Positions 1 through 64,000 of a DNA stretch of 64,000 bases are shown here, piece by piece. A model generated the notes under the pieces. It was not told the DNA's origin, did no database searches, and worked only from the letters and a program-made list of their open reading frames with translations. This DNA comes from Galerina marginata (lineage: Eukaryota; Basidiomycota; Agaricomycetes; Agaricales; Galerinaceae). How positions within the stretch are numbered: the stretch's first letter is position 1; the number at the start of each line of letters is the position of its first letter. The stretch is taken from assembly GCA_023014335.1 (NCBI GenBank), contig JAECYW010000005.1:1116001-1180000 (forward strand). The letters are read 5' to 3'. Made by a program: the position numbers and the translations under genes.

Positions 1-598
1 TTTATTTTATTTTAGTGCCTTTAAATCTCCCAATATAGTGTATTTCAAACAATATTCTGTATTTGGTAAGTCACATAAAGGTGTGACAATACATATGTGA
101 CACCATCCTTTAGCCCTGATTTTTCTGATAATTACACACTTTGTTTCAAGGCAATCTGATCAAAACTAAGCGACGTATGAATTAATCTTGTTACAAGTTC
201 TTACGTAGTAAAAGAACTTGTTTTCCGGCCTGCATAGCAGGCAGAAATGGTTTCTAACGCAATGGTTGGAAATTCTCCCACTGCTATAGTGACCCTGCAT
301 GGTTTCTGTATCTCAGCCATTACTGGGCCAATTTTGATGATTTTGGTATCAAAAAATTCGTAAAAATCAGGGCCTTCCTGGTCACGTGACCAGTTGATTT
401 TAGGCTTGTTAGATCCGCCTCATTTTTCTGCTTTTTTTGAGTATAAGATCATCCCAATTGGTTCAGATTTGAGCGTACTACATATTATTTACATATTTAA
501 TATGTATTTATTTAATAACAGTGTAAGTCTTCAGGCACTGCCTCACCCCAAAGTAAGAACTTGTTTTTGCCATGCGCAGCAATGGCCTCTGACCAAGT
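1..598 (+). mobile_element. Helitron-like non-autonomous element, partial (window edge)
   Basis: 3' part of the first array copy. The inner left-end module starts TACAAG at 192 and the right end GACCAAGT finishes at 598, followed by gypsy sequence. It is identical to the copies ending at 2090 and 3582. It contains the 5' palindrome, the GCCTGC-ATA-GCAGGC hairpin, a 16-bp palindrome CTGGTCACGTGACCAG and the 3' hairpin. The 124-codon reading frame across it is not a real gene. Confidence 0.85.
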
Positions 599-653
599 CT
601 CATATCAGAACCAGTTCTCTCAGCCCCAAAATACAATGGCACACCTTTTATAC

Positions 654-839
654 AGCTATTTCCGTGACCTTATTAAGGGATACGCACAACTGGAGGCTCC
701 ACTACAAAACATTCTACACCAAGTACCTATACCAGCAGGCACCAAAAAACAAGGTTATCAGAGGATAATGAGAGCATATAAGCTGGCTGACATCTGGACC
801 CAAGAACACACCAAAACATTCCTGTCTCTAAAAGCTCGT
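654..839 (+). pseudogene. Ty3/gypsy RT thumb/connection fragment (array unit 1)
   Basis: The translation begins SYFRDLIKGYAQLEAPLQ and includes W-TQEHTKTFLSLKAR, the region between the reverse transcriptase palm and RNase H in chromovirus-like Ty3/gypsy polyproteins. It is cut at the codon for R (cgT) by the Helitron-like insertion at 840. The reading frame resumes after the element at 2091 with LISEPVLSAPKYNGTPFILT in the same frame, so the empty site can be reconstructed exactly. Confidence 0.8.
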
Positions 840-2090
840 TACAAGTTCTTACGTAGTAAAAGAACTTGTTTTCCGGCCTGCATAGCAGGCAGAAATGGTT
901 TCTAACGCAATGGTTGGAAATTCTCCCACTGCTATAGTGACCCTGCATGGTTTCTGTATCTCAGCCATTACTGGGCCAATTTTGATGATTTTGGTATCAA
1001 AAAATTCGTAAAAATCAGGGCTTTCATGTGGCATGTGTATCCAGGGTTGATTAGGTCATGTGACCTGCTCACACGACCCAAAAAGCGCAAATTTGTGTAA
1101 ATTTACACTTAAAATAAATTTCAGTGAGCTAAATATGCTAAAATGTGTTGCCCAGATCAATCTAGAATAATGTACAAATATTTACATATGTTTTGCAATG
1201 ATGTCATGGTGTCCAAATCTGGCAAACAGTCAGCTCAACTTGGTGAAAATCCGAAAATTGGTGTTAAACTGACTGGATAACCCATAAAAGGCACACCAAA
1301 CATTGCAAAACATGACCAAATAACATGGAAATAATGTTCTAGAACCTTACATAATCAAACTCACAGCAGGACTTTGTGCAATTGCCTTGAAATCAGGTAA
1401 GGCACCAAGTTAGACCAAAATATTCTAAGGGATATGTCATGTGATATGTGTGCACAGACCATCCTTTAGGTAAAAAAAACATCATCTGTATTTTTATTTT
1501 ATTTTAGTGCCTTTAAATCTCCCAATATAGTGTATTTCAAACAATATTCTGTATTTGGTAAGTCACATAAAGGTGTGACAATACATATGTGACACCATCC
1601 TTTAGCCCTGATTTTTCTGATAATTACACACTTTGTTTCAAGGCAATCTGATCAAAACTAAGCGACGTATGAATTAATCTTGTTACAAGTTCTTACGTAG
1701 TAAAAGAACTTGTTTTCCGGCCTGCATAGCAGGCAGAAATGGTTTCTAACGCAATGGTTGGAAATTCTCCCACTGCTATAGTGACCCTGCATGGTTTCTG
1801 TATCTCAGCCATTACTGGGCCAATTTTGATGATTTTGGTATCAAAAAATTCGTAAAAATCAGGGCCTTCCTGGTCACGTGACCAGTTGATTTTAGGCTTG
1901 TTAGATCCGCCTCATTTTTCTGCTTTTTTTGAGTATAAGATCATCCCAATTGGTTCAGATTTGAGCGTACTACATATTATTTACATATTTAATATGTATT
2001 TATTTAATAACAGTGTAAGTCTTCAGGCACTGCCTCACCCCAAAGTAAGAACTTGTTTTTGCCATGCGCAGCAATGGCCTCTGACCAAGT
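840..2090 (+). mobile_element. Helitron-like non-autonomous element, long form (1251 bp)
   Basis: Begins TACAAG after gypsy gctcgT and ends GACCAAGT before ctcatatc. Gypsy continuity gives the empty site gctcgT-ctcat, so only a T is shared. Layout: left module (840 to about 1024), about 660-bp internal AT-rich part, a second left module from 1684, then the right module. Left terminus ACAAGTTCTT(n)AAGAACTTGT is a palindrome. The right side repeats GTAAGAACTTGT 33 bp inside the end, followed by hairpin GCCATGCGCAGCAATGGC. No transposase or RepHel gene is present. Confidence 0.85.
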
Positions 2091-2145
2091 CTCATATCAG
2101 AACCAGTTCTCTCAGCCCCAAAATACAATGGCACACCTTTTATAC

Positions 2146-2331
2146 AGCTATTTCCGTGACCTTATTAAGGGATACGCACAACTGGAGGCTCCACTACAAA
2201 ACATTCTACACCAAGTACCTATACCAGCAGGCACCAAAAAACAAGGTTATCAGAGGATAATGAGAGCATATAAGCTGGCTGACATCTGGACCCAAGAACA
2301 CACCAAAACATTCCTGTCTCTAAAAGCTCGT
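2146..2331 (+). pseudogene. Ty3/gypsy RT thumb/connection fragment (array unit 2)
   Basis: Same segment as 654-839, repeated by the 1492-bp tandem amplification and again interrupted by the Helitron-like element at 2332. Confidence 0.8.
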
Positions 2332-3582
2332 TACAAGTTCTTACGTAGTAAAAGAACTTGTTTTCCGGCCTGCATAGCAGGCAGAAATGGTTTCTAACGC
2401 AATGGTTGGAAATTCTCCCACTGCTATAGTGACCCTGCATGGTTTCTGTATCTCAGCCATTACTGGGCCAATTTTGATGATTTTGGTATCAAAAAATTCG
2501 TAAAAATCAGGGCTTTCATGTGGCATGTGTATCCAGGGTTGATTAGGTCATGTGACCTGCTCACACGACCCAAAAAGCGCAAATTTGTGTAAATTTACAC
2601 TTAAAATAAATTTCAGTGAGCTAAATATGCTAAAATGTGTTGCCCAGATCAATCTAGAATAATGTACAAATATTTACATATGTTTTGCAATGATGTCATG
2701 GTGTCCAAATCTGGCAAACAGTCAGCTCAACTTGGTGAAAATCCGAAAATTGGTGTTAAACTGACTGGATAACCCATAAAAGGCACACCAAACATTGCAA
2801 AACATGACCAAATAACATGGAAATAATGTTCTAGAACCTTACATAATCAAACTCACAGCAGGACTTTGTGCAATTGCCTTGAAATCAGGTAAGGCACCAA
2901 GTTAGACCAAAATATTCTAAGGGATATGTCATGTGATATGTGTGCACAGACCATCCTTTAGGTAAAAAAAACATCATCTGTATTTTTATTTTATTTTAGT
3001 GCCTTTAAATCTCCCAATATAGTGTATTTCAAACAATATTCTGTATTTGGTAAGTCACATAAAGGTGTGACAATACATATGTGACACCATCCTTTAGCCC
3101 TGATTTTTCTGATAATTACACACTTTGTTTCAAGGCAATCTGATCAAAACTAAGCGACGTATGAATTAATCTTGTTACAAGTTCTTACGTAGTAAAAGAA
3201 CTTGTTTTCCGGCCTGCATAGCAGGCAGAAATGGTTTCTAACGCAATGGTTGGAAATTCTCCCACTGCTATAGTGACCCTGCATGGTTTCTGTATCTCAG
3301 CCATTACTGGGCCAATTTTGATGATTTTGGTATCAAAAAATTCGTAAAAATCAGGGCCTTCCTGGTCACGTGACCAGTTGATTTTAGGCTTGTTAGATCC
3401 GCCTCATTTTTCTGCTTTTTTTGAGTATAAGATCATCCCAATTGGTTCAGATTTGAGCGTACTACATATTATTTACATATTTAATATGTATTTATTTAAT
3501 AACAGTGTAAGTCTTCAGGCACTGCCTCACCCCAAAGTAAGAACTTGTTTTTGCCATGCGCAGCAATGGCCTCTGACCAAGT
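2332..3582 (+). mobile_element. Helitron-like non-autonomous element, long form (array unit 2)
   Basis: Identical to 840-2090 by tandem amplification. The inner left module begins at 3176. The right end at 3582 is followed by the gypsy frame that continues into RNase H. Confidence 0.85.
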
Positions 3583-5757
3583 CTCATATCAGAACCAGTT
3601 CTCTCAGCCCCAAAATACAATGGCACACCTTTTATACTAACCACAGATGGCTGTAAAGATGCATTCGCAGGAGTCCTTGCACAACGAATTGAAACTACTT
3701 TGCCAGGTGGAAAGGTCGTCAAACGTCTACACCCAATAGCATTTGCATCAAAACAAACCTCATCCTCCAAAGAGAAGTACAAACCCTTTCTTCTTGAATT
3801 TGCCGCACTGAAATTCTCCTTTGACAAATTCTCAGATGTTGTTTATGGGTACCCCGTAGAAGTCAAGACCGACTGTCAAGCGCTCCGAGATGTCCTAATG
3901 AATGACAAACTATCAGCCACACATGCAAGGTGGTGAGATGGAGTTTTGGCACACAACATTGTGGATGTCAGACACGTACCAGGAGTCACTAATATTGCAG
4001 ACGGTCTAAGCCGACAGTATGAAAACACACCAAAGAACGACAAGGATGGGAGCAACTGGACGGTCAGCCCGGACTGGGAGGCAGGTGCAGGCCTTGTGTT
4101 TGACATGGACCACGTATCAATTGCACCAGAGGCGACAACACTACTGGAACGTTTCAAAGACGAACCTATCTTCAAGAGCGTAATCGAAGCTCTCGAAGGG
4201 ATAAACAGTGGTCTGGGACTTCGCGAGCGCAAGCGGGCACAGCACCGTGCAACTAACTACATGATTGATAATGGAAAACTGTGGTACATGGGCGGCGGAA
4301 CACCAACAAGGGCCATTACACGCCGGGAGTGTGTCACACAAAAGGAGGCCATGATGTTAGCACAACAGGAACACGAGAATGGAGGCCATTTCCACCGAGA
4401 CCTTGTAAAAATCGCCCTTCTCGACAAAATCCACAGCCCAAAGCTCGACCAATCTATAGTAAAGGCAATCTCAGACTGCGCACGGTGCAAGAACTTCGGA
4501 AACACACACCTTAATGCTTTACTCCAACCGATCACCCGTCGCCACCCCTTCGAACTCATTGTGGGAGACTATCTGTCACTTCCGATAGGCAAGGGCGGTT
4601 TCCACACTGTAGGCCTTTACCTCGACACCTGTTCGCAACATGTCTGGGGTTACAAGTTCAAAACCGCAGGCACCGGAAAAACAACAATCAAATCACTTAC
4701 CGACATATTCCATAACTTTGCCCCTGCCGAAACATTCATGACGGACGGAGGAAAACACTTCAAAAACAATCAGGTCAACGAATTCTGCGAAAAATGGGGA
4801 AGCAAACACCATGTGGTAGCGCCGTACTCACCTTGGATCAACGGCCTTGTTGAAGGCACTAACAAAATCCTCCTCTATGTACTGGCAAGGTTGTGTGCCC
4901 CCGAGATTGGAGAGGATGGATGGCGGGCAATGGTCTGGACGGATCTACCCAAATCATGGCCAGATCACTTTGATGATGCAATCCGAATACTCAACTGGAG
5001 AATCCTCCCAGCCCTCAAATTCCGACCAAAGGAAATTCTGCTCGGCCTTGTAGTAAACACAAAAGCAACGCCGATAGAAGCCAGCACCTCACTCATAGCG
5101 CCAGCAGACATCGACACACACATGGCATACACAGCCCAACAGCATGTGGACGGGTATTCCGAAGCAGTCAGGCATGCACTGAACAGAAAGGCAGCCTTCG
5201 ACAGGAAAGTGCTGAAGAAAGGAGGTGTTAACACATTTGAAAGGGGGCAACTAGTTCAAACCTATCAAAATGACCTTGCTAACACTCTTAGCACAGCCAG
5301 AAAACTTCAACCAATGTGGACTGGACCATATAGGGTTTCCGAGCGCATGCTCAACTCCTACAAGCTCGAAGCACTGGATGGAAAGCCATTAGATGGAGAG
5401 TTCAACACAAGATGATTGCGAGAATTCATACCTCGAGACAGCACTGAACTTGCAACAGAACAAAAGGAATTCATGACAAGGGAAGCCGACGTCCAAAACC
5501 ACTCCCAAAAGGACACAAACGGGGATGAGGAGTCAGGTGAAGTTGTCGAAGAAACCGAAGTGATCACACCAGATGGGGAACAAGATCACACCGAAAACAT
5601 CAGATCAGACGAGATCAACGATGAACAAAGTGGAGTTGAGGGTGAAGAAAGAGAGGAGGACAAGGAGGAGAGTGATCGGGAGGAAAGTGGCATAGGAGCC
5701 AGAGTAGCACAAAGACGACGAGGACGTCGCCAAACAGGAGGGGGGCAGATGGAGTAG
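3583..5757 (+). pseudogene. Ty3/gypsy polyprotein 3' part: RNase H, integrase, acidic tail
   Basis: This is the 3' half of a Ty3/gypsy pol that would degrade template RNA (RNase H) and insert cDNA (integrase). The frame starts right after the Helitron-like insertion. RNase H shows LTTDGCKDAFAGVLAQ and HVPGVTNIADGLSR. An H-H-C-C zinc module (HENGGHFH ... CARC) precedes the integrase catalytic triad, seen as VGDYLSLP, MTDGGKHF and NGLVEGTNK. A C-terminal part with W-GPYRV follows, then a highly acidic/basic tail ending in RRRGRRQTGGG at the stop (5755-5757). Two in-frame TGA stops break it, at 3934-3936 (ARW-stop-DGVLA) and 5413-5415 (NTR-stop-LREF); both sit where Arg (CGA) is expected, which suggests CpG-to-TpG decay. 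With the RT disrupted upstream, it is not autonomous. Confidence 0.9.
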
Positions 5758-5814
5758 GGAGCTCGGCACGGGCACGTGACTAGATAGATTCGTAGCTAGC
5801 CCGGCATGTACTCG

Positions 5815-7432
5815 GGGATTCCTCACCCAAACCATCACCTTCCGGCTGCCGCTGGCCTCTCCATCGGGAACCTCGGGAAACCATAGTTCCTTGAGAATAG
5901 AACTCAAACTGTGATCCTCGCCTGAGGCTTTTAAGATTAAGCTTTTGGAGACCTTCATGATGTTTCAAGAGAGTCTTAAAGATATCTTTTGGAAAGGGAT
6001 TATAAACCCAAAAATCCAACTGTAATCAAATAAGAAAGATAATTATTTGATTGAAAAGACACTATACCAATTTTGAAGGATTTTTCTGGTCATAGAATTT
6101 GAAGACCTGAAATCCACATCTTTCAATGACTTCTTCATCATACATGACCTCTTCTAGTTGTAATCGGTCATCAGAAGGATGCAGAATAGTAGGCTTCTGG
6201 CCATCTTTAAGATTATTGCCCTAAAAGATTAATTAGTAAGTTCCAAATTAATAAATAACAAAACATGGTATACAGGATTTGCTTTTATCTGGTCTTTTTC
6301 CTCTGCAAAAAAAACACCATGTCCAATAAGAAACTTGTCCAGCTCATTATCGGAAGAGACGTATATCTCTCTTCGGCATTTTTTTTCAGGTTCTAAAGTT
6401 TTACAATTTGGACAAGGGGCTTTGAGAGTCTTAAGTGAAAATATTATCAGCCTTGTATTCAATATGTATATTTTAAAACTTACAGGTCGGTTTTTAAGTA
6501 TTTTGTTGCCTAAGCCTTTCTTAGCCTCCCGAAAGGCGTTACTTCTGGTGAATATAGTTTCTAGAGCAGGATTTTTGTAAGCTTTGAGGGCTCCACTTTT
6601 GACCTGTCCTTTGAGTTCTCGCATAAGATCTTTATATAGGTTATCCATCTCGTCTTCATCTTTCAAAAGGTCAAGCTGAAGGAATAGTAAGTATATATAA
6701 AAATTGAAATAAATATTGACTGACGTTAAATATGCGATTGATCCTGTTTTCTGCAGGATTTGCTTCATTTAAAGCAAAAGCTAGCCACTGTTTATAGGCT
6801 ATCACAAAATTATCCAGATTCAAGAGGAAATAAACAGAGGATGGATAGCTTTGTCGAGGGATGATGTCCGGATTTTCTTTAAAAAAGCATAACAGCTCTT
6901 TTCCTGTTAATTTTTTATTTCCCTTTCACTAGACACAGTTAGATATTATATGTTATATGGAAAAAAAAAAAATAACGGACTGAAAATACAGGAATTTGAA
7001 ATCATCCCGAGGCATCCATGCCAAAATTTCCTCTTTAGGGATCCAGGAATATATAACCAAACTCAGTGATTCAATAATCTTGTTTCTCCTTAAAAGCGAC
7101 ACAGAAAAAGGAGCTTTGCAGTGAAGAAGCATATAACGGCTGCTCCAAAGTTCAACACTTTTGGGTAGTTCCGAGTCCTAGAGACACCAATTAATTGGAT
7201 TTTAAATTTAGAAAGATACTTTACCTTAACAGATTTACGCCAAGCTGCTTGTTTGTAGATGCCACGCCTTACACTTCTCATCTCTCTTAAAACACTGAGC
7301 ACATTCTGATAATGTTGTTCATTGGTTTCTTGCGATAGAGTGGTGTCCTATAGTTGGATAGTGTAAATAACTTATATTTATTTTTAAAATTATAAGAGTA
7401 CCTTTCTAAGGGCGTAAGCTTCACTTGTTCAG
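5815..7432 (-). pseudogene. Unknown multi-exon gene remnant (gene Z), truncated at both ends
   Basis: Unrecognised gene read on the minus strand. Exons separated by short GT-AG introns can be followed: about 7432-7402 (...YALRK), 7347-7225 (DTTLSQETNEQHY... to WRKSVK), one from 7177 (DSELPKSVELWSSRYM..., WIPKEEILAWMP), one near 6880-6730 (ELLCFFKENPDIIPRQ..., LNLDNFVIAYKQWL), one from about 6674 (LDLLKDEDEMDNLYKDL), one with CPNCKTLEPEKKC (a possible Cys cluster, about 6430-6280), one near 6220-6053 and a last one from about 6020 (LDFWVYNPFPKDIF). The phase between the third and fourth exons does not close, so there may be a frameshift. Upstream it is cut by the Helitron-like element at 7433; downstream it meets the gypsy 3' end near 5815. 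Function unknown. Confidence 0.55.
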
Positions 7433-8636
7433 AGGCCATTGCTGCGCATGGCAAAAACAAGTTCTTACTTTCAAGGTGAGTCCGACTATAAATACAGGTT
7501 AAATAAGTAAATAATACATAGTCCGCTCAAATCTGAAGCTATTAGAATGATCTTATACTCAAAAAAAGCAGAAAAATGAGGCGGTTCTAACAAGCCTAAA
7601 GGCCCTGATATTTACAAATTTTTTGATACCAAGATCATCAAAATTGGCCCAGTAATGGCTGAGATATGAAAACCATGCAGGGTCACTATATGAGTGGGAG
7701 AATTTCAAACCATTGCGTTAGAAACCATTTCTGCCTGCTATGCAGGCCGGAAAACAAGTTCTTTTACTACGTAAGAACTTGTAACAAGATTAATTTATAC
7801 GTCGCTTAGTTTCTATCAGATTGCCTTGAAACAAAGTGTGTAATTATCAGAAAAATTAGGGTTAAAAGATGGTGTCACATGTGTATTGTCGCATCTTGAT
7901 GTGACATACCAAATGCGGAATATTGTTGAAAACACACTAAATAAGCTATATTGAGAGATTTTAAAGGCATTAAAATGAAATAAAAATACTGATAATGTTT
8001 TTTTTACCTAAGAGATGGTCTGTGCACACATATCACATGACATATCCCTGAGAATATTTTGGTCCAAGTTGGTGCATTACCAAATCCAAGGCAATTGCAC
8101 AAAGTCCTGCTGTGAGTTTGATTATGTAAGCTTCTAAAACATTATTTTCATGTTATTTGGTTGTGTTTTGCAATGTTTGGTGTGCCTTTTATGGGTTATC
8201 CAGTCAGTTTAACACCAATTTTTGGATTTTCACCAAGTTGAGCTGGCTGTTTGCCTGATTTGGACACCATGACATCATTACAAAACACATGTAAATATTT
8301 GTACATTATTTTAGATTGGTCTGGGCCACACATTTTAGCCTATCTAGCTCACTGAAATCCATTTCAAGTGTAAATTTACACAAATTTGCGCTTTTTGGGT
8401 CGTGTGAGCAGGTCACATGACCAAATCGACCCTGGATACACATGCCACATGAAAGCCCTGATTTTTACAAATTTTTTGATACCAAGATCATAAAAATTGG
8501 CCCAGTAATGGCTGAGATACAGAAACCATGCAGGGTCACAGTATGAGTGGGAGAATTTCGAACCATTGCGTTAGGAATGTTTTCTGCCTGCTATGCAGGC
8601 CGGAAAACAAGTTCTTTTACTACGTAAGAACTTGTA
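7433..8636 (-). mobile_element. Helitron-like non-autonomous element, long form (1204 bp)
   Basis: On the minus strand it starts TACAAG (8636) and ends GAACAAGT (7433). The right module lies at 7433 to about 7600, an inner left module ends near 7794, the internal AT-rich part follows, and the outer left module is at about 8455-8636. It lies in an exon of gene remnant Z on its left; on its right the flank is the repeat beginning acagtacatatcaattt, so the two flanks may not belong together. Confidence 0.82.
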
Positions 8637-9389
8637 ACAGTACATATCAATTTAGATAAGAGCTGTGTTGATAGAGATGGTATCATTGCCAACAAACTTA
8701 GTGATTTGAAGTCCCATCCAGTCTGGTCTTCGGGTCTGAAATCCAAAGACTAAGACTGAGACCGGTCTTTTACAGTTCTGATTATGATATTTCATTCTGT
8801 ATTGATTCACTCTCTGAGTAGCACTTGGTGCATGACTAGAATATTTCCCTTGGCTGGGTGAATATAAGTGCAGATAAAAGCTGTGCTGATAGAGATGGTT
8901 TCTGTGCCAACTACAATTTATCAACAACATAAGTATTATAAAAAATCTGACCTTGCCAACTGGGCCTGTTATACTGTTCTTTTGCTAAATAATGCTGTAT
9001 ACCAAATATATATTGGCCAATCAGATAATATTTTCTACACTAAACATTTTTTGGTGCCAGACAAATATTTCCTCAAAATATTTCACTAAGCATATATTTT
9101 TGACCATGAAAATGTTTATATTCAAAACCTTTTTATATCCTCTTGGGTTTCTGTGCTGATAGAGATGTTACCTTTGTCAAATAAATTGTGATGCCAAATA
9201 GCATTCATTTATTCCATAAGTCATGCTTGCAATGTGACTGAAATATTTCCTCTTGTCTCAATAAGAAGAATATAATGTTATGAAGAAAGAATTTACCCTG
9301 ATATTCAAAACACCCCCTCCTAAAAACTGTGACTAGAATGTCATGTGTCTACCCAGCTATTGATGATTATGCATTATACTACACTATGT
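8637..9389. repeat. Degenerate DNA-transposon-like repeat with AGCTGTGCTGATAGAGATGG motif
   Basis: No gene seen. The segment is a diverged relative of 50514-51640, the region next to the KDZ transposase gene. Shared stretches include gtacatatcaatttagata, the left end of a hAT-like repeat (TAGTGATTTGAAGTCCC at about 8700, in the same flank as at 50571) and caaatatatattggcc. The motif AGCTGTGCTGATAGAGATGG or a close variant occurs near 8660, 8880 and 9152. It looks like a non-autonomous derivative of a larger DNA element. Confidence 0.5.
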
Positions 9390-9776
9390 TACAAGTTCTT
9401 ACGTAGTAAAAGAACTTGTTTTCCGGCCTGCATAGCAGGCAGAAAAAATTCCTAACGCAATGGTTGGAAATTCTCCCACTCATACTGTGACCCTGCATGG
9501 TTTCTGTATCTCAGCCATTACTGGGCCAATTTTTATGATTTTGGTATCAAAAAAATCGTAAAAATCAGGGCCTTCCTGGTCACGTGACCAGGCTGTTTTC
9601 GGCTTGTTAGATCCGCCTCATTTTTCTGCTTTTTTTGAGTATAAGATCATCCCAATTGGTTCAGATTTGAGCGGACTATGCATTATTTACTTATTTAACA
9701 TATATTTATGTTCTAACACCCACCCACAAAGTAAGAACTTGTTTTTGCCATGCGCAGCAATGGCCTCTGACCAAGT
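9390..9776 (+). mobile_element. Helitron-like non-autonomous element, short form (387 bp)
   Basis: Runs from TACAAG (9390) to GACCAAGT (9776), the minimal left-module plus right-module form. It contains the 5' palindrome, the GCCTGC/GCAGGC hairpin, the palindrome CTGGTCACGTGACCAG near the centre, the inner inverted repeat GTAAGAACTTGT and the 3' hairpin. It is preceded by a T (9389). Confidence 0.85.
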
Positions 9777-9953
9777 GAATTATTATGGTACAGTCTAAAA
9801 TACTGTGATGCAGCTTTTCAAAAAGTCAATAAATGTTTGAGTGAATAGGAAAGACAGAAAGGGCTGTGCAAAAGTTATAAAGATAATGTATAGCTACATT
9901 CGAAGGAGATCTAAAAGTTATCAGGCATTAATTTGGAGGGTCTAGGGAAGAGG

Positions 9954-10420
9954 TAATTCCGTGAAGCAAGTCATTGGCTGGATTTTGAGCGCTGAGTTCA
10001 ATTGCATCATCTACTTCCATAGGAATATGTTGAAGCTGATTGTCCAAGTCCTGAGATTATGACCAACGCGTGTAATTCCATTGAGCAAGTCATTGGCAGG
10101 ATTGCATCATCTACTTCCATGGGAATCTGTTGGAGCTTTGCCAAGACGTGTAATTCCATTGAGCAAGTCATTGGCAGGATTGCATCATCTACTTCCATGG
10201 GAATCTGTTGGAGCTACATGTCCAAGTTCCGAGATTATCGCCAAGACGTGTAATTCCATTGAGCAAGTCATTGGCAGGATTGCATCATCTACTTCCATGG
10301 GAATCTGTTGGAGCTTCGCCAAGACGTGTAATTCCATTGAGCAAGTCATTGGCAGGATTGCATCATCTACTTCCATAGGAATATGTTGGAGCAGATTATC
10401 CAAGTTGTCAGCTCCTGTAC
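9954..10420. repeat. Minisatellite-like tandem repeat (five units)
   Basis: Units beginning aattccattgagcaagtcat start at 10074, 10152, 10252 and 10330, with a diverged unit at 9954. Spacing is 78, 100 and 78 bp because some units carry an extra stretch (tccaagttccgagattatcg). Reading frames cross it in several phases without conserved coding features, so it is taken as non-coding satellite. Confidence 0.85.
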
Positions 10421-11413
10421 ATATCAATTTATATTACTGCTATGCTGATAGAGATGATGCTTTTGTCAAGTAAATTGTGATTCTGCTCTTCACCTCCAAA
10501 ACATTTCCCCTCCAATATAATTTTCCATAAATATTTCTAGATAAGAAAATGTTTCAATCACAAATCATTCCTAAGCGCATTCCAATCTATGTTAAACACA
10601 AGTCAGAATGGGCAGAACAAAACATGACACATTTTGGTTTAATTTGCAGAACATTCAAAAAAAACAAGAGCCGCAGCAGATTTTAACAACCAACTTAAAC
10701 ACTTATTTTCAAATCATCAAACAAATTTATTACGTAAAAATTGCAAGTCAAGTGATGGTACCGTTAAATGTAGCTATATCTATCCGATTTGCAACCCCCA
10801 ACTGGTTAAGCTGATGCGACGAAAACTACCAGTGGGTCAAAATGCAATGAACAGGCAACCAACAACAATCAACACTGCAGATAATGCCAAAGAGTAAAGA
10901 CTGGACAGAGCAAATGCTCAAATTACAAGAGAAATCACTGAATAACTGCCCACAGTAGTTCCAGTCCAGAGGAATAATGCCTAAAGAAGCTGAAAAATAA
11001 ACAGTAAAGGTGGAATCTAATATAATGACAAGGAAAAACAGAGAATTATAATGGAAATATGAGTAAAATTAAAACAGATCAAAATCAAGTAAAAAGAATA
11101 TATAACAAAAAAAAAACAGAGAATTAAAATGGGAATATGAGTAAAATTAAAAAAGATCAAAATCAAGTAGAAAGAATATATAACACAAATGCAAGAAAAT
11201 TAGAGAAAACAAAGTGAAAATAGCATATTAAACCTGCACATAAAATATAAACCAAAAACAATATTGTCACATGGAAGAAACAAGACAAGACTGCAAATAT
11301 AGACAATGTAAACCTAGAAAGAGGCTATTGACATAGGCATTTAAGAAGTCTGGCACAAAAATCAAACAAAACATTGGAAACTACCAGTAGGGTCGCATTA
11401 TGCAAAAACCTAG
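10421..11413. other. AT-rich intergenic stretch with a 78-bp tandem duplication
   Basis: No gene supported. A 78-bp direct duplication lies at about 11041-11184 (gagaatta at 11041 and 11119). One copy of the ctgatagagatg motif lies near 10445. The remainder is unstructured AT-rich sequence downstream of the gene X stop codon. Confidence 0.5.
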
Positions 11414-12065
11414 TTAGTGGTGTGGTTCATTTCGGAAGACTTCTCGACTGGGTCCTTCAATGCCAGATCTCCTATAACGTTGCTTGTAAAAACGATCGTG
11501 TGAAGCAGACACAGTGTCCATCTCATCTTCTTCACTAGACGATTTTTCAAGAGTGGGGTCAAAATGGACATGAAGTGGATCTGAGGCAGTTTGTCGATAG
11601 GGATGAGTCACAGGAGCTGAAGCTGAAGATTGATGATTGGGATCAGATACAGAGCGTGAAGATGCAGCTTTTGTTGAACTCTTCTTTGGGGCTGATGGAA
11701 CAACACGTGCCGCAGGGTGATGAGGAGGAAGTGCACGTTTCAAGGGAGCCAAAGGGTTAGGCTTCTGATAGAATGAATCGGGAGAGACTTTTGAACCTGA
11801 AACACGTGACTGAGACTTTGAAGACTGGGCAGGTTGAGAGCGACCAATTTCACTGCGATAGGGAAATGCAGTCTGTTTTGAGATTGATGCAGAGTGGCGT
11901 AAAATGATATCGGGGGAGTGGAAGCTATGAAGCTCATGAGTAGCCCCAGTTGGAATTTGATCAGGCCCAAGAACCGTATATTGATCAAAATACTCATCCA
12001 TTGGGGTGCGTTTCTTTGCCAATGCACGAGCTTCAAGACGTTGGATTTCCTTCTGATATTTTGCG

Positions 12066-12450
12066 ACTTGTTCAGAGGCCATTGCTGCGCATGGCAAAAA
12101 CAAGTTCTTACTTTCAAGGTGAGTCCGACTATAAATACAGGTTAAATAAGTAAATAATACATAGTCCGCTCAAATCTGAACCGATTTGGATGATCTTATA
12201 CTGAAAAAAAGCAGAGAAATGAGGCGGTTCTAGCAAGCCTGATTGCGCCTGGTCACGTGACCAGGAAAGCCCTGATTTTTAGGAATTTTTTGATACCAAG
12301 ATCATCAAAATTGGCCCAGTAATGGCTGAGATACAGAAACCATGCAGGGTCACAGTATGAGTGGGAGAATTTCGAACCATTGCGTTAGGAATGTTTTCTG
12401 CCTGCTATGCAGGCCGGAAAACAAGTTCTTTTACTACGTAAGAACTTGTA
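12066..12450 (-). mobile_element. Helitron-like non-autonomous element, short form, in gene X copy 1
   Basis: 385 bp on the minus strand, TACAAG (12450) to GAACAAGT (12066). The intact copy at about 63640 reads gctaaaatcgcgaaatat. The filled site reads gctaaaaT, then the element, then cgcaaaatat. The empty site therefore contains one T and no longer target duplication. Confidence 0.92.
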
Positions 12451-13562
12451 ATTTTAGCTTTGTCAGCTGCTGATGGGTCGAAAAGTGGAGAAAACTGTGC
12501 AATTGAATCAATCTGCATAGCAGTAGGAGATGAATGAGCTTGGCGATCAGCTACAGTAGATTTGGTGGATATTGAGGATTTCCGTGGAAAAGAAGGGACT
12601 GCTGTAGTAGGTGGCTGAACAGATCGTAAACCAGCAGGAGCAGTGATAGTGACAGGTTTTCGGACCATCTTCGAAGCCTGCTTCAGATCTTCAACCAACA
12701 CAAGTGGTTTCCCATCTAGAGTCGAAAGCAAAGGAATCTTGAAATATTCAACAGAACCAACTGGAATTGCCTTTTCCTCTAAAGTTGGCATAGTTAAACA
12801 GAAGAATTATAAAAAACACAAAAACAAATTTACCTTCAGTCCAAGAAGCAAAGTGAAGAGATCCAGACTTGAGCAAGGTGTCTAAATGTTTCCATGCTAG
12901 CAAAGACTGCTTTGCAGGATCAAAAAGGCCTTGGTGAGGGTAGGTAGGAACCACCAGATCAGGCCATCCATTAATATGGAAGCAATGCTTGAGAGCTCAG
13001 TCAGTCAGATCACTCCATGGGAGATTCCGTCGGCCCTTAAGCTCAGGAACAGCATAATCTGCATCAAATATGAGTATGCAAAGCATAAGAAAAAAAAAAG
13101 AACTTACGAAGCTGATTCCGCATCTCATTGGTGACAGATTGACGAAATTGTGCCCTTGACATGTTATCAATGTCTGCTTCACCATGATCGACTGCAGTCT
13201 GTGGCACCACATCACTGGAATCCTTATCGGTATGCTTATTTTGTGTTAACATTTCTCTTAGTCGTGCATCTGCAAGGCCAGACCTAGTGCAATAGAACTT
13301 AGCATAAAATGCAGATAAAAGAATATAAACATACCTGTATTTACTTGTTAAGAGGCCATTGCTCTGCATGGCAAATACGAGTTCTTTTTCTTCTTAATTC
13401 TCTTTATCAAAGCTTTTTCAATATATTATTGGGTTGTATATCAAAGATAGATTTTATCATATTTTTACCTGCATAGAGTAGCAGCACATGGCAAAAACAA
13501 GTCCTCATGTACTATGTCTCAGTAATTGATTAATAACAAAGTGAGATGTTATCTGATTGGAC

Positions 13563-14165
13563 TAGTGTTTTGAAGTCTGGTCCAGTCTGGTTTTTTCACA
13601 TTTTTGGCAAGGACGGGGACTTTAACTGGTCCTAGAAATTTATAAATGTTCAGAAAACTGGACTGGACTGATGAGGACCAGTCCTCATTGGTTTTTTGCA
13701 GTCCTGGACCAGTCTTGGTTTTAACCGGTTGCCAGCTGGTCTCAACTGGTTTTTTGATACATTAACATCAAGATTTAGTGTAGATATATGAATATAATTT
13801 GTAGAGACTATATATACCTTTAAAACAAGTCCAAGAACATTAAATTCCATTGAGAATTGGCAATTATACGGAAATATTCACCATTTCCTACTCTTTTGGA
13901 AGTTTCAAAATGTTTTTTTTTATTTTTCAGTGTGAACTTTGTCTAAAATTATGATACATAGTGCGTTTTAAAGAAAAAAATAAGGGCTACAAAACTACTG
14001 GTTTGGACGGGTCCTAGGACCGAAAACTGGTCCTCAAAGACTGGTTTTTTTCCAGTTTTTCATTCTCAAATATCAAAAGACCAGTCTGCTGGTCCAGTAT
14101 TTTTGCAGTCTGGTCTGGTCTTTTTGCAGTCTTTTCCAGTCTTAGGACCGGACTTCAAAACACTA
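13563..14165. mobile_element. hAT-like non-autonomous transposon (603 bp)
   Basis: Termini TAGTGTTTTGAAGTCTGGTC and, on the other strand, TAGTGTTTTGAAGTCCGGTC. Flanking 8-bp target duplications are gattggac (13555-13562) and gattgggc (14166-14173), one mismatch. The interior is full of CCAGTC/GACTGG repeats. The TAGTG start and 8-bp duplication fit the hAT superfamily. No transposase. Confidence 0.82.
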
Positions 14166-14339
14166 GATTGGGCTGATCCTGAACTCATTGGAAAGGTAAT
14201 AAAAAGATGCATTTTATGGTATAAACCAGAAAATCACTAGTTTAGCTTGTATATAGTACTTATGCTTGCTATGCATTTGTAAAAGTAGTCTAAAGATATA
14301 AATCTAGTAAGTTATTGCTTTATATCAAGTTTTAATCCA

Positions 14340-14880
14340 CACAGAAAGCAAAAAAAAAGGATAAAAAAGCGCCAGCAAAGCACTTTTCTAGCCTATACAC
14401 AATCAACTGACATGACCTGTGCTAGGAAGAAAGCTATCTACAAATAAAAGTGCCCTAAAAACATATATCTAGCTATTTACTACTGTCTATTAAGGTTTAC
14501 TTGACACAAAAAGGTAAAAAAAAGGTAAAAAAAGCGCCAGCAAAGCACTTTTCTAGCCCACACACAGTCAACTGACATGACCTGTGCTAGAAAACAAAGC
14601 TATCTACAAATAAAAGTGCCCTAAAAACATGTATCTAGCTATATACTACTGTCTATCAAGTTTTACTCTACACAAAAAGATAAAAAAGAGGTAAAAAAGC
14701 GCCAGCAAAGCACTCTTCCAGCCTCAGAATCTATACTAGGGACTATCTACTAATGAAAGTACATTAAAGACTCATATTTAGCTAGTTAGTATTGAGTCTA
14801 TTAAGTTTTAAACTACATAAAAAGCACAGAAAAAAAGGGGAAAAAGTGCCAGCAAAGCACCTTTCTGCTTTATACAAACT
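14340..14880. repeat. Imperfect tandem repeat, about 165-bp unit, four copies
   Basis: The marker gcgccagcaaagcac occurs at 14369, 14534 and 14699, with gtgccagcaaagcac at 14846. Units share A-rich runs, acctgtgctag and tctacaaataaaagtgccct. Non-coding. Confidence 0.85.
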
Positions 14881-14926
14881 TATAATGAATCTAAAAAGAA
14901 AGAGACAACAGTTAGTAAGCTTTGAC

Positions 14927-14994
14927 CAGCATGTCATGGTATCCCTCCAGTGAGTGGTACACTATCGACCTATCCGGGTGGACTGACATGCTGG
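14927..14994. repeat. 12-bp inverted repeat (hairpin) ACCAGCATGTCA
   Basis: ACCAGCATGTCA near 14927 is matched by TGACATGCTGGT near 14984, a perfect 12-bp stem with a loop of about 45 bp, lying inside the divergent Helitron-like element. Confidence 0.7.
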
Positions 14995-15079
14995 TAAAGA
15001 AGAAAGAAAGAAGTGATGAGCTGGCAGTTTATAATTATGTGACATATGTTACAAGTCACACAGATTTATCTAATCCAAT

Positions 15080-15126
15080 AAGATAAGATAAGATAAGATA
15101 AGATAAGATAAGATAAGATAAGATAA
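15080..15126. repeat. AAGAT pentanucleotide microsatellite
   Basis: Uninterrupted run of about nine aagat units. Confidence 0.95.
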
Positions 15127-15415
15127 AAAGATAACCTAGTGTATTATATACTGGATCCTTCATACTTATGAAATAATAGTACCTTTAAAAGGCCTGAATT
15201 TTACAATTTTTTTGATATTATTTTTGTCAGAATTGATCCAGCAACAATTGAAAAAGACCAAAGGCAATATTTAATGTGGCTCTGCAGAGTATCCTGTGGC
15301 TGTGCAAAAATACCCATAGAAAGGCCTGAATTTTACAAATTTTTTGATATAAGTTTTGCAAGAATTGACCAAGTACTGATATTTTAAATGTAAAATTAGA
15401 GATTTTATATTTTCT

Positions 15416-15733
15416 GTTGTGGCTGTGCTAACCCTAAGAGGACCGACGCGTCGGTCCTCTTAGGGTTAGAATCAAAAACACACCTAAAATTTTAAACTTC
15501 AGAAATGGATTTTAAATATAAATCTGAGGTTTAATATTGATACCAAGACAAATATGATTTTTGTTGTGGCTGTGCTAACCCTATGAGTACAGTCCAGTTG
15601 GCTTGTTATCACTAGGAAACCTCAGATTTATATTTAAAATCCATTTCTGAAGTTTAAAATTTTAGGTGTGTTTTTGATTCTAACCCTAAGAGGACCGACG
15701 CGTCGGTCCTCTTAGGGTTAGCACAGCCACAAC
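15416..15733. repeat. 117-bp inverted repeat with two 42-bp perfect palindromes
   Basis: Arm 15416-15532 is the reverse complement of 15617-15733, separated by 84 bp. Each arm contains a perfect 42-bp palindrome (15428-15469 and 15680-15721) centred on CGACGCGTCG and bounded by ctaaccctaa/ttagggttag. A broken third relative lies near 15814-15850. Strong cruciform or fold-back potential. No reading frame. Confidence 0.93.
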
Positions 15734-18706
15734 AAAAAAAAAAATCATATACCTCAGAATTATATTTAAAATGCATATCTGAAGTTTAAAGTTTTAGGTG
15801 TGTTTTTGATTCTAACCCTAAGAGGACAGACCGGTAGCACAGCCACAACACAAAAAAAAATTATTTGGCTTGTTATCAATATTCAACCTCAGACTTCTAT
15901 TTAAAAGGCATTTTCAATGCTTAAAGTTTTTGATGTGTTCATTTTTAGCATGTCAATTCTCCTGAGTTTGATTTCAAACCAACGGTAAACAGAAGTATTC
16001 CATTGAAGGATATAGAAAGTACTAGAAGAAGTTGAACAAGACTTATAACAAGTATTATTTATTACTGGAATGCAGTGGAAGTGATCTAGAAGTATATAAA
16101 TAGATATACAACTGGCATGAACCATGTTTGGTGACTGTTTAGTCATATAAGCTATATATAAACCATAGCAACCGGAGCAGGAGCCTGTAACAGACTGCAA
16201 AGTAAAAGAAGTGATATTTAATCACGTTACTGACAAAACCTAACCTTAGTTTAGGTGTCCAGGAACAAAAGCTAAAAATAGACCATAGCAACGGACATCA
16301 GACAACCATTCCCATGGTCAATAATAATTTTGACACTATTAGAAAAGTTTGTAGACTTTTAATTCAGGGTCGCTCACAAAAAATGAAGCAGTGGGAGAAT
16401 TTCCAACCATCGCGTTAGGAATCATTTCCTTCTGCTATCGAGTGTAGAAAACGAGTTCTTTTACTATGTAAGAACTCGTAATCAGTTACAGTCTCAATAA
16501 GAGCCTGGACATGGAACTTGTGATCCTCAATAAGTTTCCGACCAGCTGAAGATCCTGCAATGACACCAGATTTGTCGCGAGCCACAGAATCAGTGCCAAC
16601 ATGAATGATAGCACCAAAAGCTAGGAAGTCCTTATTAAGTTGATTAACTGATGCAAGCTTTAAGACACCCAATCAGCCAAGAACAAATCTATTAAACTCA
16701 AAGCAATACTTACAACTGCCTCGATCTGGCGCTCAGCAATAAGCAAACGGCGGACAGGATGTAGAATGACCGATTCATCCGATGCAAACTCCTCCAACTC
16801 CTTTCTGACCTTAATTCGAAAGGCTTCTTGATCTTCATCTGACAGCTTCTTATATTCTGCATATTCAGACTCTACCAGCTGACGAAACTCATCCACTAAA
16901 GATTTATGAATTTTATAAGCCAAGTTAACAATAATGAGAAAAGATAAGCTTACATCCTTCAATCTCTCCATCTGTGGCTATTCTGGCCCTCCATTGCTGG
17001 AATTCATTCCAAAAATTAACCCTACGCACTGATGGATTGTTGATGCCCCATTTTTGGAAGACCAAATCATCGTCTTTATTGTGTCTAGCAGCAAGTTTAG
17101 CTGCCAGCCCAAGAACGTGGATACCAAGTTGTTTCGATTCAGCTTCAAAGCTAAGTGAATGTCGGCCAGCCTTCTTCTTCGTGGAACGTGGTTGGATAAA
17201 ATCTTCATCGTCATTGGCCATTCTATCCACCTCCTCATCATCAATGAAGTCCCTGCTAGGGTTGACAGTGTCGTCGTCGTTGGTAGCCTTCTGCTTTCCC
17301 TTATCAACCTTCATCAAAGCTGACCTTGGGCTTGATTCAACAACATCATTTGCCAAGGCTTCATCGTCGGAGTCAAGGGTTTCGGAAAGTTCTGGGTCAC
17401 GGTTTCGAAAAGCCCGGGTGACCTTCGCCTTTCGCTGAGTCTCTCCAAAGTCAGAGCCACTGGTGCCACTTTCGGTAGCAATCAATGCAGGAGGGGTCCG
17501 TTTCGGATGAAGAAGCTTCTGGCTAAATGAGGAGAGAGGTGCAGAAGGAGGGGCTGTGAATATGTCATCCGCAACTTGAACACCAGCCTCAGAAGCAGAG
17601 TCAGAGCCTCCACGATGAACTTCAATTTCAGTTTCTCGAGACCGGCCGTAGGTGTCACTATCATTATCATTATCTCCAGACCTGATAGGGTCCCTAACCC
17701 CACCCTCGTTGTTGTCATCGTCTTCGTCGGTGCGATTTGCTTCTGGATGCAGACCATCATCGGTGATGTTGTTGTCATCTGTCTGTTCCTCCTCCTCCTC
17801 CTCCTCCTCTTCCTCCTCGTCATCGCTAAGTGTTTCGGCGCGGAGAGGTGCCAAACCACGGGCAGGAAGCGGGCGACGAGTGATAAACACACCGTCGAAC
17901 TTCAAACCACCCGTTCTCACGATTTCGGGCTTTTTCGCGTTGGAGGATTTGCTTTGCTTCGTTCGAGACTGAGCAGCCGACCGGAAGTCGTTGGCCACCC
18001 GCTCTGCTGCCAGCCGTGTAAGCCTGGCCTTCCTCTCAGCCCGTGCTTCGCTCACAGAAAGTTGGGAAGGATTCAACTTCTTCGGAACCACAGGGGGTTC
18101 ATTTCGGGCAGCCAAGTCGCCGTTGCCGTGCTGCCTTTTCCGAACCAGCGCAATCTCGCGCTCCTCAGAGGAGTCCTCACTACGGGGTCGCTTTTTTAGT
18201 GGCGTGGGCTTCGCCAGGCCTTCGCGGAGAGCCAGAGCAAACGATGCACGGGCCTCTTCTTTAGCCTTCTTCCTGGCCACCCGGTCTTTCGCCTTGCGCC
18301 GGTTTTTCGCAACATTGTGGCCATGGTCACTGTCGTCGAGAGGGCTTTCGAAGTCGCTGTCGTCGCAACGTCTGGGGGTAGGCTGTGGTCTGGGTGGGGC
18401 AGGAATAACCGGGGGAGCAGAGGTCGGAACTGGGGCAGGAGCCCGAAGGGTGCAGGAGCGACGAGGAGGTCGACCAGTACGTAGACTAAATTTCCAGTTA
18501 GAACATTGATATGTAGATAATAAAATGGATACGAACTTTGGCTGGGTCGACTGGATGGGGAGGTCTACTCCGGCGGCGCTCGGAACTTCAGCAGGCTGGC
18601 CAACGGGGACGCCAGTGGCCTCGGTAACTCGGGTGGCCTGGCCGCTGGGGTGGCCGTTTGCCACGCCGTTTAATGGAGGGGTCAGTCTGTTAACAATGTC
18701 AGACAT

Positions 18707-19102
18707 TGTATCGTAGCCTACGTGGCATGGGCGACAGCGAGAGGTTTGGAGTTAAACATGAAAGTTCAGCGTTCAAACTCGGCGGGGTGTACAAACATGC
18801 CAGTACACCCCCAGTAGACGACATGTCAGTCTACTATCCACCCCTCGCCCTCCCAGCCACGAAGGAACCAAAGCGACTTGACGACTTACGGCTGGTCATT
18901 TGCTGCTTGTGGGACCTTGCGCGGTCGACCTCGTTTCTTCTGGGATGGAGACCGTCACTGGCGAACATTGCATGAAACTCAAGTACTTACTTGAACCTGC
19001 TTCGTAGTCGGTGACGCATCCTTGGCATCGGCTTCTACAGCGAGCTCCTTCAAAGGAATAGCTTGTGAGGTTGGGCAATGAGAGGGGATGGGGGTGTCTT
19101 AC
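18707..19102. other. 5' introns and small exons of gene X copy 1
   Basis: Holds the small AT-hook exon (minus strand, KKRGRPRKVP near 18940-18900) and introns. A GACATGTC palindrome lies at 18830-18837 inside an intron. Confidence 0.5.
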
Positions 19103-20039
19103 CTCGTCCTGTTTCGCCCGTTTCCCTTTCTTCGGGTTGTCGCTGGCGTTCTTTCGCTTTGGAGGCATTGGATGTGGTTGAGAGGAAAGAGAGGTGCCAG
19201 CAGAGACCAGTTTTGCCTTAAGTAGTCTGGGAGAGTCGGGAATATGCCGAGGACGTAAATCTGGCCACCGCGAATCAGGAATTTGAAAATCAGCTAAATT
19301 TTCAAATTGCCCGGGCCTCTCGTCGTATTACTGGTGGAGGGGAAGCAGTAAGTACCCAGTAGACCTCATGAATGGGAGGCAGTCTGAAATTTTACCTTTG
19401 AACCCCTCCAGTTGTGTGTCCATCATCCGCTTTTGCTCAGAAGGGCGAGTGAATCGCGATCCATGAGGGTGATGGTGATCTTGACCCTGGCAATCAAACG
19501 CCGGACTAGCGACAGGCGCCTATCAGACATCGTCATCGGTACGGGTGTCGGGTTTAATTTTGGTGAGCGATGACTGCCCGACATGCGTTAGAATCCGGAG
19601 GCACAAGGGCGAGAACCCAGCAAAGGCAGACGTACCATTATATCCCATCACCCTCCCTCAGAATCTCCAGTCTGTGTCTGACCCGTTGACCCCATCTCTT
19701 CCCCTCAGTCTCCACTCGTTTTCTGTTATGGCCGTCAAGGCGTTGGCGTAAGTGTAGGCTGTGAATAGGGTTAGTATAGTCCGTTAAGCAACGGGTATAA
19801 ACCCACCCAAGGCGATGAAGCGGGGTGCATTATGTAGTCGCGGCGGTTGTAGTTGACGGCTGTAGTTACTGCAGGGCAAATTGTTGGAATACATCTATAA
19901 AATTGAGATAACTACGTGAGGTAGCCATGGAACTAAGAGAACTTACTCGCAAAACCAAGTATGCGCCGGATGGTGAGGCGAGGGTGGCTTTCGGATTTGA
20001 ACGATTCCGTTCCCCGGGTTACCTGTGGTGTTGAGTCGA

Positions 20040-20360
20040 TGGAAAAGTCGATTGAGGGTAGAAGTCGTCCGCAGGGCAAGTCGAGGGAGGCTGAGGGACG
20101 CGATCACGGAGCGATATGTCAGCTCCGCGATGAAGAAAGAGGGCGGGTGACATGTCAGCCCGCTCTCGTACCAGCGACATGTCACCTGGTGGTCGAAACT
20201 TGAGGGTAGAAGTCCGGCGGAGGGAAAGTTGAGCGAGGCTGAGAGACGCGATCACGGAGCAATATGTCAGCTCCGCGATGAAGAAAGAGGGCAGGCGACA
20301 TGTCAGCCCGCTCTCGTACCAGCAACATGTCACCTGGTGGTCGAATCTTGAGGGTAGTTG
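20040..20360. repeat. 148-bp tandem duplication with GACATGTC palindromes
   Basis: Two consecutive units share atcacggagc-atatgtcagc, tccgcgatgaagaaagaggg, tgacatgtcagcccgctctc and cacctggtggtcgaa. The equivalent region of the second gene pair (58840-59080) also carries two related units. Confidence 0.85.
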
Positions 20361-20619
20361 TCGAGCGGAGGCCGAGTGATGAGAGATTGGAACAGGCGCT
20401 GAGATTTGGAACGCGACAAAGTCCATTTCCGGAGTGTGAGAATTCAACTTCCTACCTCTACAGGTGAGTGTAGCGCGCTAACACAAACTGGTGCTGAGAA
20501 ATTAAATGATATTCTGCTTAATAAAACACTTGAGGATATAGGAAATAATGAGAGGAACAAAAAAAATAAGAGAGAGAAGGAAAATTGACAACGAGAGGCA
20601 AAACACGAAATAAATTAGA

Positions 20620-20722
20620 ACACAGTAGGTGGAATCGAACACTGAGGCTTACCAAATAGACCGACCTGCCAGCGTTAGTTCACAGCCTTGGGATCGTGTC
20701 CACTGCACCAAATGACCTTTAT
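20620..20722 (-). other. tRNA-like (Pol III box) segment, copy 1
   Basis: On the minus strand, TTGGTGCAGTGG (20711-20700) resembles a box A and GTTCGATTCC (20640-20631) a box B, about 60 bp apart. The acceptor and T-stem do not pair as in a normal tRNA, so this is a tRNA pseudogene or a tRNA-derived repeat head. A related segment lies in the equivalent place of the other gene pair. Confidence 0.4.
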
Positions 20723-21467
20723 TTTCGGAGTGCAAGTATTATTCTTTGTCGCTCATTTGGCTTACACAGGACTTAGAGCATTATTCGACTTTGACTTGGC
20801 CGCATGGCAAGTTCGAATTTGAACTTGTACTCCCACACTCACGACGCCTCGCACACCCACATCAACAATGCCTCGCACACCCACAACACCTCGCCACCAC
20901 GCCTGCACAACGTGCCCAACCACCACAACGAACTGATGTGTCTTTCGTTTGGCTCCAGTTGACCTTCACTCGAGCCCCCCCTCCAGCTGACTGACCGCAT
21001 TGTCAGCTTGGCCTCTCTGCCGACGTCAGATACAACTGCCCCGCCGCCTCTCATTGGTGTACCGCCTCTACTCTCCCTATCCCGGCCCACCTCTGCAAGA
21101 GAGGTTTCCTGCTCTCTCTCTCTCTCTCTCTTGTTTGTGTTTGGGCTTCAAGGTAAGCCACTTCTTTTGAGCTCAATCGATCGTTTCAACCTGCGAAGGC
21201 TGGCATGTTTGCCTTCGCTTGTTGATACCACGTCTGGCATGTTCGACGTGGTGTTCGTTGGGATGACTTGCTCGCCCATCGTCTACCTTCTTTCTCCTCG
21301 TGTGCGTTCTTGAGCATCCTCGGGAATCCTCCCAAGGGTACAAGAACACCACGCAGATCTGCTTAGACCGGGTTTACTGGTTGTCACCCCCTGTTTTCTG
21401 GCTCGTAAACGTGCTCCGCTAACTTGTCTTCCTCTTCATCCAGTGTCTGCAGCAGAGAATCTACGGG

Positions 21468-22518
21468 ATGCCGGGTGAGTCTTCTCGTTCAGTCAATTCA
21501 ATCTATTTCGCTGATTACTTCAATGATAACAGATACTTATATTGATTGCTATGGGGGTATGCGAGACAGCACCACCCACAGGGCCATTTTCCCCCCCTTT
21601 GAAAGATTGTCGCCTGGTAAGTTCGGCATCAGTTCTGAGCGCAGAATCTTCATTAATGTTCTACAGCTTTCAGTGGCTTGGATGCGCTCTCAATCGCCGA
21701 ATTACAGCAACCTCTCGACTACGCGGTTCCTGGGCTTCAATGCCTTGCACCCAACACCTTCGACGAGCACAACCGGCCCCGCCCAACCAACTTGATTATT
21801 ACATCCCCGAATATGGATTGGATACCAAACCTCAACGAGGATCTCAAGGGTATCCAGGCCCGTACCGATGGCCACTTCTTCACCGGCGACTTCACCCTCT
21901 GGCCTCTATGGTTTTTTAACGGATCTTATTACCTTGCATATATTCGAGCTCGCCCCCCACAGGAGGAAATTGCTGGCCACAAGCACGGCCTGGCCTGGTA
22001 CGACCTTCAGAGGTCGGATTTTATTCTCGAACCCGGCTCTGCTGTCGGCGACATTGGGCGAGTTCGGGATGACCTCGTGAAGGCATTTCTGGATATGAGG
22101 CACAAGCTCTCGAAAGATGTCAAGCGATATTTGGACCGGGCTGACCATTTCATGCCTACCCAGCTGGCAGAACTTCAGTTTTGCGAGACGGGCATGCGTT
22201 TGGCATCGGTCACCCTCTCCTTTGCCCCCCAATTGTACATCCTCACCCTCATGACCGTCACCACTTTCCAGCGCTACTATTTGGAAACACTGGCGTGCTA
22301 CGAGTTTCTCACCAAGTGGAAGAACAGGAAGCTTTTGGAAGGTGATAAACCACATCCGGTTGATAAGGGGATAGTTGGAGCTGTGACCTGTCATGTCGAA
22401 ATCACAGTCAAATATTTCATGGAGGGTGTCCCGGTTTGGCTTGTTCGAACCCCCGATTTGATTTCTCGTCGAATCGCTACTTTCAACCACGTTTTGCCTT
22501 CGGTACCCGGACATATGC
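21468..22518 (+). pseudogene. Gene Y copy 1, 3'-truncated by Helitron-like element
   Basis: Same gene as 55395-57794 (minus). Exon 1 is 21468-21474 (ATGCCGG), exon 2 21533-21616, and exon 3 starts 21667 (continuing SGLDALSIAELQQPLDY). The coding sequence is near-identical to the intact copy up to RTPDLISRR and VPGHM, where it stops at the Helitron-like right end (22519). The rest of exon 3 and exon 4 are absent; the far side of the element lies in copia sequence. A truncated protein ending in element-encoded residues is conceivable. Function unknown. Confidence 0.85.
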
Positions 22519-25500
22519 ACTTGGTCAGAGGCCATTGCTGCGCATGGCAAAAACAAGTTCTTACTTTCAAGGTGAGTCCGACTATAAATAAAGGATAAAC
22601 AAGTAAATAATGCATAGTCCGCTCAAATCTGAAGCTATTAAGATGATCTTATACTCAAAAAAAGCAGAAAAATAAGGCGGTTCTAACAAGCCTAAAACGG
22701 CCTGGTCACGTGACCAGGAAGGCACTGATTTTTGCGAATTTTTTGATACCAAAATCATCAAAATTGGCCCAGTAACGGCTGAGATATGAAAACCATGCAG
22801 GGTCACTATATGAGTGAGAGTATTTCCATTGTCTGCATTAGGAACCATTTCTGCCTGCTATGCAGGCCGGAAAACAAGTTCTTTTACTACGTAAGAACTT
22901 GTAACAAGATTAATTATTAGACTACAATAAGAACTTTGTAACAAGATTAGTTCATACGTCACTTAGTTTTTATCAGATTGCCTTGAAAAAAAATGTGTAA
23001 TTATCAGAAAAATCAGGGCTAAAAGATGGTGTCACATATATATTGTCACATCTCTATGTGACTTACCAAATGCGGAATATTGTTTGAAATACATAGTAAA
23101 TAAGCCATATTGAGGGTTCTTAAGGGTTTTAAAAGAAAATAAAAATACTGATTATTTTTCTTTACCTAACAGGTGGTCTGTGCACACATATCACATGACA
23201 TATCCCTGAGAATATCTTTGTCCAAGTTGGTGCATTACCAAATCCAAGGCAATTGCACAAAGTCCTGCTGTGAGTTTGATTATGTAAGCTTCTAGAACAT
23301 TATTTTTATGTTATTTGGTCATGTTTTGCAATGTTTGGTGTGCCTTTTATGGGTTATCCAGTCAGCTTAACACCAATTTTCGGATTTTCACCAAGTTGAG
23401 CTGGCTGTTTGCCAGATTTGGACACCATGACATCATTGCAAAACATATGTAAATATTTGTACATTATTTTATATTGGTCTTGCTAAGACATTTTAGCATA
23501 TCTAGCTCACTGCAATCTGTTTTAAGTGTAAATTCAGACAAATTTGCGCTTTTTGGGTCGTGTGAACAGGTCACATGACCTAATCGTCCCTGGATACACA
23601 TGCCACATGAAAGCCCTGATTTTTGCGAATTTTTTGATACCAAAATCATCAAAATTGGCCCAGTAACGGCTGAGATATGAAAACCATGCAGGGTCACTAT
23701 ATGAGTGAGAGTATTTCCATTGTCTGCATTAGGAACCATTTCTGCCTGCTATGCAGGCCGGAAAACAAGTTCTTTTACTACGTAAGAACTTGTAACAAGA
23801 TTAATTATTAGACTACAATAAGAACTTTGTAACAAGATTAGTTCATACGTCACTTAGTTTTTATCAGATTGCCTTGAAAAAAAATGTGTAATTATCAGAA
23901 AAATCAGGGCTAAAAGATGGTGTCACATATATATTGTCACATCTCTATGTGACTTACCAAATGCGGAATATTGTTTGAAATACATAGTAAATAAGCCATA
24001 TTGAGGGTTCTTAAGGGTTTTAAAAGAAAATAAAAATACTGATTATTTTTCTTTACCTAACAGGTGGTCTGTGCACACATATCACATGACATATCCCTGA
24101 GAATATCTTTGTCCAAGTTGGTGCATTACCAAATCCAAGGCAATTGCACAAAGTCCTGCTGTGAGTTTGATTATGTAAGCTTCTAGAACATTATTTTTAT
24201 GTTATTTGGTCATGTTTTGCAATGTTTGGTGTGCCTTTTATGGGTTATCCAGTCAGCTTAACACCAATTTTCGGATTTTCACCAAGTTGAGCTGGCTGTT
24301 TGCCAGATTTGGACACCATGACATCATTGCAAAACATATGTAAATATTTGTACATTATTTTATATTGGTCTTGCTAAGACATTTTAGCATATCTAGCTCA
24401 CTGCAATCTGTTTTAAGTGTAAATTCAGACAAATTTGCGCTTTTTGGGTCGTGTGAACAGGTCACATGACCTAATCGTCCCTGGATACACATGCCACATG
24501 AAAGCCCTGATTTTTGCGAATTTTTTGATACCAAAATCATCAAAATTGGCCCAGTAACGGCTGAGATATGAAAACCATGCAGGGTCACTATATGAGTGAG
24601 AGTATTTCCATTGTCTGCATTAGGAACCATTTCTGCCTGCTATGCAGGCCGGAAAACAAGTTCTTTTACTACGTAAGAACTTGTAACAAGATTAATTATT
24701 AGACTACAATAAGAACTTTGTAACAAGATTAGTTCATACGTCACTTAGTTTTTATCAGATTGCCTTGAAAAAAAATGTGTAATTATCAGAAAAATCAGGG
24801 CTAAAAGATGGTGTCACATATATATTGTCACATCTCTATGTGACTTACCAAATGCGGAATATTGTTTGAAATACATAGTAAATAAGCCATATTGAGGGTT
24901 CTTAAGGGTTTTAAAAGAAAATAAAAATACTGATTATTTTTCTTTACCTAACAGGTGGTCTGTGCACACATATCACATGACATATCCCTGAGAATATCTT
25001 TGTCCAAGTTGGTGCATTACCAAATCCAAGGCAATTGCACAAAGTCCTGCTGTGAGTTTGATTATGTAAGCTTCTAAAACATTATTTTCATCTTATTTGG
25101 TCATGTTTTGCAATGTTTGGTGTGCCTTTTATGGGTTATCCAGTTAGTTTAACACCAATTTTGCGATTTTCACTGAGTTAAGCTGGCTGTTTGCCAGATT
25201 TGGACACCATGACATCATTGCAAAACATATGTAAATATTTGTACATTATTCTAGATTGGTCTGGGCGACACATTTTAGCATATCTAGCTCATTCAAATCT
25301 GTTTTAAGCATAAATTCACACAAATTTGCGCTTTTTGGGTTGTGTGAACAAGTCACATGACCTAATCAACCCTGGATACACATGCCACATGAAAGCCCTG
25401 ATTTTTACGAATTTTTTGATACCAAGATCATAAAAATTGGCCTAGTAATGGCTGAGATACAGAAACCATGCAGGGTCACTATAGCAGTGGGAGAATTTCC

Positions 25501-25576
25501 ATTGGTTTTGTTAGGAACCATTTTCTTCTGCTATCAAGTGTAGAAAACAAGTTCTTTTACTACGTAAGAACTTGTA
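22519..25576 (-). mobile_element. Helitron-like element with internal tandem array (3.06 kb)
   Basis: Minus strand, TACAAG (25576) to GACCAAGT (22519). The right flank matches the copia empty site (cttcaT-gaatttgg, compare 45691-45698) and the left flank matches gene Y (acatatgc-aacgcg, compare 56746-56751). The two sides thus come from different loci, implying recombination between copies or an aberrant rolling-circle event. Inside are a right module, then repeated left-plus-internal units of 891 bp, then a diverged terminal left module. Confidence 0.85.
22725..25400. repeat. 891-bp tandem array inside the Helitron-like element
   Basis: Three consecutive left-module plus internal units with an exact 891-bp period; for example, 22848, 23739 and 24630 are equivalent. 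The first two look identical and the third diverges after about 25075. Head-to-tail repeats of a terminal module are an expected product of rolling-circle replication, but unequal crossing-over could also produce them. Confidence 0.9.
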
Positions 25577-25737
25577 ATGAAGAATATTGCGCATCCAACA
25601 TATCTCCTTGCCAGCCTCTACTGCAGCTACATATTCGGCCTCTGTTATAGACAATGCAATAATGCCTTGGAGCTTGCTTGATCAACCAATTGAACCACCA
25701 GCCATAGTGGTAACATAGCCACTTGTGGACTTTCCAG
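25577..25737 (-). pseudogene. Ty1/copia RNase H fragment
   Basis: Nearly identical to 45699-45850 of the minus-strand copia element. The minus-strand translation includes GIIAL-TEAEYVAAVEAG and KEICWMRNI. It is bounded by the Helitron-like end on the left and by an LTR (tgttaaag) on the right, so one copia LTR element inserted into another. Confidence 0.85.
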
Positions 25738-26485
25738 TGTTAAAGCTGCTTGCCCACTCTCTATAACATTCTATTCTTTCCATCTTATCTTATCAGATTA
25801 GATTAGATCCTTATCAGAACATACTTCATTTATGTAGTTCTTCATTTGATCTTTTTCAGATTCTTATCACTTCTTTCCCCATTTGGGTATATTGCTCATT
25901 TTCATATATAAAGGCTTAGCTAGTTGCCAGAAGTCCCCAGTTACTCACTCCAGACTTCAGGCAAGTATATAGTCATTTCACAATATCATTAGTTACTCAC
26001 TCCGGACTTCAGCTCTTCATTACAAGTTCTTACGTAGTAAAAGAACTTGTTTTCCGGCCTGCATAGCAGGCAGAAAACATTCCTAACGCAATGGTTTGAA
26101 ATTCTCCCACTCATACTGTGACCCTGCATGGTTTCTGTATCTCAGCCATTACTGGGCCAATTTTGATGATCTTGGTATCAAAAAATTTGTAAAAATCAGG
26201 GCCTTCCTGGCAGGCTCGTTAGATCCGCCTCATTTTTCTGCTTTTTTTGAGTATAAGATCATCCTAATAGCTTCAGATTTGAGCGGACTACATATTATTT
26301 ACTTATTTAACATGTATTTATGTAATAACATTTCTCTAGGTACTGCCTCACCCCCAAAGTAAGAACTTGTTTTTGCCATGCGCAGCAATGGCTTCTGACC
26401 AAGTAGCTCATCTGTCCTTTATACTGAGTTCCTCATATTTGACACTCCGCTGCCTCACGTGTTCCCACGCTTGCCTGCTTTAACA
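25738..26485 (+). repeat. Ty1/copia 5' LTR, split by a Helitron-like insertion
   Basis: Begins TGTTAAAGC and ends GCTTTAACA. Without the 384-bp insertion it is about 364 bp long and matches the reverse complement of the LTR at 45024-45387. It contains tatataaagg near 25906, a likely promoter TATA element. The copia gag start lies about 390 bp downstream. Confidence 0.88.
26021..26404 (+). mobile_element. Helitron-like non-autonomous element, short form, in copia LTR
   Basis: 384 bp, TACAAG to GACCAAGT. The other copy of the LTR (45024-45387) supplies the empty site: ctcttcaT-agctcatc. This is one of the cleanest filled/empty comparisons in the window and shows that only a single T is shared. 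Confidence 0.93.
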
Positions 26486-27309
26486 GGTTATGGGCCCCAC
26501 GCTATAAGCACTCCAATTAAGTGTTTTGCAAACTTGGTCTATTTGCACTTTTTGCACAAATCGGTCATTTTAGTCTTTTTGCTTTGTAACCCCTATCAGG
26601 CCCGGCCTTACATTGCTGCTGCTAGTAGGGAGGAACGTGCACACTATTAGAGCGGCGTTTCACTCGGATCTGCCTACCCGGTTGCCGAGTTACATACAAT
26701 TTTCTATTTTTGTCTAGTTTACCTAGTTAGCACTTTTCACCTTTCTTGAGTTCGCAAAGCACCAAGAGCTCGGAACATTGTATAACTCAGTTTGGCACGT
26801 CCACACACGTCCATACATGTCCTCACAAACATCTATCAACACACATCACTTTCCCATCACTCAATCACATCATGACTTCTAACACTCCCAATTTTACCAA
26901 ATTGTCTTCTTCCAACTATAAGACCTGGGCTGGCAAAATGCAAGCCTGGCTGCAAGCTCAAGGTGTCTGGCGCATAGTCACTGGTGCCAAGACCAAACCA
27001 ACAGTTACCTTGCCAACCGCTACTGAGGCCGAGACAACTGCCCTTGATGCTTGGTTGGACAAAGCAGATAAGGCTTCTGGCCAAATCTACTTAATAGTGG
27101 AACCAGATCAACGTATCCACTTCAATGGAATTACAGATGATCCAGTCAAGATGTGTCAAGCTCTTAACGCTGTTCACCTTCAGAGACGTCCTGGCAACAG
27201 GTTTAACGCTTATGACAACCTATTCTCCATTAGGAAGGGAGAGGAGGAGAGTCTTCAAACTTTGATCAACAGAGTTGATGAAGCTATCTGCCGCACTCAG
27301 GATCTTTGT

Positions 27310-27775
27310 GTTATTTGTCCTCGCAATTTGTTGGGTGCCTTAACCTCCCACTCTGCCTTTGTTCATATGGCTGGTATGGGTTTTGGGTCGTCAAGGCGTG
27401 GGTGGATGAGGGTTTTTGGGTCGGGTTTGGGTCTGGAAGTGGGCGTCGGGTTTGGAAGGCGGGGAGAGTGCAGCAGCTGCGGCTGCCAGGAGATGTGCGG
27501 GCGGGCTTTGGCTCGTCTAAACGTGGTATTGGCGTAGCGATGGGGGCCGTCCCTCCCTTGCGGGACTGGGCAGTTAGGTGGTCCGTCCCCCCTCGCAAAG
27601 GCCTGGTGCACGAAGGACACCGTTGGAAGGATTCGGAAGAAGCGAATGGGTCTGGGTTCGGTCCGGGAATTAGTAGTTTATTGCGCGCTTTCGACCGGGG
27701 ATTTGTATTAGTTAGGCGACCGGACTGCTTTTGCGCACCGGTATATAAATTGTTGATTTAAAAAAAAAAAAAAAA
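27310..27775 (+). mobile_element. Poly(A)-tailed retroposon (466 bp) in copia gag
   Basis: Flanked by a perfect 15-bp target duplication, actcaggatctttgt at 27295-27309 and 27776-27790, and ending in about 17 A residues after ttgttgattt. This is the signature of LINE-type target-primed insertion. The body is GC-rich with G-rich runs and has no recognisable protein or tRNA-derived head. It is a SINE, a 5'-truncated LINE or a retroposed transcript. Confidence 0.9.
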
Positions 27776-29427
27776 ACTCAGGATCTTTGTCCAGACAAGT
27801 TTGATCTTGCCAAACTGGATGAAGAACTTGGCTCTATGTCTCTGATCAGAGCCCTCCCCAAAGAGTACAACACTTTTGCCTCTTCACTTCTCCTTCTGGA
27901 CAAACTTGACAAGGCCACAATTCATCAGGCCTTTGTCACTGAGGAGACTCAGCGTTGTCGTCGCGCTTTTGAAATGCCTGCAGTTGGTTCTGCACTCAAA
28001 GCGTCATCTTCTTCACTCTCCAAGCTTATTGAGCTTCTTTGCACATTCTGTGGTATGACCAATCACACCATGGAAAACTGTCATGCATTTGCAAGGGCTC
28101 AAAAGACAGCAAAGGAGAATGTAGAAAATCGTCGCAAAGGCAACAAGAACAAGGCTAATAAGGCCCAGGACACCAATGGTGAGAAGAGCAACCAAGCCAA
28201 AGATGCTGTTGTTGAATCTGCTGGAAATGCAAGTGTTCTTTCTACTTTTGATCCTTCTGATCCTACCTCCCCTTTGGTCAATGATGCTGACCATGATTGA
28301 AATGCAGACACAGGGGCTACTTCTAATATGACCCCTCATCGTCGCTGGCTTCGCAATTATAAGCCTCTCCGCATTCCAATCAAGTTGGCAGATGCCACCA
28401 TTATTTATTCTGAAGGGGTGGGCACTGTGGTTTTCAACCCAGTTGTAAAAGGAAAGAAATTAAGATCAGTGGAATTTACCAGAGTCTTGCATGTACCACT
28501 ACTCCGAAACAATTTACTTGCTTGTTTATATTTAACCAAACATAAAGGGATTAAAATTCACATTGATTCATCCACAATGCAATTTTCCCTAAACAAGCAA
28601 CTTTTGTTCACTGCCTCCATTGATGCCAACAATGTTGCTCTCTTGGACGGTGTTACAGAACCTATTTCGGAGTTTGCCAATGTAGCAGCTAAATCCACTC
28701 TCCCTCTTGATCTCAATCTCTGGCATCGCAGACTTGCACATCACAGCTATGCTGATGTTCAGAAGATGATTCAAAAGGAGATGGTTACTGGACTTGTGTT
28801 GAACTCCAAGCAAAAGCCAGATCCTATCTGTGAACCATGCCTTGCAGGCAAAATGTGTTCAAACCCCTTTCCCACATCTCCCAGCAAATCTGCAATGCCT
28901 TTAGAGCTGATTCACTCTGATCTTCATGGTCCTCTTCCTGTCTGAACTCCTGAAGGTTATCGTTACTGGATAACCTTTATTGATGACTGCACTAGCCTTT
29001 GGGCTGTAATGCGTCTCAAACAGAAGAGTGATGCATTTGAAGCATTCAAAACATTCAAAGCATGGGCTGAGAACATGTTGAATGCCAAGATCAAAGCTCT
29101 GCAGGATGATAAAGCTGGAGAGTACATGTCTGCTGCCTTCATTAAATTCACTGAACAATGTGGCATTGTGCATCTTCATACTATATGCAACCGCCCTCAG
29201 ATGAATGGAGTTGCAGAATGTGCCAACCGCACCATGGCAGATGATATCACTGCTATGCTCACTGAAAGTTGCATGCCAGCCTCATTTTGGGGTAAATGCC
29301 TTGAAGCATATGTGCATGTCAAAAACAGGATTCCTACTGCTCCATTGCCAGATAAAACACCTTATGAGGCATGGTTCAAGAAAAAACCTGATGTGAGCCA
29401 TTTACGGGTTTGGGGGTGCACTGCACT

Positions 29428-30985
29428 TCAGTGACCCACCAAACATAACCTACTAGGTTGATTAATTTCTGATAGAAAATACAATCTAGAGGAGGCTCTG
29501 AAACATTTTTCAGAAACATTTTTTAGCCAAATATTTCTGTAGAATAAATATTTGTTTTCTCAAATGCAATAATGTTTTTGTGACATCCAGAAATGTTTTG
29601 TTCTTAGAAAATATATTTATTATTGATATGGTGGCAGGGGTCCTTCTACTAAAATATTTTCTGGGCATTTCTATAAAAGATTACCTATACAATATTGATA
29701 CTGTATATAGGATTAGTTTCAAATGTAAAGTAGATATATGAGTAGATAAACAAGTAATTAAATATACTGATATTCAAAAATATTATAAATTGAAAAAAAA
29801 AAATCTAAATAATGAAAATTCCCAAATCAGAGTGATCATCAAATGATTTGACCAGTTACAAAATGCAATAGGAATGCTTGACATATACTGCATTATAAGG
29901 GTGAAAAAAATAGATGTTTTATAAAATATCAAAATGTTAAAAATGTTAAAATAGTGAAAAACTAAACAATTTAAAGAGTAATATCTTTTAATTTTAACAT
30001 CATCTTGTAGCTCTGAATTTTCTCAATTTTCTGATATTTAAATCAGGGCAATCAGATAAAAAACTAAGCAAGTTATAGTCAAATTACATTTCAACAGAGA
30101 AGCGTTCAAAAGTGTATTGTGTGTTTTTCTTGGCAAGTAAGGCATGATACCAACAGATTCTGGATCCAAAAAAATAGCTCTATGTTTTCTATTAATAGAC
30201 CCTGACCTGAAAATGCCTTTTTTGAAACTAGTTCTATTTATAGATCAGACTCTGAACTATTTTTATACTCTTGCTCTAATCTAAGCTGTTTCTATTAATA
30301 GATTAATGCTCAGACCTTCTTTATGAACTATTTTTAGACACCAAGTACAACTTCAAATTTTGAAACTGTTTCTATTTATAGATGAGCCTTTTAGAAACTA
30401 TTTTTAGACACCAACTATCAATTTCAAATTTTATCAATGTGTTTATTTATAATCTATTAATCAGGTATATAAACTTAAGGCAGTTCTATTTTTAGAAGTA
30501 TGTCTATTTTTAAAACTAAGATCTTGAAATATTTTAGAATTCTTTCTATTTTTAGCTGGACCCTGAAATTCCATTTTGGCAACTATTTCTATTTATAGTC
30601 TTATCAGCTATTTTTAGAACAAGTCTTGTTTTGCCCATATCTCACTGAAAAATGTAAATATTAATATGATTTAAATTGTAAAATAGTTTAAAAATATATT
30701 ACTTTCTTTTGAGATACTCTTTCCTTTTTGGGAAATTTTCCCATCTGCCAAATCTGGTTTCAAGAAGCCTGATAACGATTTTGATGCAGCCTATATCTCA
30801 ATAAGGAATAAGGATAAAATTATAATTTAAATAGATTTGAAATCGCCCTAATGAGTAGTACAACTTTTGTTATCAGCACAGCCACATCCAATCACTTTTG
30901 GAAATTTCATTTATTTAAATAAATCATTGATTGATCAGTTTGCTATTTAAGGCAGCTCAAACAGTTGGATATGCTATAACTTAAT
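29428..30985. mobile_element. Unclassified AT-rich insertion in copia integrase (about 1.56 kb)
   Basis: It separates the copia frame WGCTA from QHKMRDKQKS. The left end cttcagtgaccca...ggttgattaatt reappears at 48632, also at a break in a copia gene. Both copies share gtgacatcc/gtgacggtcc and ggtggcaggggtcc. Runs of tctatttatagat/ctatttttag fill 30180-30610. No gene, inverted termini or clear target duplication were found. Confidence 0.6.
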
Positions 30986-31159
30986 GAAATTCAACATAAA
31001 ATGAGAGATAAGCAAAAATCACTTCAGTCACATATGGAGGAATGTGTATTTGTTGGTTACCCTTCTGGGTATATGTGGCTTGTCAGCCATTGGCATGGCA
31101 TTTACGAGTCCAATTTTTTTCTCCTTTGTAGCCAAGACTGGCATGCAGATGGGATATGT

Positions 31160-31522
31160 TACAAGTTCTTACGGAGTAAAAGAACTTGTTTTCTACACTT
31201 AATAGCAGAAAGAAATGGTTCCTAACGCGATCGTTCGAAATTCTCCCACTGCTATAGTGACCCTGCATGGTTTCTGTATCTCAGCCATTACTGGGCCAAT
31301 TTTGATGATCTTGGGATCCAAAAAATCGTAAATATCAGGGCCTTTAGGCTTGTTAGAACCGCCTCATTTTTCTGCTTTTTTTGAGTATAAGATCATCCCA
31401 ATCGGTTCAGATTTGAGCGGACTACCTATTATTTACTTATTTAACATGTATTTAGGTAATAACAAAAACCCCCAAGGTAAGAACTTGTTTTTGCCATGCG
31501 CAGCAATGGCCTCTGAACAAGT
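31160..31522 (+). mobile_element. Helitron-like non-autonomous element, short form (363 bp)
   Basis: TACAAG (31160) to GAACAAGT (31522). The left hairpin belongs to the second subtype (ttctacacttaatagcagaa instead of GCCTGC/GCAGGC), and the central CTGGTCACGTGACCAG palindrome is missing. Confidence 0.85.
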
Positions 31523-32936
31523 TGTACAGTGCAGATGAGGTGAATGGTAGCAGTGATGTGAGGCTGACAGAGAAGGTCCATGATGTCATCAAAAAGCTAA
31601 TACATATTGAAATGGGTGGACAAATGTTGTCATGGGAGAAAAACGGCAGTGACGTGATGCATCTCCCATGGCTGCGGTGTACAAAGTATCTGCATCCTTT
31701 GCACCACCTCCAATCTCAATGAATTCCTTTCTGCAGCAGTTGGACACTCCTGCAACAAAGCCAGCCGCCTGTGCCTCAACGGAGGGACTTACAAAGATGT
31801 TATTCATATCTCTGACTCCCTCTCCCTTCCTAAAATCTGCGAGTACATGTCAGACAGCCATTTGCATCAATTATAACTGCCCGATGTACCCCTCTGACGT
31901 CCCACTCCTGTGGCACTGTTATTGACCCTTCCCGCCCTTTCTGTCTTCCATGCCAATATCCAATCAAACAGACTCAGGCTGCCTGGTGTGTACATCCCGC
32001 GGCAGCACGAATCGCACAGCAACATCCACTTGTGTTCATTGACTCAGAGTGTGCTAGGTGCTCAGCGATCATCAACGACATTGACATGGTTGAAGGAGGT
32101 GGAAGGCTGGTAATATCAACAAAGGTGAGTACTTGTTTATTTTAGTGCTTGAATACATGTTTACCTTGTATCTAGTCCCCTCGTTCACTTGCCGTGCCAA
32201 TAGATCGTAACTCTATGCCAAGGGCTGGCCCTTGGGAGAACAAGGTGGAAATTGACATCAGCCACATAACTGGAGCCAGCAACAGACGAGGAAACTCACC
32301 AAGGGCTCATCCCTGCCGCCAAGGCCCTCTTTCTTCCTCCTTGAAGTCAACAAGGAAGACCGCCACCCACGTCGGTAAATACTGCCCGATGTAGTAATAC
32401 TGTACGTACCAAGAACCCCGTCAACTCCTCTTCTGTGCTGCCCTTGTTGACCCCGATGCTTCCATTTCTGTCTTCCATGCTCCAATCGAACCCAACTGGT
32501 CACGCCCAGGTCGCCGCCGCACATTTTCCCGTGGCCGTACAAATCAGCCTTCAAGGGCTCATTATGCGAGCGCAGCCGCCAGTTCAAATATTGAGGGACA
32601 ATATACTCTCCACTGGACCTTTCCATAAAGGTCTTCAAGCCAAGAGAAAATGGCGAATGTAGTAGGCACTTCATCGGATGATTAATGTTACGCACCACAA
32701 GGACCAAATGTAAGACATACCGGGAGTTGTGACACAGGGATCCATGAACAGATTAAAATACACCCATTCGCAATGTAAGACGGAGCAGCACGACAATATA
32801 GCATAACAGACCTGTCGGCAGAGCCAACCCAGAAGGTTTCTTGCCTCCAACTTATGTTGGCCCACGAGATAGCAGTAATTTCCGCGCCAATATTAACTGA
32901 CTGCTTGAGAAGCCCAGATAGCAGATCATATATTCT
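31523..32936. other. Low-copy sequence flanking the LTR element; possible gene debris
   Basis: No gene recognised. Less AT-rich than the surroundings. One plus-strand stretch (31980-32110) ends at a donor-like gtgagt (about 32126) with an acceptor-like tag about 50 bp on, suggesting an exon-intron-exon remnant, but no family is recognised. It is the 5' flank of the LTR element; the same locus resumes at 41247. Confidence 0.3.
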
Positions 32937-33346
32937 TGTAAGATAGCTTTTCCCATCTTCCTACCTTTCCTTTCCATCTACTTGATACTATCTGGACTAT
33001 AGGGTATGGCTAGTTACATATGATGTCACATTACTGTGACATCTGGTAGATATAGTCATTCTCGTCACATTTGTCAATATAACTCTCTTACTATCATCTT
33101 CAAGAAGCCTACACGCTTACTTCCCTCACTACCTGCTGTTAACCAGGCTGAGGAGTACGCTAAGGCCTACTGACTGATCTTAGAGATCTACATACGTAGA
33201 TCTAAGAGGGAGTTACCCTTATCAGCCCAACTATTTCTCTTATCTCGCTCTCCGACTTTGGTTTATACCAAGGTCATCACACCTCTGCCCGCCCGAAGGT
33301 CGTAGGCGTTTCACCACTGAACCAGAGACGCTAACAGTGTCTCACA
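32937..33346 (+). repeat. 5' LTR (410 bp)
   Basis: Starts TGTAAGATAG, ends GTGTCTCACA. It contains the palindrome-like gatctacatacgtagatc and a long-range inverted repeat with the adjacent primer-binding region (acagtgtc ... gacactgt). Confidence 0.95.
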
Positions 33347-33418
33347 AAGGTGGACACTGTGGGAGACGTCTTTACCTTTACCTGGTCGGCAACCTTCAAG
33401 ACTTCAAGCTTTATCACC

Positions 33419-36400
33419 ATGGGATCCCTTGATGATCTAGCTAAGTTCTTCTACAACAAACCCTCATTACTTGTCTTTGGCTCCACATATTCCATATCTG
33501 TGGCTGCCAGAGACCTCTTCTGCCAGTGGATCCCATCGGATCATCTTGTCAATATATTGGTTAACCCCACATTTTTTCAACGGATCACCTTTGTTGTTGC
33601 CCAAACTCAATTTCTCATTAAATCGGCAGCAGATATCTTCAACCGGGACACTCATTTTCAAATCACCCCAGGGGACACTCTACATCAAGCTCTAAATGGT
33701 GCAAGATATGGTGAAACTAACCACGTTATAGCCTTATGGACTTCCTTCACGAAGCGCATGCAAATGGCGGTCAGGCTCCTCGATCGGGTCTTCAAGGACG
33801 GTCAATACCCCGACATGGACGAGTTGAACCGATTCGTCGAGCGGGTGTCAGCACCACCCCCAAGAAAGGCTCCCGCAAATGTTCGCAAGGCTGATCCGCC
33901 ATCGTCCCTGATCTCGGAGCCAACCCGTTCGATGATCAATGGCGGTTCACACGGTCGATCAACTCAGACCTCACCTTCAACTTCAACCCTAACATCCAAG
34001 TTGTCCGCCGTTCCATCACGCTCTCCTGCTCAAATTGTTTCAAGCCCCATATCGACGTCTAACAAGACAGGTCCAGTCACAAGATCTTTGGCATCCAGGA
34101 CAGAATGCAGTCGCAAACATGACGAGGAACACCGTCGAACACAGATGGGAGGATTAGGCAAGCAGGAAGCTCAAGAGAGACAAGCAGTGGAAAGAGAGAG
34201 GGATCTGGGTGCGGACGCCAGAGTAAGTCAAACAGTTTTGCATCAAAATACACTCGCGCTCGGCCATCCTGTTGTAGAAGTCAGCCCACCTTCTTTGAGC
34301 CATCAAGCAAGCTCTCAAATACCAACTGGATCTCGTTCTTTCCCGCCAGAACTTGCTAACATCTCAACCTTGCACCCTATTGTGCTACCCGTGCTGTCCA
34401 CCAAGTCCGACTTTACCAATGGATCAGAATTTGACGAGGAAAATTCACCGCCAGAAACGTCACGGTTCCTCGACGTCGCCATTGATTGTTGGAACCGAAG
34501 TGCGAAACTTCCATCGCCTTCGGTTACTGCTACTCGACCTCTGCATACAGAGTCGCCGAGTGCAGTTAGGCTTTCAACTCCGTACACGGAGGCGAAGCAC
34601 CCTCCAGCGTCTGCGGCTCAACTCAATTTCATTCAATCCATCCAGCCGCAACTCCGCAGCCCGTCCGACACTTGCTTTTCAGTACATGAATCCGATCTCG
34701 AAGGGCAAGGCTTATTGTCAGAAATACCAAGGACATTCAGTACGGCTTTCAATAGTTGGAATCAAAGTACGCGTGGCCTTTTGTCTTTCGTTTCCGCGAT
34801 TCGCACTCCACGCCCAGAGTTCGCAAACGTGGTCGCACCATCTTCAGGGTCTCTTACAAGCACAATCCTCCTGCGGTCAAGTCTTTGTTTCGAAGACCAG
34901 ACTTCCAGAGGTCAACTCGCCATCCTGTTTCGGGATCGTGAGTTGTTTGTCGTACCTCGTAACTTGTGTTCTTTAACCACAATATCACCCCCTTTGTCCG
35001 CTCTCCAACTTCATTCTCTGTCAATGGCTCAATCAGTTCTGAACACTTCTCCTACGGCATGCCAGACAGATCCAGCCACAAGATTTCCAGCATTCGAGGC
35101 AGAAAGTGGTCACGAGAAACTCTGGAATCAAACACGCTTGGAAGGATTGGGTAGACAACAGGAGGACCAAGAGACGAGTGTGGCGGTACAAGGTGGAGAT
35201 TCAGATGCAGAGAATCAAGACGGCATTCCAGCAGGCTTCACCATTTCGGCAGCCGTTATTTCGAAAATGCGCCCTCTCACCGCACCAGATGTTTGCAAGA
35301 CAACACTTCTTGTCAACGCATTCAACCCTGAACAAGAAGATCTGCCAACAGGACCTCCACAGCTCCAGGACTTCGAGGCGATGCCCTTTCGTTGGAATCA
35401 TAGTGCAGAAGTCCTTTTGTCGACGGTTATCGAATCTCGAATACTGCCTACGGAGTCACTGAGTGCGGCTAGGCCTCCAGCTTCGGTGTCGCGACCTGCT
35501 CTCCCTGCCTTTATCCATCCGCGATTTCGCAGCCCATCCGCGCCTTCAACAATGAAGATCATAGCCATCGAGTCACGTTTCCGCAGCCCGTCTGACTCCC
35601 GCGCATCCAAGTCGCCATCTGATGTTCCATCCACCTCACCAATAACTGTAGTTAGTGACGCAGCAGACGCTGGGGGGGAAAGTAGGTGCATGGTCGAGTA
35701 CAAGGACTTCACAGCACCTCATCGTCATCCGCTGTGTCCCTCCGGTCATTCATTCAAATTCAAATCTTCTCAATTGGTTTCACGATGCGTCCTTTCAACG
35801 TGCGCACAAGATTCTTTGTCAAGATCTTCAATGGTTTTGGCAGCAAATAGCTTGAAGGAAAACGGTCGAACCAATGTACTGGAATTTTCTGGACAAGAAG
35901 AGGAACAAGAGGCAAAGCTAGTCAAAAGAGACAGAGACCGGGATGCGGAAAAGCGCGTGGACAGAGTGAGTTCACTGATCTCCATTCGAGTTGCACCATC
36001 GCTCGGCTATTCTCTTGCAGAATTTTGCAAGCCGCTTTTGAGCAGTTGGCCTAGCCTTTGGAGACCAACCAGTCCTCGTTCTGACTTGCTTGAGTCTAGC
36101 GGCATCAAAACTTCACCCCCTGTCACGTCAATCATGCCGCCTCTCACCCAGTCCAATGGCCTGGACGGATCCGACATCAATGATAAAGGCATGCTGTCAG
36201 AAACACCGACGACCGTTGACGCCGCCTTTGTTTGTTGGAATCGGAGCGCGGAAAATCCATCGCCTTCAATTACCGCAACTCGAACTCTGTATACGGAGTC
36301 ACCGAGTACGGTTAGATCTTCAACTCCGTACACGGAGGCGAAACGGTCTCCAGCTCCTACAGCGCCGCATACTCACTCTCCAAGCCCATCCATCCAACCG

Positions 36401-39400
36401 CGATTTCGTAGCCCATCAGGCTCACACTTATTCATTGTTCCATCCACGTCATCGATATCCGACAACGGTGACAATTCTGCAACACTCCTTCTCCTAATTC
36501 CAAGCTCGACCTTACGGGAGTCAGGTCTTTGTTTCGAAGACCTAGACCCTGGACGTCAACTTGTAGTCCTGTTTCGGGACTCCAAGTCGTTTGTTATGCT
36601 TCGGGGTTTATCGTCTTTTGATGAGACTGTAGAGACACTAACAGGAAGGCCTCCAACTTTCACGTCACGCCCAACTCCTTCAACTTCGATGGTCCAGCCA
36701 AGGCTTCGGTGTCTGTCTGGCCCTCTTCCTCTTTCCCAGGATGCCAATCCCTCAAACTCACCATTCGGTCAGTTGAATCCAACACGGCCACTTTCCGAGA
36801 TCAGCGCAAATCCAGTAAAGCAACCTCCGTCTCTCGCACCATGGGCAGACCTCTTTCCTTTTGCCCTACCGCATCTCTGCGACCCTTCCGACCACCATCA
36901 ATATCAACTTAGGGCAACCGTAATAGTAGAAGGAGAGACAGCGAATGCTGGGGGGGCTAATAGGCAGAAGGACTCCAGTGACGACTTCAACTTCGCCTTG
37001 CGATATCACCCTCCGCCATCTCTCCTGGTTATTACAGCTCAAACTCAACATATGGAGTCACCGAGCGCGGTCACGTCCATAACACTGCGTATGGGGGCGA
37101 AACAACATCCGGCTTTGAAGTTACGGCTTATTCTTACTCCCTCGATCCAACCACATTTCCACAGCCCTTCCATCCTGCGTTTACGTCCATTCAATACCCC
37201 TCCGGCGCCAACTCTCATTGGACGAACCTTCAACAAGCAACTTTCACTTTCAGAAACACAACAGATCCTCAATGTCAGCCGCGTTAGTTGGAATCGAAGT
37301 GCGAGAGTCCCATCGCCTTTGATTACTGCTACTCGAACTCTGCATACAGAGTCACCGAGCGCAGTTAGGTTGCGAGTTCTGCATACAGAATTCAGGCAGC
37401 CTCTGACTACTTTGCTATATCTGTTGGCGCTCCAGAGTGCGATCCCTCAGGTGTCAGGTCTTTGTTTCGAAGACCAAACTCCTGGAGGTCGACTTGCAAT
37501 CTTGTTTCGAGACTGCAGGTTGTTTGTTGCCCAGCTAGACTTGCCTTTCTGGTCTGCAGACACCTACGTGCAGCTCACGCCACCTCCAACCATCTATACA
37601 TCACCATTGTCGCTTTTCGGTCAAACTTCTGTTGCCCTACCTCGTCTACCCAGTCCGTCCTTGTACATCTCATCAAGCCGCCGACAATATCAGGACATTA
37701 ATGGATCCGACGTCGGCGATCGGGGCATACTATCAGAAACACCGAGTACCGTTGACACCATCCTTGTTTGTTGGAATCGAAAGCCGCCCAGTGCGGTTAG
37801 GCTCTTTACTCCGAATACAGAGACGAAACGGCCTCCATCTTACATGGTCCCACATACTCTTCCTCCGTCAATCCAACCGCATTTTCATAGTCCATCTGGG
37901 CTTCGTCCATCTCCACATCTGCCTCCGTTCAGTCCAGTTTGCCTCGAATTTCTAGTCATCAACAAATCTAACCATTGCGATCAAGACAAGCGAGGTTCAA
38001 TACCTGAAACATTGCGGACTCGGATTATCAGCACCGTCCTTGTTTGTTGGAATCGGAGAGGAGATGGCCCATTCCCTCCGGTTACTGTGACTCGAGCTCT
38101 GCACACAGAGTCGTCGAGCTCGGTTAGGCTTTCAACTCTGTATACAGAGACGAAGCAGCCAACCTCTATCTCAGTAGCACTCGTCATGTCGACGTTGTTC
38201 AAGTTTTTCGATACACAAATTCTGACGTGGCACCATACCGAGCACATCATAAACTGTACCCGATCATGTGTAGCATTCATGATAACCAATGGATCGAGTT
38301 TAAAGAACGCTGGATGGTGGTGGAAAGGAAGGGAAGGAAAGAGACCGGAACAGAAAGTGAGAATTGACTGTATTTTAACAACCAGGATGGATATTGCCGC
38401 GATTCTTTTTGAGCTTGAAAGCCTTCGTTTAAGCGATGATTTTGGCCGCTCGAACGTCTCAGTCCTTTCACTCTTTGCCTCGAAAACCGATCAACAACTT
38501 TCAGATTCATCGCCCCAATGCTCTGCACTCGTTCGGTTCGCTTCTGTCGTCACAGGCTTATTCCAACGGCCTCGAAAAGACCTTTCCGACTACACCTGGA
38601 GCTTATTGAGACGCCCGTTGCTCGCCGCTCAGTGCTCGCTTTTGTCAATCTCGCATTTTGGACAAATCAGTAGATATCTCACCAACGCGGCCGCCATTCT
38701 TGATATCCAAGATATCTACGGAAAGCTCTCAATGCTCTCTTTCCAGCAAGTTCTCATTCGTCAACCTGCGTTTAATGCTCCTTTCGCTATCGTCAACGTC
38801 ATCCTTCCTGTTATACACCTTATCGCAGATCATCGGATCCGAATTCAGCTACGATTTTTAGTGCTATGGAAAGCCCTGATTCATAGCTTTCCGGTGATAT
38901 TCAGTTTATGGCGATACGATAGGTGGACGACGCACAATAACGGATTGTTTGGGACTGGTATAAGAAACTCTCAGCCCCTCAGGTCATTGAAGCAAGGCTC
39001 TACCTTTTCCTCACTCAACAGAGCTATAAAACATGCAAACCAGTACTCAATCGATCCCTTTTGCTTCTTCAGTTATCACCTCATTGCTTCAGTCTGGTTA
39101 TGTAGAGTATTTTCAGGATTTCGACGATTTTCCACCTACCTTGGGCTCCTGTCACTCAAATTTGACGATTTCTACATCAACAAAATGGCGTCGAGCACTC
39201 CATTCCAGCAAGCATACAACAATCATCAACTGTCCGCTCTTTCTGCCGCTATAACCAATGGACCCTGGGATACATACTGCCCTATGAAGGATCATCAACT
39301 TCGAATTTCGCTACGATCTTTTGCGGACTGCAAAGTCCTAGTCCGTAGCTTTCCGACGATATTAAGTTTATGGCAGAACAATATCTGGAAAGCTTACAGG

Positions 39401-39919
39401 AGCGGAATCCTCATGGCCAACATCAGAAACTTGAGGTTTAAGTTTGTCAACTTGCTAGCCACCGGTCACGCCATTTCTGCACTCGGAAGGCTTACATGGA
39501 ATGCATCTTACCTTCCAAAGGAATTCTGGAGAGGTTATCGTCTCTTTATTGATGGGTTATGGTCTAAGGAGTGGATATCTCGGTTGTTTACTGGATTTCG
39601 ACAAATTTTCGATTACCTCATCGACATCTTGCTCGTTCTCTACGATTTTAGGCTTGGTCGAAAGCCGTTAATCGCATCATTCAAGCAATTCCTCAAATAT
39701 GGCACATCGTCAAGTATTGCTCCCGGAAATTGGCTTCTTAACCAATTAGGCTCATTTTTACGAATTGTACCATCACACCTCATCAGCTTCGTTTATCGCG
39801 ACAATTCTGGGCCCATTCGAAAGCAGTCGATTGCGCCGTTCATCCGATATCGCATACGTGGCCATTTACCCAATGATTTCCCCAGCCGTCGCAATACAGA
39901 GTTCCTACCTTCACTTTGA
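33419..39919 (+). CDS. Large pol-less ORF of the LTR element (2166 aa), function unknown
   Basis: Not recognised. The ATG at 33419 (caccATGG, good Kozak context) is chosen over the GTG at 33350 because eukaryotic starts are ATG; the frame is uninterrupted for 6.5 kb. The N-terminal about 150 residues (MGSLDDLAKFFYNKPSLL...) look globular and could be Gag-like by position only. Residues about 160-1600 are Ser/Pro/Thr-rich and built of degenerate repeats: six modules around CWNRSA ... TATRTLHTESPSAVR with TPYTEAK, four around SGLCFEDQTPGGRLAILFRD, three around an E/R-rich block (RDRDRDAEKR), and repeated IQPRFRSPS. The C-terminal about 550 residues are hydrophobic/aromatic and hold a duplicated unit (LVLWKALIHSFPVIFSLW; CKVLVRSFPTILSLW). 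No transmembrane or catalytic role can be assigned. Confidence 0.75.
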   Translation: MGSLDDLAKFFYNKPSLLVFGSTYSISVAARDLFCQWIPSDHLVNILVNPTFFQRITFVVAQTQFLIKSAADIFNRDTHFQITPGDTLHQALNGARYGETNHVIALWTSFTKRMQMAVRLLDRVFKDGQYPDMDELNRFVERVSAPPPRKAPANVRKADPPSSLISEPTRSMINGGSHGRSTQTSPSTSTLTSKLSAVPSRSPAQIVSSPISTSNKTGPVTRSLASRTECSRKHDEEHRRTQMGGLGKQEAQERQAVERERDLGADARVSQTVLHQNTLALGHPVVEVSPPSLSHQASSQIPTGSRSFPPELANISTLHPIVLPVLSTKSDFTNGSEFDEENSPPETSRFLDVAIDCWNRSAKLPSPSVTATRPLHTESPSAVRLSTPYTEAKHPPASAAQLNFIQSIQPQLRSPSDTCFSVHESDLEGQGLLSEIPRTFSTAFNSWNQSTRGLLSFVSAIRTPRPEFANVVAPSSGSLTSTILLRSSLCFEDQTSRGQLAILFRDRELFVVPRNLCSLTTISPPLSALQLHSLSMAQSVLNTSPTACQTDPATRFPAFEAESGHEKLWNQTRLEGLGRQQEDQETSVAVQGGDSDAENQDGIPAGFTISAAVISKMRPLTAPDVCKTTLLVNAFNPEQEDLPTGPPQLQDFEAMPFRWNHSAEVLLSTVIESRILPTESLSAARPPASVSRPALPAFIHPRFRSPSAPSTMKIIAIESRFRSPSDSRASKSPSDVPSTSPITVVSDAADAGGESRCMVEYKDFTAPHRHPLCPSGHSFKFKSSQLVSRCVLSTCAQDSLSRSSMVLAANSLKENGRTNVLEFSGQEEEQEAKLVKRDRDRDAEKRVDRVSSLISIRVAPSLGYSLAEFCKPLLSSWPSLWRPTSPRSDLLESSGIKTSPPVTSIMPPLTQSNGLDGSDINDKGMLSETPTTVDAAFVCWNRSAENPSPSITATRTLYTESPSTVRSSTPYTEAKRSPAPTAPHTHSPSPSIQPRFRSPSGSHLFIVPSTSSISDNGDNSATLLLLIPSSTLRESGLCFEDLDPGRQLVVLFRDSKSFVMLRGLSSFDETVETLTGRPPTFTSRPTPSTSMVQPRLRCLSGPLPLSQDANPSNSPFGQLNPTRPLSEISANPVKQPPSLAPWADLFPFALPHLCDPSDHHQYQLRATVIVEGETANAGGANRQKDSSDDFNFALRYHPPPSLLVITAQTQHMESPSAVTSITLRMGAKQHPALKLRLILTPSIQPHFHSPSILRLRPFNTPPAPTLIGRTFNKQLSLSETQQILNVSRVSWNRSARVPSPLITATRTLHTESPSAVRLRVLHTEFRQPLTTLLYLLALQSAIPQVSGLCFEDQTPGGRLAILFRDCRLFVAQLDLPFWSADTYVQLTPPPTIYTSPLSLFGQTSVALPRLPSPSLYISSSRRQYQDINGSDVGDRGILSETPSTVDTILVCWNRKPPSAVRLFTPNTETKRPPSYMVPHTLPPSIQPHFHSPSGLRPSPHLPPFSPVCLEFLVINKSNHCDQDKRGSIPETLRTRIISTVLVCWNRRGDGPFPPVTVTRALHTESSSSVRLSTLYTETKQPTSISVALVMSTLFKFFDTQILTWHHTEHIINCTRSCVAFMITNGSSLKNAGWWWKGREGKRPEQKVRIDCILTTRMDIAAILFELESLRLSDDFGRSNVSVLSLFASKTDQQLSDSSPQCSALVRFASVVTGLFQRPRKDLSDYTWSLLRRPLLAAQCSLLSISHFGQISRYLTNAAAILDIQDIYGKLSMLSFQQVLIRQPAFNAPFAIVNVILPVIHLIADHRIRIQLRFLVLWKALIHSFPVIFSLWRYDRWTTHNNGLFGTGIRNSQPLRSLKQGSTFSSLNRAIKHANQYSIDPFCFFSYHLIASVWLCRVFSGFRRFSTYLGLLSLKFDDFYINKMASSTPFQQAYNNHQLSALSAAITNGPWDTYCPMKDHQLRISLRSFADCKVLVRSFPTILSLWQNNIWKAYRSGILMANIRNLRFKFVNLLATGHAISALGRLTWNASYLPKEFWRGYRLFIDGLWSKEWISRLFTGFRQIFDYLIDILLVLYDFRLGRKPLIASFKQFLKYGTSSSIAPGNWLLNQLGSFLRIVPSHLISFVYRDNSGPIRKQSIAPFIRYRIRGHLPNDFPSRRNTEFLPSL

Positions 39920-40816
39920 CGAATTACCCCACCGCATTCCATCGGCTCCGAATTCCGTCAAGATACTTCGCACATTTTAAAGGTATTACACATGCGGTTC
40001 CGCAGATATCTTAAACGTAGCAAGTCGCCCGGTATTCGCTCCGGAAATCAGCTTTTTGGCAACATTTGCGCAGTTTCACAAATTCTGTTGTGGTACATCA
40101 TCGCCCCGACTTCCTGCGACGATTTTGGACGCGTTCGAAAGCGCTGATTCACAGCTCTCTGGGGATATCCGGAACATGTTTATCTGACCGGTGGTTGCTT
40201 CGCAAATTGGGATTTTGATGATTTTGACCCTTCACTCCTATGTTTTTATGCCTCATCCATGCTCCATGTTTCCTCCAATATGCCTACTTCCTGTTCCTGT
40301 CAACTCTTCTATCCTTTCTGGCCAGTGTGTCTCCTCCTCCTCCAATGAACTGCCAATGTTCTGTCTCATCTCCTAGCACCCTCAAACTCTTGCCTTGCAA
40401 TTTCTTGAGGCTGGGGGGGCTATATGAGGATTAATTTTCTGGGAGGGCTATAGGTATAGTAGGCTGATCAAAGCCTACTCTCAGTGATCCCTGTTCTAAA
40501 TGGGCCTGGCCACCTTTATATATGACTACCAAATTTTTTCTATTCATTTAAAGTTTCACTTCTTCTTCTTGGATCTAACTTTGCCACTTCATTGGAGTTC
40601 ATTTTCTGTTTTTAACTATGGGCTCTTAGCACAAATCCATTTTTCCATTTTTACTATTTTCTTTGCTCATTTACAAACTCACTTCACCTTTCATTTTATC
40701 CTTTAAATTTTGGATTCCCTCCATCCATCCCCAACACCTCCTTGTTTTTAAATTTCTTTCCAACCTCAAGAAATTTTCTTTGATTTCCAACATCTATTCT
40801 ACTTTTTGTCAGCGCA
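39920..40816 (+). other. 3' untranslated internal region of the LTR element
   Basis: About 0.9 kb between the ORF stop and the polypurine tract. Pyrimidine-rich after 40500, with no reading frame of note. Confidence 0.6.
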
Positions 40817-40836
40817 GATGGAAAGTGGGGGGGCTC
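40817..40836 (+). promoter_or_regulatory. Polypurine tract of the LTR element
   Basis: gatggaaagtgggggggctc lies directly before the 3' LTR, in the position where plus-strand priming occurs in LTR retroelements. Confidence 0.75.
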
Positions 40837-41246
40837 TGTAAGATAGCTTTTCCCATCTTCCTACCTTTCCTTTCCATCTACTTGATACTATCTGGACTAT
40901 AGGGTATGGCTAGTTACATATGATGTCACATTACTGTGACATCTGGTAGATATAGTCATTCTCGTCACATTTGTCAATATAACTCTCTTACTATCATCTT
41001 CAAGAAGCCTACACGCTTACTTCCCTCACTACCTGCTGTTAACCAGGCTGAGGAGTACGCTAAGGCCTACTGACTGATCTTAGAGATCTACATACGTAGA
41101 TCTAAGAGGGAGTTACCCTTATCAGCCCAACTATTTCTCTTATCTCGCTCTCCGACTTTGGTTTATACCAAGGTCATCACACCTCTGCCCGCCCGAAGGT
41201 CGTAGGCGTTTCACCACTGAACCAGAGACGCTAACAGTGTCTCACA
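40837..41246 (+). repeat. 3' LTR (410 bp)
   Basis: Same sequence as the 5' LTR by eye over its whole length; followed by the target duplication attct. Confidence 0.95.
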
Positions 41247-42287
41247 ATTCTCAATACACCAGAGCTACCTTAATTCGTTTGCGGTTTAAGGGAATTACTG
41301 TCAAGGTGAGCGAAAGCAAGGCGTATCTCCAGTCAAAACCTGCTGCCTGTCGGAAGAGATACACACTGCATAAATTGCTTCATCTAGACATGGCAGAATA
41401 TTATGCTTTGGTGCAAACCAGAATGCAGTAGGCTGCAGCATTTGGCAGCAGATGACGTTTAAATTTAAACCGGGAAAGCGGACAAAAGAACCCCCTGTTC
41501 GATTCTCTGGCAGCTTACTTAATCATGACTACTCGTAAATCTCGGCTAAGAAATCACTCCCTGCACCTCAAAGTGATCCCGACCTCCGCGCAGTTTCAAT
41601 ATCCCAGCGGATCCCAGTGATCTACGCTGCATCAAAGTTACTTGCTTGATATTATATGTAGTTCCCCAAAACAGTAGAGTCAGAGGAAAGTCCAGGACAG
41701 TGAGTGTGCATGCCAAAATCCACAAATGCTTAGTACTAGGTGAATAAAATGATCACATTGTATATTTAGAGTATTTCTAAGAGGACTGACCAAGAGAGGG
41801 ATACAGAAAGTGCAGGTTTTGATACTGGGCAATAAAGCGGGATAGCGTTGGGATAAAGTGAGTAGTGCCATACTTGTTATGGATGCGGCATCCGCAGCAG
41901 CCCTGGCAGCTTTCTGTGCTTTCTTATCTGCTGCCTGAGCACGCATCCATGCAGTGATGGTCACCCCATGGTCTTCATCTTCATCTTCTTCCTCCCGGCC
42001 TCCAAATACAGTGCTAATCAGATAATCAGTCATCTGTATGCAACTCGGAAAATAAGGATCGCATACTCTTGCCACCAATCCAGGAGGTCTGCAAGATCAT
42101 CGTTTTCCATATCCTTCATTGCGTTAACAAGCGCATCGTAAAACCCTTGTACGGCCAACAGCCCTCGCCTGACCCGCCTTGGCTAAGAAGACTCTGGTCT
42201 GAGACGACAAAAACTTTTGAGGCATTCAGTTGGTGATGGTGAGCTGAAACAATAACGAAAAACTTACAATAGTCGCCGCATATGCAA
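41247..42287. other. Flank of LTR element with a possible minus-strand exon
   Basis: Continuation of the locus at 31523-32936. On the minus strand about 42020-41880 an acidic run (REEEDEDEDHG) is followed by WMRAQAADKKAQKAARAAADAAS and then a donor-like gtaagtatgg, which resembles an exon end. No family recognised and the remainder shows nothing clear. Confidence 0.3.
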
Positions 42288-43503
42288 TTGAATTTCTTAC
42301 GTAGTAAAAGAACTTGTTTTCCGGCCTGCATAGCAGGCAGAAAACATTTCTAACACAATGGTTCGAAATTCTCCCACTCATACTGTGACCCTGCATGGTT
42401 TCTGTATCTCAGCCATTACTGGGCCAATTTTTATGATCTTGGTATCAAAAAATTTGTAAAAATCAGGGCTTTCATATGGCATGTGTATCCAGGGTTGATT
42501 AGGTCATGTGACCTGTTCACATGACCCAAATAGCGCAAATTTGTGTAAATTTACACTTAAAATGAATTTCAGTGAGCTAGATAGGCTAAAATGTGTTGCC
42601 CAGACCAATCTAAAATAATGTACAAATATTTACATATGTTTTGCAATGATGTCATGGTGTCAAATCTGGCAAACAGCCAGCTCAACTTGGTGAAAATTCA
42701 AAAATTGGTGTTAAACTGACTGGATAACCCATAAAAGGCACACCAAACATTGCAAAACATGACGAAATAACATGAAAATAATGTTTTAGAAGCTTACATA
42801 ATTAAACTCACAGCAGGACTTTGTGCAAATCCCTTGAAATCAGTTAAGGCACCAAGTTAGACCAAAATATTCTGAGGGATATGTCATGTGATATGTGTGC
42901 ACAGACCATCTCTTAGGTAAAAAAAACATCATTAGTATTTTTATTTTATTTTAATGCCTTTAAAATCTCTTAAAATGGCTTCTTTACTGTGTATTTCAAA
43001 CAATATTCCGCATTTGGTAAGTCACATAAAAATGTGACAATACATTATGTATGTGACACCATTTTATAGCCCTGATTTTTCTGATAATTACACACTTTAT
43101 TTCAAGGCAATTCAATAAAAACTAAGCGACGTATGAATTAATCTTATTACAAGTTCTTACGTAGTAAAAGAACTTGTTTTCTACACTTGATAGCAGAAGG
43201 AAATGGTTTCTAATGCAATGGTTCAAAATTCTCCCACTGCTATAGTGACCCTGCATGGTTTTTGTATCTCAGCCATTACTGGGCCAATTTTTATGATCTT
43301 GGTATCAAAAAAATTGTAAAAACCAGGGCCTTTAGGCTTGTTAGAACCACCTCATTTTTCTGCTTTTTTTGAGTATAAGATCATCCCAATCGGTTCAGAT
43401 TTGAGCGGACTATGCATTATTTACTTATTTAACCTCTATTTATGACTTACCTTGAAAGTAAGAACTTGTTTTTGCCATGCGCAGCAATGGCCTCTGACCA
43501 AGT
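42288..43503 (+). mobile_element. Helitron-like non-autonomous element, long form (about 1216 bp)
   Basis: The left terminus is decayed (ttgaatttcttac in place of tacaagttcttac). The internal part is as in 840-2090, an inner left module of the second subtype begins near 43149, and the right end GACCAAGT is at 43503. On the opposite strand the right module carries caaggtaagt, resembling a splice donor. Confidence 0.8.
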
Positions 43504-43673
43504 TAAATCACAGGCGTTCATCAAGGCCGTGGTCTTTGCCCTCCTGGGTCCTGCAGGTAAGCAATCAGTGCTACATCATTGTGAAGATCTTGAACTAATT
43601 GTACCTTCGCTATCTGCGATTAGGCGGCGCACTTCTTCTTCCTTACAAAGTCGCTTATTATTGCGTTTTTGCC
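43504..43673 (-). pseudogene. Fragment of an unknown gene
   Basis: Minus-strand reading includes KRLCKEEEVRRLIADSE followed by a possible donor gtacaa and an acceptor (ctgcag) near 43554. It probably continues at 44572-45023 across the transposon. Very tentative. Confidence 0.25.
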
Positions 43674-44571
43674 TAGGGACTGGTGGCTACCAATTTTATC
43701 AATTAACTTAGACTCAAGCCTAGAGGCCCATATCTATAATGCCTAGAAATGTATGAAAGGCCTTTCATTAAAATAGTCTAAGCCTTTCAATCATTAAATT
43801 GCCTAGGACTTTTCATAATATATGAGAAATTCTCTGGTGCATTTCATAAGTCTGTCAAGCTATCTCAATGGCGATTTCATTAATGCTTAGCTGGCGATTT
43901 CATTGAGTCTTTTCATTCTTTGCCAGGAAATTTCATAAATATTTCATGGAGACTTTTCATAACTTCCTGGCTGGCAATTTCATAACAATTTCATATTGTA
44001 TGTCTGCATTTTTCATATCAATTTCATAACTTTGCCTGGAGATTTCTTATATTTCTTTTTCATTGAATCTAGGCAACTATTTTATTTATTATTAAAGCTG
44101 AATAATATGCTTTAAATTAATAATAAATATCTTTTGTGTGTTTGCCTATCTGCAGCAGGTGCAGGGCCCCAATTAGAGATAAGTTTGGATTTGAGGCCAG
44201 AATATAACAGTACTATAAGTGCAGAGGCAAGGGAAAGGCATTTTTTAAGTCATGTGATCACATTACATAATCATATCAAATGACAAAAACAGCACTTATT
44301 TATTATGATATGAAATTTCTAGGGAAATATAATGAAATCGTCAAGAAATTGCAAGGAGAAAGTAATGAAATTGCCTAGGAAAGTTATGAAATTTGCACTG
44401 AAAGAGAAGAATTCACAATGAAAGAAAAGAACAGGCACTTTAATGAAAGGCCTTTCATAAAAACCTAGGCATTATAGATATGGGCCATAGGCTTGAGCCT
44501 AACTTATTGAAAAGGAGCTGCAGGCTTAAGCCTAGATTATAGAAATATAGTGGTAGCCACTTGTGCACCTA
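43674..44571. mobile_element. Non-autonomous DNA transposon with long imperfect inverted termini (about 0.9 kb)
   Basis: The left end (TAGGGACTGGTGGCTACCA, then ctcaagccta, ggcccatatctataatgcc and aaaggcctttcatta) is matched in inverted order at the right end (ttaatgaaaggcctttcata, cattatagatatgggcc, taggcttgag, TGGTAGCCACTTGTGCACCTA). The interior repeats atttcata and its complement. TAGG termini are hAT-like, but the 8-bp flanks (tttttgcc, cagacttc) do not match, so the superfamily is open. Confidence 0.7.
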
Positions 44572-45023
44572 CAGACTTCATCCTTGATGTGGGTATCTCC
44601 CTCTGTGTCGGACGTCGCGCTGACTGCATAACCAGGGATCTAACGTGAAGAGGGGCAGCAATAGTTTGGCGATGGTAAGAGATCAACATGCCACTGTTCT
44701 TGTTTGTTTGTTGGTACTGGACAGTTTTGCCGACTCACCGAACTGCAGTCATGTCTTCAGAATCAATTACTTGCACACTGTGACAGCCTATTTTTACTCC
44801 GAGGTTACCATTCTGACCTTGGCCCTATGACGGTTCATCGTTGGAATGAATTTCACGGTACTTTCCAGCTATAATCTGTTTGGTCAAAGTATATAACAGA
44901 AAAATGACGATAAATTGCTTGTAATGACAAAAGGAATGTGAATGTTGTTGGGTTGCAAGTCACAAAAAGTGAGATGGAGAAGTGGGATTTGATTTTAGAA
45001 AGTGCGACTAGATTCCGTCATCT
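44572..45023. other. Flank between DNA transposon and copia LTR; weak gene debris
   Basis: A minus-strand reading (GYAVSATSDTEGDTHIKDEV) may be exon debris joined to 43504-43673 before the transposon inserted. Nothing else supported. Confidence 0.25.
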
Positions 45024-45387
45024 TGTTAAAGCAGGCGAGCGTGGGAACACGTGAGGCAGTGGAGTGCCAAATATGAGAAACTCAGTGTAAAGGACAGATA
45101 AGCTATGAAGAGCTGAAGTCCGGAGTGAGTAACTGATGATATTGTGAAATGACTATATACTTGCCTGAAGTCCAGAGTGAGTAACTGGGGACTTCTGGCA
45201 ACTAGCTAAGCCTTTATATATGAAAATGAGCAATATACCCAAATGGAGAAAGAAGTGATAAGAATCTGAAAAAGATCAAATGAAGAACTACATAAATGAA
45301 GTATGTTCTGATAAGGATCTAATCTAATCTGATAAGATAAGATAGAAAGAATAGAATGTTATGGAGAGTGGGAAAGCAGCTTTAACA
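45024..45387 (-). repeat. Ty1/copia 3' LTR (364 bp)
   Basis: On the minus strand TGTTAAAGCTGC ... GCTTTAACA. It matches the LTR at 25738-26485 without its insertion and lies directly downstream of the minus-strand copia pol end. Confidence 0.9.
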
Positions 45388-46506
45388 CACACCCCTGATC
45401 TGGCCAGTCTCCAGAACACAAGAAATATTGGCTAAGGCCTAAGACCCATTTGTTCTCTGCAAAATGCAACTTTGGAAGGTGAAAGGGGTTTGGTAAGAAG
45501 ATCTGCCACTTGTTCATCAGTTGAGATGAAGGATGGTGAAATAAGTTCAACAACAACAGCGTCCCTGAGCCAGTAAAACCGCAAGTCCAAGTGCTTCATG
45601 CGCCCATGGTGTTCAGGATTCTTGGAAATACTGAGAGCACCCTGGTTGTCGACATGCATAATAGAAGGCTGGGTGATAGTGTGCCCAAATTCATGAAGAA
45701 TATTGCGCATCCAACATATCTCCTTGCCAGCCTCTACTGCAGCTACATATTCAGCCTCTGTTGTAGACAGTGCAATAATGCCTTGGAGCTTGCTTGACCA
45801 ACCAATTGAACCACCAGCCATAGTGGTAACATAGCCACTTGTGGACTTTCCAGTATCAACAGAATCACCATGAGCAGAGTCAGTAAATGTAATGAATGGT
45901 TCTTGACCATGTTCACCACAATACTGTAACTTGTACTCAAGAGTGCCTTTGAGATATCTGAATAGGTGCTTGACAGCAGCCCAGTGTTTAGGTCCAGGAT
46001 TGGAGTTGAAGCGTGCCAAATAGGCCACAGTGTAAGCAATGTCTGGGCGGGTCATTGTAGCCAAGTACTGCAAAGAGCCAACTGCACTGAGGTATAGGAC
46101 ATTGCGCATTTGTTCCACCTCTTCTGCATTTTGAGGACTCATGGTTTTGGACAATATAGTTCCAGTAGCCATTGGTGTTTGGACAGGGTGGCAGTCAGAC
46201 ATACCATACTTCTCCAACATGTCCAGAATGTACTGGCGTTGATGGAGTGTGATAGTCTTGGTTTGACGGTCTCTGCCAACTGCAACACCAAGTAAAAACT
46301 GTGTGGGTCCCAAATCACAAAGTGTAAAATGTGCAGCCAGTTGCTTTACAGCCTTGTCAATAGCAGCATTAGACTTGGATGCATAGGTGATGTCATCAAG
46401 GTAAATGGGAACAATGATCTTGACAACTCCATCAGAATAGATGTAAACAGAGCGGTCAGATTCAATGCGTTTGTAACCCATTTCAGTGAGTGCCTTGTGC
46501 AGTTTG

Positions 46507-48270
46507 ACTTGGTCAGAGGCCATTGCTTCACATGGCAAAAACAAGTTCTTACTTTCCAGGTGAGTCCGACTATAAATAAAGATTAAATAAGTAAATATTG
46601 CATAGTCCGCTCAAATCTGAAGCTATTAGGATGATCTTATACTCAAAAAAAGCAGAAAAATAAGGCGGTTCTAACAAGCCTAAAGGCCCTGATATTTACA
46701 AATTTTTTGACACCAAGATCATCAAAATTGGCCCAGTAATGGCTGAGATACAGAAATTGGTGCAATCTGAAGCTATTAGGATGATCTTATACTCAAAAAA
46801 AGCAGAAAAATAAGGCGGTTCTAACAAGCCTAAAGGCCCTGATATTTACAAATTTTTTGATACCAAAATCATAAAAATTGGCCAAGTAATGGCTGAGATA
46901 CAGAAATTGGTGCAGGGTCACTATGTCAGTGGGAGAATTTCAAACGATAGCATTAAAAACCATTTCTGCCTGCTATGCAGGCCGGAAAACAAGTTCTTTT
47001 ACTATGTAAGAACTTGTAACAAGATTAATTATTAGACTACAATAAGAACTTGTAAAATGATTAATTCATACGTCACTTAGTTTTTATCAGATTGCCTTGA
47101 AACAAAGTGTGTAATTATCAGAAAGATCAGGGCTAAAATATGGTGTCACATAGGTATTGTCACATTTCTATGTGACTTACCAAATGCGGAATATTGTTTG
47201 AGATACACAGTAAATACACTATATTGAGAGATTTTAAAGGCATTAAAATAAAATAAAAATACTGAGAATGTTTTTTTTTACCTAAAAGATGGTCTGTGCA
47301 CACATATCACATGACATATCCCTGAGAATATTTTGGTTACAAGTTCTTACATAGTAAAAGAACTTGTTTTCCGGCCTGCATAGCAGGCAGAAATGGTTTC
47401 TAACGCAATGGTTTGAAATTCTCCCACTCATATAGTGACCCTGCATGGTTTTCATATCTCAGCCATTACTGGGCCAATTTTGATGATCTTGGTATCAAAA
47501 AATTTGTAAATATCAGGGCCTTTAGGCTTGTTAGAACCGCCTCATTTTTCTGCTTTTTTTGAGTATAAGATCATTCTAATAGCTTCAGATTTGAGCGGAC
47601 TATGCATTATTTACTTATTTAACCTTTATTTATGGTCGGACTCACCTAGAAAGTAAGAACTTGTTTTTGCCATGCGCAGCAATGGCCTCTAACCACGTCC
47701 AAGTTGGTGCATTACCAAATCCAGGCAATTGCACAAAGTCCTGCTGTGAGTTTGATTATGTAAGCTTCTAAAACATTATTTCCATGTTATTTGGTCATGT
47801 TTTGCAATGTTTGGTGTGCCTTTTATGATTATCCAGTCAGTTTAACACCAATTTTTGGATTTTCACCAAGTTGAGCTGACTGTTTGCCTGATTTGGACAC
47901 CATGACATCATTGCAAAACATATGTAAATATTTGTACATTATTTTAGATTGGTCTGGGCAACACATTTTAGCCTATCTAGCTCACTGAAATCCATTTCAA
48001 GTTTAAATTTACACAAATTTGCGCTTTTTGGGTCATGTGAGCAGGTCACATGACCTAATCGACCCTGGATACACATGCCACATAAAAGCCCTGATTTTTA
48101 CAAATTTTTTGATACCAAAACCATAAAAATTGGCCAAGTAATGGCTGAGATACAGAAATTGGTGCAGGGTCACTATGTCAGTGGGAGAATTTCGAACGAT
48201 AGCGTTAGAAACCATTTCTGCCTGCTATGCAGGCCGGAAAACAAGTTCTTTTACTACGTAAGAACTTGTA
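46507..48270 (-). mobile_element. Helitron-like non-autonomous element, long form, with nested copy (1764 bp)
   Basis: TACAAG (48270) to GACCAAGT (46507) on the minus strand, inside copia RT. It carries a 150-bp internal tandem duplication (aatctga at 46614 and 46764) and a second element of the same family at 47338-47698. The 3' hairpin loop differs (GCCATTGCTTCACATGGC on the plus strand) while the 5-bp stem is kept. Confidence 0.88.
47338..47698 (+). mobile_element. Helitron-like short element nested in another copy (361 bp)
   Basis: TACAAG (47338) to AACCACGT (47698). The host element elsewhere reads attttggTccaagttgg (8053 region), which gives the empty site. The right terminus has decayed to CCACG. 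Confidence 0.92.
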
Positions 48271-48631
48271 ATGTTCCATTGACGTCCAGCTTGTTTCAAC
48301 CCATAAAGTGGTCGGCAGAGCTTGAGTACCATATTAGGACCACCTTGGTGGAATCCTTCAGGTTGAAGCATGTAGATGTCTTCCTCAAGGTCACCTTGGG
48401 TGAATGCAGCAGAATTGTCAACAGAACGAAGTTCCATGTCACCAATTGCAGCCAGAGCAATAATCAAGCGCAAAGTGGCAGGACAGAATGTAGAAGCAAA
48501 AACCTCATTGAAATCAATGCCAGGACATTGACTGTATCCTTTGGCAACGATTCGGGCTTTGTAGTGCTCTATAGTACCATCTGCATTACGCTTGACTCTA
48601 AAGACCCAACCAGAACCAATTGCCTTTTGAC

Positions 48632-49674
48632 ACTTCAGTGACCCCCCGGACCTAACCTCTTAGGTTGATTAATTCCTGATAGGAAATACAATCTAAAGGT
48701 AGGCTGAGAACATTTGTAAGAATAATATTTCTCAACAATATTTCTCTACTTTTGAGAATATTTTTTAGGGTTTAAAATAAAGTTTACAAAAACAAAAATT
48801 ATTCAATAATTTCCTTGTGACGGTCCAAATATATTTTGTTGACAGGTGGTGGCTGGGGTCTCATACAGAAATGTTTTTCCCAGAACAAATATTCTTCAAA
48901 AACAAATTTTCCAGAATATATTTTGGGACCAAAATCAAAATTTTTGTGTGACGGCTTGGCAAAGTTTTGTACTCTAGGAATATATTTCTCCCTCCTCTGG
49001 TGGCAGGGGTCCTCAAACCAAAAAAAAAGTTTGCAGCCTTTCCAGGACAGCTATGAACATGCTGTAATGACATTTCAATAGGCACAGGTCTACCCCATAC
49101 AGCAAACAGGAAGAAATGTAATTTGGAATAATCCAAATATTATATATGTATAGCTATTAAACTTCCTGTGGTTATAGCACCACATAAATATAAGCAGCTA
49201 AAGTTATGTTTAATGTATTGATATCAGAAATACCAGCATCTAAGGGTCTGTGCAATGTATTTGATATCAAGAATATAAGGTGCTAAGAGCAAGTGCAGAT
49301 CAAAGCTGTGCTGATAGAGATGGTACTTTTGCCATCTAAATCAGTAATTCCAATCTGCATTCTGTGACTGAAATATTTTCCATTGTCTCAGTACATGTTA
49401 TGATCCAATTCTAAGTCCCTTACTTCCCAGGTTCTCATTCCAAAGCATCTTTTATTCTAGCCAGAATGTGAATGAACATTCTTCCTTCCACTTCTCAGAA
49501 TTGTTCATCTCTTCTTACATGATTCTCATGTTATCCTTATGTTGGTAAGAATCAGGTCCTAAGGCTTCTTTCCACAGTATATCTTACTGAGGTCTTCCCA
49601 AGTTTTGGAATTGCAGAGTTGGGGGACAACTCCCCTCTTATATTTAAAAACTTGTAATTACACCTTAGATCTTC
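48632..49674. mobile_element. Unclassified AT-rich insertion, relative of 29428-30985
   Basis: Starts cttcagtgacccccc at the copia break and shares ggttgattaatt, gataggaaatacaatcta and the ggtggc-ggggtc segment with the other copy. Its right boundary was not found. A ctgatagagatggt motif lies near 49305. No gene. Confidence 0.5.
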
Positions 49675-49682
49675 ACTCTGAA

Positions 49683-50257
49683 AGTTTACGGGGGACCTAT
49701 GGCAACAGAACTGCCATAGGCGTACCGTGAAGCACTAAACGAGATGGTCAACGGTATGGTACGGTGGCAAAATGGCAAAAAATGGCCGTATATGGTGGTA
49801 CGGCTCTTGTGTGAGATCAAGCCCATTAAACGAGCCATTTTTATAGAGAAAATATCATATGGACTAAATCAGTCAGAGCTAGCTACTCAAGCAACCCATA
49901 CTTGGAGCTAAACAGCCTAAAATGAGTGAACTTTGAGAGAAATCATCAGTGATCAGCTGGCATCAGTGAGCAACTCTGGATATTGACTCCGAGGATTGTC
50001 TTTCAACTACTTTGTCTGCAGAATTTTGTGTCAAAACAACTTGAGTGACTTCTAAGCAACGTATCATTTGAAATGGGATCACAAGATTAGACACAAAACC
50101 GCAAAATTTGGTGCATTTGCTTAAGGCTTGCCGTACCACCGTAAACGGCCATTAACCACCATATTTTTACGGTGGAAACAGCAGTCTACCGTACCGTTGC
50201 CATACTGTAAATCATCCTTCCTCAAGCCTTACGGTTTGGTGACGGTGCGCAGCCCTA
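49683..50257. mobile_element. hAT-like non-autonomous element rich in ACGGT/ACCGT (575 bp)
   Basis: A perfect 8-bp duplication actctgaa flanks it (49675-49682, 50258-50265). The right end GCGCAGCCCTA reads TAGGGCTGCGC on the other strand, a hAT-like terminus. The left terminus (agtttacggggg) does not match well and may be truncated. The interior has many inverted ACGGT repeats (ccgtaccaccgtaaacgg, taccgtaccgttgcc). Confidence 0.65.
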
Positions 50258-50265
50258 ACTCTGAA

Positions 50266-50570
50266 TATTAGTTTATTCATCTGCATAACTTTTGCTTCTC
50301 ATCACTCTTATACATCTAAGTTCTACACTTCCGAAATACATCTTAGAGTGAGGTGCTGACCTTCCAGTCTCCCAACCATAAATTGGGGCTTGTCACTCGT
50401 CATTAGGCTGGGCACAGTTCATAGCAGAGGCCAAAGCCCTGTCCGTCCAGTTCCGCATTCTGCGTTTTGTCAGAACTTTGGAGTCTCAGAACATCAGACT
50501 CAGTCTTAAAAGTACATATCAATTTAGATAAGAGCTGTGTTGATAGAGATGGTATCATTGCCAACAAACT
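50266..50570. repeat. Repeat flank shared with 8640-8700
   Basis: From about 50514 (agtacatatcaatttagata ... ctgtgttgatagagatggta) it matches 8643-8700. The part before that shows nothing recognisable. Confidence 0.4.
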
Positions 50571-51235
50571 TAGTGATTAGAAGTCCTATCCAGTCTGGTC
50601 TTTGGGTCTGAAATCCAAAGACTAAGACTGAGACTGGTATTTTACATTTCACAGACTGCAAAAAATGCACAAGACTGACCAGGACTGGTTTAGAGCAGTC
50701 TTGGTTGATATTTGGTGGTCTTTCAAACCATTTTACTGTTTTCAAGAATTTTAATCAATAATCAAAGACACTTAGTATAAACACTACAATCTCATAATCT
50801 GTAGTAGTAGTTACATAAAATACCATGTCTACAGATGTAAATACATTTGTTAATTAAATCTGAAACATTTTTTCCATTAAAACAAGCTCCAGAACATCAC
50901 AGTCCATCAAGAATTAACGGAGTTACAGCCCAATCCGTCAAATTTTACAGATTTGACTTTAACTTTCTCAATTCTTACTTTAAAATTATGAATTTTTAAT
51001 TGTTAGAAAGCTTTTATATGTAGGTATTTTTGTGTAAAACTTTGAGAGAAATGACCCATTGAGACCAGTTGAAACCAGTTTTTGGTCAGTCTTAAAAATT
51101 CTGAGTTTGACAAACACCAAAGACTGGACTGCAGTTGTGGTCTTCATCAGTCTAGTGAATTTCTGGTCTTTATCAGTCTGTTTCTGGTTCAGTCTTTGTT
51201 TTTTTCCAGTCTTGCAACTGGACTTCCAAACACTA
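50571..51235. mobile_element. hAT-like non-autonomous transposon (665 bp)
   Basis: Termini TAGTGATTAGAAGTCC and, on the other strand, TAGTGTTTGGAAGTCC. Target duplications aacaaact (50563-50570) and aacaaaat (51236-51243) differ at one base. The interior is rich in CCAGTCTGGTC-type repeats, making it the same family as 13563-14165. Confidence 0.8.
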
Positions 51236-51243
51236 AACAAAAT

Positions 51244-51634
51244 CAATATTCTAATCTGCATTGATTTACTCTTCAGTAACACATGTGACATGACTGAAAT
51301 ATTTCCCTTGTCTTAGTAAATATAAGTATAGACAAGAGCTGTGCTGATAGAGATGGTTCCTGTGCCAACAACAAATTATCAATAATTTATGGATTATAAA
51401 AAATCTGACCTTGCCAACTAAACCTGTTATACTGTTTTTTTGCTAAGTATTTCTGTAAACCAAATATATATTGCCCATTCTGAAAATATTTTCTACATCA
51501 AACATTTTCTGCTATCAAGCAAACATTTCCTCAAAATATTTTCTACATCAAACATTTTTTGGTACCAAGCAAACATTTTCTCAAAATATTTCTGCACACT
51601 ATACACATATTTTTGACTGTGAAAATGTTTACAT
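51244..51634. repeat. 3' flank of the KDZ gene, dispersed repeat
   Basis: Homologous to 8780-9120 (agagctgtgctgatagagatgg, aaaaaatctgaccttgccaac, accaaatatatattg). A 60-bp stretch (aaaatattttctacatcaaac) is tandemly repeated near 51485-51590. It may be the terminal region of the KDZ transposon. Confidence 0.5.
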
Positions 51635-54600
51635 TCAAAATCTTTCCAGTCTAAAATCATCTCTTACTGCATCCAGCTCCATGTCATCCACTATTTCTGC
51701 ATCATTTTCATCACCCTCATTACCCGACCATTCCAACTCATCTTCCAAAATATCACCATCTACATTAAACTCTTCAACATTTTCATTAAATTCATATCTC
51801 CTTGCTTCTGCAAGCTCTTCTTCACTTGGTCCCCATGGATCATCTGAAATTGAAGGAATAATTCGAACAAAAGGCTCCCATGTCACACATAAGCGTAATA
51901 AATGCTTTTTTCGCTCATTCAATTGATAAACAATATCAGGGTCAATTTGCGACCACTGAATTGCAGTGATGACAATAGCCCATTCCTCTCTCATCCATTG
52001 TTTCATAGACAACTTCTCTTCCTTAAGTCTTCTTTCCTCTTCAACACATCGGTCAAAGTCCAGTAGAGCCTTAATTCCAGCTCTTATATCCTCATTTCCC
52101 AGCCAAGCAGGTATTTCCATATCACCATCAAGATCATCTGTAAGTCCAACATCCTGCCAGATATCATCATCAACATCAAGTTTGAATAGCCCATCCAATT
52201 GAATTGACAATGGAGCAATAGCACCTTTGGGTGCACTTTTTTGCTTAATCATTTGAGCCAATTGAGCACATAATTTGTTGTAATTTCTTGCTAGAGTCTG
52301 AATCCCAGGCTCCTTCCTTTTTATCTGGCCTTCAGTATGCTTTTGAAGTTTTGAATGATTTGAAGTATTTCTGTAAGCACACTCCAAGCTTTCAATTTCA
52401 AACTTCCGATGTCTTAAACGGTCCCGAATTCTCTGTTTAATAGCCAAGGCATTTAATCGCACTTTAAGAAACTCGTTTCCAACTAGCCTGTCCAGGTTTA
52501 ATCGGCCGTCAACTGATAATTTGGCTTTTTTAGAAGCAATAGATTTTTGTGATTTCTTTAGTTTTTCTTCGAGGCTTTCCATCAATTCTTGAATTGAACT
52601 TGCAGTCAAATCATCGTTATATTCCCCAGTTATTAGCATTGTTTCAAATTTGAGAAGTTCTTCCTTGTAATTGTCAACATTTTTTGATAAAGCCAATATA
52701 TCTTCAATCTCTTTATTTGCCAGGTTTTTTGACTGCCGTGTGAGAGGCTTGGTCTGCTCTATGACTTGAGCATTCCATTCCTCTCTTAAATCCTCTTCAT
52801 TACAACCAGTTGTATAAACAGCATTTAAGGTTTCCATAGCTGAATTCTTTTTGGAAATAGTAGCAATCCATTTTTTCCGTAGCCAGTTTCCTAAACCCAG
52901 CAGAGACTTTTGATCCAAGTGTTTTACTTTGGTATCAATAGTATGTATGCGGTTATAATATCCAGAGACACGACAGGTTGGAATTAAAGATTTTATTGCA
53001 CTCCAAAATCTTTCACAACCTTCACCATCCGTTAAACCAAATCCTTGACACTTGCGAGGATGGTAAATAATTTGACAGGGCCATTGATGCCCATAAGCAT
53101 GAAATACTGATATTCCAAAGACGAGTCGATCCAGAAAATCATCCAAAAAGCCATATTTGACACAGCTACGGTGTAGCTGACAGCCAATATCATAGAGAAC
53201 ACCAATACGCATAGAATCAGGAATATGTTCAAAAAGCCTTTTCAATAAGCACAGGGCATAATGCTGCTTTTCTCCAGCAGAAGTCATGTTTACAAGCCAT
53301 AAAACACGGTCGTGTCGGCATAACAAAGCCATAAGTCCAGTATCAGCAAAAAACAATGTGCTTGCTCTGATACGACGTTCATCCGCAGCAGTAAAAGAAT
53401 CGTTGCAGCCATCCAGAACTGAAATAGGAACCCGCATGCCAGGTTCAAAATCTGGGCCATCTGTATTACTACTCTCCTTTGCTTGGCCTTTTCTTGTGTT
53501 TTTTGATTTTCCCTTGTCAGGTTTTGTTTTGGATGGTCTGACTTCTTCGACAGTAGCCTCCATTTCTGCAACATCTTCTTTGGGTACAAATATAGTTTCG
53601 GGATGGCTATGAGGAGCTTGCCATGCATTTCCCTGAGACTTACGACGCTTTTGGGTAAAACAAGCATCAATGCAGACAATAGCATCAACTCTATTATATT
53701 GAAACAATCAAAAAATTAACAATATATAATGAGTAATAAAGCTTACAGATCATTCTCTTTGTGCCAATTTTCTCCACCAAAACAAAGAGGACATCTTTCA
53801 CGGAGATATTCACTTGGACGGTCATGAAACTGTGACTGATGTGGAATTTGATCTGCATCAGCTAAAATAGAAGTCAATCTACAAAAGTCCAGTAACAAGA
53901 AAGAAATACCATACATGTGTCTGATAAGTCTATTATTTCATTGTCAGGTATGTTTTGAGGTTCATAGTGCACTGTATTCATAATTATGCATGAATATACT
54001 TCAGTTATTTAGCCAAATAAGACCTACCAGATGATTCATTCTCATCTTCTTGATCCATAGACAGAATTGATCCCCGCACACGATTTAAATACTCCCTCAT
54101 CATCAGGTTTTTTGTGTTTGTCAAAGTAGCATACCAATGCAAAGCACTTCCAAACCGACCCCGTAGACTATTCTGTTGATCAAATAAGTCATTGTAATTC
54201 TGTTCAATTAAACACTTACTCGAGTTGTGAGTTTGAAAGAGCGAGCACTAAGAAATCCCTCAAGTGTTTCACACCAAGCTGTTGTGTTTGGAGCTGCATT
54301 GACAAACAGCTCACGTGCATAGTCAAGAACAGTCAAATCAACAGCAAGAGATGGTGACGATGGTGCACAAGGAAAAAACCCCAAAGATAGAAGCTGTAAT
54401 GCAGGTTCAGTGCAAGTGCACAGCTCAATCTTTTTAATTTCTAAAGCACATTTAATATTTCAAGAAATAACTAGAATTGAAAGACAAACTTACTTTCAAA
54501 ATGAATACAAGTAACCTCCAAAATGCGGCCTTTTTCACATCCCAAACACTCTTGTGCTGTTCTAGAGTCTTTCAAATCACGAAGCCCAGATGTTTCCCGC

Positions 54601-54977
54601 AAAAGACCAAGATAAGGTTTGAGCAAAGCAGGAATAATGTCTTCACTCCATTTGCGCCATTGTCGCTGTTTTTTAGATGCCTGAGAATCTGCATCATAAT
54701 CTTGATTGTCAGTAGGCATGTTTTCTTCATCGGCCGTTCTACCCAAGCCATCAGGGGTCATATCAACTCTGACACCAGAAGAAACCTGAGAATAAACACC
54801 CATTGGCGTATAGACTAAACCAGTTGGGCCCGATACAGCACCCTGCAATCCATAGTGTTTACGAGGCTTCGGCAAATCTTCAACAGCAACTAAACTCCCA
54901 ACAGTAGGTTGCTCAGGAGTTTCCACAGAAGCAACAGGTTTGCGGGCAGTAGATGCACGTCGAAAAACAGCAGGCAT
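51635..54977 (-). CDS. KDZ-family transposase (about 1006 aa, 5 exons)
   Basis: Putative DDE transposase of the Kyakuja-Dileera-Zisupton group, which moves DNA by cut-and-paste. Exons with consistent phases: 54977-54494, 54440-54220, 54172-54028, 53861-53747 and 53690-51635. The N-terminus starts MPAVFRRASTARKP. A cysteine-rich module contains KWSEDIIPALLKPYLGLL, CLGCEKG, CTCTEP and FFPCAPSSPSLAVDL. Next come LRGRFGSALHWYATL and ERCPLCFGGENWHKE. The catalytic core has IVCIDACFTQKR, LYDIGCQLHRSC and LTDGEGCERFWS, with the expected D, D and E; FHAYGHQWPCQ lies between. The C-terminal part is Lys/Glu-rich coiled coil, then an acidic tail. No stops or frameshifts, so potentially active. The ATG at 54977 is preferred to an upstream GTG-opened extension. 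Confidence 0.9.
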
Positions 54978-55025
54978 GGTGGTGGACAAGAAGAAAGAGA
55001 AAACAAGCTCCTTCTCCCAAGCCAC

Positions 55026-55394
55026 CAGCTTATATCTAAGGTCTTATGACATATGACAACTGTCAGATGTCAATCATATCTGTCAGATGTCAAAACATTC
55101 CATCAGAAGAAATATCAGGTTTCTGACACATCACAGATATCACAAAAATGACATTTGTCAGATGTCATCTCTGACAGATCCAACTGTCAATTACCAGTCA
55201 AGGTTCCTTGCAGTTTACTTTCAAATCACCAAAAACATATATACCAATCCTAAAATTAATTGGTATACAGCAAGAAAACATATTGAACAGCCAAAAAACC
55301 TAGAATAGAGGTCAGAAGCATATTAAACAACCACAAATATCAGACTTACATATAAACGATATTGCGACATCAAGCTACAGTTGAACCCATTCTA
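55026..55394. promoter_or_regulatory. KDZ upstream region with TGTCAGATGTCA repeats
   Basis: TGTCAGATGTCA occurs three times (near 55060, 55081 and 55158), within a dense cluster of TGACA/TGTCA from 55040 to 55195. Such subterminal repeats often bind transposase, and the position upstream of the KDZ start fits. Terminal inverted repeats were not identified. Confidence 0.5.
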
Positions 55395-57794
55395 CTAAGG
55401 CAGGCGATACGGAGTCGAAGGTGCACGTCCAAAGTACTCAAAGAAGGTCTGGCAGTAGAAAGGAAAAGCAATCTTCTCGACAGCAGCAACTTGATTAAAA
55501 GTACTCTGAATCGAAGTTGAACTGCCAGACCTCGTGACAGCAGTGAGTCGTCGAAGTTCACCTGCCGCAGAACCAGGCCATGATGTCAAAAGAACCCGAA
55601 ATGCTTCAACGTACTCCATCCTATCCTCCCAATCACGAGCTCCAAGTCCAGCATCATTTCTCGGAATGTCCATTCGTACAATGGAAGATTCACGGAAGCA
55701 TGCAGCAACCATCAAATCTCGCTCAATGCCCAGCTGCACAGAATGATATTCACGTGGAATAACACATCGATCCAATGCAAGGAGTTCCAGGCGGAAATTG
55801 CCATCGAAGAGATCCCAAATGATCTCCTTTAGCATCTGGCTACTGATGTTCACCCTTTCTTCAATCACATCTCTTGTGTTGCCAACAAGCCCTCGATTCC
55901 ATACCAAACGAGTGGGTAAGCGAAGTCGTGTGAGATCCAAGTTGAAGAGTTGTTCGAGATTTTCAATGGACATGGAACAAGATGAGGGCGGTTCAGTCTC
56001 AGCAGGCAGCAAACCGAAGGCAGGAGCCAGGCAACGAGTGAAGTAATCCTTCCATTCTTGCGGGTTCGGAAACTTGTCATCCAATGAGTGCCGGCTTGTT
56101 GTACGCCGGATCCACACAGAGCGGATAGACAACCACAAGACAACCAATAGGATCTTTCGGTTCTTGGCCATCTTATTGTTTGCGAAAACGAAGGGGTCAA
56201 GGAGTGGGTAACCTCGAAGAAGTGTCAAGTTGGCGTGGTCCCAGACAAGCTTCCAGCTCCGATTAACTAGTCGCAATGCACGAGCCCAACTGTCATTGGC
56301 GATGGGGAAAATGTCGGAGACCCACACCCGAAACTTCTCATCGTTGATTTGACGTGCCTTGATAATGCGACCTGGAAAAATTGCAGGAATAAATGTCGGA
56401 TTGGCGAGGAAGGAAGGTGTTTTGTATGCAAGAGGATGTCCAGCAGATGTGGGCGACGTCAAAGCCTGTGTAGTTCTAGGGCGGGTGAATGACATAGGAG
56501 CATAATTGCCAGCATTTCGAATATCCACTGTAAAACCAAAAAAAAATTAGACCGAACCATGATATGTAAATGAAAAAACCATACCTCCATGATGAGCATT
56601 GCCGATGTCGTCTGGAGCAGCTTCCTGGTGGGCAGAGTGGCCCATTCGGATGTTGAGCCGCCTCAATGATTGCGACGAGAGGTTGCGGGTAGCCGAAGCA
56701 TCACCCCAAAAGACGAACTCGCTGTTAGGCAAGATGTCGCGTTGCATATGTCCGGGTACCGAAGGCAAAACGTGGTTGAAAGTAGTGATTCGACGAGAAA
56801 TCAAATCAGGGGTTCGAACAAGCCAAACCGGGACACCCTCCATGAAATATTTGACTGCGATTTCGACATGACAGGTCACAGCTCCAACTATCCCCTTATC
56901 AACCGGATGTGGTTTATCACCTTCCAAAAGCTTCCTGTTCTTCCACTTGGTGAGAAACTCGTAGCACGCCAGTGTTTCCAAATAGTAGCGCTGGAAAGTG
57001 GTGACGGTCATGAGGGTGAGGATGTACGATTGGGGGGCAAAGGAGAGGGTGACCGATGCCAAACGCATGCCCGTCTCGCAAAACTGAAGTTCTGCCAGCT
57101 GGGTAGGTGTGAAACGGTCGGCCCGGTCCAAATATCGCTTGACATCTTTCGAGAGCTTGTGCCTCATATCCAGAAATGCCTTCACGAGGTCATCCCGAAC
57201 TCGCCCAATGTCGCCGACAGCAGAGCCGGGTTCGAGAATAAAATCCGACCTCTGAAGGTCGTACCAGGCCAGGCCGTGCTCGTGGCCAGCAATTTCCTCC
57301 TGTGGGGGGCGAGCTCGAATATATGCAAGGTAATAAGATCCGTTAAAAAACCATAGAGGCCAGAGGGTGAAGTCGCCGGTGAAGAAGCGGCCATCGGTAC
57401 GGGCCTGGATACCCTTGAGATCCTCGTTGAGGTTTGGTATCCAATCCATATTCGGGGATGTAATAATCAAGTTGGTTGGGCGGGGCCGGTTGTGCTCGTC
57501 GAAGGTGTTGGGTGCAAGGCATTGAAGCCCAGGAACCGCGTAGTCGAGAGGTTGCTGTAATTCGGCGATTGAGAGCGCATCCAAGCCACTGAAAGCTGTA
57601 GAACATTAATGAAAATTCTGCGCTCAGAACTGACGCCGAACTTACCAGGCGACGATCTTTCAAAGGGGGGGAAAATGGCCCTGTGGGTGGTGCTGTCTCG
57701 CATACCCCCATAGCAATCAATATAAGTATCTGTTATCATCGAAGTAATCAGCGAAATAGATTGAATTGACTGAACGAGAAGACTCACCCGGCAT
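55395..57794 (-). CDS. Gene Y copy 2: conserved protein of unknown function (744 aa, 4 exons)
   Basis: Not recognised. Exons 57794-57788, 57729-57646, 57595-56585 and 56527-55395, all GT-AG and in phase (2235 nt, 745 codons with stop). The protein begins MPDTYIDCYGGMRDS, with an N-terminal domain (DALSIAELQQPLDYAVPG..., FFTGDFTLWPLWFFNG, LAWYDLQRSDFILEPG) and a helical middle (HKLSKDVKRYLDRAD, YYLETLACYEFLTKWKNR). Next is EGVPVWLVRTPDLISRR, then a C-terminal half with Arg/Trp-rich SWARALRLVNRSWKLVWDHA and RREYHSVQLG-like patches. No signal peptide or catalytic signature is obvious. It is divergent from gene X across 2.2 kb, as in the first copy. The very small first exon is supported by identical structure in both copies. 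Confidence 0.8.
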
Positions 57795-59986
57795 CCCGTA
57801 GATTCTCTGCTGCAGACAAGGCGATAACGATCAGTAGACCCGTCGAGGACGGGCCTCAACAGATCCGCGAGGTGTTCTACCAGCCTTGAGAAGAATCCCA
57901 GGCTGGGTTGCACTGTACGCATGGTGGAGGTAGACGATGGGCGGGCAAGCCAACCCAACGAATGACCACGCCGAACATGTCAGGCGGGTTATCAACCAGC
58001 GAAGGCGAACATGCCAGCCTTCGCTTGTTGAAATGACGGGTACGGTACTGATACGAAAGCTCACCTAAATCCCAAATACCAATGACAGGGCTACAGCGGG
58101 AAACTTTCGTTCGCAGAGGGAGACCGGGATAGGAAGAGCAGAGGTGAAACAGGCGGGGCACGCGTGGTCGAATCCGATGTCGCAGGGAAGGCCAAATTGA
58201 CGAATGTCAGCCAATTGGAGTGGACTCAAGCGAAGGTCAGCTTGAGCCAAAACGAAAGACACGTCAGTTCGTTTTGCTGGGTATGCGTGGTGGGTGTGCA
58301 CTTTTGAGGCGTGGTGGGGGTGAGGAACGGCGTTGGGAGTGGGAGACTGAGCGTGTGAGTTCAAAGCCCGACACAAACCAGAGACGAAATATCTCTAAGT
58401 CCGATTTGAGCCACATGAGAGTCATAGGTAGAAAGGAGCACTCACAAAATAAAGGTCTTTTAGTGTAGTGGACACGATCCAAAAGCTGTGAGCTAACGCT
58501 GGCAGGTCGGTCTATTCGAGTGTTCGAATCCTGACTCTGCATTTCCTTTAATTTCGCATTTGGTTGAATTTTCTAATTTTTTCGTCCCTTCTTCTATTTT
58601 CTTTTTGACTCGTTTATTTTTCTCTACCTTGGCAATATTTTTGCACCCTCACTTTCTCACTTACTCCGTCAAGTTTGAGTCAGCGCGCCGATGCAGCTTT
58701 ACAGGTAAAGTGGAAATTCCCACACTCTTGAAATAGAATCAGTCGCGTTCCAATCTCGCTGCTTGCCCCGATCTCCCTTCTCTTACCCTCCGGACGACCA
58801 CAACAACTCAAGGCTCGACTCCCAGCTGACATCGCTGGCTTTGGAGCGGACTGACATGTCTTCCGCTCTCTCTCACTTCATCGCAGAGCTGGTTTATCGC
58901 TCCGTGATACGTTTTCTCGACTTCCACCTTGCCCTTCGGACGACGACGACGACCGCTCAAGATTCGACCGCCAGCTGACATGTCGCAGGCTTGGGAGCGG
59001 ACTGACATGTCGTCCGCTGTCTTTCTTCATCGCGAGGCTGATGTATCGCTCCGTGATACGTCTCTCAGCACAACCTCAGCACCCTCTGTTGTTTCGACCC
59101 ACCATGCCATCGATCCGACACCCCGCGTAGAGAACCGCCGAAGCAAGGAAGACATCGAGGGTCATCAGCACGCGTATAGTGGGCTTTCGCGTTGTTCTCT
59201 CAGGTTTGTAGCTACCTCAGGTACGTGTTCTCTGAATTCATCGTGTACTTATTCTAACTATTCCCCAAAGACAGGTATATACGTCCTCGCCAGTGTCCGT
59301 GCTGCATCCAACAACCCCGCTTCGGTAAAATGCCAGGGAAATTTCAGGTACGTTACACTCGTATCCTCACTAGCGGCAATTTTAACAGCCCTCGCAGTAT
59401 ACGCCGCCGACACCTTGATGCCAGGATCCGGAAACGCGAGGGAACAGTGTAGAAGGAATATTGACGAAGGGTTAGATGTGGACAGGAGGATGGGGAGGCG
59501 ACGCCATGCGAAGGATTTCCCCCCCTTTACTGGGACATTTCCATTTCACCTCCGGACTCTGAGGCGTGTCTGGCCACTCCACCGCTTACAGAAATTGCAT
59601 CCCAATCAGTGACGACGTCTGATTAGCGCCTGTCGATCGTCCGGGGTTCGTTTGCCAGGGTCAATATCACCATCACGGATCGGGATCGACTCGCCTTCAT
59701 TTCCTCGTCATCTGCGCGAATTCGGGCAATGGAAACACAGCGGGTTGGAGTTGGAAGGTAAGTCATAGAAAACCTCTCATTTATTATGTTTTCTAACTAA
59801 GTGTTACTTGCATTACCCAGGAATTAGACGAGTATGCCGGGGAGTATCGAAAATTTACCCGAATTTCAAATCCCCGATTCGCGGCGACCAGCTTTACGTC
59901 TTCGGCATATTCCCTCGACCCCCTAAGCATTTAAGGCCAGACAGTTCGCTGCTGGCTCCCTTCTTTCCACCGAACCACCACACACC
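57795..59986. promoter_or_regulatory. Divergent intergenic region between gene Y copy 2 and gene X copy 2
   Basis: Inverted counterpart of 19169-21467. Two tandem-like units near 58840-59080 carry ggagcggactgacatgtc and atcgctccgtgatacgt. GACATGTC lies at 58853, 58977 and 59004. Shared segments also flank gene Y (gcgaaggcgaacatgccagcc near 58000) and gene X (gcctgtcgatcgtccgg, ccagggtcaatatcaccatc near 59630-59680). Between 59190 and 59610 several GT-AG-like pairs occur, so a small extra transcript or 5' UTR exons are possible. Regulatory function is inferred. Confidence 0.5.
58452..58541 (+). other. tRNA-like (Pol III box) segment, copy 2
   Basis: TTAGTGTAGTGG (58460-58471, box A-like) and GTTCGAATCC (58522-58531, box B-like), with the shared middle gagctaacgctggcaggtcg also present in copy 1. 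Stems do not fold as a proper cloverleaf. Confidence 0.4.
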
Positions 59987-62900
59987 ATGCCACCGAAACG
60001 CAAAGCCTCCAAAGAGAAACTTAGAAAGGGCAAGAAGGCGAAGAGAGACGAGGTAAGCCCTACCCCTCTCCCCTCTCATTGTCCTTACTAACCCTTCCTG
60101 AAGGAGTCCGTCGCCGCCGAAGCTGACACTGAGGACGCGACGACGCCAACGAAGCCGGCCCCGGTAAGTGTTTAGGTGTCGTGGTGCACCTCGTCGCTGA
60201 CGGTCTCCCTTTAGAGGAAACGAGGTCGACCACGCAAGGTGCCCCAACCTTCCAACGACCGACCGTAAGTCGACTTCGACTCGAATCCTACGTGGCAGGG
60301 AGTGTGGGCGGGGAGTTCGTAGGCTGACATTCGCCTACGTACGGGGTTGTGCTGACATCTCGCACACCCCACCGAGTCTAGACGCTGGCTTCCGCGTCTA
60401 TCTCCAACCCCCTCGCATCTTCATGCCACGTATGGTTACTATATTTAAGCTGACTTTTCAACAGGCTCGTTCCTCCTTCGAACGGGGTGGCAAGCGGCCA
60501 TCCTAGAGGCCAGTCCACCCGTCTTTCCACTGCTACTCGAGTCGGTGAATCCGCCGAGCTTCCCGATAGCTCGGAAGTCGTCGTACCCATCCATATTCCC
60601 AACGGCGCCACCGTGGACCAAGCTGCCCAAGTTCCAAGTGCCGCCGGATTAGGCCCCTCCATCGGGGAAAAGTAAGTAATTATCGGTTTACTATCTAGGT
60701 GCCAATGTTCTAACCCCCAAGTATAGCGTACGAATTGGTCGGCCTCGCCGCTCCTGCACTATGCGAGGTCCAGCTCCTCCGCCTCCTGTTCCTGCTCCAG
60801 CGCCTCCAATTCCTGCCCCACCCAGACCGAAGCCTACCCCGATTCGCTACGACAGCGATTTCGAAAGCCCCCTCGACGATAGCGACCATGGGCACAACAT
60901 CGCGAAAAACCGGCGCAAGGCAAAACTGCGGGCGGCAAAGAGGAAGGCCAAAGCTGATGCCCGTGCTTTGTTTTCGAAGGCTCTTCACGATGGCCTCGCG
61001 GATCCCACCCCGCTGAAAAAGCGAGCCCGAGATGAAGACTCCGGCGAGGAGCGTGAGATCGCGCCAGCTCAGAAAAGACCACACACCGACGGGAACATTG
61101 CCATCGGAAGCCGACCCCCCGCAGTCCTGCGTCAGTCCCCTCCATGCGGATTTTCTGTGAACCGAGCACGGGCTGAGAGGAAAGCTCGGCTAACTCAGCT
61201 GGCGGCAGACAAGGCTGCAAAGGACCTACGGTTGGCTGCGAGTCCCAGGTCCCCGAAGCACGGCAAGCTCTCGAATACGATGAAGCCCGAAGTCAAGAGG
61301 ACGGGTGGCTTGAAGTTCGACGGCGTGTTCATTTCTCGTCGTCCGCTTCCTACCCGCGGCTCTGCAGCTGCCGACGTGGAAATCGGTACTGATACAGAGG
61401 AGGAGAGCTCGAAAGACACCGACGAAGAGACGACTGATGATGGGGCGGATCGTGTCCCTCCGAATGCTGGCAAGACTGACAGACGAGACGACAACGATGA
61501 CGATGACAACGAGGGTGGGGTATATGACCCTATTAGGAGTGGACATCACGGCGAAGAAAGCGACACAAATGGCTGGTCTCGAGACAGCAACATCGAAGGC
61601 CCAGGCAGAGGCTATGAATCCGAGATTGGGGCGGGTGTTCACAGTGGTGATGATATATTCACTGCTCCTCCCTCGGCACCTGTCTCCTCTTTCAGCCGAA
61701 AGCTTCTTCAGCCAAAGGAACTCCCTGGGTCAGATCCATTGTCTATTCATACTGAAAGCGGCACTAGTGGTTCCGACTTTGGAGAGACTCAGCGAAAGGC
61801 GAAGGTGACCCGGGCTTTTCGAAACCGTGACCCAGAACTTTCCGAAACCCTTGACTCTGACGATGAAGCCTTGGCAAATGATGTTGTTGAATCAAGCCCA
61901 AGGTCAGCTTCGACGAAGGTTGATAAGGGAAAGCAGAAGGCTACCAATGACAACACTGTCAACAAACCTAGCAGGGACTTCATTGATGATGAGGAGGTGG
62001 ATAGAATGGCCAATGACGATGAAGATTTTATCCAACCACGTTCCACGAAGAAGAAGGCTGGCCGACATTCACTTAACTTTGAAGCTGAATCGAAACAACT
62101 TGGTATCCATGTTCTTGGGTTGGCAGCTGAACTTGCTGCTAGACACAATAAAGACGATGATTCTGTCTTCCAAAAATGGGGCATCAACAATCCTTCAGTG
62201 CGTAGGTGTAATTTTTGGAATGAATTCCAGCAATGGAGGGCCAGAGTAGCCACAGATGGAGAAATTGAAGGATGTAAGCTTATCTTTTATCATTATTGTT
62301 AACTTGACTTATAAAATTCATAAATCTTTAGTGGATGAGTTTCGTCAGCTGGTAGAATCTGAATATGCAGAATATAAGAAGCTGTCAGATGAAGATCAAG
62401 AAGCCTTTCGAATTAAGGTCAGAAAGGAGTTGGAGGAGTTTGCATCGGATGAATCGGTCATTCTACATCCTGTCCGCCGTTTGCTTATTGCTGAGCGCCA
62501 GATTGAGGCAGTTGTAAGTATTGCTTTGAGTTTAATAGATTTGTTCTTGGCTGATTGGGTGTTTTAAAGCTTGCATCAGTTAATCGACTTAACAAGGACT
62601 TCTTAGCTTTTGGTGCTATCATTCATGTTGGCACTGATTCTGTGGCTCGCGAAAAATCTGGTGTCATTGCTGGATCTTCAGCTGGTCGGAAACTTATTGA
62701 GGATCACAAGTTCCATGTCCAGGCTTTTATTGAGACTGTAACTGATAAATACAGGTATGTTTATATATTCTTTTATCTGCATTTTATGCTAAGTTCTATT
62801 GCACTAGGTCTGGCCTTGCAGATGCCCGACTAAGGGAAATGTTAACACGAAATAAGCCTACCGATAAGGATTCCAGTGATGTGGTGCCACAGACTGCAGT

Positions 62901-64000
62901 CGATCATGGTGAAGCAGACAATGATAACATGTCAAGGGCACAATTTCGTCAATCAGTCACTAATGAGATGCGGAATCAGCTTCGTAAGTTCTTTTTTCTT
63001 TTCTTATGCTTTGCATACTCATATTTGATGCAGATTATGCTGTTCCTGAGCTTAAGGGCCGACGGAATCTCCCATGGGGTGATCTGACCGACCGAGCTCT
63101 CAAGCATTGCTTCCATATCAATGGATGGCCTGATCTTGTGGTTCCTACCTACCCTCACCAAGGACTTTTTGATCCTGCAAAGCAGTCTTTGCTAGCCTGG
63201 AAACACTTGGACACCTTGCTCAAGTCTGGATCTCTTCACTTTGCTTCTTGGACTGAAGGTAAATTTTTCTTTGTGTTTTATATAATTCTTCTGTTTAACT
63301 ATGCCAACTTTAGAGGAAAAGGCAATTCCCGTTGGTTCTGTTGAATATTTCAAGATTCCTTTGCTTTCGACTTTGGATAGTAAACCACTTGTGTTGGTTG
63401 AAGATCTGAAGCAGGCTTCAAAGATGGTCCGAAAACCTGTCACTATCACTGCTTCTGCTGGTTTACAATCTGTTCAGCCAACTACTACAGCAGTCCCTTC
63501 TTTTCCACGGAAATCCTCAATATCCACCAAATCTGCTGTAGCTGATCGCCAACCTCATTCATCTCCTACTGCTATGCAGATTGATTCGAATCCACAGTTT
63601 TCTCCGCTTTTCGACCCATCAGCAGCTGACAAAGCTAAAATCGCGAAATATCAGAAGGAAATCCAACGTCTTGAAGCTCGTGCATTGGCAAAGAAACGCA
63701 CCCCAATGGATGAGTATTTTGATCAATATACGGTTCTTGGGCCTGATCAAATTCCAACTGGGGCTACTCATGAGCTTCATAGTTTCCACTCCCCTGATAT
63801 CGTTTTACGCCACTCTGGATCAATCCCAAAACAGACTGCATTTCCCTATCGCAGTGAAATTGGTCGCTCTCAACCTGCCCAGTCTTCAAAGTCTCAGTCA
63901 CGTGTTTCAGGTTCAAAAGTCTCTCCCGATTCATTCTATCAGAAGCCTAACCCATTGGCTCCTTCGAAACGTGCGCTTCCTCCTCATCATCCTGCGGCAC
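59987..64000 (+). CDS. Gene X copy 2: AT-hook, Lys-rich nuclear protein (10 exons visible, 3' end outside)
   Basis: Exons 59987-60052, 60104-60163, 60215-60264, 60465-60671, 60727-62273, 62332-62513, 62570-62754, 62808-62983, 63034-63258 and 63314-64000, all GT-AG with consistent phases, giving 1128 codons in the window. The N-terminus MPPKRKASKEKLRKGKKAKR is basic. An AT-hook KRGRPRK lies at about residue 44, with a second hook-like IGRPRR near 131. Then follow a Pro-rich stretch, basic NRRKAKLRAAKRKAK, acidic Asp/Glu runs, and EYKKLSDEDQEAFRIKVRKE, which has weak HMG-box flavour. The C-terminal half has GRRNLPWGDLTD, FHINGWPDLVVPTYPHQG and a coiled-coil-like KYQKEIQRLEARALAKK. DNA or chromatin binding in the nucleus is inferred from the AT-hooks only. 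By comparison with copy 1, about 98 residues remain beyond the window. Confidence 0.85.

Follow-up and report, generated by a model that had tools for sequence, protein, structure and literature searches.

Within the 64,000-nucleotide stretch of Galerina marginata DNA analysed here (hereafter the window), we identified an LTR retrotransposon whose single long open reading frame (ORF) appears, from comparison of its copies, to be kept open by selection while most of its amino-acid sequence is not preserved. One open frame of 1774–2423 codons is found in 12 of the 14 copies located through the ORF N-terminus, and amino-acid constraint extends from the Met to approximately residue 150. We refer to these first ~150 residues as the N-terminal domain and to the remainder of the ORF as the body.

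The features reported by an earlier, sequence-only reading, namely identical 410-bp LTRs, an ATTCT duplication, a polypurine tract (PPT), a 2166-codon ORF and a possible primer site, were all confirmed (Table 1), the primer site being of tRNA type. Identical LTRs with TG...CA ends, a 5-bp target duplication, a primer-binding site (PBS) and a PPT are together those of an LTR retrotransposon. The tRNA 3' end complementary to the PBS was located at four genomic sites; their ARAGORN labels disagree (Cys twice, Gln once, none once), and on visual inspection all four resemble tRNA-Ala genes with an intron and a TGC or CGC anticodon. A Pfam search of the whole ORF returned nothing above cut-off (sole match E 0.54, 10.9 bits, with the cut-off at 20); searched separately, the N- and C-terminal pieces gave no match at E 0.1. 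Across the whole ORF and both ends, Pfam thus matched no protease, RT, RNase H or integrase, nor did it match in the element these domains or the chromodomain of an autonomous Ty3/gypsy element (chromovirus). A divergent pol hidden in the ORF was rejected on these Pfam searches. None of 5,205 candidates elsewhere was a protein homologue of the ORF at E 0.001.

Table 1. Coordinates of the element and its parts in the window.
Feature	Position	Strand	Details
5' LTR	32937..33346	+	410 bp, 100% match to 40837-41246; repeat recovered in two analyses
3' LTR	40837..41246	+	410 bp
Target-site duplication ATTCT, left copy	32932..32936	.	read from the sequence
Target-site duplication ATTCT, right copy	41247..41251	.	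read from the sequence
PBS	33348..33364	+	16/17 bases complementary to tRNA 3' end TCCCACAGTGTCC-A-CCA
PPT GGAAAGTGGGGGGGCTC	40820..40836	+	abuts 3' LTR
Single ORF	33419..39919	+	2166 codons from first ATG (33419), then a stop; 2194 codons between stops
N-terminal ~150-residue domain	33419..33868	+	purifying selection on amino acids; homology to partner Gag-Pol N-terminal domain
ORF body	33869..39916	+	stop-free; amino-acid-neutral where alignable; partly in-phase internal repeats
3' non-coding module, ~690 nt	40148..40836	+	present in nine compared copies; PPT at its end

The family is young and non-autonomous, with very recent insertions: the three C39 copies differ at only 1–2 bases per 8310. 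The earlier description of a recently mobile, parasitic LTR element without recognisable pol is borne out. All comparisons were drawn from one genome, and nine of the 12 open copies were used for omega and stop counts. Left out were C39a and C39b, which are near-identical to the window copy, C2, covered only in part, the interrupted C3 and C19, and the truncated C40. Mean divergence among open copies is 20–28% in aligned body blocks, and in clade A the body differs by ~20%, compared with 3% and 11% for the LTRs and 4–9% for the non-coding 3' stretch. In ten measured copies and C4, the ORF ends 693–929 nt upstream of the 3' LTR, either where the 3' module begins or up to ~250 nt before it. The module is 75–96% identical over its aligned part among nine compared copies, and carries 7–12 stops in the ORF's own frame.

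The openness of the ORF frame is not attributable to chance, as base composition predicts about 4 stops per 100 codons and the nine copies have none in this frame, while the five other frames carry 2.6–6.1 per 100. Aligning the body among these diverged copies gave 9,580 codon pairs with 0 stops, and in the two other forward frames 290 and 331 pairs carry a stop in one member but not the other. Openness was the ground on which copies entered the omega and stop counts, so the zero within them arises by construction; the argument for openness is therefore built on the 12 of 14 open copies and the divergence among them. At 0.1 changes per site, 12–19 stops would be expected per copy. Coding in another frame or strand was ruled out by stops in all five and by the near absence of a three-base rhythm in the differences. 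Frame-shifted homologous stretches make up 1% of body columns within clades, in runs of at most 21 nt. Near their 3' ends, the ORFs of C23a and C4 read homologous DNA in a different phase in seven runs of at least 45 nt, which probably stem from two events; we set frame-shifted stretches aside as proof of sequence indifference, and they are supportive only near the ORF 3' end.

We then compared amino-acid constraint along the ORF using GY94. Omega for residues 1–150 was 0.30 and 0.53 in the two clades; per 50 residues it was 0.15–0.23 in clade A and 0.33/0.92/0.50 in clade B, the 0.92 for residues 50–100 being a point against the explanation proposed below. For the middle and C-terminal parts of the body, omega was 1.07/0.94 in clade A and 1.02/0.95 in clade B, with 1.03 between clades and 0.98 among repeats within a copy, of which 57 of 59 are in phase. 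Four disjoint copy pairs gave 0.97 (0.88–1.10) for the body, or 0.96–1.01 when each copy was left out in turn, and 0.46 (0.34–0.62) for the N-terminal domain. In the body, differences at codon positions 1, 2 and 3 are almost equal (.213/.240/.237 in the clade B middle part). The same method gave 0.056 for the gag region of the autonomous partner described below (10 loci; the 22 pairs, out of 45, that align over 60 codons or more; third positions near saturation, 0.37–0.62 different), and neutral simulations, including tenfold CpG mutability, returned 0.97–1.04. The counts take in HSPs of at least 150 bases, ungapped in-phase codons and blocks of at least 20 codons, and for the window copy omega covers the body outside approximately residues 450–900 and 1275–1650, which lack a usable clade A alignment. 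An initial NG86 estimate for the body (0.45–1.33), which had the look of mild constraint, was discarded as control frames behaved similarly; modelling the transition bias (kappa 3.9–5.4) in GY94 moves body omega to 1. By these measures, the amino-acid sequence beyond approximately residue 150 is drifting at the neutral rate in the alignable stretches.

Complete chromodomain Ty3/gypsy elements in the same genome have the same PBS and PPT as the family, and constitute the autonomous relative that the earlier reading had sought. Their Pfam profile includes RVT_1, RNase H, H2C2 and chromo above cut-off, with rve below it. The PBS 16-mer GGTGGACACTGTGGGA was found at 36 places in the genome (0 for the pattern read backwards), with 14 sites within the family, 18 near partner N-terminal domains and 4 placed with neither. 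Homology to the N-terminal part of partner Gag-Pol covers the first ~150 residues of the ORF: in hmmsearch, the family profile matched 10 partner proteins at E 2e-12 to 3e-10 and the partner profile matched nine family proteins at E 4e-12 to 2e-5, while hhalign of the two domains gave 97.6% versus 0.7% for a reversed control. Having PBS, PPT and a coding segment in common, the family has the marks of a satellite of the chromovirus lineage. As judged from these alignments, the common segment is the N-terminal, pre-capsid domain only. None of 576 candidates elsewhere was a homologue of the partner domain at E 0.001, and a single-sequence fold prediction for the N-terminal domain (mean pLDDT 46.5) was set aside. 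The body showed no similarity to the partner 3' region or second ORF (the ORF2 query lacking its first ~56 codons), and its derivation from either was dropped on that ground. In the one autonomous copy examined, gag-pol stops ~2.9 kb before the 3' LTR; that copy thus tolerates a long region downstream of a stop, an observation against the explanation proposed next, though an 850-codon ORF lies in it.

We propose that this is a satellite LTR family of the chromodomain Ty3/gypsy partner whose RNA must be passable for ribosomes, an account to which, taken whole, we would give an even chance. Partner enzymes would copy and insert the family RNA in trans, and the 150-residue domain would engage partner Gag particles. 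The genomic RNA would have to be translated from the ATG nearly as far as the conserved 3' module, since with an early stop ~6 kb would be left ribosome-free; such a stop may make the RNA a target of nonsense-mediated decay or shut it out of the packaged pool in some other way. The body would then serve by being passable, regardless of its product. That fitness needs ribosomes across nearly the whole RNA, the product past the Gag-derived domain being irrelevant, we consider fairly probable. It is likewise rather likely that selection, so understood, acts across ~6 kb on nothing but freedom from stop codons, which would make the element a counterpart, among retroelements, of defective viral RNAs that depend on their translation. 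As to the cause, surveillance of the RNA and packaging coupled to translation would be the foremost candidates. A UPF1 zinc-binding domain is encoded in the genome, UPF1 being a core decay factor, which supports the surveillance view. According to sections of PMC4974528, Ty1 RNA with a chain-terminating mutation beside the Gag start codon is unstable without Gag; the same sections describe mini-Ty1 elements that lack functional products and transpose given a helper, which counts against our explanation.

A conserved N-terminal domain and a merely long, open body would also be accounted for in one step if the domain joined assembling partner Gag co-translationally and the body held the nascent chain to its own RNA, promoting packaging in cis. 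The frame length held in the 12 open copies is in keeping with this, and nascent Gag brings Ty1 RNA to the assembly site during translation (PMC3945221, in the sections consulted). Those sections nevertheless give Ty1 Gag no cis-preference for its encoding RNA, and mini-Ty1 is mobile despite internal deletions of up to 5 kb and no functional products of its own (PMC4974528, in part); we regard such a tether as rather unlikely. The polypeptide might instead work by length or disorder, as spacer, condensate or filler, with near-zero demand on sequence. Consistent with this, the body is rich in Ser, Pro and Thr and departs mildly from base-content expectation: Ser (13.1 versus 10.5%), Asp (4.5 versus 3.0%) and Glu lie above, Cys (1.8 versus 3.0%), Arg (7.3 versus 9.2%) and His below, and stop exclusion does not account for the low Cys and Arg. 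However, the low Tyr (1.4 versus 3.4%) arises largely because of stop exclusion and because TpA is scarce in every codon phase, and codon position 2, the main setter of hydrophobicity, varies among copies like position 3; we regard a bulk role as unlikely. Codon positions in the body also differ in base content, position 2 having C 34% and G 18%; together with the amino-acid skew this speaks against the account of a ribosome-passable RNA, and it may reflect either a coding past or weak selection for overall composition.

An omega near 1 could in principle be a blend, with a genuine protein under purifying selection in some places and diversifying selection in others, and two of the segments scanned exceed 1.5 (1.54 and 1.59). 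However, no body segment deviates from 1 (2dlnL at most 2.3), position-specific differences are nearly flat, and both clades, the between-clade comparison and the intra-copy repeats all fall within 0.94–1.07, making a blend very unlikely. The sequence-only reading had suggested a giant structural protein, which, if its sequence were conserved in the conventional way, would fit the 12 of 14 open copies. Its view that the open frame is under selection appears to hold; its claim that the protein matters is supported for residues 1–150 and not for the alignable rest. A conserved giant protein is contradicted by the neutral omega in alignable stretches past residue 150, a body diverging faster than the LTRs in clade A, the other phase read by C23a and C4 and the lack of a Pfam match, and is highly improbable. 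Random stops and dN/dS near 1 had been named beforehand as evidence against that proposal; dN/dS near 1 was seen, yet 12 of 14 copies are open, a combination that the reading had not anticipated. Finally, the near-identity of the three C39 copies might suggest that openness is an accident of youth or composition. This is contradicted by copies 20–28% apart in body blocks that are still open and by other frames gaining and losing stops freely, and is scarcely credible.

Long conserved openness is usually taken as proof of protein importance. Here, openness and amino-acid constraint separate within one ORF at around residue 150, and the partner gag serves as internal control. If the account of a ribosome-passable RNA is true, the family would offer a natural test system for the effect of translation on retroelement RNA (stability, routing, packaging), and would show how a parasitic element can keep almost its whole length while having little product to preserve. 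It would also be a caution for gene finders, as a conserved 2000-codon ORF may mostly encode nothing selected.

Among the closest known systems, a precedent for the proposed working is the translation-dependent defective RNA: for clover yellow mosaic virus, White in 1992 reportedly found that an open frame is required in the defective RNA and its sequence is not. Defective RNAs belong to RNA viruses and were studied by experiment, whereas here the subject is a retroelement, for which the evolutionary pattern fits such a requirement. TR-GAG elements, comprising terminal repeats plus gag, are likewise non-autonomous LTR elements with a gag-related ORF; unlike them, the present ORF and its ends have no recognisable capsid or nucleocapsid in Pfam, and most of it has no detected relation to gag. 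Large retrotransposon derivatives (LARDs) have a non-coding interior. The family resembles them in its long interior, absence of pol and putative movement by other elements, and differs in its apparently selected open frame. A LARD is reported in the basidiomycete Laccaria in part of PMC3411680. In the portions of PMC2410132 consulted, Arabidopsis Athila includes whole pol-less families with gag or gag plus env ORFs, some intact and under purifying selection, that are presumed to be mobilised in trans. As in these, the entire family described here lacks pol and is presumably moved in trans; unlike Athila, whose Gag and Env are, in those portions, selected as proteins, it has a selected 150-residue Gag-Pol N-terminus followed by ~2000 codons that are neutral where testable.

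The window element is bounded by identical LTRs with ATTCT on both sides, as a sequence-only reading had described, and its frame is open throughout for 2194 codons from stop to stop, or 2166 codons from the first ATG (context ACCATGG). That reading had also seen no pol motifs in the ORF, and Pfam likewise returned no domains above cut-off. Two pairs of ORFs that appear closely similar by eye flank the element in opposite orientation and may represent either an inverted duplication of large size or a second kind of mobile element present twice; their coordinates are collected here with those of other features.

Features of the window and of related loci elsewhere in the genome
Feature	Position	Strand or orientation	Remark
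Identical LTRs	window 32937-33346, 40837-41246		
First ATG of the ORF	window 33419		
ORF	window 3946-5415	+	Ty3/gypsy integrase-like by its motifs
ORF pairs, 593/513 aa and 306/345 aa	window 16925-22598 and 56547-62302	opposite orientation, flanking the element	similar by eye
ORF	window 45432-46544	-	similar to a copia RT/RNase H piece by its motifs
ORF, 690 aa	window 51635-53707	-	KDZ-type transposase-like
Three near-identical family copies	C39:879250-1157246	one orientation	
Partner with second ORF (L040/L052)	C12:2737400-2749000		
Remaining PBS sites	C23:3928438, C39:1903086, C39:1229648, C40:3404867		

Searching the genome (69.3 Mb, 43 contigs) with the window LTR recovered the further copies that the reading had proposed to look for, with identical pairs at three sites on contig C39, pairs at 97% on C42 and 89% on C31, a single match on C5, and remoter matches (71-74% over about 145 bases), some of them paired. 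The three C39 copies, 8310 bp each, differ from one another by one or two bases and are separate insertions, because their target duplications, read from the flanks, differ (CAAGA, CACGC and ATTCT). They lie within 278 kb, which we read as local or site-biased insertion. LTR pairs were found in 9 of 15 fetched loci; in these nine and in the window copy the two LTRs are 99.8-100% identical, and the flanks, read by eye, show target duplications of 5 bp.

A genome search with the N-domain, the first ~150 residues of the ORF, located 14 family copies, 12 of which carry a single open frame of 1774-2423 codons from stop to stop and two of which (C19 and C3) are interrupted. An additional copy on C40, in which no N-domain was found, has a frame of 1191 codons. 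The ORFs of one subfamily (C2, C3, C6 and C23b; loci L034, L029, L032 and L028) stop at about the same homologous position, which corresponds to residues 1852-1855 in the frame of the window copy; in C23b and C6, the two measured, the stop lies 782-783 nt from the LTR.

A profile of nine family N-termini matched 10/10 partner proteins tested, from autonomous chromodomain Ty3/gypsy elements of the same genome (E 2e-12 to 3e-10), and a profile of ten partner N-termini matched 9/9 family proteins (E 4e-12 to 2e-5); reversed decoys in the same file were absent from both hit tables (E up to 10). For the two sets of N-termini hhalign gave 97.6%, against 0.7% with the partner alignment reversed, and a single-sequence genome search with the partner domain was in agreement, recovering three copies of the family at E 2.7e-5 to 5e-3. 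The family ORF therefore begins with a homologue of the N-terminal, pre-capsid part of partner Gag-Pol.

The partner also shares cis sites with the family. The 16-mer primer-binding site (PBS) GGTGGACACTGTGGGA, complementary to a tRNA 3' end found at four genomic sites, occurs 36 times in the genome (0 for the pattern read backwards); by coordinates, 14 sites fall inside the family and 18 are no farther than about 1.2 kb from a partner N-domain. The remaining four could belong to partners that are interrupted or to additional satellite families. The polypurine tract (PPT) pattern, with at most two mismatches, occurs 33 times (control 0), and the order PBS-RT-PPT surrounds open frames of 2553-2580 codons at C1, C2, C12 (twice) and C42. 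One fetched partner, L040, is the kind of autonomous relative sought in the sequence-only reading: its 2575-codon frame starts beside the same PBS and encodes, by Pfam, RT, RNase H, an integrase zinc finger and a chromodomain, with an rve match below cut-off. A second ORF of 850 codons lies behind its gag-pol and ends just before the PPT; a Pfam search of 793 of its codons gave no significant match, and it shows no similarity to the pol-less family ORFs.

Selection on amino acids was estimated as omega (dN/dS) from codon pairs where nucleotide alignments run without gaps and in the same phase, with copies compared inside clade A (window copy, C42a, C31) and inside clade B (C23a, C12, C42b, C4, C23b, C6). 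GY94 omega was 0.295 and 0.527 in the N-domain (clades A and B, respectively), 1.067 and 1.019 in the ORF middle, and 0.940 and 0.953 in the C-terminal part; the N-domain alone departed from 1 (2dlnL 36.5 and 62.7; other parts at most 0.7). Comparing copies by dN/dS, as had been suggested, thus upheld constraint in the N-domain but not in the body, the remaining ORF, where omega is ~1 wherever it can be aligned. With four disjoint copy pairs the body came to 0.967 (0.88-1.10) and the N-domain to 0.455 (0.34-0.62), and body values ranged from 0.958 to 1.010 when single copies were left out. Internal repeats (57/59 in phase, omega 0.98), the between-clade comparison (1.03) and sliding windows along the window copy were consistent with this, the window-copy estimate excluding about residues 450-900 and 1275-1650 (stop-to-stop numbering), which have no usable clade A alignment. 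In finer windows the constraint begins at the Met and reaches about residue 150, unevenly in clade B (0.33, 0.92 and 0.50 per successive 50 residues); 5' of the Met, changes are few and follow no codon pattern. The partner gag region, as positive control, gave 0.056 (4,958 codon pairs; third positions near saturation), and neutral simulations gave 0.97-1.04.

The body is nevertheless open. Its alignments contain a stop in either copy in 0 of 9,580 codon pairs of the ORF frame, a zero that holds by construction, since the nine copies were chosen for open frames; the two other forward frames have one-sided stops in 290/9,569 and 331/9,550 pairs and stops in both copies in 199 pairs each, the copy pairs being non-independent. 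The case for openness rests instead on the 12 of 14 open copies, the average divergence of 20-28% between their aligned body blocks, and the 12-19 stops per copy expected neutrally, without stop rejection, at 0.1 changes per site. Stops in this frame are visible solely to translation in it, and translation from the ATG would be the simplest reading, given that the body frame is contiguous with that of the N-domain.

Base composition in the body varies with codon position, and relative to a simple expectation Ser, Asp and Glu are raised and Cys, Arg and His lowered. Low Tyr follows for the most part from the exclusion of stops together with a general shortage of TpA; low Cys and Arg do not. Across nine copies TpA stands at 0.29, 0.61 and 0.63 of expectation in the three codon phases, and is depleted also where stop exclusion has no effect. 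The bias by codon position and amino acid counts against an entirely indifferent body and may reflect a coding relic or weak selection on bulk composition.

The ORF stops 693-929 nt before the 3' LTR in ten copies and C4 (699 nt in C4). The 3' module of ~690 nt behind it has 7-12 stops in the ORF's frame; identity over its aligned part is 91-96% among clade A copies, 80-95% among those of clade B and 75-81% from one clade to the other. Between clades, only some 430-1,440 columns of the ~6,500-base ORF can be aligned, and LTRs only in part; clade A copies diverge by about 20% in the body, and their LTRs by 3% and 11% from those of the window copy. By these measures conservation is lower in the body than in the 3' module, yet the body is the sole long stop-free stretch.

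At the level of sequence, the homology, shared cis sites and selection pattern form the established part of an explanation in which the partner would mobilise the family in trans, the N-domain would act in the partner's particle, and ribosomes would need to reach the 3' module. We favour RNA surveillance as the reason for the stop-free frame: the genome encodes a UPF1 zinc-binding domain, and in Ty1 a chain-terminating mutation close to where Gag begins leaves the RNA unstable when Gag is absent (PMC4974528). Against surveillance, gag-pol of the examined partner copy stops 2.9 kb short of the LTR, although most of this stretch is occupied by the 850-codon ORF. The main rival is a tether formed by the nascent chain, which would fit the co-translational localisation of Ty1 RNA described in PMC3945221; that paper, however, reports no cis-preference, and according to PMC4974528 mini-Ty1 elements lacking functional products transpose given a helper.

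Among the top-ranked results of literature searches that covered few subscription papers, nothing described selection for openness alone in an LTR element, which argues only weakly for novelty. Among known kinds, PMC2410132 describes pol-less Athila families with gag or gag and env ORFs under purifying selection, LARDs are reported from Laccaria in PMC3411680, and plant Retand elements, some of them non-autonomous, carry extra ORFs behind pol according to PMC11963269.
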